From Gammaproteobacteria bacterium (GTDB lineage: Bacteria; Pseudomonadota; Gammaproteobacteria; Burkholderiales; Gallionellaceae), in assembly GCA_018813765.1 (NCBI GenBank), contig JAHJBC010000004.1, forward strand, positions 62,001-126,000: a stretch of 64,000 nt of DNA, in the 5' to 3' direction. The notes under the pieces were generated by a model. It made no database searches. It saw nothing but the letters and a program-made list of their open reading frames with translations, and was not told where the DNA came from. Each line of letters starts with the position of its first letter. The first letter of the stretch is position 1. The translations under genes and the position numbers were made by a program. Positions 1 to 64,000 of the stretch are shown one piece after another.

Positions 1-64
1 CGGCCAGACGACCGGCAATGCGCATCTTTTCGATTTCCTGCGGGGTTTTGATGCTAATGGACAT
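1..64 (-). CDS. map: Methionine aminopeptidase type I, N-terminal fragment
   Basis: The minus strand encodes MSISIKTPQEIEKMRIAG and three more residues before the window edge. This is the characteristic N-terminus of bacterial type I methionine aminopeptidase, which removes the initiator methionine from nascent proteins. Only about 21 residues are present, so no metal-binding residue can be checked. The start is the ATG at 62-64. The gene reads out of the window and lies downstream of rhlE on the same strand, separated from it by a terminator. Confidence 0.8.
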   Translation of the reverse strand, partial: MSISIKTPQEIEKMRIAGRLA

Positions 65-143
65 TATCTATATGGGGGTTACGTACAGGCGCGAGGATAG
101 TGGATAGCGCGCATCAGCACAACCTCAAGCGGCGGCGGAAATG

Positions 144-170
144 AAAAGGCACGCCATCGGCGTGCCTTTT
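144..170 (-). terminator. Intrinsic terminator after rhlE
   Basis: A perfect 12-bp inverted repeat (AAAAGGCACGCC and its complement) with a 3-nt loop lies 22 nt past the rhlE stop. It ends in TTTT on either strand, so it is a Rho-independent terminator that could work in both directions. Confidence 0.85.
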
Positions 171-191
171 CGATACTACGAACAGCAGGAA

Positions 192-1766
192 TTAACGCTT
201 GTTACCGCTGTTATGTCCGCGGCCCAGCGCGAAGCTGGTGCCTTGCGGACGGCGGGCGGCAGTGTGCGGTGCTGCGGTATGGTGCGACGGAGCCGCACGA
301 TTGCCGTTCACGTTGCCGTTGGCATTGCTGGCCGCATTGCCGCCGAAAGGGGCACGGGCAGGGCGGGCATCGTTGCTGAAGCGGCTGTGTTTGTGGCCTT
401 CGCGGCGCTGGTCCTGCGAGTGCTCGTGACGGCTGTCCGGTGCAGCATGACGGTTGAAATTGCCGCCGTTGTTGCTGCGACCAGCGTAGCCGCCGCCATT
501 ACCGTTGCGACCGGCGTAACCGCCGCCGTTACCGCGAGGAGCGCCGCCGCGAGGTGCGGAGGAAGCGGGACGCGGTTTGAATTTCGGCTCCATGCCTTCG
601 ACGGTGTGTGCCTTGATCGGCTGGCCGGTGAAGCGCTCGATCTTCTTCAGGTTCATCGCATCGCGGTTGGAGGCGAACGACACAGCGATACCGGACGCGC
701 CGGCACGACCGGTGCGGCCGATGCGGTGTACGTAGTCTTCGGCAAATTTGGGCAGGTCGAAGTTGATAACGTGAGTGATGCCTGCCACGTCGATGCCGCG
801 TGCGGCAACGTCGGTGGCGACCAGCACGCGCACATTGCCGCGACGCAGGTTGAGCAGGGTGCGGTTGCGTTCGCGCTGGTTCATGTCGCCGTGCAAAGCG
901 GCGGCGGCATGGCCGGCGGCGGACAGTTCGTCAGCCAGCATGTCGGCATCGCGCTTGGTGGCAGTGAACACCAGTGCCTGGTTCAGGTCGACATCGCGCA
1001 GCAGATGGTCGAGCAGGCGGTTCTTGTGCGCCATATCGTCCACGTACATCAGGCGTTGTTCGATGTTCTCGTGACGGGCCTGGGCGGCGGCGACGCTGAT
1101 GCGTTTCGGGCTCTTCAGCAGGCGCATGGCCAGGTTGCCGATCGCGCCTTCCAGTGTGGCGGAGAACAGCAGGGTTTGGCGGGTTGCCGGTGTGGCGGCG
1201 GCGATGCGCTCCACGTCGTCGATGAAGCCCATGTCCAGCATGCGGTCGGCTTCGTCCAGCACCAGCATCTCAAGACGCGAGAAGTCGATGCGGCCACGTT
1301 CGATGTGGTCGATCAGACGGCCCGGCGTCGCCACCAGGATGTCGACGAAGCCGGACAGCAGCTTGTTCTGCAGCGGGTAGGGCATGCCGCCGAGGATGCT
1401 CACAACTTTGACGCGCATGTTCTTGCCGTATTTGTTGGCGGCGTCGGACACTTGCTGCGCCAGTTCGCGGGTCGGGGTCAGCACCAGCACGCGCGGGCCT
1501 TTGCTGCGCACGGTCGATTCGACCGACAGCTTATGCAGGGCGGGCAGGATGAAAGCGGCGGTCTTGCCGGTGCCGGTCTGGGCGGAGGCCATCAGGTCAT
1601 GGCCGGCCATCGCCTGGGGGATCGCTTCGGCTTGAATGGGGGAAGGTACGGTATAGCCCGCATCTTCCACAGCCTTCAGGATGGCCGGGGCCAGGCCCAG
1701 AGAGGCAAAAGTGACTGCGTTTTCGGCGGTCGCGGGTACGGCAGTTGCAATGATATTTTCAGACAC
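192..1766 (-). CDS. rhlE: DEAD-box ATP-dependent RNA helicase, RhlE type
   Basis: This 524-residue protein has the full DEAD-box core: Q-motif region around F20-Q45, Walker A SAQTGTGKT (61-69), DEAD (171-174), SAT (202-204) and HRIGRTGR (347-354). The last 130 residues form a low-complexity tail rich in Gly, Asn, Arg and His, with repeated GGGYAGR units, typical of RhlE-like helicases that use a basic tail to hold RNA. Such enzymes remodel rRNA during ribosome assembly and mRNA in cold or RNA-decay responses. It is a single gene followed by its own terminator. The exact subfamily (RhlE1 or RhlE2) cannot be settled by eye. Confidence 0.93.
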   Translation of the reverse strand: MSENIIATAVPATAENAVTFASLGLAPAILKAVEDAGYTVPSPIQAEAIPQAMAGHDLMASAQTGTGKTAAFILPALHKLSVESTVRSKGPRVLVLTPTRELAQQVSDAANKYGKNMRVKVVSILGGMPYPLQNKLLSGFVDILVATPGRLIDHIERGRIDFSRLEMLVLDEADRMLDMGFIDDVERIAAATPATRQTLLFSATLEGAIGNLAMRLLKSPKRISVAAAQARHENIEQRLMYVDDMAHKNRLLDHLLRDVDLNQALVFTATKRDADMLADELSAAGHAAAALHGDMNQRERNRTLLNLRRGNVRVLVATDVAARGIDVAGITHVINFDLPKFAEDYVHRIGRTGRAGASGIAVSFASNRDAMNLKKIERFTGQPIKAHTVEGMEPKFKPRPASSAPRGGAPRGNGGGYAGRNGNGGGYAGRSNNGGNFNRHAAPDSRHEHSQDQRREGHKHSRFSNDARPARAPFGGNAASNANGNVNGNRAAPSHHTAAPHTAARRPQGTSFALGRGHNSGNKR

Positions 1767-2076
1767 AATGGTTCCTTAAATTTTTCAGACACAGCGCATG
1801 CGCGGCCACAGGCCACACAATGGAATTCAGCAGGGGGGAAATACCCTCTACCGGCGCAAACAAACATCGTCGCTAACCGGTGGAGCTTGGCGCATCCTTG
1901 AAGCGGATGCAGAGGGGTCAGAAAACGATGGACTCGATACCGCCTTGGGAGCGGCAAGGCGCGCATTATACGGATGGATGGAATAAAAGCCAGCGAAATG
2001 TTCCGGATTTGCCAGCATCCGCTTTGCGAGTATATTCCGCTCGAGGAACATCGGAATGCACGACGGGAGAATCGAC
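1767..2076. other. Divergent intergenic region between rhlE and the PhnD-like gene
   Basis: About 310 bases separate the two divergent genes. The interval must hold both promoters and probably a long rhlE leader. Short open frames here lack a good ribosome-binding site. I see no convincing operator, RNA gene or repeat. Confidence 0.5.
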
Positions 2077-2973
2077 ATGAGATGGCGAGCAATTTTGCTT
2101 GCGCTGTTGCTGCTGGCCGGTTGCGGCAAGCAGCAGGAAGTGACCTATCAACCCGAGTTCTCGCAGGGGAGCGGCAACTCGGGCAGGGAATACATCATCG
2201 GCATCCACCCCCTGCACAATCCCAAACGTCTGGTCGAAGTCTACGGCCCGATCATCGACCGTATCAAGGCCGCCATCCCGCAGGCGCGCTTCCGGCTGGA
2301 AGCCTCGCGCAACTACGAGGAATACGAGAAGAAGCTCTACAGCACCTATTTCGATTTTGCCATGCCCAATCCCTACCAGACCGTGCGCTCGCTCAAGCAC
2401 GGTTACAAGGTGTTCGGCAAGATGGGCAACGACGAGCTGTTCCGCGGCATCATCCTGGTGCGCCGGGACAGCGGCATCCGCAAAGTCACCGACCTGCGCG
2501 GCAACCGCATCTCCTATCCGGCACGCACCGCTTTGGCTGCGACCATGATGCCGCAGTATTACCTGCACACGCACGGCATCGACGTGAACCGCGACGTCGA
2601 GAGCGTCTATGTGGGTTCGCAGGAATCCTCCATCATGAGCGTGCTGCGCGGCCATGTGGCGGCCGGTGCAAGCTGGCCGGTGCCGTGGAACATCTTCCGG
2701 CAGGAAAATCCCGAACTGGCGGCGCAACTCGTGGTGAGATGGCAGACCGAAACCCTGCCCAACAACGGCTGGGTGGTGCGTAGCGATATACCGTCCTCGC
2801 TGAGGGATAAGTTCGGCGAGGTGCTGTTCGGTCTGGACGAGTCGGCGGAAGGCCGGGCGTTGCTGAAAAAGCTCGGCATCGACCGTTTCGAGAAGGCTTC
2901 GGATGCGACCTTCAAACCGGTTCAGCAGTACCTGAAGCGATTCTCTGCGACCGTGCGGCAAGTCGAGTACTGA
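2077..2973 (+). CDS. PhnD-like periplasmic solute-binding lipoprotein
   Basis: This 298-residue protein has a lipoprotein signal (LLLLAGC, acylated Cys16). The body resembles phosphate/phosphite/phosphonate-type binding proteins (PhnD family, type II periplasmic-binding fold): the YDF-like 'FDFAMPNPYQ' region, 'DLRGNRISYP' and a 'GSQESSIMSVLRGHVAAG' stretch. The ATG at 2077 is chosen over 2056 because GGGAGA lies 7 nt upstream and the signal peptide starts there. No permease or ATPase is adjacent. Instead the next gene, 2 nt away, is a membrane PAS-GGDEF protein, so this protein probably acts as a ligand sensor feeding that cyclase rather than in uptake. That role is inference. Confidence 0.8.
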   Translation: MRWRAILLALLLLAGCGKQQEVTYQPEFSQGSGNSGREYIIGIHPLHNPKRLVEVYGPIIDRIKAAIPQARFRLEASRNYEEYEKKLYSTYFDFAMPNPYQTVRSLKHGYKVFGKMGNDELFRGIILVRRDSGIRKVTDLRGNRISYPARTALAATMMPQYYLHTHGIDVNRDVESVYVGSQESSIMSVLRGHVAAGASWPVPWNIFRQENPELAAQLVVRWQTETLPNNGWVVRSDIPSSLRDKFGEVLFGLDESAEGRALLKKLGIDRFEKASDATFKPVQQYLKRFSATVRQVEY

Positions 2974-2975
2974 AC

Positions 2976-4679
2976 ATGAAAAAACACCTTGCCTACATCA
3001 CCATGATGCTGCGCGGATCAATCCGCAGGCAGTTGATCGTGGGTTTTGCGCTGGCATCGCTGGCGCTGATGCTGGGCTTCGGATATCTGGTGTACAAACA
3101 GCAACGCGACACGCAATACCGTTTCGCCGAGGAGCGCGCGGTCTCGCTGGCCCATGCACTTGCCATCAGCGGCACTTCCTGGGCGCTGTCGAAAGATCTG
3201 GTCGGCCTGCAGGAAGTGGTGCAGGGTTTTGCCCGGACCACGGACCTGCAACGCGCATATTTTCTGAATCCGCAGGGCGAGGTGCTGGCCTCCACCAATG
3301 CCGACGAGATCGGATTCTTTGTGACTGACAAGGTCAGCCGCGACATGCTCGCCTCGAACGCCATGGAACATTCGATCCTGGTTAACCAGGACAATATGGT
3401 CGTCATCGCCCATCCCGTGCTGTCGGAGGGGCGGCATCTGGGCTGGGTAAGGGTGGAGATGACGCGGGACTCGATCAGGAAGAACCTGTCATCACTGGCC
3501 AATATCTGGTTCCAGTTCATGCTGTTCGCGGTGCTGGTTGTGTCGCTGGTCGCGATATTGCTGGCGCGGCGCCTGACGCGCGGCCTCGATCACCTGATGC
3601 GGGTCGCCTCGGCCGTGGAAAGCGGATGGGAAAGCCGCCGCGCCGATGTCGGGCGCGTAGACGAGATCGGGGTGCTGGCGCGACATTTCGACCGCATGCT
3701 GGATGCCATCGAGCAGCAGAACAAGGCGATCAGCGAGAGCGAAGCCAAGTACCGTTTCCTGGCCGACAACATCTCCGACGTGATCTGGATCGTGAATCTG
3801 GACTCCAGTCGATGGGAATACATGAGCCCCTCGGTCGAGAAGCTGCTGGGCTACAGCATCGCCGAGATCATGGAGCATCCGTTCGAGTTCACCCTGACCG
3901 AGAAATCGGCTGCCGACATCCGCGGCTGGATAGAGGAGCGCAAGCAATTGTTCCTGAGCGGCGCGGACGGGAGCCATGTCTATTCCGACGAGGTGGAGCA
4001 GCGCAACAGCGATGGTTTGCCGGTATGGACCGAGGTGACCACCCATTTTGCGCGCAACGAAGGAGGGGATCTGATCCTGCTGGGGGTGACGCGCGACATC
4101 TCCGAGCGCAAGAAGGCCGAGGAGCAGATACGCAACCTGGCCTTCTACGACACGCTGACGCAACTGCCCAACCGGCGACTGGTGCAGGACCGCTTCAATC
4201 TGGCGATGTCCGCCTGCAAGCGCAGCAAACGCTATGCATCACTGATGTTCATGGATCTGGACAATTTCAAGCCGCTCAACGACGAACACGGCCATGATGT
4301 GGGCGACATCCTGCTGATCGAAGTGGCGCGCCGCATCACCAGTTGCGTGCGCGAGGTCGATACCGTGGGGCGTTTCGGCGGCGACGAGTTCGTGGTGATC
4401 CTGAGCGAGCTGGATACCGACAAAGCCAAGTCGAAGAAGCAGGCCATGGCAGTGGCCGAGAAGATACGCCAGATACTGGGCGAACCATACCGGTTGACGG
4501 TGTTGCAGGAAGGGGTGCAGGAGCCGCGCATCGTCACGCACCGCTGCACCGCCAGCATAGGCGTGGTGCTGTTCAACAATCACGGCTCCAGTCAGGAAGA
4601 CCTGCTCAAGCTGGCCGATGCCGCGATGTACCAGGCCAAGTCGGCAGGGCGTAACCAGGTGCATTATTCGGCAAACTGA
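2976..4679 (+). CDS. Membrane PAS-GGDEF diguanylate cyclase
   Basis: This 567-residue protein has a transmembrane helix near 20-40, a periplasmic domain (about 45-175), a second helix (179-197), a HAMP-like linker to about 250, a PAS domain (256-380) and a GGDEF domain (390-565). The active site reads GGDEF (468-472) and a c-di-GMP inhibitory I-site RxxD (R459-D462) lies five residues upstream, so it should be an active, feedback-inhibited diguanylate cyclase. No EAL domain follows. It starts 2 nt after the PhnD-like lipoprotein stop, suggesting one operon in which the lipoprotein signals through the periplasmic domain. Confidence 0.9.
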   Translation: MKKHLAYITMMLRGSIRRQLIVGFALASLALMLGFGYLVYKQQRDTQYRFAEERAVSLAHALAISGTSWALSKDLVGLQEVVQGFARTTDLQRAYFLNPQGEVLASTNADEIGFFVTDKVSRDMLASNAMEHSILVNQDNMVVIAHPVLSEGRHLGWVRVEMTRDSIRKNLSSLANIWFQFMLFAVLVVSLVAILLARRLTRGLDHLMRVASAVESGWESRRADVGRVDEIGVLARHFDRMLDAIEQQNKAISESEAKYRFLADNISDVIWIVNLDSSRWEYMSPSVEKLLGYSIAEIMEHPFEFTLTEKSAADIRGWIEERKQLFLSGADGSHVYSDEVEQRNSDGLPVWTEVTTHFARNEGGDLILLGVTRDISERKKAEEQIRNLAFYDTLTQLPNRRLVQDRFNLAMSACKRSKRYASLMFMDLDNFKPLNDEHGHDVGDILLIEVARRITSCVREVDTVGRFGGDEFVVILSELDTDKAKSKKQAMAVAEKIRQILGEPYRLTVLQEGVQEPRIVTHRCTASIGVVLFNNHGSSQEDLLKLADAAMYQAKSAGRNQVHYSAN

Positions 4680-4685
4680 TAAATA

Positions 4686-4764
4686 CAGGATTTGGGATTT
4701 AGTGGTGCGGCATGACGGTAACGGGCGGCGTGGCTAAATCCAAAATCCTAATTCCCAAATCCTG
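4686..4764. repeat. Inverted repeat between the cyclase gene and htpG
   Basis: Arms CAGGATTTGGGATTT (4686-4700) and its near-complement at 4750-4764 (one mismatch) flank about 49 nt. It has no strong T-run, so it may be a weak terminator or a dispersed repeat. Confidence 0.6.
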
Positions 4765-4835
4765 CCTTCCCCCTCTTGAAATTTCCGCAGCCGCCCCGAT
4801 GTGGCGCAAGTCCCCATTTTTTCAACGGAGAGAAC

Positions 4836-6740
4836 ATGACCGAAAGCGCAACCAGCAACCGCGAAACCCTGGGTTTCCAGACCGAAGTCAAGCAACTGCT
4901 GCAACTGATGATCCACTCGCTGTATTCCAACCGCGAGATATTCCTGAGAGAACTGGTCTCCAACGCCTCCGATGCCTGCGACAAGCTGCGCTTCGAGGGA
5001 TTGCACAACGATGCGCTGTTCGAGAACGATTCCGAACTTTCCATCCGCATCGGTTTTGACAAGGAAGCGCGCACGCTGACCGTGAGCGACAACGGCATCG
5101 GCATGAACCGCGACGAGGTTATTGCCAACCTCGGCACCATCGCCAAGTCCGGCACGCGCGAATTCTTCTCCCGCCTTTCCGGCGACCAGCAGAAGGACGC
5201 CAACCTGATCGGCCAGTTCGGCGTGGGTTTCTATTCCGCCTTCATCGTCGCCGACAAGGTCACCGTGACCACCCGCCGCGCGGGCGAGAACGCCGGCCAG
5301 GGCGTGCGCTGGGAATCCGACGGCGGCGGCGAGTTCGCCATCGAGATGGTGGACAAGGCCGTGCGCGGCACCGAGATCACGCTGCACCTGCGCGAAGGCC
5401 AGGACGACCTGCTGGCCGGCTACAAACTGCGCGAGATCGTGAAGAAGTATTCCAATCACATCGTGCAGCCCATCCTGATGCAGAAGGAAGAGTGGAAAGA
5501 CGGCAAGTACGAGACGCTGGACGAGGACGAGACCGTTAATCAGGCTTCAGCCTTGTGGGCCAAGCCGAAGAACGAGATCACCGACGAGCAGTACACCGAG
5601 TTCTACAAGCATGTCGGCCACGACTACGACGATCCACTGGCCTGGAGCCATGCGCGCGTCGAGGGCAAGACCGAGTACACGCAGTTGCTCTATATCCCGC
5701 AGCACGCGCCGTTCGACCTGTGGGACCGCAACGCGCGCCACGGCATCAAGCTCTATGTGCGGCGCGTGTTCATCATGGACGACGCCGAACAGTTGATGCC
5801 GCTGTACCTGCGCTTCGTGCGCGGTGTGGTGGACTCGGCCGACCTGCCGCTCAACGTGTCGCGCGAGATATTGCAGGAATCGAAGGACATCGAGGCCATC
5901 CGCAAGGGCTGCACCGGCAAGGTGTTGGGTCTGCTGTCCGACATGGCGGCCAACGACAAGGAAAAATACGCCACCTTCTGGCAGGAGTTCGGCAAGGTGC
6001 TGAAGGAGGGCGTGGGCGAGGATTTTGCCAACAAGGACAAGATCGCCGGCCTGCTGCGTTTCGCCACGACCCATAGCGACACGCCGGACGAGACGGTGTC
6101 CTTCGCGGACTACATCGCGCGCATGAAGGATGGGCAGGAGAAAATCTATTACGTCACCGCCGAGACCTTCAACGCGGCGAAGAACAGCCCGCATCTGGAA
6201 GTGTTCCGCAAGAAGGGCATCGAAGTTCTGCTGTTCTCGGAGCGCGTGGACGAATGGATGCTGAGCTACCTCACCGAGTTCGACGGCAAGCAACTGGTCT
6301 CGGTGGCGAAGGGCGGCCTCGACTTGGGCAAGCTGGAAGACGAAGCGGATAAAAAAGCACAGGAGAAAGAGGCCGACGAGTTCAAGCCACTGACCGAGAA
6401 GATCAAGACCAGCCTGGGTGACAAGGTCAAGGAAGTGCGCGTCACCCACAGACTGACCGATTCCCCGGCCTGCCTGGTGGCGGACGAGCACGACCCAAGC
6501 GGCAACCTGGCGCGCATGCTCAAGGCGGCCGGACAAAAAGCGCCAAACTCGCAGCCCATCCTCGAGATCAATCCGCAGCATCCGATGTTGTTGCGGCTCA
6601 AGTCCGAGGAGAAGCGCTTCGACGACTGGGCGGCGGTGCTGTTCGACCAGGCCCTGCTGGCCGAAGGCGGGCAGCTCGACGACCCGGCCGCCTTCGTCAA
6701 GCGCATGAACCAGCTGATGCTGCAGATGGGCGGAGACTGA
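4836..6740 (+). CDS. htpG: Molecular chaperone HtpG (Hsp90)
   Basis: This 634-residue protein begins [18 protein letters not shown] and carries the GHKL ATP-binding motifs [16 protein letters not shown] and [11 protein letters not shown], followed by the middle and dimerisation domains of full-length HtpG. It is an ATP-dependent cytoplasmic chaperone for late folding and stress. The start at 4836 is preceded by ACGGAGA. An in-frame ATG 60 nt upstream would add residues that do not belong to the family. I did not see a convincing heat-shock promoter in the spacer. Confidence 0.97.
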
Positions 6741-6832
6741 CATCGCAGCAGGGTCATGGCCGCCCGCGCGGCGGTCATGGTGCTAACATCGTGGCCCAGG
6801 GTCTTTCCGACCAAGAGATGGGAGTGAATGCG

Positions 6833-7501
6833 ATGAACAGATCACGCCGCCGCCTGTTGCAACAACTGTCTGCCCTGGGGTTGCTGTCCGGAATGGGGAT
6901 CCCCGGCCTGATCCGCGATGCGCTGGCCGCAGGGAACTATCCCGTGGTGCAGGGCATGCACAAGCTCAAGGGCGAAGTCCGCATCAACGGCAAATTGGCC
7001 CGTGAAGGCCAGCCCGTGCTGCCGGGCGACAGAGTCACCACCGGAGCGAACGGCGAAGCCATCTACGTCATCGACGGCAATGCCTTCCTGCAACGCAGCA
7101 ACAGTGTGGTGGAGTTCGGCAAGGAAGCGGCGAAGCAGTTCTTCCGCGTCGTTAGCGGAAGAATCCTGTCGGTGTTCGGGCGCGGCGAGAAGCGGCTGGT
7201 GGTGCCTACCGCCGTCATCGGTATCCGCGGCACCGCGTGTTACATCGAGGCCGAGCCGAAAAAGGTGTATTTCTGCCTCTGCTACGGTACCGCCGAGGTT
7301 GAGCCGACAGCGGAGCCCGGCCGGGTGGAGCGCATCGAGACCCATCATCACGACCACCCCATCTTCATCCATCACGACAAGGGCATGCCGTCCATGGCGA
7401 ACGCCAGGGCCGTCAACCATACCGACGACGAATTGATCATGCTGGAGTGGCTGCACCGGCGTCGCCCCCCGTTCTACGGCCAGGGTTTGACCGCATATTG
7501 A
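6833..7501 (+). CDS. FecR-domain protein with a Tat-like signal
   Basis: This 222-residue protein starts MNRSRRRLLQQLSALG, a twin-arginine-like export signal, with mature sequence starting near AAGNYPVVQG. The central part has the FecR/FecR-like beta-structure: 'GQPVLPGDRVTTGANGEAIYVIDGNAFLQRSNSVVEF' followed by 'VPTAVIGIRGTACYIE'. The C-terminal part has an unusual HHHDHP-IFIHHDKG histidine-rich segment that could bind metal. GGGAG lies 9 nt before the chosen ATG. There is no sigma factor or TonB receptor next to it, so it is not a standard anti-sigma. The function is unknown. Confidence 0.75.
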   Translation: MNRSRRRLLQQLSALGLLSGMGIPGLIRDALAAGNYPVVQGMHKLKGEVRINGKLAREGQPVLPGDRVTTGANGEAIYVIDGNAFLQRSNSVVEFGKEAAKQFFRVVSGRILSVFGRGEKRLVVPTAVIGIRGTACYIEAEPKKVYFCLCYGTAEVEPTAEPGRVERIETHHHDHPIFIHHDKGMPSMANARAVNHTDDELIMLEWLHRRRPPFYGQGLTAY

Positions 7502-7627
7502 TTCCACACGGATTTTCTCCCGGCACCGGCCGGATATGGAAGTACGTTCTGCTAGGAGAATTCACAGTTCCGATACCTGCCTTGTGCTAGAATGCGCGCC
7601 CTTCGAATCCAGCACAGGTAGTATTTC

Positions 7628-9460
<1,833 letters not shown>

Positions 9461-9490
9461 TTGTCGCGGGAATGTGACGTAAAAGACGAG

Positions 9491-9509
9491 GGGCGCGCAA
9501 GCGCCCTTT
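9491..9509 (+). terminator. typA terminator
   Basis: The hairpin is GGGCGC-GCAA-GCGCCC followed by TTT. Its right arm is the start of the 15-bp direct repeat that flanks the restriction-modification cassette. Confidence 0.75.
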
Positions 9510-9515
9510 GTCATT
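9501..9515 (+). repeat. Left 15-bp direct repeat flanking the R-M cassette
   Basis: GCGCCCTTTGTCATT here is identical to 11966-11980. The two copies bracket the methylase and nuclease genes exactly, as a target-site duplication would. Confidence 0.85.
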
Positions 9516-9612
9516 CTTGTAAAGAATGGGGAAGGTGGCATGGTGTTTTGATACCCACAATGCCGCTTGCGTTCGCTATATACTTGCCCCCGAATCAACA
9601 ACAATAGCCATC

Positions 9613-11025
9613 ATGAACTACGCCGTTGTGGACGCCATTCGCCTGGAAGCGAACGCCAAATTGGATCCCTTGAAAAAGGGGGCCTTGGGGCAGTTTATGA
9701 CACCCTACCGAATTGCTGAATTCATGGCAGGGTTGTTTGAGAATAGGGCGCATGCGGTTTTGCTGGATGCGGGAGCAGGAATAGGCTCCTTAACGTTGGC
9801 GGCCAGCAAAGTGTTGCAACTTGACCGGGTTGAAGCATGGGAGGTCGACCCGGTCATGCAGTCATACCTTGAGAAAAGCCTGGAAAAAATCGGCGTCCCG
9901 CATGAGTTGCATCGCATGGACTTCATTTTGGACTCCGTTGACCGGATTCAATTCAATCAAGGCGTGCGCTTCACACATGCGATCCTGAATCCCCCATACA
10001 AAAAAATAACCAGCACCTCGAATCATAGAAAAGCGTGCAGTTCGGTTGGACTTGAGACCGTCAATTTGTACACGGCGTTTCTCGGGTTGTCCATTCTCCA
10101 GATGCGGCAAGGCGGTGAGATCGTGGTCATCATTCCGCGCTCGTTCTGCAACGGTCCTTATTACAAGCCGTTCCGCGAATTGATGCTGGGACAATGCGCC
10201 ATCGATGTGCTTCATATATTCGAGTCCCGTTCCAAAGCATTCAAGGATGACGAAGTGCTGCAGGAGAATCTCATCCTGAAACTAACGAAGGGGAAACCCC
10301 AAGGCCGCGTATTACTTTCGTTCTCGCACGATGCTAGTTTTGCCGACATGAGGCGACGCGAGGTCGAGTTCCGCTCCATCGTCGAACCCTCCGACACCGA
10401 ACGATTCATCCGCATCCCGACTGAGGATGCACCGGAAGAGCTGTCACTGTTCGAGCACAGCCTGCAAGAACTGGGTTTGGAAGTGTCGACCGGGCCTGCC
10501 GTGGATTTCAGGTTGAGGACATGGTGGAGCAAGCTGCCTGAGAAAGGCACAGTGCCGATGATCTATCCGCACCATTTCGGCAAGGATGGTTTCCACTACC
10601 CCGTTGAGCACAAGAAACCCAATGCCCTGATGCATTCGCCGGAAGTGGAGAAATGGCTGATGCCTTGCGGTGTGTATGTTCTGGTGAAACGCTTCTCTGC
10701 CAAGGAAGAAATAAGGAGGGTAGTTGCCTATCTGATCACCTCTGAGATGGTAACTGCACCTCATGTGGCCTTCGACAACAAATGGAACGTTTTTCATTAC
10801 AAGAAGCAGGGGATAAACAAGGAAGTTGCCCAAGGACTCGCTTGCTTCCTGAACAGCACTGTGCTGGATAGCTATTTCAGGGTGTTCTCGGGTCATACGC
10901 AGGTCAACGCCACGGACTTGAGGAATATCAAGTACCCCAGCTTGGTGAAACTGCGTGAGTGGGGCAAGCAGTACCGGCCCGCAATGACACAAGAAGAAAT
11001 CGACCAACTGGTGACCGCCGCATGA
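9613..11025 (+). CDS. Type II N6-adenine DNA methyltransferase (PstI/BsuBI-type)
   Basis: This 470-residue protein has SAM-binding motif X GQFMTP (26-31), motif I DAGAGIGSL (52-60) and catalytic motif IV NPPY (126-129), the order of a gamma-class adenine methylase. A C-terminal target-recognition region follows. The next gene is a PstI/BsuBI-family nuclease, so this enzyme should protect the same site; PstI and BsuBI recognise CTGCAG, but specificity here is inference. The ATG at 9613 is used because the frame upstream (from 9526) lacks family sequence. The gene is AT-richer than its neighbours. The stop overlaps the nuclease start as ATGA. Confidence 0.9.
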   Translation: MNYAVVDAIRLEANAKLDPLKKGALGQFMTPYRIAEFMAGLFENRAHAVLLDAGAGIGSLTLAASKVLQLDRVEAWEVDPVMQSYLEKSLEKIGVPHELHRMDFILDSVDRIQFNQGVRFTHAILNPPYKKITSTSNHRKACSSVGLETVNLYTAFLGLSILQMRQGGEIVVIIPRSFCNGPYYKPFRELMLGQCAIDVLHIFESRSKAFKDDEVLQENLILKLTKGKPQGRVLLSFSHDASFADMRRREVEFRSIVEPSDTERFIRIPTEDAPEELSLFEHSLQELGLEVSTGPAVDFRLRTWWSKLPEKGTVPMIYPHHFGKDGFHYPVEHKKPNALMHSPEVEKWLMPCGVYVLVKRFSAKEEIRRVVAYLITSEMVTAPHVAFDNKWNVFHYKKQGINKEVAQGLACFLNSTVLDSYFRVFSGHTQVNATDLRNIKYPSLVKLREWGKQYRPAMTQEEIDQLVTAA

Positions 11026-11966
11026 CAACCAAGAAGAAACGCTTGCAAGAAGCCAATGCCATCCTTGCCGACTTGGGGATGCCTCATCAGCAATGCAACG
11101 ACAGGACGGCCTACTGCTTGCTGGCATTGCTGGATTTGTCACCTAAAAAAGACTGGGCCGATGCCGCATCGCCATTGATCGGAATATCGCCCATCATGGA
11201 TTGGACCAAGCAACACTTTGGTGTCGAATACGCCCCCAACACGCGCGAGACGTTCCGTAGGCAATCCATGCACCAGTTCGTCCAGGCTGGAGTGTGTCGC
11301 TATAACCCGGACAAACCTGAGCGACCGGTGAACAGCCCGCATGCTGTTTACCAGATTGAACCTAATCTGCTGGAAGTCCTGAGAGCCTATGGGACAGAGC
11401 AGTACAAATCCCGCCTCAAGCGATATATGAGTAAACGCAAAACCTTGGTTGAGCAATATGCCAAGGCCCGCGAGATGAAAATGATCCCCTTGATACTCAA
11501 GGGTGGAAGAAGCATCAAGCTTTCACCGGGCGAACATTCTGAACTGATCAGGGACGTCGTCGAAAACTTCGGTGTCCGATATGCGCCGGGAGGCGAATTG
11601 TTGTACGTCGGAGATACAGGCGATAAATATGGATTTTTTGATGAAGAACTTCTCGCAGGTCTCGGTGTGCGTCTCGATAACCATGGCAAGATGCCGGACG
11701 TTGCCATTTATCTGCGGGAAAAGAACTGGCTGTTGCTGATAGAGTCAGTCACCAGCCACGGTCCGGTCGATTCCAAGCGCCATACCGAGTTGTCCAAGCT
11801 GTTCAAGGGTTGCACTGCCGGACTTGTATTTGTCTCGGCCTTTCCCACCCGAAAGGTGTTTTTGAAATACCTTGAATCCATCTCATGGGAGTCGGAAGTC
11901 TGGATAGCCGATGCGCCAAGTCACCTGATCCACTTCAATGGGGTTCGGTTCCTGGGGCCTTATTAG
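11022..11966 (+). CDS. Type II restriction endonuclease, BsuBI/PstI family
   Basis: This 314-residue protein carries the signature central block of BsuBI/PstI nucleases: 'APNTRETFRRQSMHQF' (71-86), 'NPDKPERPVNSPHAVYQI' (95-112) and a C-terminal PD-(D/E)xK-like site PD (225-226) with E241-S-V in 'LLIESVTSHGPVDSKRH'. It should cleave unmethylated DNA, probably at CTGCAG. The start codon overlaps the methylase stop (ATGA), so translation is coupled and methylase is made first. No controller (C) protein gene is present. The last base of its TAG stop is also the first base of the right-hand direct repeat. Confidence 0.9.
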   Translation: MTTKKKRLQEANAILADLGMPHQQCNDRTAYCLLALLDLSPKKDWADAASPLIGISPIMDWTKQHFGVEYAPNTRETFRRQSMHQFVQAGVCRYNPDKPERPVNSPHAVYQIEPNLLEVLRAYGTEQYKSRLKRYMSKRKTLVEQYAKAREMKMIPLILKGGRSIKLSPGEHSELIRDVVENFGVRYAPGGELLYVGDTGDKYGFFDEELLAGLGVRLDNHGKMPDVAIYLREKNWLLLIESVTSHGPVDSKRHTELSKLFKGCTAGLVFVSAFPTRKVFLKYLESISWESEVWIADAPSHLIHFNGVRFLGPY

Positions 11967-11980
11967 CGCCCTTTGTCATT
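11966..11980 (+). repeat. Right 15-bp direct repeat flanking the R-M cassette
   Basis: An exact second copy of GCGCCCTTTGTCATT. Removing 9516-11980 would restore a plain typA terminator followed directly by the short rmuC leader. Confidence 0.85.
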
Positions 11981-11992
11981 TATACTTCCGGC

Positions 11993-13252
11993 ATGTCCGA
12001 AACACTCCTCTTATTGCTGTCCATCCTGACCTTGCTGGGCGTCATTGCCGCGATGTTCATGCTGCGCAACCAGCCCGCCCGTACGGCGCAGGTGCTGGAA
12101 CAGCAGCACCGCGCCATGCTCACCGACCTCAACGACGGGCTGAACAAACAGGGCGACCGCCTGATCGCGGCGCAGGCGGCGGAGTCGGAACGGCTGCGTT
12201 CCGCCGTGGGCGAGGAGTTGCGCGCCACGCGCGAGGCCATCGCCGCTTTGCGCACCGAGATGCTGGCGCAGATGCTGGAGAAACTGGCCGAGCAGGGTCG
12301 TGCCGACCAGAAGCTGATCCAGGAATCGTTCAACAACGCCTCGCAACACCTACGCAACAGCATCGAGACCCTGAGCAAGACGGTGGACGGTCGCCTCGAA
12401 CAGATCGGCGGCAAGGTCAACGAACGGCTGGACGAGGGCTTCAAGAAGACCAACGAGACCTTCGTCAGCGTGATGGCGCGGCTGGCGACCATCGACGAGG
12501 CGCAGAAGAAGATCGACGGCCTCACCACCAATGTCGTCAGCCTGCAGGAACTGCTCGGCGACAAGCGTTCGCGCGGCGCGTTCGGCGAAGTGCAACTGGA
12601 AGGGCTGGTGCGCAACATCCTGTCGCCGCAGGCCTACGAGATGCAGTACACCCTGCCCAACGGTAGCCGCGCCGACTGCGTGCTCAAGCTGCCCGAACCG
12701 ACCGGCATGGTGGCGGTGGATTCCAAGTTCCCGCTGGAGAACTATCACCGCATGTTCGACGCTGCGAGTCCCGCCGAAAGACTGGTGGCGGAAAGACAGT
12801 TCAAGGCCGACGTCAAAAAGCATGTGGAAGATATCTCAAGCAAATACATCATCCCCAATGTGACGTCCGACGGCGCGGTGATGTTCATTCCCGCCGAGGC
12901 CGTGTTCGCCGAGATCCACGCGCATCATTCCGATGTGGTGGACTACGCCATGCAGCGGCGCGTGTGGATCGTGTCGCCGACCACGCTGATGGCCGTACTC
13001 AACACCGCGCGCGCGGTGATGAAGGATGTGGAGACGCGCAAGCAGGTGCACATCATCAAGGATGAACTGGGCAAACTGGGCAAGGACTTCGGCCGGTTCG
13101 ACGAGCGCATGAAAAAACTTGCCGAGCATATTCGCCAGGCGAACAAGGACGTGGACGACGTGCAGATCAGCAGCCGCAAGATCACCGAGCAGTTCGCGAA
13201 GATCGAACGTGTCGAGTTGGATCATCCGGCGGCGTTGTCGGATCGGGAATAG
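11993..13252 (+). CDS. rmuC: DNA recombination protein RmuC
   Basis: This 419-residue protein has one N-terminal transmembrane helix (ETLLLLLSILTLLGVIAAMF), a long coiled coil (about 35-190) and the RmuC nuclease-like domain with 'GAFGEVQLEGLVRNIL', 'ADCVLKLPEP' and 'VAVDSKFPLENY'. RmuC limits rearrangement at inverted repeats and is structurally related to restriction-type nucleases. The start is the ATG at 11993. A frame extending upstream into the nuclease gene is an artefact of the cassette insertion. Confidence 0.93.
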   Translation: MSETLLLLLSILTLLGVIAAMFMLRNQPARTAQVLEQQHRAMLTDLNDGLNKQGDRLIAAQAAESERLRSAVGEELRATREAIAALRTEMLAQMLEKLAEQGRADQKLIQESFNNASQHLRNSIETLSKTVDGRLEQIGGKVNERLDEGFKKTNETFVSVMARLATIDEAQKKIDGLTTNVVSLQELLGDKRSRGAFGEVQLEGLVRNILSPQAYEMQYTLPNGSRADCVLKLPEPTGMVAVDSKFPLENYHRMFDAASPAERLVAERQFKADVKKHVEDISSKYIIPNVTSDGAVMFIPAEAVFAEIHAHHSDVVDYAMQRRVWIVSPTTLMAVLNTARAVMKDVETRKQVHIIKDELGKLGKDFGRFDERMKKLAEHIRQANKDVDDVQISSRKITEQFAKIERVELDHPAALSDRE

Positions 13253-13258
13253 AGCTTT

Positions 13259-13330
13259 GTAGGATGGGTGGAGCGCAGCGATACCCATCAATTGACCGAT
13301 GGGTATCGGCTACGCCTCCACCCATCCTAC
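13259..13330. repeat. Palindromic dispersed repeat, GTAGGATGGGTGGAGC family
   Basis: A 72-bp near-perfect palindrome opens GTAGGATGGGTGGAGC and closes with its complement, around the inner arms GATACCCATC/GATGGGTATC. A second copy lies at 54312-54392. It is followed at about 13365-13401 by a half copy of the TTTCGTG-type repeat seen at 29081-29212. Confidence 0.85.
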
Positions 13331-13426
13331 GCAATCTGAATTCCATGGCGTGATCGGTTTTCGGTTTTTTTTCGTGTAGTTTCGTGTCTTTCGTGGACAA
13401 TCGCTTTACCCGGATTTGATAGAGTC

Positions 13427-15031
13427 ATGAAAATAGCCATCGCACAAATCAATTGCATGCTCGGCGATCTCGCCGGCAATGCCGCCAAGATCGCCGACTA
13501 CGCGCAGCGCGCCAAGGCACAGGGCGCTGCTATCCTGCTCACCCCCGAGCTCAGTCTGTGCGGCTATCCGGCCGAGGACTTGTTGTTGCGCGACGGTTTT
13601 TACCGTGCCTGCGACAAAGCGCTGGCGGAACTGGCGAAGCAGGCGCAGGGCATCGTCATGCTGGTCGGCCACCCGCACAAGATCGGCAAGAAGCATTACA
13701 ACGCGGCCTCCATTCTGCGCGACGGCAAAGTCGCTGCGACCTACCACAAGCATTCGTTGCCAAACCACAGCGTGTTCGACGAGGAGCGCTATTTCGATTC
13801 CGGCAACGAGGCGCTTTTACTGGAAGTGGACGGCATCCGTTTCGGCATCAACATCTGCGCCGATGTATGGCACAAGCCGGCCGCCGCGCGCGCACGCGAG
13901 GCGGGCGCCGAGGTGCTGCTGGTGCTGAACGCCTCGCCCTACCATTACGACAAGCAGACGACGCGCTACGAGACCTTGCGCGAACGCATCGGCGAGACCG
14001 GCATGCCCATCGTCTACGCCAACATGGTGGGCGGACAGGACGAACTGGTGTTCGACGGCTCGTCGTTCGCCATGGATGCGGACGGCGAACTCACCCACCA
14101 GTTCGCCGCATTCGACGAACTGATGGGCATCGTCGAGGTGCGCGGCGGCGACCTGGTGCCCGGCGAGATACAGGAAGTGCTCGCCGAAGAAGCCAGCATC
14201 TATCGCGCGCTCTGTGTTGGCGTGCGCGACTACATCGTCAAGAACCGTTTTCCCGGCGTGCTGCTGGGCCTGTCGGGCGGCATCGATTCCGCGTTGACGC
14301 TGGCGGTGGCAGTGGATGCGCTTGGCGCGGACAAGGTGCTGGCGGTGATGATGCCGTCGCCCTACACCGCGCAGATCAGCATCGACGACTCGCGCGAGAT
14401 GGTGAAACTGCTCGGCGTGCGCTACGAGGAGCTCGACATCGCCCCGACCTTCGCCGCGTTGCAGGACACGCTGGCGCCGCTGTTCAAGGGACTGCCTGCC
14501 GACACCACCGAGGAGAATCTGCAGGCACGCATACGCGGCAACCTGCTGATGGCGATCTCCAACAAGAGCGGCTCGCTGGTGCTGACCACCGGCAACAAGT
14601 CCGAGATGACCGTGGGCTACTGCACGCTGTACGGCGACATGGCGGGCGGCTTCGCCGTGCTCAAGGATGTCAGCAAGCAATGGGTGTATCGCCTGTCGCG
14701 CTACCGCAACACGCTGGGCCGCGTCATCCCCGAGCGCATCATCACGCGCCCGCCCAGTGCCGAACTGAAACCGGACCAGACCGACCAGGACAACCTGCCG
14801 CCCTACGACGTGCTGGACGCCATCATGGCCTGCTATGTGGAGCAGAACATGAGCATCCCGCAGATCGTGGCCGAAGGCTATGCCGAAGCCGACGTGCAGC
14901 GTGTGGTGAAACTGGTGCGCATCGCCGAGTACAAGCGGCGCCAGGCGCCGGTCGGCGTGCGCATCACCGACCGCGGTTTCGGCAAGGACTGGCGCTATCC
15001 CATCACCGTGCGTTATCAGGATGATTATTGA
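13427..15031 (+). CDS. nadE: Glutamine-dependent NAD+ synthetase
   Basis: This 534-residue, two-domain enzyme makes NAD from deamido-NAD, glutamine and ATP. The N-terminal nitrilase-type glutaminase has E41 (TPELSLCGYP), the Lys of YHKHSLP (K107) and nucleophile C143 (GINICADVW). The C-terminal ATP-pyrophosphatase domain has the P-loop GLSGGIDSALT and 'TTGNKSEMTVGY'. The length matches bacterial two-domain NadE. The start at 13427 gives the family N-terminus MKIAIAQIN. It is the last step of cytoplasmic NAD biosynthesis. Confidence 0.97.
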   Translation: MKIAIAQINCMLGDLAGNAAKIADYAQRAKAQGAAILLTPELSLCGYPAEDLLLRDGFYRACDKALAELAKQAQGIVMLVGHPHKIGKKHYNAASILRDGKVAATYHKHSLPNHSVFDEERYFDSGNEALLLEVDGIRFGINICADVWHKPAAARAREAGAEVLLVLNASPYHYDKQTTRYETLRERIGETGMPIVYANMVGGQDELVFDGSSFAMDADGELTHQFAAFDELMGIVEVRGGDLVPGEIQEVLAEEASIYRALCVGVRDYIVKNRFPGVLLGLSGGIDSALTLAVAVDALGADKVLAVMMPSPYTAQISIDDSREMVKLLGVRYEELDIAPTFAALQDTLAPLFKGLPADTTEENLQARIRGNLLMAISNKSGSLVLTTGNKSEMTVGYCTLYGDMAGGFAVLKDVSKQWVYRLSRYRNTLGRVIPERIITRPPSAELKPDQTDQDNLPPYDVLDAIMACYVEQNMSIPQIVAEGYAEADVQRVVKLVRIAEYKRRQAPVGVRITDRGFGKDWRYPITVRYQDDY

Positions 15032-15079
15032 GCGGCGAATGATCTTGCCGGTTAAGCGAACAATGGAAGCAGAACTGAA

Positions 15080-15721
15080 ATGACACTGAAACAGAATGGC
15101 ATGAAAGATTTTGACAAGGATGCGGCGCAATGGGATGCCAGCCCGACCAAGGTCAGGATGGCGAACGATGTGGGTGCCGCGATCATCCGGGAAGTGAAGC
15201 TCACGAAAGACATGGATGTCATGGACTTCGGCTGCGGCACGGGACTGCTCACCCTCAAGCTGCAACCGCTGGTGAAGTCGATCACCGGCGTGGACAGTTC
15301 GCAGGGCATGCTCGGCGTGTTGCAGAACAAGATCGGCCAGCAATCGCTGGACAACGTGTTCACCCGCCTGGTTGATTTTGAGCATGGCAAGCATACGGAA
15401 GGAAGCTACGACCTCATCGTCAGCAGCATGGTCCTGCACCATGTGCCGGATACGCAGGCCTTGTTCAAGGACTGGGCCGGTCTGCTGCGACCGGGCGGGC
15501 AGGTGAGCTTCGCCGACCTCGACGCGGAAGACGGTTCCTTCCATAGCGACAACACCGGCGTGTTCCACTTTGGTTTCGAGCGGGATGAATTGAAGCGCAT
15601 GCTGCATGAAGCCGGCTTCGGCGATTTTCGCGCGATCACGGCGACGGTCATCGACAAGGAAACCAAGGGGCAGGGCGTCAGGCAATATCCTGTGTTCCTG
15701 GTCTCGGCGACACGCGCATAG
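15080..15721 (+). CDS. Class I SAM-dependent methyltransferase
   Basis: This 213-residue protein has the Rossmann-type SAM motif I DFGCGTGLLT, acidic motif II 'ITGVDSSQGML', and 'YDLIVSSMVLHHVPD' followed by 'LLRPGGQVSFADLD', a UbiE/methyltransferase-11 architecture. The substrate cannot be inferred. It lies 49 nt after nadE and 29 nt before a DUF2798 gene on the same strand, so it may share a transcript with either. Confidence 0.9.
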   Translation: MTLKQNGMKDFDKDAAQWDASPTKVRMANDVGAAIIREVKLTKDMDVMDFGCGTGLLTLKLQPLVKSITGVDSSQGMLGVLQNKIGQQSLDNVFTRLVDFEHGKHTEGSYDLIVSSMVLHHVPDTQALFKDWAGLLRPGGQVSFADLDAEDGSFHSDNTGVFHFGFERDELKRMLHEAGFGDFRAITATVIDKETKGQGVRQYPVFLVSATRA

Positions 15722-15749
15722 CATATCTGCATAGTTTCGGAGACAAGCA

Positions 15750-15980
15750 ATGAGTCAGCAAAGGAAATTCCATCTGGTGTTCTCGTTCGTGATGGGCGCG
15801 ATCATGGTGTTCATCATGACCTTCATCATCACGCTGGCCAATGTGGGCTGGATCGATGGATTCGTCCGGCTGTGGCTGAGGGCCTTCGCCATCGCCTATG
15901 TGGCAGCCGTGCCGATCATCTTCTTTCTGGCGCCGTTCGCGCGCAAACTGACCGGCAAGATACTTGGCATGCCCGCGTAA
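15750..15980 (+). CDS. Small membrane protein, DUF2798
   Basis: This 76-residue protein has two hydrophobic helices (about 8-30 and 42-62) and the sequence pattern of DUF2798 small membrane proteins: 'VFSFVMGAIMVFIMTFIIT' and 'WLRAFAIAYVAAVPIIFFLAP'. Function is unknown. A clear ribosome-binding site (GGAG) precedes the ATG. Confidence 0.8.
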   Translation: MSQQRKFHLVFSFVMGAIMVFIMTFIITLANVGWIDGFVRLWLRAFAIAYVAAVPIIFFLAPFARKLTGKILGMPA

Positions 15981-16029
15981 GTCTGCGATATTCTCCGGCA
16001 TCTTCAACCGACGGCAGGATCTACAGAAA

Positions 16030-16455
16030 ATGGACAGTACAAACGCAACGGATTTCCATGCACGGCTCAAGGGGAAGTTCTACGGCATGCTGCAATGGAA
16101 GGATCTGGATGCGTTGTGGGCACGGGTCAAGCCCGGCCAGTGGTTCTTCTACCAGATAGGCGAGGAACTGCCGGACAAGCCGCTGAGCGGCGACGCACTG
16201 GCGATCCGCGTCGATGCACTGGATAAACTGCTGCGTGACGACCACGACTATCACCTGTGCGGCATCGTCTATGCCGATGCGATCGAGCAACCCACGTTGA
16301 TCAAGGTCTACGACCCCAACCACCTGGGATCTTCATGCAGCAAGTCAGCCACGCCGCCGCGCTGGATACTCAGTACCGAGCGACCGCCGCTGGTCGAGAA
16401 CCACGCACCCACGCCGGAGAACCGCAGGCGCTGGTGGCAACTTTTCTCAAGCTGA
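16030..16455 (+). CDS. Conserved hypothetical protein
   Basis: This 141-residue soluble protein begins MDSTNATDFHARLKGKFYG. It contains 'WFFYQIGEELPD', a Trp-rich acidic-basic C-terminus and 'YDPNHLGSSC'. I do not recognise a domain. The ATG at 16030 is chosen over an in-frame ATG at 15964 that overlaps the preceding gene's end. No signal peptide or membrane segment is seen. Confidence 0.65.
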   Translation: MDSTNATDFHARLKGKFYGMLQWKDLDALWARVKPGQWFFYQIGEELPDKPLSGDALAIRVDALDKLLRDDHDYHLCGIVYADAIEQPTLIKVYDPNHLGSSCSKSATPPRWILSTERPPLVENHAPTPENRRRWWQLFSS

Positions 16456-16510
16456 GTACACAGTGAAAGAATGGCTGGATAGTAAAGGGCTCCTCTAATA
16501 ATTCAAATTC

Positions 16511-16624
16511 CGTCATTCCGGTGAAGGCCGGAATCCAGCGGTTTTGTTAACAAATGCCGTTATGTCAGTGCGTTGCACTGTACCTATATTTTTTTGCTGG
16601 ACACCGGCCTTCGCCGGTGTGACG
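16511..16624. repeat. Palindromic dispersed repeat, CGTCATTCCGG family
   Basis: Outer arms CGTCATTCCGGTGAAGGCC and the complementary end at 16624 enclose a variable middle of about 50 nt. Related copies lie at 43977-44104, 48149-48271 and 62190-62357. Confidence 0.85.
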
Positions 16625-16659
16625 AGTAATTAGAGATGCCCTGCAGAGGAACTCGATCA

Positions 16660-17919
16660 ATGTCCGCAAAGCTGATCCGTATTCTCGCTGTCTTCCTGCT
16701 GGCGCTCATTGCGCAACCCGCTCATGCCGGTGAGCCACGGACCGCACAAAGTCCAGACGGCCAACCCGAGGTCCACCTGTATTTCTTCTGGTCGCTGACC
16801 TGTCCGCATTGCACGGCGGCACATCCCCATATCGAAGCCATCCCGCAGGCGCGGCCTTGGGTCAGGCTGCATGCGCTGGAACTCACGCGCAGCGCGGAGA
16901 ATGTCCGCCTGTACCGGGAGATGGCGCAGCAACTTGACGCGCAAGCGGTCTCGGTCCCGGCCTTCGTGTTCTGCGGCGAGATGCATGTCGGCTGGCGTGA
17001 CGATGCCACCACCGGCGCGATGTTGCGCCAGCGTCTCGACGATTGTCGCGCGCGCAGCCTTGGTGCATCGACAGGAGAGATGACGCAGCCCGCGCCCGCC
17101 ATCCAGTTGCCGCTGATCGGCGCGGTCGATCCCGCCAATCTTTCCCTGCCTGCGCTCACATTGGTCCTGGCCGGGCTGGATGCATTCAATCCCTGCGCCT
17201 TCTTTGTTCTGCTGTTCCTGCTGTCGATGATGGTGCACCAGAAGAACCGGGCGCGCATGCTGATCATCGGCGGTGTGTTCGTGCTGGTCTCGGGCACGAT
17301 GTATTTCGCCTTCATGTCCGCCTGGCTCAACGTGTTCCAGCTGTTCGGCCACCTCGCCTGGGTGACGATGGCGGCGGGTGCGCTGGCGGTGCTGGTCGGC
17401 GCGGTGAACGTGAAGGATTTCTTCCTGTTCGAAAAAGGCATCACGCTGTCCATCCCGGAATCGAAGAAACCCGACATCTTCCGCCGCGCCCGCGCCATCC
17501 TTAACGCCGGGAACCTGCCGGCCATGCTTGCCGCGACGGTATTCCTGGCCATTGCCGCCAACCTCTACGAGCTGCTGTGCACGGCGGGCTTTCCCATGGT
17601 CTATACGCGATTGCTGACGCTGGCCGACCTTTCCGTTGCCGCACGCTACGGTTATCTCGCCGCCTACAACCTGATCTATGTGGTGCCGCTGGCGCTGATC
17701 GTCGTCGTCTTCGCGCGCAGCCTGGGCGCGCGCAAGCTCAGCGAGCGCGAAGGCCGCCTGCTCAAGCTGCTGTCTGGTGTGATGATGCTGGAACTGGGAG
17801 GCCTGCTGCTGCTTGCCCCGGAACAAGTCAGCCGGGTCGGCATCGCCTTCGGCTTGATGGCGGTGGCAGTGGGCGTGACCTGGATGGCCGCGCGCCTGAC
17901 CCGGAACGGGCGGGATTGA
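16660..17919 (+). CDS. Thioredoxin-fold and CcdA/DsbD-like membrane fusion protein
   Basis: This 419-residue protein has a Sec signal (to about AHA-GEP), a periplasmic thioredoxin-like domain with CPHC ('WSLTCPHCTAAHP', about residues 45-55), a linker, then a six- to seven-helix membrane domain starting 'LPALTLVLAGLDAFNPCAFFVL', as in CcdA/DsbD electron conduits. This order (redox domain first, membrane domain second) suggests a single-chain reductant exporter. It may reduce periplasmic disulfides or cytochrome c apoproteins. The start at 16660 gives the signal peptide; the frame opens at 16636. The next gene is fur. Confidence 0.85.
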   Translation: MSAKLIRILAVFLLALIAQPAHAGEPRTAQSPDGQPEVHLYFFWSLTCPHCTAAHPHIEAIPQARPWVRLHALELTRSAENVRLYREMAQQLDAQAVSVPAFVFCGEMHVGWRDDATTGAMLRQRLDDCRARSLGASTGEMTQPAPAIQLPLIGAVDPANLSLPALTLVLAGLDAFNPCAFFVLLFLLSMMVHQKNRARMLIIGGVFVLVSGTMYFAFMSAWLNVFQLFGHLAWVTMAAGALAVLVGAVNVKDFFLFEKGITLSIPESKKPDIFRRARAILNAGNLPAMLAATVFLAIAANLYELLCTAGFPMVYTRLLTLADLSVAARYGYLAAYNLIYVVPLALIVVVFARSLGARKLSEREGRLLKLLSGVMMLELGGLLLLAPEQVSRVGIAFGLMAVAVGVTWMAARLTRNGRD

Positions 17920-17993
17920 CGTTATAACCCCTGCGAACCATCCGCATGCTTGCGCCGCAGATCGGTGTAGTCCTCCGGGTCTGGATTCCAGCC

Positions 17994-18012
17994 GATTATG
18001 ATAATTATTCTC
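17994..18012 (+). promoter_or_regulatory. Fur box upstream of fur
   Basis: GATTATGATAATTATTCTC closely matches the 19-bp Fur consensus of GATAAT/ATTATC units. It lies about 60 nt before the fur start, consistent with autoregulation by iron. Confidence 0.75.
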
Positions 18013-18073
18013 ACGTGAAAAGAATTTTGTTAAAGTTGGTCATGCAGACAAACTCTGAAATGGAAAGGAAGGC

Positions 18074-18926
<853 letters not shown>

Positions 18927-18953
18927 GCGACACGTCTCGATTCGTATCTCTGC

Positions 18954-18987
18954 AAACGGGGAACGGGCATTGCCCCGTTCCCCGTTT
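18954..18987 (+). terminator. glnB terminator
   Basis: A 14-bp perfect stem (AAACGGGGAACGGG and complement), a 6-nt loop and a following T-rich run. It is likely bidirectional, since a minus-strand gene ends just beyond. Confidence 0.9.
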
Positions 18988-18997
18988 GTTTTGCCAT

Positions 18998-19312
18998 CTA
19001 GAATCCGTATTCGCGCTCTACGCGGCACACCCTGACACGGAACGTGCGATACCAGTCCCTCGCACGTCCTTGCGGCTTGCGATGCTCCATGTTCTCCTTC
19101 CACGCCTTGATCGCTTCCAGACTGTCCCAGTATGAGACCGAGATGCCGATCTCCTGCCGGGCACTCTCGAAACCGAGGAAACCTGGCTGGCTCGAAGCCA
19201 GCTCCAGCATCTGTCTGGCCACCTCGGCGTAGCCGTTGTCGCCATCGGTGCGTGTGGATGTGAAGATGACGGCGTAGTAGGGCGGTTGCGGTGTGGAGGC
19301 CGGAACAGTCAT
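18998..19312 (-). CDS. Antibiotic biosynthesis monooxygenase (ABM) domain protein
   Basis: This 104-residue protein has the ferredoxin-like ABM fold pattern: 'YYAVIFTSTRTDGDNGYAEVARQMLELASSQPGFLGFESARQ' then 'ISVSYWDSLEAIKAWKENMEH'. Such small proteins are often stand-alone quinol or heme-related monooxygenases of unknown substrate. It lies 13 nt downstream of the lipoprotein gene on the same strand. Confidence 0.85.
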   Translation of the reverse strand: MTVPASTPQPPYYAVIFTSTRTDGDNGYAEVARQMLELASSQPGFLGFESARQEIGISVSYWDSLEAIKAWKENMEHRKPQGRARDWYRTFRVRVCRVEREYGF

Positions 19313-19325
19313 GCGAATTCCTTAA

Positions 19326-20402
19326 TTATCGTTTTGATGCCTGCTCGTTCAGCTTCCGCACCCAGGTCAGGTTGTAGGAGGGCGGGATCGCGCCGGCCTT
19401 CATTTCCGGGCGACTGCCGATCGGGCAGCCTGCCACATCGATCTGCTCATACCATTCGCGGAAGCGCAGCATGCCGGCCGGGTTCATCACACAAGATTTC
19501 TGTCCGAACGGATGGCCGAACTGGAACAGCAGGTGGCCGATCTCGTGCGCCAGATAAGCCCCGGCAAGTTCGGCGGCATACTCTTCCGAATACTGTTCGC
19601 CTTCGCGCAGCTTCATGGTGAGCGCCGAATTGTCCAGGAACGGGAAGGTGGTCATGAACACGAACGAACCATAGCGGCTGTTGCGGCTGTATGAAGTGGT
19701 GCCCACCGATACCCCGCCGCGAATGGCGGAATGGATGTCCACGCCGTAATACTCTGCGCTCGCGATGAGCTGGTTGGTCAGTACCAGATCGTATTGCAGG
19801 TTGCCGTAACCCAGCGTATCCCAGTAGACCCATTCGTTGTACGGTGATGCATCAAGCACGGGCGCGCCGTCGATAGCCGCAACCTGGCGCCACTGAACCA
19901 GGCGTTCCAGCATCGCGGCAGCCAAAGCATCCGACAACGACGCCAGATCCGCTGCATGCGCATCCGGCAGATAAGGGGCGGCAAAGGCCAGCGCATCTTT
20001 CAGTTTCGTATTGCGTTCCGTCAGCGTGCGGTTGATTCCGTCAGCCAGCATGCGGGCGTCGCCGCTGCCGGTCTTGAAGTCGTAGATGGATTGCACGCGC
20101 GCTTCGCGAATGGAGGGAGGAATGATCGCAAACAGTTTGTCGACCCCTGTCTCCTCGACCTCGGTGAACTCGACGAAGGTGCCGTAGTGCTTCCAGACGG
20201 CCAGTTGCGCCGAGGCCAGCACGATGCGCAGATGATCCGGCGAGAACCTCGGCAGACGCGGATTGGTGGCGTGGACGACGCGCAGCTTGACGCTGGTCCC
20301 CGGTTTGATCGGCGCCACCGGCGCATTTTTCCATTCGTCGATCTCTTCGCCGCAGCCAACCAGCAGCAGGACCATTCCAATAACGATATGCCTGATCAGC
20401 AA
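19326..20402 (-). CDS. Putative zinc metalloprotease lipoprotein
   Basis: From a TTG start the 358-residue product begins with a lipoprotein signal (IVIGMVLLLVGC). The TTG is preceded by AAAGGGA at good spacing; the nearest in-frame ATG (20429) would put charged residues before the signal. Near the C-terminus HEIGH (about 286-290), with a third His in 'LLFQFGHPFG', is a zinc-protease motif followed by a 'CVMNP' stretch, like the metzincin Met region. The substrate is unknown. I do not recognise a named family. Confidence 0.7.
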   Translation of the reverse strand: MLIRHIVIGMVLLLVGCGEEIDEWKNAPVAPIKPGTSVKLRVVHATNPRLPRFSPDHLRIVLASAQLAVWKHYGTFVEFTEVEETGVDKLFAIIPPSIREARVQSIYDFKTGSGDARMLADGINRTLTERNTKLKDALAFAAPYLPDAHAADLASLSDALAAAMLERLVQWRQVAAIDGAPVLDASPYNEWVYWDTLGYGNLQYDLVLTNQLIASAEYYGVDIHSAIRGGVSVGTTSYSRNSRYGSFVFMTTFPFLDNSALTMKLREGEQYSEEYAAELAGAYLAHEIGHLLFQFGHPFGQKSCVMNPAGMLRFREWYEQIDVAGCPIGSRPEMKAGAIPPSYNLTWVRKLNEQASKR

Positions 20403-20575
20403 GAATTCCCTTTCGGCGATGCAGGCCATTGGCGGCCAAGGTGGGGCATGAACAACTTCCAGCCCGCACCGTACCTGCACCATGCCATGCGGTCAATATG
20501 CCAAATGGCCTATATACCTTTCGCCGATGTGCGACTTGCTTGTTATGATGTCAGTCATCAAGTCGGGAGTCGAAG

Positions 20576-21340
20576 ATGCACATTCCATTGCGTACCCTTA
20601 TCGTTTCTGTATCGATGCTGTGCGGGCTGATGGCTTCGCCGGTGCAGGCGGGCGAAGTGAGCGTCGCGGTTGCTTCCAACTTCGCCGCGACTATGGAGCG
20701 GCTTGCACCGTTGTTCCAGAAGGAGAGCGGTCATACGGTAAACGTCACTCCGGGTGCCAGCGGCAGGCTGTATGCACAGATCAAAAAGGGCGCGGCATTC
20801 GATGTGTTCCTCTCGGCGGATGAAGAGCTGCCGAAACGTTTGATGCAGGAAGGTACGGCAGTCGCCGGTTCGCGTTTCGTCTACGCCACCGGGCGGCTTG
20901 TTTTGTGGAGTGCGCAGCCGGGCTTCGTCGATGACAAGGGGCTGGTGCTCAACCGTGGCAACTTCAACCTGCTGGCGATCCCCAATCCTGTCCACTCGCC
21001 CTACGGCGTGGCGGCGAAAGAGACGCTGACCAAGCTGACGATGTGGAACGCGATGCAGCGCAAGCTGGACAAGGGCGACGATGTGACCGAGACCTACCGG
21101 TTCGCTGCCAGCGAAAGGACCGAGCTGGCTTTCATACCGCTGTCGCAGGTGATGCACGACGGCAAGATGGGCTCCGGGTCCTGGTGGCTGGTGCCACCCG
21201 GGATGCACAACCCCATCCGCCAGAGCGCGGTGCTGTTGACCGGTGCAAATGATCCGGCAGCGGCCAATGCCTTTCTCGCTTTTCTGAAGAGCGAGAAAGC
21301 GCAGAAGGTGATGCGCGGTTTCGGCTACGAATTTCCCTGA
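20576..21340 (+). CDS. modA: Molybdate ABC transporter substrate-binding protein, first copy
   Basis: This 254-residue protein has a Sec signal ending SPVQA-GEV and then the ModA fold: 'VSVAVASNFAATMERLAPLF', 'GASGRLYAQIKKGAAFDVFLSADEELP', 'SPYGVAAKETL'. Oxyanion-contacting Ser/Ala positions appear conserved. It is about half identical by eye to the second modA at 22700 but stands alone, followed by a terminator, before the regulated mod operon. It could supply molybdate or a related oxyanion such as tungstate. Confidence 0.92.
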   Translation: MHIPLRTLIVSVSMLCGLMASPVQAGEVSVAVASNFAATMERLAPLFQKESGHTVNVTPGASGRLYAQIKKGAAFDVFLSADEELPKRLMQEGTAVAGSRFVYATGRLVLWSAQPGFVDDKGLVLNRGNFNLLAIPNPVHSPYGVAAKETLTKLTMWNAMQRKLDKGDDVTETYRFAASERTELAFIPLSQVMHDGKMGSGSWWLVPPGMHNPIRQSAVLLTGANDPAAANAFLAFLKSEKAQKVMRGFGYEFP

Positions 21341-21390
21341 GGAGCAATCTCAGCAGAATTATGCAATTACTTTGATAGTTTCGGATGGCA

Positions 21391-21413
21391 ACGGGCACTC
21401 AGGTGCCCGTTTT
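21391..21413 (+). terminator. Terminator after first modA
   Basis: Stem ACGGGCAC/GTGCCCGT, loop TCAG, then TTTT. Confidence 0.85.
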
Positions 21414-21478
21414 CTTTGGGTGTTCGAGTGGCAGGTATTGATGAATTTGGACATTTCAGGGTTTGATGTGATTTAATT

Positions 21479-21504
21479 CGGTTATGTTTGCAACTACATA
21501 ACGA
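21479..21504 (+). promoter_or_regulatory. Candidate ModE operator (Mo-box)
   Basis: Arms GTTATGT (21481-21487) and ACATAAC (21496-21502), extended by CG at both ends, resemble the CGTTATAT...ATATAACG half-sites bound by ModE. It lies upstream of modE itself, suggesting molybdate-dependent autoregulation. Confidence 0.6.
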
Positions 21505-21614
21505 AAACATATTCATTTTAAGAACAATCTGTTGCATCGCTAATCAATATTTTGTCGCGCATGTTGAATGGGAATTTACGTTGTAGCGCAAAGGTTGTAA
21601 CGAACATGCCAAAT

Positions 21615-21630
21615 TGTTTCAAAAACTACA
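21615..21630 (+). promoter_or_regulatory. NifA upstream activator site, mod operon
   Basis: TGT-N10-ACA, about 105 bp before the -24 element, the normal position for a NifA enhancer site. Confidence 0.65.
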
Positions 21631-21720
21631 GCCTGCGGCGTTTCTGGCGATTTCGGCGTGCCGTTGTGGCGTATTCAGAATCAAGCAGTGGTAAGGGTTG
21701 AGTGGCTGATGTGCCGGTTG

Positions 21721-21736
21721 TGGCATTACTTTTGCA
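21721..21736 (+). promoter_or_regulatory. Sigma-54 -24/-12 promoter, mod operon
   Basis: TGGCATTACTTTTGCA has the invariant GG-N10-GC spacing and lies about 40 nt before the modE start. Confidence 0.75.
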
Positions 21737-21775
21737 AAGCGTTAGGTGGCTTGAGTAATAACGAGAGAGGTTGTC

Positions 21776-22585
21776 ATGGTGCAAGCAACTGCTGAAAAGA
21801 AGACCGGCTCCGCGGTCGTCTCAAAACTGAAGATCGCCAAGGGGCGGCGCTGGGACCATCTGGAATTACTGGAACGCATCGACGCGACGGGCTCGATCAC
21901 GGCGGCGGCGAGTGCCATGGGCATGAGCTACAAGGCGGCGTGGGAAGCGGTCGAGGCGATCAACAACCTTTCCGAACAGCCGCTGGTGGAGCGCAAGACC
22001 GGCGGGGCCAAAGGCGGCGGCACGACGCTTACCGTGTATGGCCGTCGTGTGGCCGGTGCCTATCGCCGACTGGAGCAGGAACGCGAAGAGGTGCTGAAGC
22101 GGCTTGCGGAAGTGATGGACGATTTTGACGAGTACTACCATTTGATAAGGAGATTCGACATGAAAACGAGTGCGCGCAACCAGTTCCTGGGCACGGTTAA
22201 GAGCATCAAGCTCGGCGCGATCAACGCCGAGGTGGTGCTGGAGATCGGCGGCGGCGACATGTTGGCGGCGGTGATCACCAACGGGAGCGTGAATCATCTG
22301 GGCCTGAAGATCGGCTCGCAAGCGTATGCGCTGATCAAGGCGCCGTGGGTGATCGTGACGACATCGGACGGATTCAAGACCAGCGCGCGCAACGAATTGC
22401 ACGGCACGGTGGTGCGCTGCCAGGAAGGCGCGGTGAACGGCGAAGTCATCATCGAACTGTCCGGCGGCAAGAGCGTGGCGGCCATCGTGACCAACGACAG
22501 CATCAAGTCGCTGGGATTGAAGGAAGGTGTGAAAGCGGCGGCGCTGATCAAGGCATCGCACGTTATTTTGGCAGTCAATGCGTAA
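21776..22585 (+). CDS. modE: Molybdate-responsive regulator ModE
   Basis: This 269-residue protein has an N-terminal winged helix ('LLERIDATGSITAAASAMGMSYKAAWEAVEAINN') followed by two tandem Mop/TOBE domains ('TSARNQFLGTVKSIKLGAINAEV' and 'TSARNELHGTVVRCQEGAVNGEV') that bind molybdate. It is full-length ModE. It is first in the modE-modA-modB-modC unit, downstream of a Mo-box-like palindrome and a sigma-54 promoter, so both molybdate and nitrogen-fixation status may control it. Confidence 0.95.
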   Translation: MVQATAEKKTGSAVVSKLKIAKGRRWDHLELLERIDATGSITAAASAMGMSYKAAWEAVEAINNLSEQPLVERKTGGAKGGGTTLTVYGRRVAGAYRRLEQEREEVLKRLAEVMDDFDEYYHLIRRFDMKTSARNQFLGTVKSIKLGAINAEVVLEIGGGDMLAAVITNGSVNHLGLKIGSQAYALIKAPWVIVTTSDGFKTSARNELHGTVVRCQEGAVNGEVIIELSGGKSVAAIVTNDSIKSLGLKEGVKAAALIKASHVILAVNA

Positions 22586-22600
22586 GAGCAGATTGCCTAT

Positions 22601-22651
22601 GTAGGAGCGGCTTTAGCCGCAAATGGTTTTCGCCAGCAAGCTGGCTCCTAC
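22601..22651. repeat. Palindromic repeat, GTAGGAGC family
   Basis: A 51-bp hairpin from GTAGGAGCGGCTTTAGCCGC to the closing GGCTCCTAC between modE and modA. Related copies are at 23471-23579 and 63226-63283. Confidence 0.85.
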
Positions 22652-22699
22652 AAAGCAAGGATGGATCTCGAATTTTTATTGTTTTCAAAGGAGAAAGAA

Positions 22700-23455
22700 A
22701 TGAAGTCGATCAAATTGGGTTTGTTGGGCGCGTTGCTGGCATCGCTGGTGCAAGTGGCGAATGCGGGCGAGGTGAATGCGGCGGTGGCGGCGAATTTCAC
22801 CAAGCCCATGGAAGAGATCGTTGCGCAGTTCGAGAAGGAGACTGGCCATACGGTGAAACTCAGCTTCGGTTCCAGCGGCAAGTTCACCTCACAGATAAAG
22901 AATGGTGCGCCTTTCGACGTGTTCCTCGCCGCCGACGAAAAAAATCCCAAACTGCTGGAAGAAGAAGGTTTGGCGGTAAAAGGTTCGCGTTTCGTCTACG
23001 CGCTGGGCAAGCTGGTGTTGTGGAGCGCGCAATCCGGTTTTGTGGATGACAAGGGCGCGGTACTGGGCAAGGGCAGCTACAACAAGATCGCCTATGCCGA
23101 CCCCAAACTCGCGCCTTACGGGCTGGCTGCGCAAGAAGCCCTGCAGAAGTTGAGCCTGTGGGACAAAGTGCAAGGCAAGCTGGTGACCGGCGAGAGCATC
23201 ACCCAGACCTACCAGTTTGCCGCGACTGGCAATGCCGAGTTGGCGTTCATTGCGCTGTCGCAGATCACCAAGAACGGCAAGGTGGCAGAAGGATCGTACT
23301 GGCTCGTGCCGAGTGATATGTACAATCCGATCAAGCAAAGCACAGTGCAGTTGAGCGCTGCGAAAGATCCGGCGGCGGCGAAAGCATTCATGACGTTCCT
23401 GAAGAGCGAGAAGGCGCTGACGATCATTCGCAATTTCGGTTACGGGTTGCCGTAA
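22700..23455 (+). CDS. modA: Molybdate ABC transporter substrate-binding protein, second copy
   Basis: This 251-residue protein has a Sec signal ending VANA-GEV, then the ModA fold: 'VNAAVAANFTKPMEEIVAQFEKETGH', 'SFGSSGKFTSQIKNGAPFDVFLAADEKNP', 'LAPYGLAAQEAL'. The start at 22700 follows AAAGGAGAAAG at good distance. It is the operon copy, delivering periplasmic molybdate to ModB-ModC for FeMo-cofactor and molybdenum cofactor. Hairpin repeats sit on both sides of it in the operon. Confidence 0.95.
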   Translation: MKSIKLGLLGALLASLVQVANAGEVNAAVAANFTKPMEEIVAQFEKETGHTVKLSFGSSGKFTSQIKNGAPFDVFLAADEKNPKLLEEEGLAVKGSRFVYALGKLVLWSAQSGFVDDKGAVLGKGSYNKIAYADPKLAPYGLAAQEALQKLSLWDKVQGKLVTGESITQTYQFAATGNAELAFIALSQITKNGKVAEGSYWLVPSDMYNPIKQSTVQLSAAKDPAAAKAFMTFLKSEKALTIIRNFGYGLP

Positions 23456-23470
23456 TACTGTTCACTTAAT

Positions 23471-23579
23471 GTAGGAGCGAGCTTGCTCGCGAATGCGCAT
23501 TCGCGAGCACCCGCAAGGGGTACGCCGGCGGGTGCCCCGCTGCTGTGCAGCGACCCTTCCGCAGCAAGCTCGCTCCTAC
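23471..23579. repeat. Long palindromic repeat, GTAGGAGC family
   Basis: GTAGGAGCGAGCTTGCTCGCG at one end and its complement at the other. The middle carries a second repeat module (CACCCGCAAGGGGTACGCCGG...GCTGCTGTGCAGCGACCC) that also occurs at 45845-46008, 53516-53652 and 54131-54290, so this looks like a composite. Confidence 0.85.
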
Positions 23580-23620
23580 AAAGTGCACGGTCAATTTAAC
23601 CATTTGGATTCAAAAGCACC

Positions 23621-24307
23621 ATGACATCACTAGACCCCGCCGACCTCCAAGCCGTTTGGCTCACGCTCAAGTTGGCAAGCGTGACCACCTGCCTGCTGTT
23701 GCTCATCGCCACGCCCATCGCATGGTGGCTGTCGCACAGCCGCAAGTGGTACAAGGGACTGGTGTCCGCCGCAGTGGCATTGCCGCTGGTGTTGCCGCCC
23801 ACGGTGTTGGGTTTTTACCTGCTGTTGCTGATGGGGCCGAATGGGCCGGTGGGTGAATTGACCAGTTACCTGAATCTCGGCAGGCTGCCGTTTTCTTTCG
23901 CCGGATTGGTGATCGGCTCGGTGCTGTTCTCGCTGCCGTTCGCCGTGCAACCGATCCAGAATGCCTTCGAAGCGATGGGGCAGCGTCCGCTGGAAGTGGC
24001 TGCAACTTTGCGAGCGAGCGCATGGGATCGTTTCATCAGCGTGGCGCTGCCGCTGGCGCGTCCGGGTTTTCTCACCGCAACCATTCTTGCTTTTGCGCAT
24101 ACGGTCGGCGAGTTCGGTGTGGTGCTGATGCTGGGCGGCAACATACCGGGTGAGACGCGCGTGCTCTCGGTCGCCATCTACGGCCATGTCGAGGCGATGG
24201 AATACGGCGCGGCGCATGTGCTTTCTGGCGGTATGGTGCTGTTCTCGTTCCTGGTGCTGCTCGGTTTGTATCTGGCGGGCGGTCAGTTGTCGAAGGTGAC
24301 CAAATGA
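23621..24307 (+). CDS. modB: Molybdate ABC transporter permease ModB
   Basis: This 228-residue inner-membrane permease has five to six helices and the EAA loop '[33 protein letters not shown]' that docks on ModC. It opens '[28 protein letters not shown]', typical of ModB. It overlaps modC by four bases (ATGA), so the two are translationally coupled. Confidence 0.96.
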
Positions 24308-25392
24308 GCGAAACAGCATTGAACGAGATACAGGCCCGCTTCGCGCTGCAGCGAGAAAATTTTGCGCTGGAGGCGAGCTTCAATGCGCCAGCCGTCGGCG
24401 TCACCGCCTTGTTCGGCCCCTCTGGCTCGGGCAAGACCACGTTGTTGCGCTGCATCGCAGGGCTGGAACGCGCGCAAGGAGCGCTGCATGTAAAGGGTGA
24501 AACCTGGCAGGACAAAAATACATTTGTGCCGGTACACAAACGCCCGCTGGGGTATGTGTTCCAGGAAGCGAGCCTGTTTCCGCATCTGTCGGTACGCGCC
24601 AATCTGGAGTACGGCCTGAAGCGCATTGTCCCGTCCGAACGCAAAGTGCCGCTGGAGCAAGTGGTGGAATGGCTGGGGTTGAGCCGCCTCATCGAGCGCA
24701 AGGAACCGGCACTGCTCTCCGGCGGCGAACGCCAGCGCGTCGCCATCGGCCGCGCGCTGCTCACCAGTCCGCGCATCCTGCTGATGGACGAACCGCTCTC
24801 AGCGCTCGACAGCAACAGCAAGCGGGAAATATTGCCCTACCTGGAACGGTTGCACCGCGAACTGAGCATTCCGGTGCTGTACGTGAGCCATGCGATGGAC
24901 GAGGTTGCGCGGCTGGCCGACCACTTGGTGCTGCTGGAAAAAGGGCGCGTCATCGCCAGCGGAGCACTGCACGAAACGCTCGCGCGACTTGATCTGCCCA
25001 CCGCGCATTTCGACGATGCGGGCGCGGTGATCGAGGCGGCGGTGGCAAGGCACGACGAACCCTATCACCTGACGCGTCTGGATTTCTCCGGGGGTTCATT
25101 GTGGGTGGGGAAAGAGGATTCGCCCCTCGGCACCACGGTGCGCGCCCGCATACTGGCGCGCGATGTGAGCATTGCCACGCAAATGCCGCAGGCCACCAGC
25201 ATCTCCAACATCCTCAGCGGAATGATCACCGAGATACGCGACGAAGGTCCGGACAAGGTGATGCTGCGCATCAAAATAGGTGAATCGCAGATATTGCTGT
25301 CGCGCATCACTCGCCGCTCGCACGACCAACTTGGTTTGTTCGTCGGCAGGGAAGTGTTCGCCCAGGTCAAGAGCGTGGCGCTGATGGCATGA
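24304..25392 (+). CDS. modC: Molybdate ABC transporter ATPase ModC
   Basis: This 362-residue ATPase has Walker [10 protein letters not shown], signature LLSGGERQR, Walker [13 protein letters not shown] and the switch His in '[10 protein letters not shown]'. A C-terminal Mop/TOBE domain (about 295-360, '[19 protein letters not shown]') gives molybdate feedback, as in classical ModC. It overlaps modB upstream and the TauE-like gene downstream, each by four bases. Confidence 0.96.
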
Positions 25393-26207
25393 GCGGGCAA
25401 TCGATAAACAAAAATGCCGCCAGTTTCGGCTGGGGTGCACTGATCGGCAGTCTTGGCGGGCTTATCGGTTTAGGCGGGGCGGAGTTCCGCCTGCCGGTGC
25501 TGGTGGCGCGTTTCCGTCTGCCCACGCTGGAAGCGGTGATCCTCAACAAGGCCATGAGTCTGGTGGTGGTGGCGTTTGCGCTGCTGTTTCGCGGTGGCGC
25601 GATTCCCTATGCCGATCTGTTGAGCCATGCCGACATCGCCATCAACTTGCTGGCCGGCAGTCTGGTCGGCGCATGGTGGGCGGCGGGTCATGCCATGCGC
25701 CTGTCGCGCCAGATGCTGGACCGCGTGATTCTCGTGCTGCTGGTGATGCTCGCCCTCGTGATCCTGGCCGAGGCTTGGCTGGGTGCGCACGATGGCGGCG
25801 CGCCGCTGATCGCCGACGGCGCGTTGCGCTGGGCGGTGGGTCTGGTGGCGGGATTGTTCATCGGCATGGTGGCCGCGCTGCTGGGCGTGGCGGGCGGCGA
25901 GCTCTTGATCCCCACGCTGGTGCTGTTGTACGGGCTGGACATCAAGCTGGCGGGCAGCCTGTCGCTGATGGTCAGCCTGCCCACCATGATCGTGGGCTTC
26001 GCCCGCTACCGCGAATCGAATGCCTTCGCCGCGCTGAAACGCGAACGCGGGCTGCTGGTCTGGATGGCGGCTGGCTCCATCCTCGGTGCGGCCATCGGAG
26101 GATTGATGCTGGGTGTGATTCCCTCGGCCTGGCTCCTGTCCGGCCTCGGCATCATCCTGTTGGTCTCTGCCATCAAGGTGTTCCAGCACACGCGGGCGGC
26201 GGCGTGA
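25389..26207 (+). CDS. TauE/SafE-type membrane transporter translationally coupled to modC
   Basis: This 272-residue protein has about eight helices in two similar halves, each with a Gly-rich signature ('SLGGLIGLGGAEFRLPVLV' and 'FIGMVAALLGVAGGELLIPTLVLLYG') typical of the TauE/SafE (sulfite exporter) superfamily. Its ATG overlaps the modC stop by four bases, so it is made with the molybdate transporter. A role in oxyanion movement (sulfite, sulfate or molybdate balance) is inference. Confidence 0.85.
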   Translation: MSGQSINKNAASFGWGALIGSLGGLIGLGGAEFRLPVLVARFRLPTLEAVILNKAMSLVVVAFALLFRGGAIPYADLLSHADIAINLLAGSLVGAWWAAGHAMRLSRQMLDRVILVLLVMLALVILAEAWLGAHDGGAPLIADGALRWAVGLVAGLFIGMVAALLGVAGGELLIPTLVLLYGLDIKLAGSLSLMVSLPTMIVGFARYRESNAFAALKRERGLLVWMAAGSILGAAIGGLMLGVIPSAWLLSGLGIILLVSAIKVFQHTRAAA

Positions 26208-26226
26208 AGAACACGGCTGCGGAAAG

Positions 26227-27063
26227 ATGATGGACTACCCCGCCCTGACCGATGCAGAGTTGATGCAGTTGCTGCAAGACGATGTGCCATGCGGAGATCT
26301 GACTACGCAAACATCCGGCATCGGAGGGCAAACGGCGCGTCTCGAATTCCGTGCGCGACAGGATATGGTGGTGTGCGCCATAGAAGAAGCTGCGCGGCTG
26401 CTTTCCCTGAGCGGAGCCGCGGTCGAAGTGCATACCCATTCCGGGAAGTCCGTGAACAAGGGTGGATTGATGCTCGAAGCACGCGGAGATGCGCAGCATC
26501 TGCACCGGGTATGGAAGACCGCACAGGTGCTGGTGGAATGGGCGAGCGGCATCAGCACTGCGACTGCCGCCATCGTGAATGCAGCAACTCCCATCGCGGT
26601 AGCCTGTACGCGAAAAAACGTGCCGGGCACCAAGGCGATGTCGGTCAAAGCGGTGCGGGCGGGCGGTGCGACCATGCACCGGCTTGGCTTGTCCGAATCG
26701 CTGCTGCTGTTTGCCGAGCACCGCCTGTTCCTGCATGAATCACCTGCGATCACTGCGGCGCGATTCAAACGGGCCGAGCCCGAGAAGAAACTGGTGGTCG
26801 AAGTGGCTAATATCGAAGAGGCGCTCATCTGGGCCGCTGCCGGTGCCGATGTCCTGCAACTGGAAAGATTCTCGCCTGAAATGCTGGCGCGCTGCCGCAA
26901 CGAGTTGAGTGCAGCCGGACTGCCGTCTGCGCTTGCCGCCGCAGGCGGCATCTGTGCCGACAATGCTTCCGCCTTTGTGAATGCCGGGGCAGACCTGCTG
27001 GTGACTTCTGCACCGTATAATGCGGCTCCCAAAGATGTGCAGGTGTCTTTTTACACCTGCTGA
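26227..27063 (+). CDS. modD: ModD, nicotinate-nucleotide pyrophosphorylase-like protein
   Basis: This 278-residue protein resembles NadC but is the ModD type: 'DDVPCGDLTTQTSGI', 'RLEFRARQDMVVC', 'ACTRKNVPGTKAMSVKAVRAGGATMHRLGLSES' and C-terminal 'AAAGGICADNASAFVNAGADLLVTSAPYNAAPKD'. ModD occurs at molybdate loci with unclear biochemistry. Its place after modC and the TauE-like gene supports the call over NadC. Confidence 0.9.
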   Translation: MMDYPALTDAELMQLLQDDVPCGDLTTQTSGIGGQTARLEFRARQDMVVCAIEEAARLLSLSGAAVEVHTHSGKSVNKGGLMLEARGDAQHLHRVWKTAQVLVEWASGISTATAAIVNAATPIAVACTRKNVPGTKAMSVKAVRAGGATMHRLGLSESLLLFAEHRLFLHESPAITAARFKRAEPEKKLVVEVANIEEALIWAAAGADVLQLERFSPEMLARCRNELSAAGLPSALAAAGGICADNASAFVNAGADLLVTSAPYNAAPKDVQVSFYTC

Positions 27064-27079
27064 AGGGTGTCTGAAGACC

Positions 27080-27526
27080 ATGCACAAGATCGATTTCGCC
27101 ACCGCCGCCGACCTGCCATATATGGCCGACCTGCTCGCCGAGCTGTTTACGCTGGAGAGCGATTTCAAGCCCGACCGCGAGAAGCAGATCAGCGGCTTGC
27201 GTACCATCCTCGACGAGCCCGAACTGGGTAAGCTGTTCGTACTGCGCGTGGACGGCAAGGTGGCCGGCATGGCCAATGCGCTGTTCACCATCAGCACGGC
27301 GGAAGGCGGGCGCGCCCTGCTGCTGGAAGACGTGATCGTCAGCCGCGAATATCGCGGCGGCGGGTTGGGACGGCAACTGGTCGAGCATGTGTTGAACTGG
27401 GCAAAGCTGCGCGGCATCGTGCGCATCACCCTGCTGGCCGACCGCAACAACCAGGCCGCACAGGCGTTCTACCGCAAGCTGGGCTTTTTCGATTCGAACA
27501 TGACGGTGCTGCGCAAAATGCTGTAA
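27080..27526 (+). CDS. GNAT-family N-acetyltransferase
   Basis: This 148-residue protein has the GNAT acetyl-CoA loop 'VSREYRGGGLGRQLVEHVLNWAK' (Q/RxxGxG/A) and the following beta-bulge 'GIVRITLLADRNNQAAQAFYRKLGF'. The substrate is unknown. It starts 17 nt after modD and is probably the last gene of that transcript; the ATG at 27080 is preferred over an upstream in-frame start inside modD. Confidence 0.88.
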   Translation: MHKIDFATAADLPYMADLLAELFTLESDFKPDREKQISGLRTILDEPELGKLFVLRVDGKVAGMANALFTISTAEGGRALLLEDVIVSREYRGGGLGRQLVEHVLNWAKLRGIVRITLLADRNNQAAQAFYRKLGFFDSNMTVLRKML

Positions 27527-27609
27527 AGGCGCAACGGTCGCAATTCCGCGATCGGGTGCGACAATATGTCGCACCTTTCCCGCAGTGAAATCTACGACAA
27601 TCGCTGCGC

Positions 27610-27945
27610 ATGCAATCGAGAAGCTCACATCGCGTATTCGCCTTCCTTGCCATTTGGCTGGCGCTGTTCCTGCTTACCTTCGCCGATGCCGCCCTCAGGC
27701 GCGATACCGGTGCACGGGTGCTGGAAGCGAACGAACAGCTGGTGGCGCAACTGGGTTTGACCGACCTGTGCCTGTTCACCGAAGCGCGCTACACCCGCCA
27801 TCCCTCGCAGGCCGATCTGCAAAGCGCGTTTCAGGACCATCCGCTCGCCTTCGAACACTTCCCCAGCGGCTCATTGTTGCCGCCGCCGCGCAACCTCAGT
27901 TCTTCCTATGAAAATCTGGATCGAAAGACAAAAAGCGCTGATTGA
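27610..27945 (+). CDS. Small exported or membrane protein before an ABC permease
   Basis: This 111-residue protein has one N-terminal hydrophobic segment (VFAFLAIWLALFLLTFADAAL), then a soluble part with 'NEQLVAQLGLTDLCLFTEARYTRHPSQADLQSAFQDHP'. No domain is recognised. Its end overlaps the permease start by 38 nt, so it is probably part of that operon and may be a periplasmic partner. Confidence 0.6.
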   Translation: MQSRSSHRVFAFLAIWLALFLLTFADAALRRDTGARVLEANEQLVAQLGLTDLCLFTEARYTRHPSQADLQSAFQDHPLAFEHFPSGSLLPPPRNLSSSYENLDRKTKSAD

Positions 27946-29059
27946 TTTCACGCTGTCGTCGCTGGCGCGGCGCAAGCTGAAGAACCTCGGCCTGCTGCTG
28001 GTCTACACCGTCATCGTGTTCCTGCTCGCCTCGGTGATGCTGTACACGCACGCGCTGCGCCATGAAGCGGCGCAGGTGCTGAAGAACTCGCCCGAGGTCA
28101 TCGTGCAGCGCATGGTCGCCGGCCGGCACGACCTGATCCCGCTCGGTTATCTGGAAAAGCTTGGCCGCATCCGCGGCGTGCAGAATAAAGAAGGGCGCTT
28201 GTGGGGCTACTTCTACGACAACGTGGTCAGCGCCAATTACACCCTGATGGCGCCGTCGCCGGAATCGCATGGCTTCGGCCGGATCGCCGACGGCAAGATC
28301 GTGATCGGCGCGGCCGTGGCGCGCGAACGCGGCCTGGTGCCGGGTAATCTCATCTCATTCCGTTCCTACACCGGCAAACTGTTCGTCTTCACCGTGGCGG
28401 CAGTGCTGCCGCATGAGGCGGAACTGGTCAGCGCCGATCTGCTACTGCTCAGCGAAACCGATTTCCGCGCTTTCTTCGACATTCCCGCCGGGTACTACAA
28501 CGACATCGCGCTGTCGGTCGCCAATCCGCAGGAAGTGCGCAACATAGCTTCCAAGATTTCCGAAACGCTGCCCGATGCGCGCATCATCCTGCGCGAGGAA
28601 GTGCTGCGCACCTACGAATCCATCTTCAACTGGCGCGAGGGCATCGTGCTGGTGCTGCTCTCCGGCAGCATCCTCGCTTTCGCCATCTTCGCCTGGGAGA
28701 AAGCCTCCGGCCTGTCGGCGGAGGAGAAGCGCGAGATCGGCATCCTCAAGGCCATCGGCTGGGAGACGGGCGATGTGCTCAAGATGAAGTTCTGGGAAGG
28801 CGCGCTGGTTTCGCTCACGGCGTTCCTGCTCGGTTATGTTGCCGCCTATTTTCACGTGTTCCATTTTTCGGCCGCGCTGTTCGAGCCGGTGCTGAAAGGC
28901 TGGTCGGTGCTGTATCCGCGTTTCGAACTGGTGCCGGTGGTGGACGGCTTCCAGATCGCCACGTTGTTCTTCTTCACCGTCTTCCCCTACACGGTGGCGA
29001 CCATCGTGCCGATCTGGCGCGCGGCCATCACCGATCCGGATGCGGTGATGCGGGGGTGA
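27908..29059 (+). CDS. ABC transporter permease, FtsX/MacB-like
   Basis: This 383-residue protein has one helix near the N-terminus (LGLLLVYTVIVFLLASVMLY), a large periplasmic domain, then three C-terminal helices, the FtsX/MacB-type layout of mechanotransmission permeases. 'EEKREIGILKAIGWETGDVL' is the conserved cytoplasmic coupling helix. The cognate ATPase is at 29229. With TlpA, DsbD-like and NosL genes downstream it may energise an extracytoplasmic metal or redox process. Confidence 0.88.
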   Translation: MKIWIERQKALIDFTLSSLARRKLKNLGLLLVYTVIVFLLASVMLYTHALRHEAAQVLKNSPEVIVQRMVAGRHDLIPLGYLEKLGRIRGVQNKEGRLWGYFYDNVVSANYTLMAPSPESHGFGRIADGKIVIGAAVARERGLVPGNLISFRSYTGKLFVFTVAAVLPHEAELVSADLLLLSETDFRAFFDIPAGYYNDIALSVANPQEVRNIASKISETLPDARIILREEVLRTYESIFNWREGIVLVLLSGSILAFAIFAWEKASGLSAEEKREIGILKAIGWETGDVLKMKFWEGALVSLTAFLLGYVAAYFHVFHFSAALFEPVLKGWSVLYPRFELVPVVDGFQIATLFFFTVFPYTVATIVPIWRAAITDPDAVMRG

Positions 29060-29080
29060 TATGAATTTGGTAAAACATTG

Positions 29081-29212
29081 GTCCACGAAAGACACGAAAA
29101 GCACGAAAAGAAACCATCGAAATTCCGAAATCGAAGGTTTCACCGCCGGAGATGCGTCGCTCGGAATAATGTTTTTTGGCTTTCTTTCGTGCTTTTCGTG
29201 TTTTTCGTGGAC
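29081..29212. repeat. Inverted repeat of CACGAAA units between permease and ATPase genes
   Basis: About 32-bp arms starting GTCCACGAAAGACACGAAAA and ending in the complementary TTTTTCGTGGAC enclose about 67 nt. A half copy of the same family is at 13365-13401. Confidence 0.85.
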
Positions 29213-29228
29213 TGATTAGATTTTGATA

Positions 29229-29909
29229 ATGATCAAACTGACCGACATCCGCAAGGCTTACCACCAGGGCCAGCACAACGAGTTGTGGGCGCTCAACGGT
29301 ATCGACCTCGCCATCGAGGCGAACAAGGTGACCGCGCTGAGCGGCCCCAGCGGTTCGGGCAAGAGCACGCTGCTGACCCTCATCGGCTGCATGGCGCGGC
29401 CCACCAGCGGGCGCGTGCAACTGGGCGAGCGCGACATCTCCGGTTTGCCGGAACGTTTCCTCACCGACATCCGCCGCAGGACCTTCGGCTTCGTGTTCCA
29501 GCAATTCAATCTGATCGCGGGCCTTTCCGCGCGTGACAACGTCATGTTGCCCGCTTATCCCCTGGGCGGCGATTGGCGCGCGCTGCACGAGCGCGCCGAC
29601 GCGTTGCTCGATACGCTCAAGCTCGGCCAGCGCCGCGATGCGCGCGTCGAATGGCTTTCCGGCGGCGAGCAGCAGCGCGTCGCCATCGCGCGCGCTTTGA
29701 TCAACGACCCGCAAGTGGTGATCGCCGACGAGCCGACCGCCAATCTCGATACCGCGCTGTCGCGCGAATTCATGGCGATACTGGAAAGCCTCAAGCAGCA
29801 GGGCAAGACCGTCATCCTGACCAGCCATGATCCGCTGGTGGTCGAATCGAGCGTGGTCGACCGCGTGGTGCATCTGCGCGACGGTCACTTGGTGGAGGGC
29901 GACAAATAA
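29229..29909 (+). CDS. ABC transporter ATPase, LolD/MacB-like
   Basis: This 226-residue ATPase has Walker A GPSGSGKST, a Q-loop in 'FGFVFQQFNLIAGLSARDNV', signature LSGGEQQR, Walker B VVIADEPTANLD and His switch ILTSHD. It is the partner of the permease at 27908. It overlaps the next gene by one base (TAATG). The ATG at 29229 is preferred to the TTG six bases upstream. Confidence 0.93.
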   Translation: MIKLTDIRKAYHQGQHNELWALNGIDLAIEANKVTALSGPSGSGKSTLLTLIGCMARPTSGRVQLGERDISGLPERFLTDIRRRTFGFVFQQFNLIAGLSARDNVMLPAYPLGGDWRALHERADALLDTLKLGQRRDARVEWLSGGEQQRVAIARALINDPQVVIADEPTANLDTALSREFMAILESLKQQGKTVILTSHDPLVVESSVVDRVVHLRDGHLVEGDK

Positions 29910-30910
29910 TGCTGTTCCAGCCGGCCATCATCGCGCTGTTGCTGGCTTCTGCCGTCAGCGTGCTGATGCTGCTCGCGGCCACGCCCTACGCCTGGCAACT
30001 GGTGCGCCGCTGGGACATCGCCAGCGGTTCGGAATTGCAGTTGGTTCTGGAGCGGCGCACCTACCTGATGTCGACCTTGCTCAGCTTCGTCTTCGCCACG
30101 CAGTTGGTGGCGCTGCTGCTGTTCGTGTTCAACGCCGACAAGATGGCGGTGATGTTCGTCGGCGCGATGTGCGCGGTGGGCACGCTCAACGCCAACGCTT
30201 ACGGTTTCCCCGCGCTGATTTCGCAGATCGCGGTGTTCTTCATGGCGGCGGTGTGGCTGGTGCTCAACCATGTCGACAGCCGCGCGTACGACTATCCGCT
30301 GGTGCGGGTGAAGTATCGTTTGCTGATGGGCATCCTGCCGTTCGTCGTGCTCGCCTTCGCGCTGCAACTCATCTATTTCCTCAACCTCAAGGCCGATGTC
30401 ATCACCTCTTGTTGCGGCAGCCTATTCTCAAGCGATGCGCAGACACTGGTCGCCGATGCCTCGGCGTTGCCGCCGCAACAAGGGCTGTGGCTGTTCTACA
30501 CCGCGCTGCTGACGGTCATCGCGGTCGCCGTGCAGCACGCGCGCAAGTTGCGCGCTGCCTATGTCGTCGCCGCCGCTTCCGCCGCCGCCTTCGTCGCCGC
30601 GCTCACCGGCATCCTGTCGTTCGTCTCGCTCTATGTGTACGAGCATCCCCATCACCATTGCCCGTTCTGCCTGCTCAAGCCAGAGTACGACTATCAGGGC
30701 TACTGGCTGTATCTGCCGCTGTTCGTCGCGACTGCCGCCGGGCTGGGGGTCGGCGCCATCCAGCCGTTCGCACGCGTGCCCAGTCTTGCCGCCGTCGTTC
30801 CGCAGATGTCGCGGCGACTGGCGTGGATCGCGGCGCTGGGCTTCGCATTCTTCACTGCGGTGGCGACATACATGGTCGCCGATTCCAATTTGATTTTGCT
30901 GAAAGACTGA
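29909..30910 (+). CDS. Polytopic membrane protein with HHHCPFC motif
   Basis: This 333-residue protein has about eight transmembrane helices. Two features stand out: a Cys pair (C168-C169) in an inter-helix loop, and 'YEHPHHHCPFCLLKPEYDY' (C251, C254) at a membrane boundary, a histidine-cysteine cluster that looks metal- or disulfide-active. I do not recognise a named family. Tight coupling to the ABC genes and the TlpA gene suggests a role in handling copper or thiols outside the cytoplasm. Confidence 0.75.
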   Translation: MLFQPAIIALLLASAVSVLMLLAATPYAWQLVRRWDIASGSELQLVLERRTYLMSTLLSFVFATQLVALLLFVFNADKMAVMFVGAMCAVGTLNANAYGFPALISQIAVFFMAAVWLVLNHVDSRAYDYPLVRVKYRLLMGILPFVVLAFALQLIYFLNLKADVITSCCGSLFSSDAQTLVADASALPPQQGLWLFYTALLTVIAVAVQHARKLRAAYVVAAASAAAFVAALTGILSFVSLYVYEHPHHHCPFCLLKPEYDYQGYWLYLPLFVATAAGLGVGAIQPFARVPSLAAVVPQMSRRLAWIAALGFAFFTAVATYMVADSNLILLKD

Positions 30911-30911
30911 G

Positions 30912-31406
30912 ATGCTGCGTTCCCTGTTCCTGCTGACTTTCTTGTTGCTCGCCGCCTGCGACAGTGCGCCCAAGCTGAACACCGGCAGCGTCGCACCGGC
31001 TTTCACCACTATATATATGGATGGCACGGTGGCGCGTTTTCCCGACGACTTCCGCGGCAAGACGGTGGTGATCAGATTCTGGGCCGACTGGTGCCGCTTT
31101 TGCGAGGGCGAGATGAGCGCCATCGAGCAGGTCTACCAGCGCAGGCGCGAGCAGGGTGTCGTGATCCTCGCGGTGAACGCGGGGCAGGACAAGGCGACCA
31201 TCGCCGCCTTCATGCAGAAGATCGGCGCGACCTATCCGGCCTTGCTCGACGAAGGCTCGGCCATCACCCGTTCCTACGGTGTGGTCGGCTTGCCGACGAC
31301 TTACTTTGTCGGCACCGACGGCCTGATCAAGGCAAAAGTGGTGGGCGAGTCCGACGAGATCACTTTCGAAAAATTGCTGGTGGGCATGCTGAATGGAACA
31401 CGCTAA
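30912..31406 (+). CDS. TlpA-family thioredoxin-like lipoprotein
   Basis: This 164-residue protein has lipobox LLLAAC (Cys16) and a TlpA/ResA-like domain with active site WADWCRFC (C61, C64) and cis-Pro in 'VVGLPTTYFVG'. It should act as a membrane-anchored periplasmic thiol reductant. The 3' end overlaps the DsbD-like gene, which could supply its electrons. Confidence 0.92.
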   Translation: MLRSLFLLTFLLLAACDSAPKLNTGSVAPAFTTIYMDGTVARFPDDFRGKTVVIRFWADWCRFCEGEMSAIEQVYQRRREQGVVILAVNAGQDKATIAAFMQKIGATYPALLDEGSAITRSYGVVGLPTTYFVGTDGLIKAKVVGESDEITFEKLLVGMLNGTR

Positions 31407-32082
31407 CGAGATCTCCTACGGCATCGCTTTCATGACCGGCATCCTCGGCACCGGCCATTGCCTCGGCATGTGCGGCGGGCTGGTGTCGGGTTTCTTCATG
31501 CGCCAGGGCGCAAACAGCATCGCCCCCCATCTGGCCTATCACGCAGCGCGCCTGGCGGTGTATGTGGCGATCGGCTTGATCGCCGCCACTTTGGGGGCGG
31601 TACTGGTGCAGACCGGCATCTTCGGCAAGGCTCAGGGCATTTTGCAGATCGTCGCCGGACTGGTGGTCATCCTGCTCGGCTTCGACATCATGGGGGTCTT
31701 GCCCATCAGCAACACCGTGCACTTCGCCCCGATGAAATGGATCTTCCGCCAGTTCGCCACCGCCACGCAGAAAGGTCCGGTCAGCGGGGCTTTCATCGGC
31801 GGCGCGGTCAACGGACTCATGCCCTGTTCGATGACCATGGCGATGGCGGTGCAGGCCACCACCGCGCCCGGCCCGCTGCAGGGTGGACTGCTGTTGCTGG
31901 CCTTTGGCGCAGGCACGTTGCCGTCCATGTTCGCGGCCAGTTTCCTGTTCGGCAAGCTGGGGATCAAGGCGCGCGGCTGGCTGATCCGCAGCGCGGCGCT
32001 GTTCGTCATCGCGCTCGGCCTGTCCACCCTGTGGCAGGGGCTGACTTACTATAGCGTGATGCGCAACCTGGCGAACTGGTGA
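31393..32082 (+). CDS. DsbD_2/TauE-type membrane protein
   Basis: This 229-residue protein has about six helices with the paired signatures 'GILGTGHCLGMCGGLVSGFF' and 'FIGGAVNGLMPCSMTMAMAVQA', each holding Cys residues within the membrane. This is the cytochrome c biogenesis transmembrane (DsbD_2/CcoS-associated) type, implicated in copper delivery and electron transfer for oxidase assembly. It overlaps the TlpA gene by 14 nt. Confidence 0.88.
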   Translation: MEHANEISYGIAFMTGILGTGHCLGMCGGLVSGFFMRQGANSIAPHLAYHAARLAVYVAIGLIAATLGAVLVQTGIFGKAQGILQIVAGLVVILLGFDIMGVLPISNTVHFAPMKWIFRQFATATQKGPVSGAFIGGAVNGLMPCSMTMAMAVQATTAPGPLQGGLLLLAFGAGTLPSMFAASFLFGKLGIKARGWLIRSAALFVIALGLSTLWQGLTYYSVMRNLANW

Positions 32083-32179
32083 ACCCAATACATATAACAA
32101 GCATGAGGAGCGATAAGGGAGAGTAGTACCGGCATTAAATGAAATCGCTTTGTATCTTTAACTTGAAAAGGAGAATCAA

Positions 32180-32779
32180 ATGAATCGTCGCGATCTGCTT
32201 AAACTTTCCGTTGCCGCTGTCGGCCTTGCCGCCATTCCGGCGCAAGCCGCCGAGTCCTGTGCGGGCGACGGCACCCCGGCCCAGTTCGTGCCGAAGAAAG
32301 CCGCCGACCCCAAGGCATTCGAGAACGACATCGAGAAATATGCCAAGTGCCCGTACTGCGGCATGGACCGCAAGCAGTACCACCACTCGCGCATGCTGGT
32401 GCAATACAGCGACGACCTCGCCGACGGCACCTGCTCCATCCACTGCGCGGCGATCAGCCTGTCGCTCAACGTCGACCGCGAGCCCAAGGCGCTCTACGTC
32501 GGGGATAACGCCTCCACCGCAGAGATCAAACCGCTGGTCGAAGTGGACAAGGCCACCTTCCTGATCGGCAGCCAGATCAAGGGCGTGATGACCAAGCGCA
32601 GCAAGGTCGCCTACAGCGACGCAGCGGCACTCAAGGCATCGCAGGCGGCCAACGGCGGCGAACCGGGCAATTTCGACGCGGCATTGCTGGCGGCCTACAC
32701 CGACATGGCGCAGGACGTGTCGATGATCCGCAAGAACCGTGCGGAGCGGCGCAAGAAGATGATGCAGCACCCGAGCTGA
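32180..32779 (+). CDS. NosL-like copper-binding protein with Tat signal
   Basis: This 199-residue protein starts MNRRDLLKLSVAAVGLAA, a twin-arginine signal. The NosL motif is CPYCGM (C57-M62), followed by 'YHHSRMLVQYSDD' and 'GTCSIHCAA'. NosL proteins bind Cu(I) for delivery to nitrous oxide reductase, but no nosZ is present here. AAAAGGAG precedes the ATG. The C-terminus is basic with Met residues. Confidence 0.88.
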   Translation: MNRRDLLKLSVAAVGLAAIPAQAAESCAGDGTPAQFVPKKAADPKAFENDIEKYAKCPYCGMDRKQYHHSRMLVQYSDDLADGTCSIHCAAISLSLNVDREPKALYVGDNASTAEIKPLVEVDKATFLIGSQIKGVMTKRSKVAYSDAAALKASQAANGGEPGNFDAALLAAYTDMAQDVSMIRKNRAERRKKMMQHPS

Positions 32780-32810
32780 TTACATGAGCCAGAATAATTC
32801 AACGAGCTCA

Positions 32811-32894
32811 AACCCCTCCCGACCTCCCCTTGTCAGGGGAGGGGCAGGCTCTGCTCTCCCCCTGACAAGGGGGAGTTGGAGGGGGTTGGGGTTT
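32811..32894. repeat. Palindromic repeat between the NosL genes
   Basis: Arms AACCCCTCCCGACCTCCCC and the closing GGGGTTGGGGTT-type end surround CTTGTCAGGGG/CCCCTGACAAG. It is translated in a spurious N-terminal extension of the second NosL frame. A related copy is at 53516-53652. Confidence 0.85.
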
Positions 32895-32909
32895 TATGGA
32901 TCATTCAAC

Positions 32910-33398
32910 ATGAAGTCACTCAAGCAACTCATCGTCATCTCGTTCCTCACCCTCTGGGCGGCATTCGCCGCCGCCCAGGAGGGTGTTGTCGTGCCCAAAC
33001 CGGGAGAGAAAGATCTCTGCCCGGTGTGCGGCATGCTGGTCTCGAAATACCCCAACTGGGTCGCCGTGGTGAAATACCGCGACGGTCACGCGCATTTCTT
33101 CGACGGCGCCAAGGACATGTTCAAGTATCTGCATGACTTGCCCAAATATGCGCCGGGCCACCGCAAGGAGAACATCGCGGGGATACACGTCACCGAGTTC
33201 TACGGCCTCAACAAGATCGATGCGCGCAAGGCGTTCTATGTCATCGGCTCCGACGTGCTCGGCCCGATGGGGCACGAGTTCGTGCCGCTGGAGACGCGCG
33301 CCGATGCCGAAGAATTTCTGAAGGACCACAAAGGCAGACAGATACTGAGCTTCGACCAGGTCGATTCAGCAATCGTCGAGAAGGTGGATGGACAGTAG
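32910..33398 (+). CDS. NosL family protein, second copy
   Basis: This 162-residue protein has a Sec signal (LIVISFLTLWAAFAAAQEG) and NosL motif CPVCGM (C37-M42), then 'WVAVVKYRDGHAHFFDGAKDMFKYL' and 'VTEFYGLNKIDARKAFYVIGSDVLGPMGHEFVPL', a good match to canonical NosL. The ATG at 32910 gives the signal peptide. A start at 32784 would read through a dispersed repeat and is rejected. It ends the ABC-TlpA-NosL cluster. Confidence 0.9.
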   Translation: MKSLKQLIVISFLTLWAAFAAAQEGVVVPKPGEKDLCPVCGMLVSKYPNWVAVVKYRDGHAHFFDGAKDMFKYLHDLPKYAPGHRKENIAGIHVTEFYGLNKIDARKAFYVIGSDVLGPMGHEFVPLETRADAEEFLKDHKGRQILSFDQVDSAIVEKVDGQ

Positions 33399-33575
33399 TA
33401 TTGTCGAGCAGGCGGGTGCGACAATATGACGCATTCCAATCCATCGCAGCCGTACGCATAATCCATTCACCAAGAGGACGGGCGCTTCATCGAATTCTCT
33501 CCTCCTAGAGCCTTCCTTTCCAAAAACACCCCGTGACTCTTGGTCCTCATTTTGATGAGTCTATGTGCGGTGCAA

Positions 33576-34073
33576 ATGAATTCCGTTGCGACATTTACAA
33601 ATCTGTACCAGCGCCATTTCGGCGAGCTGCGCGCTTTCATCCTGCGCCGGGTCGGCTGTCGCGAACTTGCCGCTGAGCTGACTAACGAAACGTTCATTCG
33701 CATCCTCGATTACAAATCGCCCGATCCCATCCTGAATCAACGCGCCTTCCTGTACCGCGTCGCTGGCAACCTGGCGATAGACCACCATCGTTCCCATCGC
33801 GAGCAGACCGAGTGCTTCGACGATCTTGGCGAGATTGAACAACCGGTGACCGATCTGCATGATCCTGCGCGGGTGCTATGCGCGCGCCAGTCGCTGGAGC
33901 GCTTGCGATTGGCCATCGAGGCTTTGCCTCCGCAATGCCGTCGCGCCTTCATCCTGTTCAAGTTCGAAGGGCGCGCGCATGCCGAGATCGCCACAGAATT
34001 CGGCGTGACCAAGAACGCCGTCGAGAAGCTGCTAATCCGCGCGCTGGTGCAGTTGCGCAAGCAGATGGCCTGA
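33576..34073 (+). CDS. FecI-type ECF sigma factor
   Basis: This protein of about 165 residues has sigma-2 ('YQRHFGELRAFILRRVGCRELAAELTNETFIRIL') and sigma-4 ('ALPPQCRRAFILFKFEGRAHAEIATEFGVTKNAVEKLLIRALVQLR') regions typical of FecI iron-starvation sigma factors. It is followed 18 nt later by fecR-like and then by a TonB receptor with a signalling domain, the classic cell-surface signalling arrangement. The start is uncertain (33555 is also possible). Confidence 0.9.
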   Translation: MNSVATFTNLYQRHFGELRAFILRRVGCRELAAELTNETFIRILDYKSPDPILNQRAFLYRVAGNLAIDHHRSHREQTECFDDLGEIEQPVTDLHDPARVLCARQSLERLRLAIEALPPQCRRAFILFKFEGRAHAEIATEFGVTKNAVEKLLIRALVQLRKQMA

Positions 34074-34091
34074 TCTGTTACGCTGCCCACC

Positions 34092-35015
34092 ATGAACGAT
34101 AACGCCTCACTACACATGCAGGATGATGAGCTGGCTGAAGAAGTCGCCGCGTGGTTTCTGCGCATGCAGGATGGCGAATGCGGCCCGGAAGAGCGGAGGG
34201 CATTCGAGGCATGGCTGGCCGAAAGCGAGAAGCACCGCGAGGAATACCGCAACTATGAACTGCTGTGGAGCAACCTCGACCGGCTGGGGAATGTGCCGCT
34301 GCACAAGTCACGCAGCAAACGCAGTATCGTGGCCGGGCTTCTCGTCGTGGTGGCGACAGGATTCTCAGCGCATTGGTACACCGAACTGGGCGACGCCATC
34401 ACCACCGAAATCGGGGAGCGCCGCCACGTCGTGCTGGTCGATGGAACTGCACTCGACCTGAACACGGACAGCAAAGTGCGTGTGAAGATGGAAGATGGCC
34501 TGCGCCGCGTCACGCTGGTGCGCGGCGAAGTGTTGCTGAATGTAGCCAAGGATGCGCGCCCCTTTGAAGTCCACGCGGCAGACGGCATCCTGCGCGACAT
34601 TGGCACCACCTTCAATGTGCGCAGCGATGGTGAAACGACCAATGTCGCCGTGCTGGAGGGTGAAGTTCAGATTAAATTGTCCAGTGCAGCCCCGATTCAT
34701 TTGCGTGGCGGCCAGCAAGTGGATTACCAAGCTGCTGCCATCTCGGCCATTGAGACGGTGAATACGGCGGATGTCACCGCCTGGCTCAGCGGTCGCCTCA
34801 TCTTCCGCGACACCCCCTTGCAGGAAGTCGTGCGCCAGCTCAACCGCTACCATTCCCGCCCAGTCGAATTGGCAGGGGCTGGTTTGGGCAATCTCAAGGT
34901 CAGCGGAGAATTCAACAGCGCCGACCGCGCCGGTTTGCTCGAAGCCTTGAAGATGCTGCTTTCCCTGGAAAGCGGCGAACGTCTTGGTTCGACCGAGCTA
35001 TCCGCCCGGCGCTGA
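34092..35015 (+). CDS. FecR-type transmembrane sigma regulator
   Basis: This 307-residue protein has an N-terminal cytoplasmic DUF4880 anti-sigma region with 'CGPEERRAFEAWLAESEKHREEY', one helix (IVAGLLVVVATGFSAHWY), and a periplasmic FecR domain ('VLVDGTALDLNTDSKVRVKMED', 'IGTTFNVRSDGETTNVAVLEGEV'). It should relay the state of the TonB receptor at 35137 to the sigma factor. Confidence 0.92.
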   Translation: MNDNASLHMQDDELAEEVAAWFLRMQDGECGPEERRAFEAWLAESEKHREEYRNYELLWSNLDRLGNVPLHKSRSKRSIVAGLLVVVATGFSAHWYTELGDAITTEIGERRHVVLVDGTALDLNTDSKVRVKMEDGLRRVTLVRGEVLLNVAKDARPFEVHAADGILRDIGTTFNVRSDGETTNVAVLEGEVQIKLSSAAPIHLRGGQQVDYQAAAISAIETVNTADVTAWLSGRLIFRDTPLQEVVRQLNRYHSRPVELAGAGLGNLKVSGEFNSADRAGLLEALKMLLSLESGERLGSTELSARR

Positions 35016-35136
35016 CCCCCCCTTATCGTTTCGAAAATATTTTCGCCTGCATGTCAGGTTTTATCCTCCATTTCCGTCTTACCGGATAAGCCGACCTATT
35101 TGGCGAAAAAATCAGAGAGATGACAGGAGGATAGAA

Positions 35137-37347
35137 ATGCAGAAAACGCTACTGGCCGTATTGCTGGCTTCCATGTTTGCCGGGCAAGTCCTGGCCGAAG
35201 ACAAAACCATCACCATCACCGCGCAGGACATGCCCAGCGCACTGCACAGCCTTGCCAGCCAGACCGGTATCCAGTTGCTGTTCAGCACTGAAGAACTGAA
35301 GAATATCCAGGCAAGGGAATTGAGCGGCAGCATGAGTGCCGAGGAAGCGCTCAAGCAGTTGCTGCAAGGCACGAACTACACCTATCGGATGACCGGAAAC
35401 GGCACATTCGTGTTGCAGCGTATCCACGCCGCCTCGATGCTGGACGAAGTCACCGTCACCGCCACCCGCACCGAGCACTTGGTCTCGGATGTTCCGGCGA
35501 GCGTGAGCGTGCTGACCGCCAAACGGCTGAAGACCAAACACCGCCAAAACTTGAACGATGCCTTGCGTGATGAAGAAGGACTGGATTTCGGCGAGCAGCC
35601 CGGCGTGGCGCATCAGGTGTTCCCGGTCATCCGCGGCGTGGGCGGATCGTTCGCCGGGGCGACCACGCAAGTGCTGGTCGATGGCATCCCGCATGATTCG
35701 ATGTCGTCGAACCTGATGGGGCACGGCGGTCTGAACTTCACACCGATGCAGGATGTGGAAAAGATCGAGGTTGTACGCGGCCCGGCTTCGGCTTTGTACG
35801 GCCCCAGCACGGTGGGTGGCGTGATCAACGTGATCCCCAAGCGCTGGAAGGGCGAGGCGGGGGTGGAAATGGAAGGCAGTTATGGCACGCACAACACCAT
35901 CACTGCCGGGGTGGCCACCGGAGTCTCGAAGGAGAACTTCGATATCCGCGTATCTGGCTACGAAGCGAAGAGCGATGGCTTTGTGGCGGTACCGGTGACG
36001 GATGCCTATGGTCAGATCGACAACGGGCCGCGCGACTGGAAAGATACCAAGCTGGGCCTGATGGCGGGATTCCGCCCGGTTAGTGGACAGGAGATCACCT
36101 TGAGTGTGCAGGACTATGCTACTCGCTCCGCTTGGCTGGGGGGGCGACCGAACGATAGACAGAACATGGACGGGCAGTCCGTTTCGCTTGGCTACCATGC
36201 CGAGGTAGGAGAGGTGACCCACGTCAAGGCTGTCTATCGCACCACGGACCTGAAACAACAGACGGTGTGGGATGAGTGGGACTGGAACGGCGATGTCGGC
36301 AACCTCGCGGCGGCTTACCGCTCTGGCCGTTTCACCAAGACTACCAAATTGCTGGTGCAGGCAGATACCCAGATCTCGGCAGCAAACCAGCTCACCGTCG
36401 GCTATGGACACGATACGGGTGATTACGAGACGCGTAGCGCAACGGTCGGAGGCAGCACCTCGACGCAGGGCTACAAGGACAAGGTGGATGCCTTGTTCGT
36501 ACAGGACGAACACAAGCTGGCTGTCGTGACCTTGCTGGGCGGGGTTCGCTACGACCGTCTCGATTTCTCGCCCGACACCGTCGACGGTGTGCCCAGAAAT
36601 GGCAGCGGCTCTGTGGATATCGTGATCAGTCCGCGGCTGGGTGCGCGCTTCCAGGTGAGCGAGACCAGCTCCATGTATGTCTCCTATGGCACGGCCTACA
36701 TGCCTGCGCTCAATACGTTCAAGTTCGTGCAGCCCTCTACTACCCGGGTGGACAACCCGGACCTTAAGCCAGAGACCTCGGTAACCTATGAGGTGGGGAT
36801 GAACAGCAAGCAGGATGGGTTGGCTTTGCGCACTTCCTTGTACCGCACCACTTACAAGGACAAGATCACGTTGGGTACGGATTCTGCCACTTCTCTGCGC
36901 CAATGGCAGAACGTCGCCGTACGCAAGGTGACGGGCATCGAGATCGCGCTGGAGGGCGAACTGACCGGCGGCTGGAAGCCTTATGCCAATTTCTCTTATA
37001 CCAAAGCAGAAGATCAGGCCACGGCAGGTGCGCCCTACACCCAATCGACCCGCGTGGCGCCGCGCAAGCTCAACCTTGGCATCACTTATGAACCGAACGA
37101 TGCGTGGTCTGCCACATTGAATGGTCGGGCTGTGAGTGACATGTATTTCAACAGCCTGACCGCGGCACAGCACACCGGCGGCTATTTCATCGCCGATGCC
37201 AAGGTCAGTTATACCTTGCCGGTCAGCACGAAGTGGGAAGTTTTCGGCGCCTGCAACAACATCGGGGACAAGAAGTACCAGCCGTTCAACATCGGCGAAT
37301 GGTCGGACGGTCGCACCGTTACCGTCGGCGTGAGCGGCAAGCTCTGA
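35137..37347 (+). CDS. TonB-dependent ferric-siderophore receptor with signalling domain
   Basis: This 736-residue outer-membrane receptor has a Sec signal (to VLA-EDK), an N-terminal secretin/TonB short (STN) domain ('DMPSALHSLASQTGIQLLFSTEEL'), a TonB-box-like DEVTVTAT, a plug domain ('ALYGPSTVGGVINVIPKRW') and a beta-barrel ending in the terminal aromatic-like signature 'GRTVTVGVSGKL'. The STN domain contacts FecR. It resembles FecA-type citrate or hydroxamate receptors; the ligand is unknown. The ATG at 35137 follows ACAGGAGG. Confidence 0.93.
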   Translation: MQKTLLAVLLASMFAGQVLAEDKTITITAQDMPSALHSLASQTGIQLLFSTEELKNIQARELSGSMSAEEALKQLLQGTNYTYRMTGNGTFVLQRIHAASMLDEVTVTATRTEHLVSDVPASVSVLTAKRLKTKHRQNLNDALRDEEGLDFGEQPGVAHQVFPVIRGVGGSFAGATTQVLVDGIPHDSMSSNLMGHGGLNFTPMQDVEKIEVVRGPASALYGPSTVGGVINVIPKRWKGEAGVEMEGSYGTHNTITAGVATGVSKENFDIRVSGYEAKSDGFVAVPVTDAYGQIDNGPRDWKDTKLGLMAGFRPVSGQEITLSVQDYATRSAWLGGRPNDRQNMDGQSVSLGYHAEVGEVTHVKAVYRTTDLKQQTVWDEWDWNGDVGNLAAAYRSGRFTKTTKLLVQADTQISAANQLTVGYGHDTGDYETRSATVGGSTSTQGYKDKVDALFVQDEHKLAVVTLLGGVRYDRLDFSPDTVDGVPRNGSGSVDIVISPRLGARFQVSETSSMYVSYGTAYMPALNTFKFVQPSTTRVDNPDLKPETSVTYEVGMNSKQDGLALRTSLYRTTYKDKITLGTDSATSLRQWQNVAVRKVTGIEIALEGELTGGWKPYANFSYTKAEDQATAGAPYTQSTRVAPRKLNLGITYEPNDAWSATLNGRAVSDMYFNSLTAAQHTGGYFIADAKVSYTLPVSTKWEVFGACNNIGDKKYQPFNIGEWSDGRTVTVGVSGKL

Positions 37348-37363
37348 TCGCCGTTCCTTGTGC

Positions 37364-37391
37364 AGCCCCTGTCATGCGGCAGGGGCTTTTT
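37364..37391 (+). terminator. Terminator after the first TonB receptor
   Basis: Stem AGCCCCTG/CAGGGGCT with an 8-nt loop followed by TTTTT. The next gene starts 15 nt later, so read-through or a fresh promoter is needed. Confidence 0.75.
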
Positions 37392-37406
37392 ACTTGAGGA
37401 GCAATT

Positions 37407-38483
37407 ATGCAAGACACACAGCAAACCGCGCGCGACTGGGCGTATCTCGTTCACAAATGGACTGGGCTGATCGCTATCCCTTTCCTGCTGCTCTCCATCG
37501 TGCTGGCCGTCGGGCTGACGCATACCAGATTCCTGGATGCGCTCTCCGACAAGCTCTATCCCTCGTTGCCGATACCGGAGGTGAAACTGGATGAACCGGT
37601 GAAGCCGGGTTCCTGGGATCAGGCGCTCCGGCTGGCCAACCTTGCCACCGGCAAGACGGGGCATGTCATCACCTCGCGCGACGGCGGGAACCTGGTGATG
37701 CAATCTTTCGAGGAACACACCCATGACCCGGCAACCGCCAAGACCAATCCCCACCTCAAGATCGAGATCGACACGAGCAGCATGCAGATCGTGCGCGTGA
37801 GCGACAACTCGTCGTCGCTGGTGAACAAGGGGCACGGCATCCACGCCTTCCGGCTGTTCGACCAAAACTGGATGTCGCTGTCATTCGTGAGTTCGGTGAC
37901 TTTGCTGTTGCTGCTGGTTAGCGGAGGCGCGATGGTCTGGCGCGACCGCAAGGCTAACAAGCAATACGCCAAGGCATCGTTCTGGCATGTGCGCGCCGGG
38001 CAGGCCATCGGCGTGTTCATCCTCGTCATCGCGATCACCACGCTGGATTTTGAATTCAACTGGTTCGGTGCGGGCGACCGAACCGCCAGTCATCCCATCC
38101 CCGCCGTGCAACTGAACGGCTCCTTACAGGCAGGCTCGCTTGATCAGGCGCGCGATCTGGTGCGGCAAGCTACCGGCGCGTTGCCGCTGGCCGTGTTTAT
38201 CCGCAAGGATGGAGACGATGTGAAGTTCTCCGAAGCGGGCGACGGCATCGGCGGCAAGTCCGTGTGGATGAACATCAACACCCAGACCATAGAGCGCATC
38301 ACAGACTGGCGCAACGACAAACAAGCTTTCAGCTTCATCATCCACGACGGGCGCTGGCTGGGCGGCATGAATGCCTTCAACATCAACGATGCGGTTGCAT
38401 TGGTAATGGCATTCCTGGTGCTGGGCGGGGCGGTGCTATCGTGGAAAAAGAGAATGCTGGATCAAAAACATCCACAAAGTTAG
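37407..38483 (+). CDS. PepSY-associated TM protein
   Basis: This 358-residue inner-membrane protein has helices near 20-38, 152-172, 195-215 and 320-345 with large periplasmic loops, the PepSY_TM layout found beside siderophore receptors, where members act as ferric-siderophore reductases or proteases. The C-terminal helix ends 'LVMAFLVLGGAVLSWKKRM'. It is placed between two TonB receptors, supporting a role in iron release. Confidence 0.88.
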   Translation: MQDTQQTARDWAYLVHKWTGLIAIPFLLLSIVLAVGLTHTRFLDALSDKLYPSLPIPEVKLDEPVKPGSWDQALRLANLATGKTGHVITSRDGGNLVMQSFEEHTHDPATAKTNPHLKIEIDTSSMQIVRVSDNSSSLVNKGHGIHAFRLFDQNWMSLSFVSSVTLLLLLVSGGAMVWRDRKANKQYAKASFWHVRAGQAIGVFILVIAITTLDFEFNWFGAGDRTASHPIPAVQLNGSLQAGSLDQARDLVRQATGALPLAVFIRKDGDDVKFSEAGDGIGGKSVWMNINTQTIERITDWRNDKQAFSFIIHDGRWLGGMNAFNINDAVALVMAFLVLGGAVLSWKKRMLDQKHPQS

Positions 38484-38496
38484 GTTTGGGTAGGTA

Positions 38497-40407
38497 ATGC
38501 ACCTTAAAGTGAATCTGGGGCGGTTGGCTATTACCGCCTGCTGTGTTGTATGTGTTCAATCGGCTTGGGCGGATGTTGAAATAGAACACGGTTCTTCATC
38601 CATCACCGCCGCCGACATCCAGCGCGAACACCCCGCCAGCGTCTCAGACCTGCTGCGTACGCGCGCCGGGCTGGATGATTCCTCAGGCACCATCACCATG
38701 CGCGGCGTGCTGGGGGTGGCGGTGGTACTCAATGGCTTGCCTTCCACGCTTACCGATGTGAACCAGCTCAATCTGCAGGACATCGAGCGCATCGAGATAT
38801 TCCGCGGTGCGGCTTCGGCGCGCTTCGGCAGCAATGCGATGGGCGGGGCCATCGTGGTGACGACGCGCAAGAATGCGGAAGCACATCCGGTGCTGACGTT
38901 GCTGGGTAGTTCGTCGGGCAGTCTGGGCGCGCGCTTCGGCGGCGACTGGAACTTGAACGGATGGCAGGCGGGCCTTTCCCTCAAAGATGAAGACGAGCAC
39001 GGCTACAAGGCGGTGACGCAAGCGCCCTTTGCCAATCAGATCACCGTGGAAGAGGAGCGCTCGCGCAGCAAGGCGATCTCCTTGCGCGGCGGCTATCGCG
39101 AAGGTGAGAGCAAGCTGGGCGTAGAGCTCAAGCAAACCGACTCGCTGGCGCGCTTTGGCAGACCGAACTGGTGGGAGCATTACGTGGTGGATGGACTGCG
39201 CGTGGATGCGGCCACTCCGCTGGCGGGTGCGGTGCTGGAAGCGCAGGCCGGGCGCGAGGTGTACGACGATCCGGGATTGCTGGATCGGGGCACCGGCACC
39301 GATGCAGCCAGCCTGGTGCCAGATCGCTACATACTGGGCTCCGGCTCAAAGAGCGAAGGTGAACTGGCGTTGGCTTGGCAGGACGAGCAGGGCAGCGCCC
39401 GGATCGGCACAGCCTACAAGCGTTCGCGCGACCGGTATGCGATCCGCCCCTACGGCAGCAGCAGCGACATCTTTGTATTGGACTCGGTCACGGTCAATCA
39501 GGCGCTGCTTGCGCACCTTGACCAGCGCGTGGGCGCAGCGCTCAAGCTGGCGCTGGATGGCCGACTTGACCGTTACGAGTATCCTGAGATTTATGTGTAC
39601 GATGCCGCGGGCACGGCATTGGCCCCCTCCAACGGTGTGTCGAAGCAGGCGTTCAACCCCAAACTGGAACTGAACTGGGAGATGACGGAACGCAGCAGTC
39701 TGCGCGCCTCGGCGGGCACCGGCTTCGTCGCGCCGACACCGGACCAGCTCTATTACTCGGACAAGGGCGCGGCCAGCTGGATGCTGGGTAACCCCGATCT
39801 CAAACCTCAACGTTCGCGCACTTGGGACATCGGCGTGAATCAACGGGTCGGGGAATCCGCCTCGTTCAGTGCAACGTACTTCCACACTTCCTGGACCGAC
39901 AAGATCGGCGTCGCCATCGTCGATTACGGCACACCGCTCGTGCGACAGTACGCCAACATCGGCGCGGCGAAAGCGCAAGGGCTGGAGCTGGAATCTCGCC
40001 TCAAACCGGCGCAAGACTGGACTGCCTCGCTGAACTACACCTACAACCACGCGCTCATCGTGCGTGACGATGCGCACCCGGAACGGGTGGGCAACACCTT
40101 GGCCGACATGCCGCGCCACAAATTGAACGCCGCTCTCGGTTACGAATCCGGTGACATTTCGGGTCGGCTCGCGCTGCGCGCGCTCAGTGCGGCCTGGACC
40201 GACGAGGCCAACACTGTGGCCGATGCCCAAGGGTATCGTTGGAAGAAGGGCGGCTATGCCGTGCTGGATGCCAGCCTCACCTGGCGTATCGACGATGCCG
40301 AGATCGTACTGGCATTGGACAATGTGTTTGATCGCCGATACACGACAGGGTTCTTCCGCACCGGGCAGCCCAGGCTGCTGCGGGTAGAGGCGAGCTGGAG
40401 CATGTGA
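38497..40407 (+). CDS. TonB-dependent receptor, second copy
   Basis: This 636-residue outer-membrane receptor has a Sec signal ending SAWA-DVE, a short plug domain ('ASVSDLLRTRAGLDDSSGTITMRGVLGVAVVLNGL', 'IEIFRGAASARFGSNAMGGAIVVTTR') and a beta-barrel ending in 'RTGQPRLLRVEASWSM'. It lacks an STN domain, so it is not itself a sigma signaller. It begins 13 nt after the PepSY gene. The substrate is probably an iron chelate or vitamin B12-type compound; this is inference. Confidence 0.92.
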   Translation: MHLKVNLGRLAITACCVVCVQSAWADVEIEHGSSSITAADIQREHPASVSDLLRTRAGLDDSSGTITMRGVLGVAVVLNGLPSTLTDVNQLNLQDIERIEIFRGAASARFGSNAMGGAIVVTTRKNAEAHPVLTLLGSSSGSLGARFGGDWNLNGWQAGLSLKDEDEHGYKAVTQAPFANQITVEEERSRSKAISLRGGYREGESKLGVELKQTDSLARFGRPNWWEHYVVDGLRVDAATPLAGAVLEAQAGREVYDDPGLLDRGTGTDAASLVPDRYILGSGSKSEGELALAWQDEQGSARIGTAYKRSRDRYAIRPYGSSSDIFVLDSVTVNQALLAHLDQRVGAALKLALDGRLDRYEYPEIYVYDAAGTALAPSNGVSKQAFNPKLELNWEMTERSSLRASAGTGFVAPTPDQLYYSDKGAASWMLGNPDLKPQRSRTWDIGVNQRVGESASFSATYFHTSWTDKIGVAIVDYGTPLVRQYANIGAAKAQGLELESRLKPAQDWTASLNYTYNHALIVRDDAHPERVGNTLADMPRHKLNAALGYESGDISGRLALRALSAAWTDEANTVADAQGYRWKKGGYAVLDASLTWRIDDAEIVLALDNVFDRRYTTGFFRTGQPRLLRVEASWSM

Positions 40408-40451
40408 ATTCGCAGTAGCCACAGGCAATGGACATCAATGTGGCATCCCTT

Positions 40452-40467
40452 TGTCACAATCGCTACA
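40452..40467 (+). promoter_or_regulatory. NifA upstream activator site, LRV operon
   Basis: TGT-N10-ACA, 75 nt upstream of the -24 element at 40542. Confidence 0.7.
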
Positions 40468-40541
40468 AAACAGCCATTCCCCGATTCAAGTCATAACCGC
40501 AACCCCGCGTCATTACTGGCATTTTTGCGGCATCACCATAT

Positions 40542-40556
40542 TGGCACGCAGGTTGC
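40542..40556 (+). promoter_or_regulatory. Sigma-54 promoter, LRV operon
   Basis: TGGCACGCAGGTTGC is a near-perfect -24/-12 element (GG-N10-GC), about 50 nt before the LRV start. Confidence 0.85.
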
Positions 40557-40605
40557 TCATCACTATCCCAGGTTCATAACGGAGTCACCCTTGAAGGTCG
40601 TGAAC

Positions 40606-41373
40606 ATGTCTGAACGTCATCGCGAGCCATCGCCGTTGACCGAGGTCGCACTGGCCGACTGCTCGGCATGCCCGCATCGGGCGCTGCTGGCGGATGGCCG
40701 TTGCGTGCCGGGCGATGTCTGCGTCACTGCACACAGCGGGCGCCAGATCGACCGCTTTTTGCGGCGTAATCCGCAATTTGCGGAGGATTACCTGCACGAC
40801 GGATTCTGGGAACGGCGTGCCATCGCCGCGCGTTATGCGCCGCTCGATGTGTTGCGGCAGATGCCGCGCGACGGCGACGAAGTGGTGCGCCGCGTGGTGG
40901 CAAGTCGTTTGCCGATCAACGAGTTGGGCGGATTTCTTGACGATCCGGATCGCGAGGTGCGCATGACGGTCGCCAGCCGCATCGCCCCGGAAGAACTGGG
41001 CATCCTGGCAAGCGACCCGGATTACCTGGTGCGCCTGCAGGTGGCGAAGCGTCTGCCGCACGGCCAACTGCGGCGCATGGCGAACGACGAGGACAGGGAA
41101 GTGCGCAAGGAAGTGGCGCGGCGCATGCCGACCTTTGCATTGCGCCTGATGACCGCCGACGAGGACGCGGAAGTGCGCCGCATCGTCGCCGCGCGCGCCT
41201 TGTCCGACGATGCCGAGAAACTGCTGGACGACAGCGACTGGGTTGTGCGACTGGAAGCGGTGCGGCGAGCACCGCTGGAGAGCATCACCGAACTGGTGGA
41301 CGATATCGAGCCGGACGTGCGCGCCGCCGTGCGGCAACGACTGGACGGATTTTTACTGGGAGAAGACAAATGA
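40606..41373 (+). CDS. LRV protein with 4Fe-4S cluster domain
   Basis: This 255-residue protein has an N-terminal cysteine cluster C19-x2-C22-x10-C33-x5-C39, the LRV_FeS4 domain, followed by about eight leucine-rich-variant repeats of alternating helices ('REVRMTVASRIAPEELGILASDPDYLVRLQVAKRL'). The family was first described from Azotobacter nif DNA; its role is unknown. A sigma-54 promoter and NifA site directly upstream tie it to nitrogen fixation. The start at 40606 puts the Fe-S domain at the N-terminus. It overlaps the next gene by four bases. Confidence 0.88.
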   Translation: MSERHREPSPLTEVALADCSACPHRALLADGRCVPGDVCVTAHSGRQIDRFLRRNPQFAEDYLHDGFWERRAIAARYAPLDVLRQMPRDGDEVVRRVVASRLPINELGGFLDDPDREVRMTVASRIAPEELGILASDPDYLVRLQVAKRLPHGQLRRMANDEDREVRKEVARRMPTFALRLMTADEDAEVRRIVAARALSDDAEKLLDDSDWVVRLEAVRRAPLESITELVDDIEPDVRAAVRQRLDGFLLGEDK

Positions 41374-42335
41374 GCATCCATATTCCTGACGAGGCCGCGC
41401 TGCAAAAACTGGCCGGCGAGATCGAATCCATCCCGCCGCGCCCGCACCACAGCGCGCTGCTGGAGGCTGCCAAACGCATCTGTCCCGGTTGCACATTCAA
41501 CTATGCCTTCAGTCGCGGCGGCTGGTACCGCTCCGGTGGGGTCATCCGCATCGACGGCAAACGTTATGCGGACAACATCGAAGAATGGGCGAAGGAGAAC
41601 CTGGAAGCCTGCGGCGGCGACATCGGCGAACTGATCGAACGCTACGAAGACAGCGAATTGCAGGCGACGCGCCATTCCGGACGCACGCATTACTTCGTCG
41701 CACCCTACGGCCCGGCTCCGGCGGATTTCCTGCAACTGGAAGTGGAAGAACTGCAGGAAGTGCTGGATCGCAGCCTGTTCGATGCCGGTCACCAGCCCGA
41801 AGACCTGCAGGACCTGCTGGAGCCGCTGCATCCGCAAACACTCGACGCGCAGCCGGTCGGTGCGCCGCGATATCGTTACCGCCGTCTGATAGACATGCGC
41901 CAGACCATGAGCAGGGTGATGAGCGCCGAAGGGCGCGATGCCGGGCTGTCGCGCCTGCTCAATGAATGGTCGCACAGCAGCGCCGCTGCGCGCGGGCACC
42001 TGAGCGAACACTGGGTCGTCGCCCTGCGCGAGCACCAGGACCGTTACCGCAATCCCGTCGTCTCTGCTTCGCTGGTGTCGCGCGCGGCGCGAACAATCAA
42101 GCCGTTCCAGTGGAACGTCGAACTGTCGGGTGTGGAGATGTTGAAACAGTTGCAGGCCTTCGATCGCGCCGCCGGCTATCCATCGGCCTGGTATTTCCAC
42201 CTGGTCGCCGGCGCTTTCACGCCGCCCAAGGTTGCCTATGCCGTCGCGCGCGATCTGGATGCTGGATTCAGCTACCTGCCTGAGACCGAAGCCGCGCTCG
42301 TCAGGAGTTGGGTGGCGGCGCCGTACTCAGTGTGA
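41370..42335 (+). CDS. Conserved hypothetical protein coupled to the LRV gene
   Basis: This 321-residue protein has no signal peptide or membrane helix. N-terminal 'RICPGCTFNYAFSRGGWYRSGG' has a CxxC; the middle is acidic and helical; the C-terminal half has 'SHSSAAARGHLSEHWVVALREHQDRYRNPVVSASLVSRAARTIKPF'. I do not recognise a domain. The ATGA overlap with the LRV gene and the shared NifA/sigma-54 promoter point to a nitrogen-fixation accessory role. Confidence 0.75.
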   Translation: MSIHIPDEAALQKLAGEIESIPPRPHHSALLEAAKRICPGCTFNYAFSRGGWYRSGGVIRIDGKRYADNIEEWAKENLEACGGDIGELIERYEDSELQATRHSGRTHYFVAPYGPAPADFLQLEVEELQEVLDRSLFDAGHQPEDLQDLLEPLHPQTLDAQPVGAPRYRYRRLIDMRQTMSRVMSAEGRDAGLSRLLNEWSHSSAAARGHLSEHWVVALREHQDRYRNPVVSASLVSRAARTIKPFQWNVELSGVEMLKQLQAFDRAAGYPSAWYFHLVAGAFTPPKVAYAVARDLDAGFSYLPETEAALVRSWVAAPYSV

Positions 42336-42343
42336 AGAAACGT

Positions 42344-43210
42344 TCAGCCTGCGCCCACCATGCCATGCCTGCGTAACACCTCCAGATAAGTGTCCGGCTC
42401 CGGGCGCACGCGGTAGTTGTCGGTCTCGTGCGTCCACACGATCCGGCCGTCCTTGTCGGTGATGATGACGGTGGGCAATACGGTGTCGCTGTCGTAGCCG
42501 AACATCTGCATGCCCATCGGCGTGCCGTTCCTGTTCTCGATGCCGAGCGCCTTTGCCGCCGCGTTGCCCTCGTCGCTCATGAAGTCGAACTTCACATCGA
42601 ACTTGTTGGCGAGTTCGACCGTGTTGCTGTGCGGCTGCGGGGCGATCAGCACCACGCGCACGCCGAGTTCTGCGATCTCCTTGTAGCGCGCGACCAGTTC
42701 CTTGATCTGCGCCATGCACAGCGGGCACCAATTGCCCCGGTAGAAGATCAGGATGGACGGCTTGCCGGTGAATTGTCCGGATGTGAGATATTTACCGCTG
42801 CTGTCCTTGGCGGAGAAGCCGGGCAGCTTGTTGCCGACGATCAGCTTCATGCTCGGCTCGCGTCCGCCGAAGGTGGAGAACCAGAACGAATAGAGCAGGA
42901 AGCCGATCCAACTGCCCGTTGCCATCATCGCCGGAAGCAGAGCGACATCGAAGTAGAGCCATTCCAGAAAGGCAAGCGCGATGCCGCCTATGCCGAGTAT
43001 GTTGATGAGCGGGAAATGCTCGCTGGTGCGCGCAACGCGTTTGAAGATCATCAGGTAACTGATGACGGTCAGGATCGGGACGACGGTCAGCAGCACACCG
43101 CCCCAGGCCCAGACACTATCGCCCTGATAGAACATCCAGCCCGCATATCCGGCGATCCCCATGATCGCCATCATGTAGGTACTGATAAAAATCGATTTGA
43201 GCAGATTCAT
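42344..43210 (-). CDS. Membrane-anchored peroxiredoxin-like (redoxin) protein
   Basis: This 288-residue protein has four N-terminal helices (about 5-112) followed by an AhpC/TSA-type thioredoxin-fold domain with a CxxC at 'YRGNWCPLCMAQIKEL' (C162, C165). It could be a membrane-linked peroxidase or thiol oxidoreductase. It lies about 60 nt downstream of the carboxymuconolactone decarboxylase-like gene, likely the same operon. It converges on the hypothetical gene ending at 42335. Confidence 0.85.
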   Translation of the reverse strand: MNLLKSIFISTYMMAIMGIAGYAGWMFYQGDSVWAWGGVLLTVVPILTVISYLMIFKRVARTSEHFPLINILGIGGIALAFLEWLYFDVALLPAMMATGSWIGFLLYSFWFSTFGGREPSMKLIVGNKLPGFSAKDSSGKYLTSGQFTGKPSILIFYRGNWCPLCMAQIKELVARYKEIAELGVRVVLIAPQPHSNTVELANKFDVKFDFMSDEGNAAAKALGIENRNGTPMGMQMFGYDSDTVLPTVIITDKDGRIVWTHETDNYRVRPEPDTYLEVLRRHGMVGAG

Positions 43211-43270
43211 GTTGTGACTCCCGAAAGATGGATTTTTCCCGCCGCACCGGAGTGCGGCGGGCGGTGATGG

Positions 43271-43858
43271 TCAGGCGGCTTTTTGGCAGCAACCGGAATC
43301 CTCGGAGATCTCCCACGCCTCGCTGGCGAACGCCACATCCAGCGGCGTGTCGGTCAGGTGGTTGGCGTAGTTGCTCAGTGTCTTCATGGTGACGCCGAGC
43401 ACGACTTCCAATGCGTTGCGCTGGGTGTATCCGGCGCTGAAGAAATCGTTCAGCTCCTGACTGCCCGAGACCCAGCCGCGCTCGCGCACGACGGCCTTGG
43501 TGAATGTCGCCAGTGCGTTCAGTTTCACATCGGGCAGGGGCTGGCCGCTGCGCAGAGCGGCGAGGATGTTGTCGGGCACCTTGACCATGTTGCGGGCCAG
43601 GAAGGAATGGGCCGCCACGCAATAGGCGCAATTGTTCTTCACGCTGACGGCGATGAGAACAACCTGCTGTTCGGTCGGGGAGAGCGTGCTCTTTTCGAGC
43701 AGCGCGCCCAGATCCTTGTAGGCTTCGAGCGCGACAGGCGCCTCGGCCAGATGGGCGTAAAGGTTGGGGATGAAGCCCAGGCCTTTTTCTGCGGCATGGA
43801 GGATGGGTGTTGCCTCGACCGGTGCGGTCGCGAGGTTATGCAATTTGAACGGGTTCAT
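43271..43858 (-). CDS. Carboxymuconolactone decarboxylase/AhpD-like protein
   Basis: This 195-residue protein has the AhpD-like catalytic motif 'NNCAYCVAAHSFLA' (C77, C80, H84) in an all-helical CMD domain. Such proteins reduce peroxides or handle alkyl hydroperoxides, and pair well with the redoxin downstream. The ATG at 43858 is preceded by CAGGAG; the frame extends further upstream without family sequence. The C-terminus ends 'DSGCCQKAA' with two extra Cys. Confidence 0.88.
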   Translation of the reverse strand: MNPFKLHNLATAPVEATPILHAAEKGLGFIPNLYAHLAEAPVALEAYKDLGALLEKSTLSPTEQQVVLIAVSVKNNCAYCVAAHSFLARNMVKVPDNILAALRSGQPLPDVKLNALATFTKAVVRERGWVSGSQELNDFFSAGYTQRNALEVVLGVTMKTLSNYANHLTDTPLDVAFASEAWEISEDSGCCQKAA

Positions 43859-43976
43859 GACGGTCTCCTGAGTTGGTTGAGCAACGATTTGTTGCCTGAG
43901 CCCATTGTCAGGAAGCGGAGGGTTTGCCTCCATGACCGCCAGAAGGTGATTTATGTCTGATCGTCCATTCAACTGC

Positions 43977-44104
43977 CGTCATTCCGGCGAAGGCCGGAAT
44001 CCAGTTGGATAACAGTCGCCCGCAACAGCGGGACACTATTTCGCATTTGTCCGCTTCGCGGAGTATATTTTTTTGGCTGGATACCGGCCTTCGCCGGTAT
44101 GACG
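43977..44104. repeat. Palindromic dispersed repeat, CGTCATTCCGG family
   Basis: Starts CGTCATTCCGGCGAAGGCC and ends in the complement GGCCTTCGCCGG-TATGACG. It lies between the CMD gene and the AraC gene. Confidence 0.85.
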
Positions 44105-44123
44105 GAGCAGGGTTGATCTGCGG

Positions 44124-45026
44124 TCAATTGCCGCGTGCCTTGCCGGGCGGAATGCCGATGATGCGTTTGAACGCTTTGCGGAAAGCGGCTTCCGATTCGT
44201 AGCCGCACTTCATCGCTACATCCAGCATGTTGGCATTGCCGTCGGCAAGCATGCCGCTGGCCAGTTGCATGCGCCATGTGGCGACGAACTCCATCGGCGG
44301 CATCCTCACCAGTTGCGTGAAGCGTTCCGAGAACGCCGAGCGCGACTGGCAGGCGAGACCGGCCATGCGTTCCACCGTCCAGGCTTCAGCGGGCGCGTCG
44401 ATGAAGGCCGTGACGGCGGGGCGCAGGTGTTCGTCCGACAACGTCGCCAGCAGCGGCGACAGTTTCGGTTCCACATGCAACGCATGACGGATCACATACA
44501 GGAACAGCGCATCCGACAGACGATCAAGGATAGCGGTCACGCCCAACTCGTTGCGGGTCGCCTCGATGGTCATCATCTCGATCAGGCTGCGCATCTGAAT
44601 GCCGACCGGGCTTGCATCCGGACGGATCAGCATGAACTCGGGGAAGGAGGCGAGCAGCAGGCGCCGGATATGCGCGGGCAGCCGCAGATGTCCGCACAGC
44701 AAGCCGCTGCCGGGGGCATGCACATCCAGCGGCGCCGGGTGCGAGTAATCGAATGGTTGTTGCGGAATGACGCGGTGGGCGCTGAAGGTGTGCGCCGCAT
44801 CATGCGGGAAGAAGGCGATGTCGCCCGCAGCCATGCGCGCGGGCTCGCTGCCATCCTTCATATGTATCCACGCCTCGCCGTGGCACACCAGATGGAAGGT
44901 CGTGGCGTCAGAGCCGCCGGGTGTGGACATGTGCCATGCATCGCACAACTGGCCGACGTAATACACCTCCGAGCCGAGATGCAGGCGGCGCAGGAAATCG
45001 TCGAGTTGTTGCGTGGGGGCGGGCAT
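44124..45026 (-). CDS. AraC-family transcriptional regulator
   Basis: This 300-residue protein has an N-terminal cupin-like domain ('FHLVCHGEAWIHMKDGSEPARMAAGDIAFFPHDAAHTFSAH') as in AraC-type regulators of the cupin_6 group, and a C-terminal double helix-turn-helix ('WTVERMAGLACQSRSAFSERFTQLVRMPPMEFVATWRMQLA', 'NMLDVAMKCGYESEAAFRKAFKRIIGIPPGKAR'). The divergence to its likely target, the CMD/redoxin genes, is not present: all run the same way. It starts 5 nt after the anti-sigma gene, so it belongs to the sigma operon. Confidence 0.93.
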   Translation of the reverse strand: MPAPTQQLDDFLRRLHLGSEVYYVGQLCDAWHMSTPGGSDATTFHLVCHGEAWIHMKDGSEPARMAAGDIAFFPHDAAHTFSAHRVIPQQPFDYSHPAPLDVHAPGSGLLCGHLRLPAHIRRLLLASFPEFMLIRPDASPVGIQMRSLIEMMTIEATRNELGVTAILDRLSDALFLYVIRHALHVEPKLSPLLATLSDEHLRPAVTAFIDAPAEAWTVERMAGLACQSRSAFSERFTQLVRMPPMEFVATWRMQLASGMLADGNANMLDVAMKCGYESEAAFRKAFKRIIGIPPGKARGN

Positions 45027-45031
45027 CGTGC

Positions 45032-45217
45032 CTACAGTTTGCGCGTCAACTCTTGTGCCGCCTTGCGGATGATGGCGAGCTGTTTTTCAAAGTTGCGGCA
45101 GCCCTTGCACATCATCAGGTGCATTCGCATCGCCATCCGTTCGCGCCAGGTGAGCGGCCGGTCTTGCGATTGCGACAGCAGTTCAGTGTTGTGTTTGCAA
45201 TCCATCAGATGGCTCAT
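45032..45217 (-). CDS. Small zinc-finger anti-sigma factor
   Basis: This 61-residue protein begins MSHLMDCKHNTELLSQSQ and has 'RMAMRMHLMMCKGCRNFEKQL', an H-x3-C-x2-C ZAS motif with an upstream Cys/His, typical of short soluble anti-sigma factors whose zinc site responds to metal or redox change. Its ATG is 2 nt after the sigma stop. The frame opens at 45256 but the ATG at 45217 matches the family. Confidence 0.85.
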   Translation of the reverse strand: MSHLMDCKHNTELLSQSQDRPLTWRERMAMRMHLMMCKGCRNFEKQLAIIRKAAQELTRKL

Positions 45218-45219
45218 GT

Positions 45220-45783
45220 TTACCTCGCATTTCCAAACCAGTTCAGATCGAGGCATTCGCGCAAGGCCAGCCGCGCGCGGTGCAGGATCACCCAGCAGTT
45301 AGTCGTGGAGATGGAGAGTTCCTGACATATCTCGTCTGTAGTCATCTCCATGAACTCGCGCATCATGAAGGCGCGCGCGCTGTTGAGCGGCATGTGCCGG
45401 TTGCATTGCTCGAAAACCTCCCAGAAGTGCGCGTTCTCCATCGCCTGTTCGGGCTCGTTCCAGGTCTGCGGCGGAGACGCCCAGCGTCCGTTCTCCTTGA
45501 ACAGCGCATCGACCAGCTCGTTCTCGTCCTCGCCCTCGGCCACGTTCAGTTGCGGCTCGCGTGCGCGCTTGCGCAGCATGTCCAGTATCTTGTGCTTGAG
45601 GATGCCGACCAGCCAGGTGCGCAGCGATGATTGTGCCGTGAACTTGCTGCGGCCCTCGATGGCCGCGATCAGCGTCTCCTGCACGGCATCCTCCGCCAGA
45701 TGCGGATCGCGCAATTGCAGGATGGCGTAGCGCAGCAGATAGCTGCGGTGCTGTTGCAGGTCGTCGGGATCTATGGCGCTCAT
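45220..45783 (-). CDS. ECF sigma factor (RpoE family)
   Basis: This 187-residue protein has sigma-2 ('YLLRYAILQLRDPHLAEDAVQETLIAAIEGRSKF', 'LRTWLVGILKHKILDMLRKR') and sigma-4 ('MPLNSARAFMMREFMEMTTDEICQELSISTTNCWVILHRARLALRECL'), resembling ECF factors paired with small ZAS anti-sigmas. It heads the sigma/anti-sigma/AraC operon. I infer that it reads the TGTAAGG-N15/16-CGAC promoters at 46852-46916 and 54004-54029; no copy of that motif is seen before its own start. Confidence 0.92.
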   Translation of the reverse strand: MSAIDPDDLQQHRSYLLRYAILQLRDPHLAEDAVQETLIAAIEGRSKFTAQSSLRTWLVGILKHKILDMLRKRAREPQLNVAEGEDENELVDALFKENGRWASPPQTWNEPEQAMENAHFWEVFEQCNRHMPLNSARAFMMREFMEMTTDEICQELSISTTNCWVILHRARLALRECLDLNWFGNAR

Positions 45784-45844
45784 TCAGGCTCCGTAGGGCA
45801 GGGCTGTCGCATGGTAACACCCTCAATAAAGCTGTAAGAGGCAC

Positions 45845-46008
45845 ACCATATACTTCCCCCTTTGCTGCGGAAGGGTCGCTGCGCAGCAGCGGGGTACCCA
45901 CCGGCGTACCCCTTGCGGGTGAAAAAGGGGAACTGAGGGGGATTTAAAATCGTGGCACATCATCCTCTCTCAAATCCCCCCACACCCCCCTTTTGCAAAG
46001 GGGGGCTG
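45845..46008. repeat. Composite palindromic repeat after the sigma gene
   Basis: A TTCCCCCTTTGC...GCAAAGGGGGG palindrome encloses the GCGGAAGGGTCGCTGCGCAGCAGCGGGG/TACCCCTTGCGGGT module also found at 23471-23579, 53516-53652 and 54131-54290. Confidence 0.8.
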
Positions 46009-46015
46009 ATACAGG

Positions 46016-46657
46016 TCAGTGTCGCTGTGGCGCACAAGGATTCGCCGCAGCGCACGGATTACGCGCCGCACAGGGATTCTTCGCCGCGCAAGGATTGACC
46101 CCGGCCATGAATCCCTTCTGCAGCGATGCCGTATACGCCGTCAGTGCCGCCAGATCCTTTCCGCTCCAGGGCAGGGGCTTGGCCGCCATCGGCACCACCA
46201 TGCAGAACTGCACCATCTCGTCCAGATGCACGGCCTTCACGTTGGCGCGCTCATGCGTCATCTGCACCCGGTGCGGATAGGGCTGGGCGAAGCTGTCCTG
46301 GAATGCGCCGTTGTTGTTGTTGTTGTGGCAGGTGTTGCACGACAGGCCGTTGCTGCTCAGCGCGGTGTCGCCGAACAGTTGTTTGCCGCGGGCGATCAGG
46401 TCGGCCTGCTTGCCGCGATAGGGGCGATAGTTGGCCGGGCGCATCACGCCCTTGATGTCCATCTTCACCATCGCTGCCGCACAGGGGTTGGTCGCCGCGC
46501 ATGGATTCTTCGCAGCACAGGGGTTCATGCGCGACGAGCCAGTACGCGGGGCACAGGGATTCGCCGGGCGGCACGGCGCGGCATAGGCCGCGCCGCCCAG
46601 CGACAGGGTCAGCGCGCCGGACGAGACCAGCGCGCGCATCAGGGTTGTGTGTTTCAT
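46016..46657 (-). CDS. c-type cytochrome flanked by NPC-repeat tails
   Basis: This 213-residue exported protein has a Sec signal ending AYA-APC, four NPCAA-type repeats, then a monoheme cytochrome c domain with CNTCH ('NGLSCNTCHNNNNNGAFQ') and Met candidates near 'EMVQFCMVVPM'. Four more repeats (NPCAAK, NPCAAR, NPCAAA, NPCAPQ) end the protein. The N-terminus (SSGAL...AAPC..ANPCA) matches that of the NPC-repeat protein at 53673. AAAGGAG precedes the ATG. It is the second gene after the small Met/Cys-rich peptide, in one operon. The repeats probably bind metal; this is inference. Confidence 0.85.
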   Translation of the reverse strand: MKHTTLMRALVSSGALTLSLGGAAYAAPCRPANPCAPRTGSSRMNPCAAKNPCAATNPCAAAMVKMDIKGVMRPANYRPYRGKQADLIARGKQLFGDTALSSNGLSCNTCHNNNNNGAFQDSFAQPYPHRVQMTHERANVKAVHLDEMVQFCMVVPMAAKPLPWSGKDLAALTAYTASLQKGFMAGVNPCAAKNPCAARNPCAAANPCAPQRH

Positions 46658-46675
46658 ATCGTTCTCCTTTCGCGC

Positions 46676-46801
46676 TCAGGCCAGGAAAAAGTACGCGGCG
46701 ACGCCGACGGCGAGCAGCACCATGACCAGCATCATCTTTTCGTGGATACACATGCCGGGGGTGGTCTCGCAACTGCCGTTCATTTTGCACATCATGGACA
46801 T
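46676..46801 (-). CDS. 41-residue Met/Cys-rich membrane peptide
   Basis: This short gene encodes MSMMCKMNGSCETTPGMCIH followed by a single helix (MMLVMVLLAVGVAAYFFLA). It has nine Met and three Cys, with CAGGAGG at good spacing and a stop 18 nt before the cytochrome gene. The Met/Cys-rich head suggests copper binding. It sits 51 nt downstream of an ECF-type promoter motif on the same strand. No homologous family is recalled. Confidence 0.7.
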   Translation of the reverse strand: MSMMCKMNGSCETTPGMCIHEKMMLVMVLLAVGVAAYFFLA

Positions 46802-46851
46802 ATCAGCCTCCTGTTGGGTTAAGTCACGCTTTGCGACTGTGACGTGCGTTG

Positions 46852-46878
46852 GTCGTGTGTAACCAAATAATCCTTACA
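46852..46878 (-). promoter_or_regulatory. ECF-type promoter for the NPC cytochrome operon
   Basis: Read on the minus strand, TGTAAGG-N16-CGAC. It shares its sequence with the plus-strand promoter at 46891 and the one at 54004. Confidence 0.65.
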
Positions 46879-46890
46879 CACGAAAAACGA

Positions 46891-46916
46891 TGTAAGGAAT
46901 CTGCCTGTCCAACGAC
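46891..46916 (+). promoter_or_regulatory. ECF-type promoter for the thioredoxin operon
   Basis: TGTAAGG-N15-CGAC, ending 45 nt before the thioredoxin start. It is divergent from the matching minus-strand element at 46852-46878. Confidence 0.65.
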
Positions 46917-46960
46917 TAAGCGATACCGATACGACAACCACCCATGTAAAGGAGAGTCCC

Positions 46961-47341
46961 ATGAGAACGCTGATCAAATTGATGGCCATGCTGGCCTTGT
47001 TGTTTCCTGTGTTCGCCCAGGCCGTCGGCGAGCCCTACACCCAGGACAAGCTCGATGCCCTGAACAAGTCCGGCAAACCCGCCTTGGTGTTCATCCATGC
47101 CGACTGGTGCCCGACCTGCCGCGCGCAGGATGCCGTGTTGGAGAAGCTGTTGCCCACCGCCGAGTTCAAACCCATCACCACGCTAAAGGTCGATTTCGAC
47201 ATGCAACAGGAGGTTGTGAAAGCGTTTGGTGTCCGCTATCAGAGCACGCTCATCGTGTTCAAGGGCGGCAAGGAAGTGGCGCGCGTGACCGGCGAGACGG
47301 ATCCCGACAAGCTCGCGGCGCTGCTGCGCAAGGCACTTTAA
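46961..47341 (+). CDS. Exported thioredoxin-family protein
   Basis: This 126-residue protein has a Sec signal (LMAMLALLFPVFAQA-VGE) and a thioredoxin fold with active site HADWCPTC (C50, C53) and cis-Pro replaced by 'YQSTLIVFKGG'. It should work in the periplasm. Directly downstream is a CcdA-type electron conduit, and the promoter motif upstream matches those of the NPC-repeat genes, so it may keep their cysteines reduced. Confidence 0.92.
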   Translation: MRTLIKLMAMLALLFPVFAQAVGEPYTQDKLDALNKSGKPALVFIHADWCPTCRAQDAVLEKLLPTAEFKPITTLKVDFDMQQEVVKAFGVRYQSTLIVFKGGKEVARVTGETDPDKLAALLRKAL

Positions 47342-47345
47342 TTAT

Positions 47346-47401
47346 GTAGGTGCGAATTTATTCGCACATGGATTGCACCGTGCGAATGAATTCGCACCTA
47401 C
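47346..47401. repeat. Palindromic repeat, GTAGGTGCGAAT family
   Basis: GTAGGTGCGAATTTATTCGCAC and complementary GTGCGAATGAATTCGCACCTAC around 12 nt. A second copy is at 58723-58780. Confidence 0.9.
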
Positions 47402-47419
47402 AAGGCAAATGGAGAGCAT

Positions 47420-48145
47420 ATGGAATTAACCGCAACCAGCTACAGCCTGTCGTTCCTGGCTGGCGTGCTGTCCACGCTGTCGCCCTGCGTGTTGCCGCTG
47501 ATTCCCATCCTGATGGGTTCGGCGGCGAGTTCGCATCGTTACGGCACGTTCGCGCTGGTGGGCGGCCTGATGCTGTCGTTCACCCTGATCGGCGTGGCAC
47601 TCGGCTCGCTGGGCGGCAGCATCGGCCTAGAGACGGACACGCTGCGCGTGGTCGGCGGCGTGCTGCTGATCGTGTTCGGGGCGGTGCTGTTTTCGAGCAG
47701 ACTGCAAGAGCACTTCAGCGCAGCAGTCAGTCGGCTGGGCATGGGGCAGGGAATGCTGGCACGTTTCAACCTGAGCGGATTGCACGGTCAGTTCCTGCTG
47801 GGCCTGTTGCTCGGTATCGTGTGGAGCCCGTGCGTCGGCCCCACACTGGGGGTGGCGATCACACTGGCCAGCCAGGGACAGGCGCTGGCACAGGTCACTG
47901 CGGTGATGCTGATATTCAGCCTCGGTGCCGGCCTGCCGCTGCTCGCCATCGGCCTGCTGTCGCGCCAGGCAATGGGCAAATGGCGCGGGCGTATGATGGA
48001 AGCGGGGCAGAAAGCCAAGAAGATCTTCGGTGCTGCGCTGCTGCTGATCGGCGTGCTGGTGCTGTCCGGTGCGGACAAGGGTTTTGAGAAGTGGGCAGTG
48101 AACGCGATGCCCGAGTGGATGGTGACGCTGACTACCCGATATTGA
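47420..48145 (+). CDS. CcdA/DsbD-type cytochrome c biogenesis membrane protein
   Basis: This 241-residue protein has six helices with the paired signatures 'LAGVLSTLSPCVLPLIPILMG' and 'LLLGIVWSPCVGPTLGVAITLA', each with the membrane Cys of the CcdA thiol conduit. It would carry electrons from cytoplasmic thioredoxin to the exported thioredoxin at 46961. The C-terminal end is 'MPEWMVTLTTRY'. Confidence 0.93.
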   Translation: MELTATSYSLSFLAGVLSTLSPCVLPLIPILMGSAASSHRYGTFALVGGLMLSFTLIGVALGSLGGSIGLETDTLRVVGGVLLIVFGAVLFSSRLQEHFSAAVSRLGMGQGMLARFNLSGLHGQFLLGLLLGIVWSPCVGPTLGVAITLASQGQALAQVTAVMLIFSLGAGLPLLAIGLLSRQAMGKWRGRMMEAGQKAKKIFGAALLLIGVLVLSGADKGFEKWAVNAMPEWMVTLTTRY

Positions 48146-48148
48146 ACT

Positions 48149-48271
48149 GTCATTCCCGCGCAGGCGGGAATCCAGTTCATGGAAAGATTCACGCGTAGCG
48201 TGACAGAACCGAAATGCTGTCCGCTACGCGGTGTGTATATATTGCTGGATTCCCGCCTGCGCGGGAATGAC
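48149..48271. repeat. Palindromic repeat, GTCATTCCCGCG family
   Basis: GTCATTCCCGCGCAGGCGGG at one end and complementary CCCGCCTGCGCGGGAATGAC at the other, with a variable centre. Confidence 0.9.
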
Positions 48272-48296
48272 GATTGATGAATGCCAGGAGAATGAC

Positions 48297-49133
48297 ATGT
48301 CCGAAAAAGAATCCCTGTTAAACACCCTTCTCGGCTTGTCGATGATTGTCGAGGCACGCGATCCCTACACCGGCGGCCACCTGTGGCGCGTGTCGCAATT
48401 CTCCAAACTGCTGGCGCAGCAAGCGGGCTTGTCGCGCCGCGACATTGCGCTGTGTGAAGTTGGCGGATTCCTGCACGACCTCGGCAAGGTCGGCGTATCC
48501 GATGCCATCCTCAACAAGCCGGACCGGTTGACCGATCCTGAATACGACATCATCAAGACGCATCCGGCAGTGGGCGGACGTCTGCTGTCCAACCATCCAT
48601 TGGCGAATCTCGCCTTCGACGCCGTGGTCGGCCATCACGAGCGTCCGGACGGAAGAGGCTATCCGCACGGCCTCGCGGGCGAAGTCATCCCCGAGGTCGC
48701 GCGCATCGTCAGCATCGCCGATGCCTTCGACGCCATGACCAGCACACGTGCCTACCGCAAGGGCATGCCGACTGCAAAGGCCTTCACCATCATCGGCGAC
48801 GAGCTGGGCAGGCAATTCGACTCCAGCCTGGCGAAACATTTTCTGTCGCTGAACGCATCCGACCAACTGACCCACATCGTCGGCCACAGCGAACCCGGCC
48901 TGCCGTTGCAACACTGCGGCTGCGGTGCGCCGCTGGCGATACGTAGCGCACAGCGCGATGGCGACCATGTCTACTGCCATTGCTGTGGCAGCGAATCGCG
49001 CCTGAGCAAGCAGGGCGAAGTACGCAAGATCGAGATGACCGGTGCGCGCGGCGACGCCTCCGTGCTGGCGCCCGACAGCGACCCGGACCTGATCGGCGCG
49101 ATGGTGGAAGACATCGCGCCGCATGTGCTGTGA
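48297..49133 (+). CDS. HD-GYP domain c-di-GMP phosphodiesterase-like protein
   Basis: This 278-residue protein has HD at 60-61 ('GGFLHDLGKVGVSDAIL') and HHERPDGRGYP (113-123), the HD-GYP pattern that hydrolyses c-di-GMP. The C-terminal extension has CxC and CHCC clusters ('HCGCGAPLAIR', 'VYCHCCGSESRLSK'), which look like a zinc ribbon and are unusual for this family. No input domain precedes the catalytic core. The ATG at 48297 follows CAGGAG. Confidence 0.92.
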   Translation: MSEKESLLNTLLGLSMIVEARDPYTGGHLWRVSQFSKLLAQQAGLSRRDIALCEVGGFLHDLGKVGVSDAILNKPDRLTDPEYDIIKTHPAVGGRLLSNHPLANLAFDAVVGHHERPDGRGYPHGLAGEVIPEVARIVSIADAFDAMTSTRAYRKGMPTAKAFTIIGDELGRQFDSSLAKHFLSLNASDQLTHIVGHSEPGLPLQHCGCGAPLAIRSAQRDGDHVYCHCCGSESRLSKQGEVRKIEMTGARGDASVLAPDSDPDLIGAMVEDIAPHVL

Positions 49134-49225
49134 TCACTTTGCTCCCTTCTCCCTCTGGGAGAAGGGCTGGGGATGAGGGATGCGTTTTGGGTAATGCGGG
49201 TGAGAGAAAGAAAGCGAGGCCAGCC

Positions 49226-49600
49226 ATGTCCGACCTAAGCAACACAATACAAATCAACGGCCGACAAGTATCAGTCGAATGGACCAAATCCGCCGCCCGC
49301 CAACTGTCGCAACGCGCACAACCCCTGGTGGTCGAACTGGAGCTCTACTTCTCCTGCCTGGTGAAAAAGTTCGTCCACTTCCACGAAACAGCACCGCAAC
49401 GCGAAACCGTCCCCGTCAGCGACAAGCTCGCCGTCTTCTTCCGCCCCGTCACCTCCACCGCCTGCTCGTTCGAAGTCGCCGACCGGCTGGGCAGACAACC
49501 CGAGATCGAACTCGATACACCCAACGTGCGCAAGATCGCGCCCAGACGCGTCAACATCGATTACGTACACGGGGTGTGGAAGGGGCAGTTCTGGATATAA
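49226..49600 (+). CDS. Conserved hypothetical protein
   Basis: This 124-residue protein begins MSDLSNTIQINGRQVSVEWTK, has an HFHETAPQRE motif, 'KLAVFFRPVTSTACSFEVAD' and a basic C-terminus ending 'HGVWKGQFWI'. It looks globular and cytoplasmic. I do not recognise the family. It lies about 90 nt after the HD-GYP gene on the same strand, with a small CTTCTCCCTCTGGGAGAAGG hairpin between them. Confidence 0.7.
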   Translation: MSDLSNTIQINGRQVSVEWTKSAARQLSQRAQPLVVELELYFSCLVKKFVHFHETAPQRETVPVSDKLAVFFRPVTSTACSFEVADRLGRQPEIELDTPNVRKIAPRRVNIDYVHGVWKGQFWI

Positions 49601-49906
49601 CTGATTCTGAGGGGGCGGCTATTCGGCCACTCAGGTCATAGCTCTTAACGAATTCGTTGCCGCAAAACGGACATTGGCGAACTCACACAATCGACCCACA
49701 CCCGACCCACAAGGGGGAGCCTCTGAGCGGCCGCTTGTACTACCAGCGGTCACTGAAGAGGAAGATAATTAGTTCATCTCAATGACCGTAGATAACCCTT
49801 TTGCGACGTTCAGCGCTGCCGGAATCGGACAGTCAGCGCGCTATGGGACATAGGCAATTCTAATATGGAGGCGACGCGGCATGGTGGTTGAAAATAAACT
49901 GTGATG
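49601..49906. other. Intergenic region, no gene seen
   Basis: About 300 bases between the hypothetical gene and the HEPN gene. It marks a change to AT-rich DNA. I see no gene, repeat or clear site. Confidence 0.5.
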
Positions 49907-50878
49907 CTACTCCCTATTAGCTCCATGATCGGGTTTCGGCCAACAGCACCTGGCCAAACCATATATGCATATGGCGCACTGCGCGACTATGCCCATTCCT
50001 TGGGCTATATCACGTCCTCTAAGCTTAAGAAGAGCGCCTTGTGTTTGCGAGTGGTCGCCAGATTTGTTTAGGTATTCCTTGTCTATGATTCCGCATCGGT
50101 GTGCAATTAAATGCCTTCGCAGTCCAAGTTTCCATAATTCATCATCATGAACGTATTTATGTAACGCGGCTTCAAGTTCCTTTTTTTCACCGGGGAGTCC
50201 TAAATACAACTTGCTAAATAAATTTCGAATAAGTTGCGGTGAACTAAAATCTCTGCTGGTTCCAACAATGGTTCCAAGTTTGCCGTTCAAATTAAAGCTA
50301 TGAGACTCAAGCAATGTAAGCCAAGCACTCTGCGAAACAGCAAAATAATCTTTTAGTTCAGAGTGAGTTAGCAGCGTAAGGTAAAGCTGTGATCGCTCGT
50401 TGAGAGAAAGGATGAACACTTCTTTGCAGTATGATTCAAACGCACTCCAAATTAGCAAGATTGCCTGATGCATTAAGCGGATAGACTCTTCGGTGTTAAT
50501 AATTCTCCTTTTTCCAATTTCTAGCCCGCGCAGAGCTATATCCATACTCAACTCAATTTGCTCAGCCATAGGCAGGTCTTGAAAATTATCAGGTCGATGT
50601 TTACTGGTTAATGCGTAAGGGCCTACCAACAAATAAGGGAACTCCAAAAGGTTTTTCGCGGCGATTAGGTTTGTATTCAGAGCTACAAGAGGAGCATGTA
50701 AATCAGGGCACTCAGTAAGCGAAACATTGCTGAGTTTATCAAGACCATCGAAGGGAGTTCTTAAGAAAGGTACCCAATACGATTCTTCCAATTCCTCAGT
50801 GAGGACTCGAAGCTCGTCATTGAAGAGTTCCCCTTTTATGTCAACAGATGTGGGTTTCCCCTCGGTATCTTTTTTCAT
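49907..50878 (-). CDS. HEPN-like hypothetical protein in AT-rich DNA
   Basis: This 323-residue all-helical protein has 'ILLIWSAFESYCKEVFILSLNER' and, near 250-260, 'LRRHLIAHRCGII', an R-x4-H type catalytic motif of HEPN ribonucleases (RiboL-PSP-HEPN group). There is no MNT antitoxin beside it. The gene is AT-rich compared with its surroundings and uses different codons, so it is probably acquired. Possible roles are phage defence or toxin; this is inference. Confidence 0.65.
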   Translation of the reverse strand: MKKDTEGKPTSVDIKGELFNDELRVLTEELEESYWVPFLRTPFDGLDKLSNVSLTECPDLHAPLVALNTNLIAAKNLLEFPYLLVGPYALTSKHRPDNFQDLPMAEQIELSMDIALRGLEIGKRRIINTEESIRLMHQAILLIWSAFESYCKEVFILSLNERSQLYLTLLTHSELKDYFAVSQSAWLTLLESHSFNLNGKLGTIVGTSRDFSSPQLIRNLFSKLYLGLPGEKKELEAALHKYVHDDELWKLGLRRHLIAHRCGIIDKEYLNKSGDHSQTQGALLKLRGRDIAQGMGIVAQCAICIYGLARCCWPKPDHGANRE

Positions 50879-51184
50879 GTCTTCAATTTAGCATTCAATC
50901 AACAGTTGCCTCGATGCAAAAGTTTACAAATTTTGTATATAGCCTCAACAGCGTCTAGGTAACGCAGGTGTCTTCAATTGGCCGATTTGACCCATTCCCG
51001 TATTCTACCTACGAATGTCTCTTGCACAACCGGAACCAGTCGTTCAACTTGGTGCAAGTGATGTTCCGCAATTGGCACATTGCAGTAGCTCAAGTTGCGA
51101 AATTGCCTTCGCTAAAGCGGCCACAAGCGAAGGGCTGTTCCGGCCGATCTGCAGACCTTTACGGAAATCTCGGAGCCGGCGCTA
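50879..51184. other. Intergenic region, no clear gene
   Basis: About 300 bases of low-coding sequence between the HEPN gene and the Cys-rich gene. It may be decayed DNA at the edge of an insertion. I see no RNA gene or repeat. Confidence 0.45.
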
Positions 51185-51406
51185 TTATCCGCAACACCCC
51201 TTGCCATTCTCCTGCACCGGCGGGCACGGCACGCTGCCATAAGAACAGTACACGCAACAATCGCCGGGCTTGGGTTTGAGCAGGGTGTGGCAGTGGGTGC
51301 ATTCGTAGAACCACTGGCAGGCATCTGTCGGCATGGTCTCCAGTTTCTGGTGGCCGCAGTGCGGGCAGGTGAGCAGGGATTCAAGAATGGGGTTGAAAGT
51401 TGACAT
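51185..51406 (-). CDS. Cys-rich GDCCVYCSYG protein
   Basis: This 73-residue protein has 11 cysteines: C14-x2-C17 with 'TCPHCGHQKLE', C30, C36-x2-C39, GDCCVYCSYGSVPCPP (C50, C51, C54, C61) and a terminal GCCG. The GDCC-CSYG motif defines a small family seen near metal genes; it probably binds zinc or other metal. It lies after a fragment of the DUF6969-type C-terminus, suggesting it once followed that gene in an operon. Confidence 0.75.
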   Translation of the reverse strand: MSTFNPILESLLTCPHCGHQKLETMPTDACQWFYECTHCHTLLKPKPGDCCVYCSYGSVPCPPVQENGKGCCG

Positions 51407-51414
51407 GCCCGATT

Positions 51415-51460
51415 CTAACGTCCGGCAATCGCCAATTCCACCATCCACAGCGTCTCCTGA
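51415..51460 (-). pseudogene. Remnant of a DUF6969-type C-terminus
   Basis: Minus-strand codons for ETLWMVELAIAGR and a stop match the C-terminus of the gene at 52723-53481 ('DTLWMVELAIAGRQS'). About 40 bp align with three mismatches. The rest of the gene is absent here, so this is a leftover from duplication or from insertion of the gene at 51594. Confidence 0.7.
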
Positions 51461-51593
51461 AGTAAAAAGTACCGGGGTCGATTTGTTGACTGGAAATGAG
51501 ATCGACGCCTGTACTTTTCCTGCCAATGCAAATTGACGATTGGGTGAACATGTGGTTAATCTTGAGCTTCCCCCCGCTGGAAACGGAGTCAAA

Positions 51594-52619
51594 ATGAAAA
51601 AGTTCAGTGTCGCAACCTTCAACTTGCTCAATCTCAATGAGCCCGGTTTGCCCATGTACAAGGACACCAAGGGCTGGTCTCAGGAACAGTATGACCGGAA
51701 GATTGCCTGGACGGCTCGCCAGATCGACTTGCTCAATGCGGATGTGATGGCCTTCCAGGAGCTGTGGCACGCAGAGTCACTTGGAAAGGCGTTCGATTTG
51801 TCGTCGATGGCGGGTGGCTACCAGCTTCTGGTGCCACCCAATGCGACAGGCAAAAAGATCATCTGTGCGGCGGCTGTTCGACAGGAGATTCCGGTGGAGT
51901 CACTGGAGTGGATCGAGGAATTTCCGGAGGGCTTTGTTCTTGACTCGGGCGGCGGAGATGCGCAGACACCGGCCATCAGTGTCGAGATTAAGGGCTTTTC
52001 ACGTCCGGTATTGCATGCCCTCCTGCGGCTGCACCCTGATGAACCGCTTGTACATCTTTACGTATGCCACTTCAAATCGAAAGCGCCGACCGACCTGTTT
52101 CGCGAGCCTTGGTATGACAAGGAGGTTCATGGTATGCACCACCCGGCACTGGGCGCAGCAGTCTCCACGATTCGCCGCACGGCGGAAGCTGCGGCGATGC
52201 GCGTGATCCTGAACTTGGTAATGAAGGACACAGACCAGCCAGTCATCGTCATGGGTGACATTAATGACGGGCAGAACAGCAATACCCAGAACATCCTGAC
52301 GGGGCAACCCGGCTACCTGTTTGGCGATGCGATGGGGGGCGGCGACACGGTCCTGTACAGCGCGCAGATCATGCAGGAGTTCCGCGATACTCGTGATGTA
52401 CTTTACACCTACTCCCACAAGGGCATGAAGGAGTCGCTGGATCACATCCTGTTCAGCCAGGAGTTCTATGACCAGAGCAAGAAGCGCCGCTGGCTATTTG
52501 ATGGTCTGGTGGTCAATAACGATCACTTGAATCAGGATGACCACAAGGAAAGCGGCACAAATGACCACGGACTAATCAAGGCCAGTTTCATCTATCGCCC
52601 AGTACTCAAGAGTGGTTGA
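51594..52619 (+). CDS. Endonuclease/exonuclease/phosphatase family protein
   Basis: This 341-residue protein has EEP-fold motifs: 'FSVATFNLLNLNEPG' (N), 'DVMAFQEL' (E), 'PVIVMGDINDG' (GDxN) and C-terminal 'SLDHILFSQEF' with 'TNDHGLI' (SDH-like). It is a Mg2+-dependent nuclease or phosphatase of unknown substrate. No signal peptide is seen. It runs opposite to the genes on both sides and separates the DUF6969 gene from the GDCC gene. Confidence 0.88.
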   Translation: MKKFSVATFNLLNLNEPGLPMYKDTKGWSQEQYDRKIAWTARQIDLLNADVMAFQELWHAESLGKAFDLSSMAGGYQLLVPPNATGKKIICAAAVRQEIPVESLEWIEEFPEGFVLDSGGGDAQTPAISVEIKGFSRPVLHALLRLHPDEPLVHLYVCHFKSKAPTDLFREPWYDKEVHGMHHPALGAAVSTIRRTAEAAAMRVILNLVMKDTDQPVIVMGDINDGQNSNTQNILTGQPGYLFGDAMGGGDTVLYSAQIMQEFRDTRDVLYTYSHKGMKESLDHILFSQEFYDQSKKRRWLFDGLVVNNDHLNQDDHKESGTNDHGLIKASFIYRPVLKSG

Positions 52620-52722
52620 AATCGATAGTAGCGTACTCATTCAGTAGTACCGGATCTTTCAGCAGATCGCTGGCTGACGGGGCCATATCTCCACAGGCAT
52701 TTCCATAAGGACGCACCAACAG

Positions 52723-53481
52723 TCAGCTTTGCCGTCCGGCAATCGCCAGTTCCACCATCCATAGCGTATCCTTGACCGAGATTTCCATCTGGCTGGTGAT
52801 GTCCAGTTCTCGATCCTCGAACACATCCTCGCCCGGATGCTGTTCCGCCCAACTCCACACGACTTCGTCACGACGCTTAAGCAGCGCTTCGATGTGCGGG
52901 CGATAGAGCACGAACATCGCGCTGATCCAGCGGTTCACCGGCAATGACGGAAACGCGTGGTCGATGACGAAGCGGTCCAGCATTTGCGTCACCTGTTCGG
53001 CGGGATACCAGGCTTCGGCTGTCACCCAGCGGTTGGTGGTGAACAGGGTGGTTGGAAAGCCGTAGCCGTCCATCGCGATGGCGACCAGATGCGACAGTGC
53101 TTCGTCGCCTTGCGGCCACGGGTCGGTGGCCGTGTATTCGATGGGTGAGACACCGGCGGGCATGCCCTTGGGGCGCAGGAAGCAGTGGAAGTGTCCGTGC
53201 TCGCCCGTTTCGCTGCGGTGCGCGTGATAGTAATACTGCGCATGGCTCTCGCGGTCGTACACGTCGTCTTCGGGGTAGTGGTTGTATTCGTAAAACGTCT
53301 CGCCCTTGTTCAAGGAGTCGCGCAGCACTTCGCCGACGATGTTCAGTTCGGCTTTGCGCAATACGCGGTAGCACTCGTTGATCTCCCGTCCCGCTTCGCG
53401 CATGGCGAGCAACTGTTGCAGCGGCAAGTGCGCAAGATCGGGGGCGACGACCAGCCGCGATGCGAGGCCGGTCGCTGGCAT
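52723..53481 (-). CDS. DUF6969-type protein downstream of the NPC-repeat gene
   Basis: This 252-residue protein has 'EINECYRVLRKAELNIVGEVLR', then a striking 'FYEYNHYPEDDVYDRESHAQYYYHAHRSETGEHGHFHCF' stretch rich in His and Tyr that could hold a metal centre, and C-terminal 'DTLWMVELAIAGRQS'. I place it in the DUF6969 group by pattern. A start further upstream (53775) would read through a dispersed repeat and is rejected. It follows the NPC-repeat gene, so it may be its partner, perhaps a modifying or loading enzyme. Confidence 0.8.
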   Translation of the reverse strand: MPATGLASRLVVAPDLAHLPLQQLLAMREAGREINECYRVLRKAELNIVGEVLRDSLNKGETFYEYNHYPEDDVYDRESHAQYYYHAHRSETGEHGHFHCFLRPKGMPAGVSPIEYTATDPWPQGDEALSHLVAIAMDGYGFPTTLFTTNRWVTAEAWYPAEQVTQMLDRFVIDHAFPSLPVNRWISAMFVLYRPHIEALLKRRDEVVWSWAEQHPGEDVFEDRELDITSQMEISVKDTLWMVELAIAGRQS

Positions 53482-53515
53482 CGTTTGGTTTGTCCTGGAT
53501 TGTTCATTAGCCTCA

Positions 53516-53652
53516 AACCCCCTCCAACTCCCCCTTGCACCCGCAAGGAGTACGCCGGTGGGGGCCCCGCTGCTTCGCAGCGCCCCTTCCGCTGTCAGGG
53601 GGAGAGCCGAACCTGCTCCTCCCCTGACAAGGGGAGGTTGGGAGGGGTTCGG
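53516..53652. repeat. Composite palindromic repeat after the NPC-repeat gene
   Basis: An AACCCCCTCCAACTCCCCC...GGGGAGGTTGGGAGGGGTT palindrome with the CACCCGCAAGG...GCTGCTTCGCAGC module inside, akin to 32811-32894 and 54131-54290. Confidence 0.8.
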
Positions 53653-53672
53653 TTCTAATGGATTTTCCGGCT

Positions 53673-53951
53673 TTAATGCGCTGCGCATGGGTTTTTTGCG
53701 CCGCAGGGGTTCTTCCCGGCACAGGGATTCTTCGCCGCGCAAGGATTGGCCTTCTTTTTGGATTTCGCCATGCACGGGTTCTTGCTGGCACAGGGATTCT
53801 TTCCGGCGCAGGGATTGGCGGCGGCTGACTTGGCAGAACGCGCCGCACAGGGATTGGCTGCGCCGCAGGGGGCTGCCATGGCTGCGCCGCTCATGGCCGC
53901 AGCCAGCGCGCCGGAAGAGATCAGGGATTTTGCGATTGTGTTGAGTTTCAT
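53673..53951 (-). CDS. NPC-repeat cysteine-rich exported protein
   Basis: This 92-residue protein has a Sec signal (SLISSGALAAAMSGAAMA-APC) and then eight NPC(A/G/M)(A/S/G)(K/R/H) units plus one more Cys, nine cysteines in 66 mature residues, with Lys-rich spacers. The regular spacing suggests a metal-binding or metal-buffering peptide, possibly modified. The signal peptide and first repeats match those of the cytochrome at 46016. A TGTAAGG-N15-CGAC promoter motif lies 53 nt upstream. It is followed by the DUF6969 gene. Confidence 0.85.
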   Translation of the reverse strand: MKLNTIAKSLISSGALAAAMSGAAMAAPCGAANPCAARSAKSAAANPCAGKNPCASKNPCMAKSKKKANPCAAKNPCAGKNPCGAKNPCAAH

Positions 53952-54003
53952 GGTGCTCTCCTTGGTGGTGATGGCAAGGCCGAAATGGCGGATGCAGGCA
54001 TTG

Positions 54004-54029
54004 GTCGGCGCAAGACCGAATACCTTACA
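54004..54029 (-). promoter_or_regulatory. ECF-type promoter for the NPC-repeat operon
   Basis: On the minus strand TGTAAGG-N15-CGAC, 53 nt before the gene start at 53951, matching the pair at 46852-46916. Confidence 0.65.
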
Positions 54030-54130
54030 AGGAGATGAATCTAATTCAGAGAGGTAAACCCCCGGCTATGCTGAGGGACTCGCCAAGGTTTGACCTTTGC
54101 GGCGATTATGCAGAATGGAGAGAGTCGCGG

Positions 54131-54290
54131 ACGTTCCCCACTTTGCAAAAGGGGGGCTAGGGGGGATTTGCGAGAGGATAGGTAACACCAAGTTTTCAAA
54201 TCCCCCTCAGTCCCCCTTGTACCCGCAAGGGGTACGCCGGTGGGTACCCCGCTGCTGCGCAGCGACCCTTCCGCAGTCCAAAGGGGGAAG
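54131..54290. repeat. Composite palindromic repeat
   Basis: CCCCACTTTGCAAAAGGGGGG opens and CCAAAGGGGGAAGTGG closes, with the ACCCGCAAGGGGTACGCCGG...GCTGCTGCGCAGCGACCC module inside. Confidence 0.8.
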
Positions 54291-54311
54291 TGGTGGGTGC
54301 CGCCGAGGGCG

Positions 54312-54392
54312 GCAGGATGGGTGGAGTGCAACGATACCCATCAATCTACATTGGCCAGGCGATGGGTATCGCTGCGCTCCACCCATCCTACG
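54312..54392. repeat. Palindromic repeat, GTAGGATGGGTGGAGC family, second copy
   Basis: Starts GCAGGATGGGTGGAGTGC and ends GCTCCACCCATCCTACG; second copy of the element at 13259-13330 with a longer loop. Confidence 0.85.
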
Positions 54393-54400
54393 ACTGCTGT

Positions 54401-54511
54401 AAGAGCCCCCCTTTGAAAAGGGGGGGAGGGGGGATTTGCGGCAGGATGCTATTTTTCGGTCCGCAAAATCCCCCTCCCGTCCCCCTTTTCCAAAGGGGGA
54501 AGCTGATGTTT
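54401..54511. repeat. Palindromic G-rich/C-rich repeat
   Basis: GAGCCCCCCTTTGAAAAGGGGG and complementary CCCCCTTTTCCAAAGGGGGA around a variable middle; same family as 59219-59312. Confidence 0.8.
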
Positions 54512-54544
54512 GAGGTGTTGTATGCGATCCGGGGAGAAATCAAA

Positions 54545-54572
54545 ACGGGGCAAGGCTTTCGCCTTGCCCCGT
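54545..54572 (-). terminator. Terminator after the gene at 54587-55012
   Basis: Perfect 12-bp stem (ACGGGGCAAGGC and complement), 4-nt loop, followed on the minus strand by TTTTG. Confidence 0.88.
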
Positions 54573-54586
54573 CGCTGTGAACGCTT

Positions 54587-55012
54587 TTATCTCAGTTCTT
54601 CGTAATGGCGTTCCATGATCTCCAACGCGGCGGCGAGACGCTTGGGCAGCAGGGTGCGCGCCATCGCGAAATCCTGGGAGGTCTCGCCGTAAAAGAGATT
54701 GGTCAGATAGGAGATGCCGATAGCCTCATGCAACTCGGGGTCGGGGATCTGCAGTACTTCGTCGACAAATGCCAGGTGCTCGCTTACGGTCGGCCAGTCT
54801 TGCATCAGTATCGCATCGCGCGTGGCCTGCTTCAGCGCTTCCACTTCCAGACTGGCAACGCCAAAGTCCGCTTCGTCGATGGTTGCCGTTATTTTGGGGA
54901 AGCGTGCCGCGAGACGGTCGGCGAATCGAGGGGAGTCGCCTGTGTTTGAGGGATTGCGTCCCACCATGCCGTAGGCAAACCAGGTACCGGTGCGCTCTTG
55001 ATCGAATGCCAT
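54587..55012 (-). CDS. Hypothetical protein divergent from nifE
   Basis: This 141-residue acidic helical protein begins MAFDQERTGTWFAYGMVGRN and contains 'VSEHLAFVDEVLQIPDPELHEAIGISYLTNLFYGE'. I do not recognise a domain. The start is the ATG at 55012 after a strong AAAGGAGG. It shares the intergenic region and perhaps the NifA site with nifE, which suggests a nitrogen-fixation link. It has its own terminator. Confidence 0.75.
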   Translation of the reverse strand: MAFDQERTGTWFAYGMVGRNPSNTGDSPRFADRLAARFPKITATIDEADFGVASLEVEALKQATRDAILMQDWPTVSEHLAFVDEVLQIPDPELHEAIGISYLTNLFYGETSQDFAMARTLLPKRLAAALEIMERHYEELR

Positions 55013-55119
55013 GTAGACCTCCTTTCGAATAAACACCCTTTGGTGTGTGGGGCATTCTGGGTGTGGGTAGCCCATGTGTCAACCGGCCAAGTGATATATC
55101 TCACTTTGTTGCATGCGCG

Positions 55120-55145
55120 TGTCTTGTAGGGTTTGCTACAAGACA
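55120..55145. promoter_or_regulatory. NifA upstream activator site, nifE operon
   Basis: TGT-N10-ACA (55125-55140) lies within a larger perfect palindrome with arms TGTCTTGTAG and CTACAAGACA and a 6-nt centre. It is about 45 nt before the -24 element and could serve both divergent genes. Confidence 0.8.
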
Positions 55146-55183
55146 TTCAGAAATAAATCACATTGAAATCAATCGGATGTCTT

Positions 55184-55198
55184 TGGCACGGCACTTGC
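55184..55198 (+). promoter_or_regulatory. Sigma-54 promoter, nifE operon
   Basis: TGGCACGGCACTTGC is a consensus -24/-12 element with GG-N10-GC spacing, 35 nt before the nifE ATG. Confidence 0.9.
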
Positions 55199-55233
55199 GA
55201 ATACAAGGGCGTCAATCATTGTGAGCCATTGCC

Positions 55234-56640
55234 ATGCAAGCCAAAGACATCGCCGAATTGCTGAACGAACCGGCCTGCGCACATAACAAGAAGGAGAAAT
55301 CCGGTTGTGCGCGTCCCAAGCCGGGTGCGACGGCGGGCGGTTGCTCGTTCGACGGGGCGCAGATCGCCTTGCTGCCCATCGCCGACGTGGCGCACATCGT
55401 GCACGGGCCCATCGCCTGTGCGGGCAGTTCATGGGAAGGGCGCGGCACGCGATCGTCGGGACCGAAGCTGTTCCGCATCGGCATGACCACCGACCTCACC
55501 GAGCAGGACATCATCATGGGACGCAGCGAGAAGCGCCTGTTCCATGCCATCAAGCAGGCGGTGGATAGCTACTCGCCAGCCGCAGTCTTTGTCTACAACA
55601 CCTGCGTGCCGGCCATGATAGGCGACGATATCGGCGCGGTATGCGCTGCCGCAGCCGAGAAATGCGGCGTGCCGGTGGTGCCGGTGGACTGCGCCGGTTT
55701 CTACGGCACCAAGAATCTGGGCAACCGCATCGCGGGTGAAGCGATGTTCAAATATGTGGTGGGCACGGCGGAACCGTTGCCGGTGCCGCCCGAAGCACAA
55801 CGACCCGGCATCACCGTGCATGATGTGAATCTGATCGGCGAATACAACATCGCGGGCGAATTCTGGAACGTGGCGCCGCTGTTCGACGAACTCGGCCTGC
55901 GCATCCTGTGCACGCTCTCCGGCGATGGCCGCTTCCGCGAAGTACAGACCATGCACCGCGCCGAGGCCAACATGGTGGTGTGCGCCAAGGCGCTGCTCAA
56001 TGTCGCGCGCAAGCTGCAGACCGACTACAAGACGCCATTCTTCGAAGGCAGTTTCTACGGCGTGACCGACACCTCGATGGCGTTCCGCGAATTCGCCAAG
56101 CTGTTGAATGACCCGTCGCTGACCGAACGCACCGAGGCATTGATCGCGAGGGAAGAGGCGAAGATCAACGCCGCACTCGATCCCTGGCGCGAGCGGTTGC
56201 GCGGCAAGCGCGTGTTGCTTTATACCGGCGGCGTGAAGTCGTGGTCGATTGTGTCCGCGCTGCAGGATCTGGGCATGGAAGTCGTCGCCACCGGCACGAA
56301 TAAATCAACGGAAGAAGACAAGGCGCGCATCCGCGAGATCATGGGCGAGAAGACCCGCATGATCACCGACGGCAGTCCCAAAGCGCTGCTCGGCGCGGTG
56401 AAGGAATACCAGGCCGACATCCTCATCGCCGGCGGCCGCAACATGTACACCGCGATGAAGGCGCGCATCCCCTTCCTCGACATCAACCAGGAACGCGAAT
56501 TCGGCTACGAGGGCTACAGCGGCATGCTCGAACTCGCGCGCCAGCTCGCGCTGACGATACAGAGCCCGGTGTGGCCGGCGGTGCGGAAGAGTGCGCCGTG
56601 GGCGAAGGCGGGTGTGCCGGGTGTGGAGTTGGGGGCGTGA
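55234..56640 (+). CDS. nifE: Nitrogenase FeMo-cofactor scaffold subunit NifE
   Basis: This 468-residue protein has the NifE pattern: '[49 protein letters not shown]', '[14 protein letters not shown]', '[23 protein letters not shown]' and C-terminal '[22 protein letters not shown]'. With NifN it forms the scaffold where NifB-co matures to FeMo-co before transfer to NifDK. The conserved Cys residues that hold the cluster are present. Length is normal. It heads the nif operon behind a sigma-54 promoter. Confidence 0.97.
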
Positions 56641-56685
56641 TGATGAAATCAACACTGCAACAATTCAATCTCAGCGAATCATTCC

Positions 56686-56790
56686 CTCCCCCTTGCAGGG
56701 GGAGGGCTAGGGTGGGGGTAGAAACTAAGTTATCTGCCGCTCAACTTTTCTACCCCCATCCCAACCTTCCCCCTGCAAGGGGGAAGGAGT
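56686..56790. repeat. Palindromic repeat between nifE and nifN
   Basis: CCCTCCCCCTTGCAGGGGGAGGG-type arms with an internal TAGGGTGGGGGTAGAA/TTCTACCCCCATCCC pair. Confidence 0.85.
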
Positions 56791-56808
56791 CAAAGGAAGG
56801 AGCCCACC

Positions 56809-58242
56809 ATGGCTGAAATCCTGAAACGCAAAAAAGCCCTCGCGGTGAATCCGCTCAAGGCCAGCCAGCCGGTCGGCGCGTCGCTGGCCTTCCTTGGCAT
56901 CAACAAGGCCATCCCCATGCTGCACGGTTCGCAGGGCTGCACCGCGTTCGGCAAGGTTTACTTCGTGCGCCATTTCCGCGAGCCCATCCCGCTGCAGACC
57001 ACCGCGATGGACCAGGTTTCCACCGTGATGAGCGCGGACGAGAACGTGATCCTGGGCCTTGCGGCCATCTGCGAGAAGAGCAAACCCGCGCTGATCGGCC
57101 TGCCCACCACGAGTCTTTCGGAGACTCAGGGCACCGACATCAAGCGCCTGGTGAAGGAGTTCTACGCCGCGCATCCGGAGTACGCGCATATCCCGGTGGT
57201 GCCGGTGAATGCGCCGGATTTCACGGGTTGTCTGGAGAGCGGTTTCGCATTGGCGGTGAAAGCCATATTGGAAACGGTGCTGGCATTCAAAAGCCCTCAC
57301 CCTAACCCTCTCCCAGAGGGAGAGGGGACAAACGTGGGGAGCAATGTGGGACGCCGCAAAAAGCAGGTCAACGTGCTGGCCGGGTCGTTCCTCACACCGG
57401 GCGACATCGAACATATCAAGGAACTCATCGAGGCATTCGGTTTGCGTCCGCTGGTATTGCCCGACATCGGCGATTCGCTCGACGGTCATCTCACCGAGAT
57501 GGAAAGCACGCCGCTGACGGTGGGCGGCACGCCGGTCGGTGACATCGCCAGCATGGGTGAGTCCATCGCCACGCTGGTGCTGGGCAACTCGCTGTTCGAC
57601 GCGGCGGACTATCTGAAGACACAGACCGGCGTGCCGGACTATCGCTTCGACAGCCTGATGGGCATCGATGCGGTGGATACATTTATCTCTGCACTGGCAG
57701 AGATCAGCGGCAAGCCGGTGCCGGAAAAGATCGAGCGCCAGCGTGCGCAGTTGCAGGACGCGATGGTGGATGCTCATTTCATGCTCGGTTTCATGCGCGT
57801 GGCGGTCGCGGCAGATCCCGACCTGCTTTACGGCTTGTCGCGGCTGGTGACGGAGATGGGCGGCGAAGTGGTGGCGGCAATCGCCCCTGCGCGCGCCAAC
57901 ATTTTGCAGCATGTGTTCGCCGCGCAGGTCGGCATCGGCGACCTGGAAGACCTCGAGAACGCTGCCAAACGCAACGGTGCGGAACTTGTCATCAGCAACT
58001 CGCATGCGGTGGAGACCGCGCGCCGTCTTGGCGTGCCGCTGCTGCGTGCGGGCTTTCCCCAGTACGATTTCATCGGCGGCTACCAGCGCCTGTGGGTGGG
58101 CTATCGCGGCACACGCCAGACTTTGTTCGATCTGGCCAATCTGATGATGGCGCAGCATGGACAGCATGAACCGGAACCTTTCGTTTCCATCTACCAACGC
58201 GATTCAAAAAATGCGACACCTGCGCCTGATCAAACCCACTGA
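56809..58242 (+). CDS. nifN: Nitrogenase FeMo-cofactor scaffold subunit NifN, with in-frame repeat insertion
   Basis: This 477-residue protein is NifN: '[61 protein letters not shown]', '[16 protein letters not shown]' and '[25 protein letters not shown]'. It pairs with NifE. Residues about 162-174 read [12 protein letters not shown], the translation of a dispersed 37-bp repeat (57293-57329), lying between '[12 protein letters not shown]' and '[12 protein letters not shown]', where a short surface loop is expected. The frame is kept, so the protein is probably functional. Confidence 0.95.
57293..57329. repeat. Dispersed repeat inside nifN
   Basis: GCCCTCACCCTAACCCTCTC through GAGGGAGAGGGGAC, 37 bp, identical to 62852-62888 in intergenic DNA. 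The CTCTCCC/GGGAGAG arms form a hairpin. Confidence 0.9.
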
Positions 58243-58252
58243 GGAGGCGGCG

Positions 58253-58666
58253 ATGAAAGTGAAGATCGCCTTCGCCACCAGCGACCGCCGTGCGGTGAAC
58301 CAGCATTTCGGTGCGGCGGAAGCATTCGCCATCTACGAAGTGGGCGAGGGCGAGACAAGGTTGATCGAAGTGGCCGAGTTCATCGAGACCGCGATGGATG
58401 GCCACGAAGGCAAGCTCGCCGCCAAGGTCGAACTGCTGGGCGATTGCGCGGCGGTGTATTGCAACGCGGTGGGCGCATCGGCCATCCAGCAATTATTGGC
58501 CGCAAGCATACAGCCCATGCGCGTGGACGAGGGCACGCTCATCGACGAACTGCTGTGCGGACTGCAAAAGAATCTGGTCAACGATCCGCCGGTGTGGCTG
58601 GCGAAGCATCTGAAGAAGCAAGCAGGCGGCAAGGATTTTGCGGCTGACGAGGAGTGGCAGGAATGA
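58253..58666 (+). CDS. nifX: NifX, FeMo-cofactor intermediate carrier
   Basis: This 137-residue protein has the NifX/NifB C-terminal-like dinitrogenase cofactor-binding domain: 'MKVKIAFATSDRRAVNQHFGAAEAFAIYEV', and 'CAAVYCNAVGASAIQQLLAASIQPMRV'. NifX binds NifB-co and VK-cluster between NifB and NifEN. It follows nifN by 10 nt with GAGGAGG before the ATG. The frame opens upstream inside nifN, but the ATG at 58253 gives the family start. Confidence 0.93.
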   Translation: MKVKIAFATSDRRAVNQHFGAAEAFAIYEVGEGETRLIEVAEFIETAMDGHEGKLAAKVELLGDCAAVYCNAVGASAIQQLLAASIQPMRVDEGTLIDELLCGLQKNLVNDPPVWLAKHLKKQAGGKDFAADEEWQE

Positions 58667-58722
58667 CAATAAACCATGTGATTGAAAATTGTGGCGCATA
58701 CGCAAGGAATTGCGCTGCTTTT

Positions 58723-58780
58723 GTAGGTGCGAATTTATTCGCACATGCTCTTATGGTTGTGCGAATAAATTCGCACCTAC
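58723..58780. repeat. Palindromic repeat, GTAGGTGCGAAT family, second copy
   Basis: GTAGGTGCGAATTTATTCGC arms like 47346-47401, between nifX and the RseC-like gene. Confidence 0.9.
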
Positions 58781-58802
58781 AACAGTCCCATGGGTTTGCA
58801 AA

Positions 58803-59213
58803 ATGATCGCGACAACAGCACGTGTAGTCTCTGCCGCCGATGGCATCGCGCAGGTCGAGTCAACGGAGAAGTCCGGTTGCGGCGGCTGTGCGTCGCGCGA
58901 GGCATGCGGCGTGTCCGGGCTGGGCAAATTTTTCTCGCACAAGCGCAAGACCATACCCGTGCAATGCGATGCGGACGTGCGCGCGGGCGATGAATTGAAT
59001 TTGAGCATGGAAGAGGGCGAACTGCTCAAGGCCGGATTGCTGGCCTATCTGTTGCCCAGCGTGCTGGCCCTGGCAGGCGCGGGTATCGCGACAGCGTTCG
59101 GTCTCGGCGATGTTGGCGCGGCGCTGGGGGCGGCGAACGGGATGGCACTCGGGTTCCTGCTCGGTCGCTGGACCGGCTGGGTGCCGCAAATGAATGCACA
59201 GAAACTGAGGTAG
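58803..59213 (+). CDS. RseC/MucC-family protein in the nif region
   Basis: This 136-residue protein has an N-terminal Cys motif 'SGCGGCASREACGVSGLGKFFSHKRK' (C26, C29, C35), then two helices (about 74-95 and 105-125), the RseC/MucC layout. RseC relates to SoxR reduction and, with Rnf/Rsx-type complexes, to electron transfer. Here it may link to nitrogenase electron supply; this is inference. The ATG at 58803 is used; upstream sequence is repeat. Confidence 0.85.
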   Translation: MIATTARVVSAADGIAQVESTEKSGCGGCASREACGVSGLGKFFSHKRKTIPVQCDADVRAGDELNLSMEEGELLKAGLLAYLLPSVLALAGAGIATAFGLGDVGAALGAANGMALGFLLGRWTGWVPQMNAQKLR

Positions 59214-59218
59214 CAGGT

Positions 59219-59312
59219 TTCCCCCTTTGAAAAAAGGGGGGCAGGGGGGGATTTAAGTGCGGAGGCAATACAGCGAGTTTCAAATCCCCCTCCATCCCCC
59301 TTTGCTAAAGGG
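59219..59312. repeat. Palindromic G-rich/C-rich repeat
   Basis: TTCCCCCTTTGAAAAAAGGGGGG and the closing complement with CCCCCTTTGCTAAAGGGGGAAG; family of 54401-54511. Confidence 0.8.
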
Positions 59313-59378
59313 GGAAGTGTTTAAGCGGCGCATGTCGTCAGAGATCAAATAGAGAAATTCAACTGAAGGAGAAACACC

Positions 59379-59840
59379 ATGAACCAGGCAGTCGCAGCAG
59401 ACCCGTTGATGTCCACCGATTTCATCATGGAGATGGCCAAGCAGATGCGCGCCATCGACAGCTACGGCACCTATGACGGCTGGCCGGTGGAACGCATCCT
59501 CGCGCCGTACGTGGTGACCAAGGAGCAGCGCCGCGAGATCCCAGTGATCGGCGATCCGGACGAGATCCTGCTGGCGCGCGTCAAGTGCTTCTACAACGCG
59601 ATCGCTTCTCTGATCGAGAAGGAATGCGGCCAGATGGCCGTGCCCATGCTCAACATCACGCATGAAGGCTTCGGCCGCGCGATCATCACCGTGGGCAAGC
59701 TGGTGGTGGTGGACAAGACCCTGCGCGACGTGCACCGCTACGGCTACGAGAGCCTGTCGAAGATGAAGGATGAGGCGGACAAGCTGCTTTCCGTCGCACT
59801 GGAGATCGTGGGCAAGCATCCGGATGTGGCGGGGATGTGA
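59379..59840 (+). CDS. NifX-associated nitrogen fixation protein (DUF269)
   Basis: This 153-residue protein has the DUF269 pattern: 'STDFIMEMAKQMRAIDSYGTYDGWPVERILAPYVVTKEQRREIPVIGDPDEILLARVKCFYNAIASLIEKE' and C-terminal 'GRAIITVGKLVVVDKTLRDVHRYGYESLSKMKDEADK'. It is found next to nifX in many diazotrophs; function is undefined. AAGGAG precedes the ATG. Confidence 0.93.
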   Translation: MNQAVAADPLMSTDFIMEMAKQMRAIDSYGTYDGWPVERILAPYVVTKEQRREIPVIGDPDEILLARVKCFYNAIASLIEKECGQMAVPMLNITHEGFGRAIITVGKLVVVDKTLRDVHRYGYESLSKMKDEADKLLSVALEIVGKHPDVAGM

Positions 59841-59871
59841 ATACCGAGTGTTGGGTGCTGAGTTCCGAGTT

Positions 59872-59966
59872 GTAGGGCGCAATAAGCGCAGCGCATTGCG
59901 CCGAATGAAGATGTCGGTCTGGCACCCTGAAATACGGCGCAATGCCCGATGGTTATTGCGCCCTAC
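59872..59966. repeat. Palindromic repeat, GTAGGGCGCAAT family
   Basis: GTAGGGCGCAATAAGCGCAGCG at one end and complementary TTATTGCGCCCTAC at the other, with inner GCGCATTGCGCCG/CGGCGCAATGC. Confidence 0.85.
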
Positions 59967-59987
59967 ATCTGAGTAATGGAGTTACAG

Positions 59988-60206
59988 ATGAATGAAGATG
60001 AACTGAAAGCCCTCGACAAGGAAGTGAAGAAGCTCAAGCGCATCGCGACCGAATGGGCGGGGCAGATGCACGACCTGGTCGAGGAGCGCCTGCCGGCGGC
60101 CTACAAGGAGATACCCGGCATCGCGCAATCGACTTATGACGCCTGCCAGGCATGGGCCGAGGCGAATGCGAGGCTGACCGCGGCGCAGAAAGAGATGCAG
60201 GGATAG
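59988..60206 (+). CDS. CCE_0567/DUF683-type nif metalloprotein
   Basis: This 72-residue helical protein (MNEDELKALDKEVKKLKRIATEWAGQMHDLVEERLPAAYKEIPG) matches small DUF683 proteins found after the DUF269 gene in nif operons; a cyanobacterial relative binds metal as a helical dimer. The ATG at 59988 has GGAG at 6 nt; an ATG 12 nt earlier is less likely. Confidence 0.9.
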   Translation: MNEDELKALDKEVKKLKRIATEWAGQMHDLVEERLPAAYKEIPGIAQSTYDACQAWAEANARLTAAQKEMQG

Positions 60207-60208
60207 TT

Positions 60209-60400
60209 GTACTCCCTTCCCCCGTAGGCGGGGGAAGGGCTGGGGATGAGGGGCGGAAGGGGAAAGCCCATCTGGCTTGTGCTCGCAGACCCTCACCCCA
60301 ACCCCTGGTGAAACAACTAGCCATTCGACTAGGCTGGCAAACAACGCCAGCCAAGTCGCTGGTTATCTCCCTCCTGCGGGAGAGGGGCTTTCAAGGTAGC
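60209..60400. repeat. Palindromic repeat interrupted by a nested hairpin element
   Basis: CTCCCTTCCCCCGTAGGCGGGGGAAGGG-type module, then CCCTCACCCCAACCCC, which is broken at 60308-60366 by a 59-nt element before TCCCTCCTGCGGGAGAGGGG resumes. Confidence 0.8.
60308..60366. mobile_element. Nested hairpin element, copy 1
   Basis: Starts GTGAAACAACTAGCCATTCG and ends CAAGTCGCTGGTTAT around hairpin GGCTGGC-AAACAAC-GCCAGCC. It shares its flanks, inverted, with 62297-62350 and sits inside an unrelated dispersed repeat. Confidence 0.75.
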
Positions 60401-60422
60401 AAGATATTAAGGAGAGAGAGAT

Positions 60423-60713
60423 ATGGCCAACATCACCGGAACCACCCGAGGCGGCACGCCTTATGAGCCCACTTACATCACCGCGCTGAACGCGGCCAAC
60501 TGCATCGGCTGCGGCCGCTGTTACAAGGTCTGCCCGCGCAAGGTGTTCGAGCTGGTCGAACGCGACGAGGACGACGAGAACTACGACGAGGACGAGGACA
60601 ACGCCATGGTGATGACGCTCGCCGACGCGATGGATTGCATCGGCTGCGGCTCCTGCGGTCGCGTCTGTCCCAAGCAGTGCCAGACCCATCAACCGATGCC
60701 GATGGGAGCCTGA
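60423..60713 (+). CDS. fdxB: Nif-specific ferredoxin III
   Basis: This 96-residue ferredoxin has two 4Fe-4S motifs: C27-x2-C30-x2-C33-x3-C37 ('NCIGCGRCYKVCPRK') and C72-x2-C75-x2-C78-x3-C82 ('DCIGCGSCGRVCPKQC'), separated by an acidic insert (46-59). This is the nif-specific ferredoxin III form, a likely electron donor in FeMo-cofactor synthesis or to nitrogenase reductase. The next gene starts 1 nt after its stop. Confidence 0.95.
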   Translation: MANITGTTRGGTPYEPTYITALNAANCIGCGRCYKVCPRKVFELVERDEDDENYDEDEDNAMVMTLADAMDCIGCGSCGRVCPKQCQTHQPMPMGA

Positions 60714-60714
60714 T

Positions 60715-61038
60715 ATGCCGAAACCAGCTAAACATGTTTTCCTGTGTACCCAGAACCGTCCCGCCGGACACCCGCGCGGGTCCTGCGGCCAAAATGGTTG
60801 CGCCGAGGTGGCGGAAGAATTTATGCAGCAATGGCAGCAGCGCCAGTGCTTCCCCCAGGTGCAGGTGACGCCCAGCAGTTGCATCGGCCCGTGCAGTATG
60901 GGGCCGAACATCCTGGTCTATCCGGAAGGTGTGCTGTACAACAAAGTCACCAAGGCCGATGTGAGCGCGATATTCGACGAGCACCTGCTGGGCGGCACGC
61001 CGGTCGAACGGCTGAAGGCGCCGGCCGATCTATGGTAG
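60715..61038 (+). CDS. Thioredoxin-like [2Fe-2S] ferredoxin
   Basis: This 107-residue protein has the thioredoxin-fold [2Fe-2S] ligand pattern C11, C24, C56, C60 ('HVFLCTQNRP', 'GSCGQNGC', 'SSCIGPCSMGPNILVYPEGVLY'), like the Azotobacter Shethna-type nif ferredoxin. Extra Cys at 29 and 45. It overlaps the next gene by 7 nt. Confidence 0.9.
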   Translation: MPKPAKHVFLCTQNRPAGHPRGSCGQNGCAEVAEEFMQQWQQRQCFPQVQVTPSSCIGPCSMGPNILVYPEGVLYNKVTKADVSAIFDEHLLGGTPVERLKAPADLW

Positions 61039-61406
61039 TTCTTGCACAAGAGCGCGTGCTGCCTGCCGGACTTGAGGCGCAGACAGCACGCATCGTGCAG
61101 ATATTGCAGCAACAGGCGGAGCGATACTCAGCCATCGGCGACGCGCCAAAGATCAGTATTGACGAGCTCCGTTTTGCCTGCGTCACTGATCCTTCCAACC
61201 AGCAGGCAGGTTACGAGGGCATCTGGCGCAACCGGCGCGGGGATCGCTGCGGCAGTCTCACCTTCAACAGCGATGGCAGTTTTTATGCCGAGTACGACCT
61301 GTTCTGTCCGCATCCGCGCGACGAGCGCTGGTTCGTCGAGATGATCACGGCATGGGGTGCAGGTGAGAAGGTGCACAGCGAAGCAAAACTGATTCCGAGA
61401 ATGTGA
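61032..61406 (+). CDS. Conserved hypothetical protein in the nif operon
   Basis: This 124-residue protein begins MVVLAQERVLPAGLEAQT and contains 'YEGIWRNRRGDRCGSLTFNSDGSFYAEYDLFCPHPRDERWFVEMITAWG', a beta-rich pattern. I do not recognise the family. It overlaps the ferredoxin stop and ends 8 nt before nifZ, so it belongs to the operon. Confidence 0.8.
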   Translation: MVVLAQERVLPAGLEAQTARIVQILQQQAERYSAIGDAPKISIDELRFACVTDPSNQQAGYEGIWRNRRGDRCGSLTFNSDGSFYAEYDLFCPHPRDERWFVEMITAWGAGEKVHSEAKLIPRM

Positions 61407-61414
61407 GGCGAGAG

Positions 61415-61687
61415 ATGAGCAAGTTCCAGATGGGCGACATGGTCTACGCCGCGCAGGACCTCTTCAACGAAGTGAACGAAGAGACCGGCGAGAGCGCCAT
61501 TCCCGGCATTGCTCCCGAAGCATTGCTGGCTGCCACCGGCACGCGCGGCGTCATCGTCAACGTCGGCCATGTGGAGGAACTGCCGGATCAGGAGATCTAT
61601 CTGGTGCGTTTCGAGACCGATGCGGAAGGCACGCTCGCCGAACCCATCGGCTGTCTGGCGGACGAGTTGAGCGGGTCTGCCTCCTAG
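61415..61687 (+). CDS. nifZ: NifZ domain protein
   Basis: This 90-residue protein has the NifZ pattern: 'KFQMGDMVYAAQDLFNE', 'PEALLAATGTRGVIVNVGHVEELPDQEIYLVRFE' and 'PIGCLADELSG'. NifZ aids maturation of the P-cluster in NifDK. It is the last gene of the run starting at nifE. The ATG at 61415 matches the family start; the frame opens at 61403 with GTG. Confidence 0.93.
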   Translation: MSKFQMGDMVYAAQDLFNEVNEETGESAIPGIAPEALLAATGTRGVIVNVGHVEELPDQEIYLVRFETDAEGTLAEPIGCLADELSGSAS

Positions 61688-61806
61688 CATCACCTCACCA
61701 CCAATCCGACTGCCCATCCCGCGCTCGACCTTGCTCCGTGGCGGGTCTCTGCCTCGGGCGTTTGATATAAACTGCGCGCCCTCACGGATAAGAAGCGAAC
61801 CCGACA

Positions 61807-62184
61807 ATGATCAAGATATTTTTCCGAACCCTGCGCCTGATCCTGATGCCCTTCATGCTGCTGTGGGCCAGATTGGCGATGCCCAAAGGTATTGTGCGCA
61901 GCGCGGAGGCGCAACGGCAGGTCGATGTGGAATGCGGGCAACTGGCGCTCTATCACTTCAAGACCTGCCCGTTCTGCATCAAGGTACGCCACGAGATGGC
62001 CAGGCTGTCTTTACCGATCGCGCTGCGCGACGCGCAGCATGACGCCGGACATCGCGAGGCATTGATGCAGGGCGGCGGCAAGGTGCAGACCCCGTGCCTG
62101 CGCATCACCGACGCACAGGGTCAGGTGCAGTGGCTGTACGAATCGGGTGACATCATCCGCTATCTGCAGCAGCGGTTTGCGTGA
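61807..62184 (+). CDS. Membrane-anchored glutaredoxin-like protein
   Basis: This 125-residue protein has an N-terminal hydrophobic segment (LRLILMPFMLLWARLAM) and a glutaredoxin/GST-N fold with CPFC (C54, C57 in 'FKTCPFCIKVRHEM') and 'KVQTPCLRITDAQG' (cis-Pro region). It probably reduces thiols or handles glutathione at the membrane. It follows a 119-nt spacer with a TATAAA-like -10. Confidence 0.9.
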   Translation: MIKIFFRTLRLILMPFMLLWARLAMPKGIVRSAEAQRQVDVECGQLALYHFKTCPFCIKVRHEMARLSLPIALRDAQHDAGHREALMQGGGKVQTPCLRITDAQGQVQWLYESGDIIRYLQQRFA

Positions 62185-62189
62185 GCTAC

Positions 62190-62357
62190 CGTCATTCCGG
62201 CGAAGGCCTGAATCCAGTCAGCAAACAAACTCCTGCAACGCGGGACAAATGCTAAATGCATGTTTGATAAACCCGCTGGATTCCGGCCTTCGCCGGATAA
62301 CCAGCGACTTGCCCGCTTTCGGGCTTAGTCGAATGGCTAGTAGTTTCATCAATGACG
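62190..62357. repeat. Palindromic repeat, CGTCATTCCGG family, interrupted
   Basis: CGTCATTCCGGCGAAGGCC opens at 62190; the right arm GGATTCCGGCCTTCGCCGG is split from its final AATGACG by 54 nt (62297-62350). Confidence 0.85.
62297..62350. mobile_element. Nested hairpin element, copy 2
   Basis: Starts ATAACCAGCGACTTG, hairpin GCCCG-CTTT-CGGGC, ends TAGTCGAATGGCTAGTAGTT plus TCATC. Flanks match copy 1 (60308-60366) in inverse orientation, but the inner hairpin differs while keeping pairing. Confidence 0.78.
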
Positions 62358-62395
62358 AGGTAACAGGTTTTGTGTGTTGGCCAATTATGGAATGC

Positions 62396-62728
62396 TCAAT
62401 AATTGTTGTAAGCCGCCGTCAATATTTCCGAAACGAACTCGGCCCTGGATGTGGAGTTGTTCTCCTGTCCATGCAGGGCGCACCATGCCGAAAACTCATG
62501 CGGGACGATCTGGCACTCGAGTGCACGCACGCCGGAGCGTTGAAACTCCCGCCGCGCGGCAATTGCCACGGCTTCCCACTTTTCGAATGAATCCTCGAAA
62601 CACTCGGGGTCGGTCGCGGTTGCCTTCACCTGCGCCCAGGTCTCCTCGGTGTACCAGGTGACGCCGATGATCATGGTCTGGCTGCGGGTCTTTGCTTTCA
62701 GGCGGCGTTGGAGTGTCGATTTTTTCAT
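62396..62728 (-). CDS. Hypothetical protein downstream of cowN
   Basis: This 110-residue protein begins MKKSTLQRRLKAKTRSQTMI and contains 'GVTWYTEETWAQVKATATDPECFEDSFEKWEAVAIAARREFQRSGVRA'. I do not recognise the family. The ATG at 62728 is chosen; the frame continues upstream into a dispersed repeat. It is on the same strand as cowN and flavodoxin, so probably part of that nif-associated group. Confidence 0.7.
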   Translation of the reverse strand: MKKSTLQRRLKAKTRSQTMIIGVTWYTEETWAQVKATATDPECFEDSFEKWEAVAIAARREFQRSGVRALECQIVPHEFSAWCALHGQENNSTSRAEFVSEILTAAYNNY

Positions 62729-62798
62729 GGTCTTTGTGTGTCGGTGAAAAGGTGTAGGCAATAAAAGTACTTGGGGTGGTGGCCGGTCAAGCCTGTTT

Positions 62799-62888
62799 TC
62801 TCCCTCTCCCTCTGGGAGAGGGCCGGGGTGAGCGAGAAGATTCAAAGAGCCGCCCTCACCCTAACCCTCTCCCAGAGGGAGAGGGGAC
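62799..62888. repeat. Palindromic repeat, CTCTCCC family
   Basis: CTCCCTCTCCCTCTGGGAGAGG pairs with the copy of the 37-bp unit (62852-62888) that also interrupts nifN. Confidence 0.85.
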
Positions 62889-62899
62889 TTGATGTTCCC

Positions 62900-63184
62900 C
62901 TAACAACATTCCTCTTCCACCCTCAGCAAAAACTCAAGCGCTTCGGCATCGGAACACTCCTCGAAGAGTTCGCGTATCTGGTTGATGTGGCAATGCACCA
63001 GGAACAGGTCGTCCGGTGCCGGGCCGCTGGGCGGGGTGCGCTTGCCCATAAAGTATTCCCAGAACGGTTTGCTCTGCGGTGATGCGGCAAGGTTCCGCTC
63101 GATGAGTTCCATCACGCGCCGGGCATTGCCGTCGCAATCGATTCCAATGAAGCTGACGTAGCGGTCGGTTCTCTTGTCGTTCAT
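62900..63184 (-). CDS. cowN: N2-fixation sustaining protein CowN
   Basis: This 94-residue protein matches CowN: 'RTDRYVSFIGIDCDGNARRVMELIERNL', 'FWEYFMGKRTPP' and 'DDLFLVHCHINQIRELFEECSDAEALEFLLRVEEECC'. CowN lets nitrogenase work in the presence of carbon monoxide. The ATG at 63184 is preferred to an in-frame start six codons earlier. It is downstream of flavodoxin, separated by a palindromic repeat. Confidence 0.92.
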   Translation of the reverse strand: MNDKRTDRYVSFIGIDCDGNARRVMELIERNLAASPQSKPFWEYFMGKRTPPSGPAPDDLFLVHCHINQIRELFEECSDAEALEFLLRVEEECC

Positions 63185-63225
63185 GGGCGGCTTTCGACCC
63201 AAATCATTTATTAGACCTCAAACCT

Positions 63226-63283
63226 GTAGGAGCGAGCTTGCTCGCGAATTTTCAAGAATTTTCGCCAGCAAGCTGGCTCCTAC
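63226..63283. repeat. Palindromic repeat, GTAGGAGC family
   Basis: GTAGGAGCGAGCTTGCTCGCG and closing GCTGGCTCCTAC; third copy with 22601-22651 and 23471-23579. Confidence 0.88.
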
Positions 63284-63332
63284 AATGGGATTCCAGCTTG
63301 ATGGATGATCCGGATTCAACGAAACAGCCGGC

Positions 63333-63932
<600 letters not shown>

Positions 63933-64000
63933 TCACACCGGCCCGCGACCCGCGCGCTTGAGTTCCACTGTGCGCTTCAGCGCCTCGTCGAACGACACCT
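63933..64000 (-). CDS. C-terminal fragment of an unidentified gene
   Basis: The minus strand encodes the last 21 residues VSFDEALKRTVELKRAGRGP-V and a stop, 57 nt upstream of flavodoxin on the same strand. It is in-frame to the window edge and has coding-like codons. I cannot name the gene from so short a tail. Confidence 0.6.
   Translation of the reverse strand, partial: VSFDEALKRTVELKRAGRGPV

Follow-up and report, generated by a model that had tools for sequence, protein, structure and literature searches.

The idea of a sigma-controlled, exported sacrificial peptide is familiar from the scavenging of hypochlorite by methionine-rich peptides under ECF SigF/NrsF (MrpX/YedY1), and the system proposed here would be like it in this respect. 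Bufferins are the products of BufA/DUF2282 RiPP operons with MNIO (DUF692), DUF2063, and DoxX genes, and are characterized as copper-chelating in the available excerpt of PMC12452194. The neisserial sigma-E regulon, which includes MsrA/B and the sigma operon, has a consensus of GTMAGBWTT at -35 and CGTCTAAH at -10 (PMC2893595, in excerpt). In TsdA, the Cys ligand of the haem forms an S-thiosulfonate (PMC4423706, likewise in excerpt). The excerpted accounts of neisserial sigma-E and H. influenzae RpoE2 do not mention the units considered below, in which proteins with tandem NPC repeats are found with a protein of the DUF6969 family. These units lie in a 64,000-nucleotide stretch of a Gallionellaceae genome (the window), with the following features.

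45032-45256, minus strand: soluble zinc-finger anti-sigma factor (ZAS), zf-HC2; NCBIfam NF052368 antisigmaE, 77.8 bits (cut-off 50)
45220-45783, minus strand: ECF sigma factor, TIGR02943 family, 254 bits (cut-off 162)
46016-46657, minus strand: exported c-type cytochrome with a single haem and flanking NPC repeats, 8 NPC
46202-46204, minus strand: Cys152, predicted distal haem ligand, invariant in 29/29 aligned sequences
46325-46339, minus strand: haem-binding motif CNTCH at residues 107-111; its two Cys and its His are invariant in 29/29 aligned sequences
46676-46801, minus strand: 41-residue Met/Cys-rich peptide containing a single hydrophobic stretch; encoded upstream within the cytochrome unit
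46850-46878, minus strand: ECF-type promoter (motif match) of the 41-residue peptide/cytochrome unit
46891-46918, plus strand: ECF-type promoter (motif match) of thioredoxin/CcdA
46961-47341, plus strand: exported thioredoxin, PF00085, E 5e-15; signal peptide by eye
47420-48145, plus strand: CcdA-type membrane thiol-electron transporter, PF02683 DsbD_TM, E 5e-18
51185-51406, minus strand: Cys-rich GDCCVxC domain protein, NF041374, 109 bits (cut-off 40); start at 51406 of our choosing
52723-53481, minus strand: DUF6969 protein, PF22308, 280 bits (cut-off 27), no signal peptide seen; start at 53481 of our choosing
53673-53951, minus strand: small exported NPC-repeat peptide, 92 residues, 8 NPC, without a haem motif
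54002-54029, minus strand: ECF-type promoter (motif match) of NPC peptide-DUF6969

Pfam and NCBIfam agree with the identities that an earlier note, made from the sequence alone, had given to the sigma/anti-sigma pair, the thioredoxin, the CcdA-type protein, the GDCC protein, and DUF6969, and an ORF is found at each assigned place. The two exported NPC-repeat proteins that it described are likewise present with eight NPC units each; their N-termini are similar and signal-peptide-like by eye (candidate signal peptides), the repeats of both have an 18-nt period, and a search of the genome with the cytochrome as query matched only these two genes. The small NPC peptide matches no Pfam family at E <= 1. 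Homologues of the 41-residue peptide occur at six loci of relatives (L069, L070, L071, L072, L076, and L080, with duplicates uncounted) and at L078 and L171. The adjacent genes suggest an oxidant context: they include AhpC/TSA and CMD genes and an AraC regulator whose nearest family is RclR, at a score below cut-off.

The three promoters that the note had read as sharing one motif conform to TGTAAGG-N14-17-CGACYA, which precedes all three units and matches three times in the whole 3.14 Mb genome, each time in the window (reversed control, 1; shuffle mean for the window, 0.01). The GDCC gene has no strict motif of its own. Of 24 hand-chosen relatives, 12 are NPC-positive (3 belong to other genera) and 12 are NPC-negative (all from the same genus); the motif is present in 11 of the former, at 33 sites (reversed control, 6), and in 2 of the latter, at 2 sites (reversed control, 5). 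One of these last two sites (L307) precedes DUF2282 and MNIO genes. A relaxed form lies upstream of 49 of 157 NPC genes, counting those with a signal-like start and at least 200 bp upstream, as compared with 14 when the opposite strand of these stretches is read and a letter-shuffle mean of 0.85. The top dyad found de novo upstream of NPC genes, TGTAAG..CGAC, is again the same motif (33/157; shuffle maximum, 8). Eleven gammaproteobacterial genes give TGTAAT..GTCT in 5 (shuffles, 2), and P460 loci give no de novo dyad clearly above shuffles (top 4/23; shuffles, 3). ECF control of the three units is, by sequence, well supported by the genome-unique promoters, the motif in NPC-positive relatives, and the de novo dyad.

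The larger NPC protein cannot be regarded as a pure repeat protein, a reading that is rejected by the presence of a haem domain. The earlier note had recognized its repeats and missed its haem, which is marked by CNTCH and a SoxA-TsdA_cyt-c domain (Pfam PF21342, E 5e-8, 33.2 bits, cut-off 27; CCP_MauG, E 7e-6). Cys152 aligns with a SoxA Cys, the match being to the N-terminal SoxA domain, and the surrounding C-x-x-x-P-M/L motif is found in 53 of 54 SoxA-type rows. SoxA is also the best match in a PDB profile search (1h31_A, E 1.2e-5). Foldseek places TsdA first and TsdA/SoxA in the top ranks of a model with low confidence in the repeats, but with E 0.13 at best, so that the relation rests on the profiles; the SoxA equivalog TIGR04484 is not reached (31.5 bits against a cut-off of 110).

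In other genomes, NPC repeats also occur on a P460-like haem domain, a third cytochrome type, and thioredoxin. Beyond the SoxA-like type, 17 P460-type, 5 third-type, and 9 untyped haem loci are found among 110, and many alphaproteobacterial loci have a P460-type haem in place of the SoxA-like one; a single haem chemistry therefore cannot account for all NPC loci. Of 200 genomes of the order, 8 contain the DNA pattern for NPCAAKNPC and none contains its reversed control, so the repeat is not a product of chance, and it extends through Proteobacteria and a few other phyla. NPC-unit and neighbour counts refer to loci L062 to L200 plus the window. Six loci that duplicate regions of relatives (L111, L113, L124, L131, L181, and L185) were retained in the NPC-unit count and in the comparison of 41-residue peptides and excluded from the neighbour, relaxed-motif, and haem-type counts. 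Some of the 113 named loci share a genome or contig, so that loci are not equivalent to genomes.

The note would count it as a refutation if homologues of the repeat protein mostly lacked the sigma pair or redox partners; these are adjacent to NPC genes in a minority of loci (ECF, 23/134; ZAS, 13/134). Such counts are lower bounds, since the majority of stretches do not exceed 8 kb and the gene picker missed some genes through a wrong frame, including the ECF and the thioredoxin of the window itself. In 9 loci it gave an ORF cluster read as antisense DUF6969, and DUF6969 was therefore recounted with a direct motif over all six reading frames. The proposal that thioredoxin-CcdA reduces the repeats is only partly supported: these genes cluster with NPC genes in 10 and 11 of the 134 loci, and in cyanobacteria NPC repeats are fused to thioredoxin beside a DsbD_TM (CcdA-type) gene. 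Overall, the first reading is supported in part, above all for ECF control, the likeness to bufferins, and the link to DUF6969. The NPC finding itself is real and larger than first described.

The partnership of DUF6969 with Cys-tandem-repeat ORFs is the new element. PF22308 confirms the protein that the note had listed with the NPC proteins, and the link is stronger than could be seen there. For 24 of 36 DUF6969 genes from two evenly drawn genome samples, a signal-bearing Cys-tandem-repeat ORF is encoded on the same strand at a distance of at most 1 kb, upstream in 23 of the 24, against 3/36 on the opposite strand and 3/28 background stretch-strands (Fisher 2e-7 and 5e-6). The automated rule counts as misses L202, L206, L218, L222, and L283, in which inspection by eye does show a repeat ORF (about 940 bp from DUF6969 in L202); 7 of the 36 have no adjacent repeat peptide even by eye, and 3 of those 7 genomes carry NPC elsewhere. 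The repeat units beside DUF6969 vary (NPCAAK, SPCGL, GCCGCC, and GCCAAE), and the two main DUF6969 groups in a tree with long branches match the two main repeat types, on repeat labels that we assigned and with 9 of 36 rows ungrouped, L219 (NPCSLD) placed with SPCxL, and three rows whose genomes have NPC only away from DUF6969 placed with NPC. DUF6969 is also the commonest family among sampled NPC neighbours (20/145, drawn at random from 289 proteins with at most 2 per locus and none over 700 residues). Of 38 NPC-bearing genomes, picked mainly for loci without DUF6969 nearby and covering 40 loci less L121, 15 gave no DUF6969 match, and neither did G314; the family is therefore not obligatory. 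The alignment contains invariant HxH and ExGHFH-type motifs and enzyme-like invariant His, Glu, Asn, and Trp residues. The AF2 structure is predicted confidently, with pLDDT 93.9; homology to a known fold was rejected, as Foldseek gives no PDB match at E <= 0.001 (best 0.82) and no sequence relative is found in the PDB (best E 0.089). These data support a recurrent genomic partnership of DUF6969 with exported peptides that carry Cys tandem repeats. A literature search with most subscription journals outside its scope returned no paper that mentions DUF6969, contains NPCAAKNPCAAK, or joins cytochrome P460 with a periplasmic cysteine-rich NPC motif repeat.

One dedicated stress sigma factor appears to switch on the NPC peptide, the NPC haem protein, and the DUF6969 partner, suggesting a cell-envelope stress system that has not been described before. 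The preferred reading, at a probability of roughly 50%, is a cell-envelope stress module in which one ECF/ZAS pair governs a periplasmic thiol system parallel to the bufferins, with DUF6969 as cytosolic partner or maturase. Computation supports the promoter type, the three units, and the DUF6969 partnership; the chemistry and the stress signal are what we infer. The sigma/anti-sigma pair would act through one promoter type on the 41-residue peptide with the NPC cytochrome, on thioredoxin with CcdA, and on the NPC peptide with DUF6969. DUF6969, whose invariant His/Glu cluster probably makes it a metal protein, would act in the cytoplasm, binding the Cys repeats or maturing them chemically ahead of Sec export. 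Once in the periplasm, the repeats would provide a dense thiol sink for oxidants or soft metals such as reactive chlorine and copper, a link to HOCl and copper that may be drawn by analogy only. The cytochrome may be held to the peptide via the common repeat, and its putatively His/Cys-ligated haem would take electrons from the repeat thiols or form S-S bonds on them, with thioredoxin-CcdA re-reducing these thiols. More tentatively, and with the odds against it, DUF6969 may be the first of a new class of cytosolic enzymes, independent of MNIO, for the chemical modification of Cys in Sec-exported peptides with all four kinds of tandem repeat, a second, parallel family of thiol/metal scavengers under bufferin-type ECF control, in which SoxA-like or P460-like cytochromes and thioredoxin would be recruited by the same modified repeat.

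The module would run parallel to bufferins, whose genes in relatives bear the same promoter motif. In G058 and G029, the motif precedes DUF2282/MNIO genes, making the note's comparison with bufferins an apt one; a motif site in G058 is followed immediately by an MsrB (SelR) ORF and at a greater distance by MsrA, which in G029 is in the same stretch as the site. In G388, an MNIO directly follows NPC-DUF6969. These arrangements, and the copper chelation described for bufferins (PMC12452194, in excerpt), also fit a pure metal buffer, in which the repeats, in the manner of metallothioneins or bufferins, would chelate Cu(I)/Zn(II), DUF6969 would load or modify them, and the cytochrome would be a secondary passenger (e.g. 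a copper-sensitive electron sink). This alternative is rather unlikely, as the repeat-tagged cytochromes, the NPC-thioredoxin fusions, and the placement of thioredoxin-CcdA under the same promoter in the window suggest redox work.

A purely structural role is improbable. That the same repeat is attached to thioredoxin and to haem domains of the SoxA-like, P460-like, and third types, and that it is modelled at low confidence, as disordered segments are, would suit a peptide scaffold to which Cys-rich tails cross-link or anchor various redox domains, DUF6969 being a chaperone that keeps thiols reduced before export, but the invariant residues of DUF6969 look enzymatic. There is also little likelihood of a sulfur carrier, in which the SoxA-like haem would oxidatively couple thiosulfate or sulfane sulfur to the NPC Cys, as SoxAX does to SoxYZ, and thioredoxin-CcdA would take the role of SoxW-SoxV. 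The SoxA/TsdA domain with its conserved Cys and the presence of Sulf_transp and DUF302 clusters near NPC genes, each at 11 of 134 loci (one representative of each annotated), are in its favor, together with SoxAX chemistry (PMC4423706, in excerpt); the P460-type haem of many alphaproteobacterial loci and a controlling sigma type tied to MsrA/B and bufferin-type genes argue against it. That the repeats, compositionally simple as they are, are a low-complexity artefact without common function is very improbable indeed, being already contradicted by the reversed-pattern control, the recurrent neighbours, the common promoter, and the match of DUF6969 groups to repeats.

The preferred stress module differs from the MrpX/YedY1 system in that its peptides bear Cys repeats, not Met. 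It resembles the neisserial sigma-E/ZAS regulon and H. influenzae RpoE2 (hypochlorite), as excerpted, in having an ECF with a ZAS and a small regulon, and the published neisserial -35/-10 consensus resembles the three window promoters, which share its GTAAG/CGWC core; unlike in that regulon, no Msr gene is among the three strict motif matches in the window genome. With SoxA/TsdA Cys-ligated cytochromes, the NPC cytochrome shares a c-type haem, the SoxA-TsdA_cyt-c domain, and the SoxA-aligned conserved Cys, and it differs in its single haem, its flanking NPC repeats, and a score far under the SoxA equivalog cut-off. Plain bufferin membership is rejected: as the note had said, no DUF692-type maturase or DUF2282 precursor is present, since the genome (99.76% complete) has 0 MNIO (PF05114) matches, with 2 of 14 control genomes positive, and the only NCBIfam match of the small peptide is BufA2 at E 0.35 and 11.1 bits (cut-off 60). 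The window has DUF6969 in place of MNIO, NPC tandem repeats in place of DUF2282, and repeat-tagged cytochromes. It shares with bufferin operons an ECF sigma and zinc anti-sigma (62% and 44% identical, respectively, to the pair beside the bufferin-type operon in G058, with the same motif), a Sec-type signal, a Cys-containing exported peptide, and a cytosolic partner gene directly downstream. A Pfam family without assigned function is thereby tied to a defined class of partner peptides in Proteobacteria, giving a testable hypothesis for both, and a single Cys repeat is seen to be borne by several different redox domains. The module would represent an extra branch of the bufferin-type ECF regulon, one that could give MNIO-less cells a similar defence.

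Both proteins with tandem NPC repeats that the earlier note placed at 46016-46657 and 53673-53951 are present as described, and within its own genome the cytochrome query matches these two NPC genes only. The features needed in what follows are these:

46016-46657, minus strand, NPC-repeat cytochrome
53673-53951, minus strand, small NPC peptide, 92 aa, exported
46850-46878, promoter motif site
46891-46918, promoter motif site
54002-54029, promoter motif site

The larger protein contains CNTCH at residues 107-111 and scores beyond the cut-off for two Pfam families, SoxA-TsdA_cyt-c (E 5e-8) and CCP_MauG (E 7e-6); judged from its sequence, the product is an exported c-type cytochrome. A Pfam search assigned no family to the small peptide. 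A profile built from 29 of the haem domains finds its best PDB match in SoxA (1h31_A, E 1.2e-5), with the invariant C152 (window protein numbering) aligned to a cysteine in the N-terminal SoxA domain, while the next-ranked matches are di-haem peroxidases and MauG, aligned around the haem motif. The Cys motif is present in 53 of 54 SoxA-type rows. Published work on these enzymes describes an S-thiosulfonate formed on the haem Cys ligand of TsdA, and the joining of thiosulfate to a carrier cysteine by SoxAX (PMC4423706). This chemistry, together with the alignment of C152 to a SoxA cysteine, makes it plausible that the window cytochrome has a His/Cys haem able to react with the thiols of the repeats.

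The motif proposed to be common to three promoters, TGTAAGG-N14-17-CGACYA, does occur three times in the whole genome, always at this locus and 43-51 bp ahead of the start codon at which each unit opens; genome-wide, the reversed motif has one match. Among chosen relatives, it is found in 11 of 12 NPC-positive genomes (33 sites; reversed control, 6) and in two of 12 NPC-negative genomes (2 sites; reversed control, 5), and because the control outnumbers the motif in the latter set, a single site may be due to chance. The site in one NPC-negative genome, G014, lies within a long ORF (L306). In promoter sets for 157 NPC genes, window relatives included, a relaxed motif precedes 49 genes (letter-shuffle mean, 0.85), with 14 matches on the other strand of those stretches, perhaps marking divergent promoters; the strict motif precedes 25, with 8 on the other strand. 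The top dyad found de novo, TGTAAG..CGAC, precedes 33 of the 157, compared with a shuffle maximum of 8. For reference, the published neisserial sigma-E consensus is GTMAGBWTT at -35 and CGTCTAAH at -10 (PMC2893595). A radical SAM/DUF3641 gene (Pfam) is also preceded by the motif in two genomes, G044 and G058 (L304:3701-4779 and L308:1469-2542).

The cytochrome has matches at E<=1e-3 in 23 of 100 relatives (own genome counted); 14 of these are strong, with E<=2e-57, and the others weak. Across the order, the NPCAAKNPC DNA pattern occurs in 8 of 200 genomes (reversed control, 0 of 200), and a scan of named-species genomes returned at least 119 stretches. Those listed derive mostly from Proteobacteria; Rokubacteria, Nitrospinota and Tectomicrobia are also represented, as are a few cyanobacteria, and there is one Bacillota record, in whose locus an ORF search found none with three NPC units. 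Among the stretches listed, 110 of the 113 loci kept contain an ORF with at least three NPC units; this ORF bears haem at 70 of the 110, lacks CxxCH at 70, and occurs in both forms at 30, and a DUF6969 motif lies inside the stretch (<=8 kb) at 52. The 70 haem-bearing loci listed comprise 39 SoxA-like, 17 P460-like, five of a third type (CHPRGRT) and nine untyped; Pfam agrees with the Cytochrome_P460 assignment for two examples, and two examples of the third type had no Pfam match. In some cyanobacteria the repeat is carried on a thioredoxin, with a DsbD_TM gene adjoining. It is also seen in a DUF6789 protein (L187:4201-4878) and in a protein with no Pfam match at E<=0.01 (L176:3033-3596). Among 134 loci, the clusters recurring near NPC genes, each named from one annotated representative, are FGE-sulfatase-like (17 loci), multihaem cytochrome (15), DUF3179 (13), DUF302 (11) and Sulf_transp (11).

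DUF6969 is the commonest family among 145 sampled NPC-gene neighbours (20 of 145); MNIO, DUF2282, DUF2063 and DoxX are absent from the 25 families listed of the 86 there. In a class-wide sample of 274 genomes, DUF6969 occurs in 26 and the NPCAAxNPC pattern in six, five of which, own genome included, also have DUF6969 (Fisher 3e-5); G314 is the exception. Across the phylum, 11 of 299 genomes have DUF6969. At 24 of 36 DUF6969 loci pooled from the two samples, a same-strand ORF within 1 kb combines a signal-like start with a Cys triplet repeated three times (upstream in 23), as against 3 of 36 on the opposite strand and 3 of 28 stretch-strands in 3.6-kb window stretches away from the locus. A repeat ORF was seen by eye at five further loci, and three of the remaining seven samples have NPC repeats elsewhere in the genome. 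The repeat units are NPCAAK, GGNPCAPSAR, NPCGPKK, SPC(G/S)L, GCCGCC, CAATCAAT and GCCAAE. In a tree of the 36 proteins, a 100/98 branch parts an SPCxL group (11 rows) from an NPC group (16 rows); the minor types add little, since none has more than two rows and two of the pairs each fall within one genus. Counting against the partnership, DUF6969 was not matched in 15 of 38 NPC-bearing genomes, a set chosen mainly because none had been seen nearby. A second DUF6969 clade (L216-L224, L226, L283) has short peptide partners with SPC(G/S)L-type repeats and an N-terminus resembling GSA-GLAA-A-AIDHTRH, a distinct peptide family.

Aligned DUF6969 members (35) retain H86, H88, E94, H97, H99, H131, N150 and W152 (window protein numbering), a conservation that suggests a metal site. 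The AlphaFold2 model (pLDDT 93.9) had no Foldseek match in the PDB at E<=0.001, HMMER against the PDB gave no convincing relative, and inspection by eye showed no signal peptide.

Immediately past the ECF/ZAS pair, at 42344-45026 (minus strand), are genes of the CMD and AhpC/TSA families and one for an AraC regulator whose best NCBIfam match is RclR (reactive chlorine; 110 bits, under the cut-off of 400), possibly an oxidant-defence neighbourhood. A G/C-rich dispersed intergenic repeat with C-run/G-run arms and a GTACCCACCGGCGTACCCC-like core has several copies around the locus (45850-46005, 53510-53640 and 54140-54500, by eye). A nitrogenase component 1-type gene (Oxidored_nitro) adjoins at 55234-56640 (plus strand). 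At 33540-35015 there is another gene for an ECF-type sigma factor, with a FecR gene (Pfam) and TonB-receptor-like ORFs (by eye) after it.

The computation supports promoter sharing, gene partnership and the haem domain; we infer the signal, the chemistry, what DUF6969 does and that the repeats bring the proteins into physical association. In the mechanism proposed, the Cys repeats would form a sigma-controlled periplasmic thiol sink, taking up oxidants by reaction or binding soft metals. DUF6969 would ready the repeats ahead of export, the repeat-tagged cytochrome would swap electrons with their thiols, and thioredoxin-CcdA would return these to the reduced state.

An MNIO search of the window genome gave no match, in keeping with the claimed absence of a DUF692-type maturase; MNIO is found in 25 of 47 NPC/DUF6969 genomes tested. 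In NPC-negative G029, a motif site lies ~50 bp ahead of DUF2282 and MNIO genes (L307), and in G058 one precedes DUF2282, MNIO, DUF2063 and DoxX genes, beside which an ECF/ZAS pair has 62% and 44% identity to that of the window. A further site in G058 is directly 5' of an MsrB gene, with MsrA in that stretch, hinting at a wider common regulon; MsrA and a motif site share one stretch in both G058 (L303:1697-5017) and G029 (L307:1548-2650). In G388, NPC peptides, DUF6969 and MNIO are successive, with looser TGTAAGG..CGAC sites in between. A study of H. influenzae covers an RpoE2 mutant under HOCl and the expression of DUF2063-, DoxX- and UPF0276-type genes (PMC7907618). The likeness to bufferin systems lies in sigma-controlled exported Cys peptides, of which the system described here is at least a variant, and possibly a new class if DUF6969 turns out to be a maturase.
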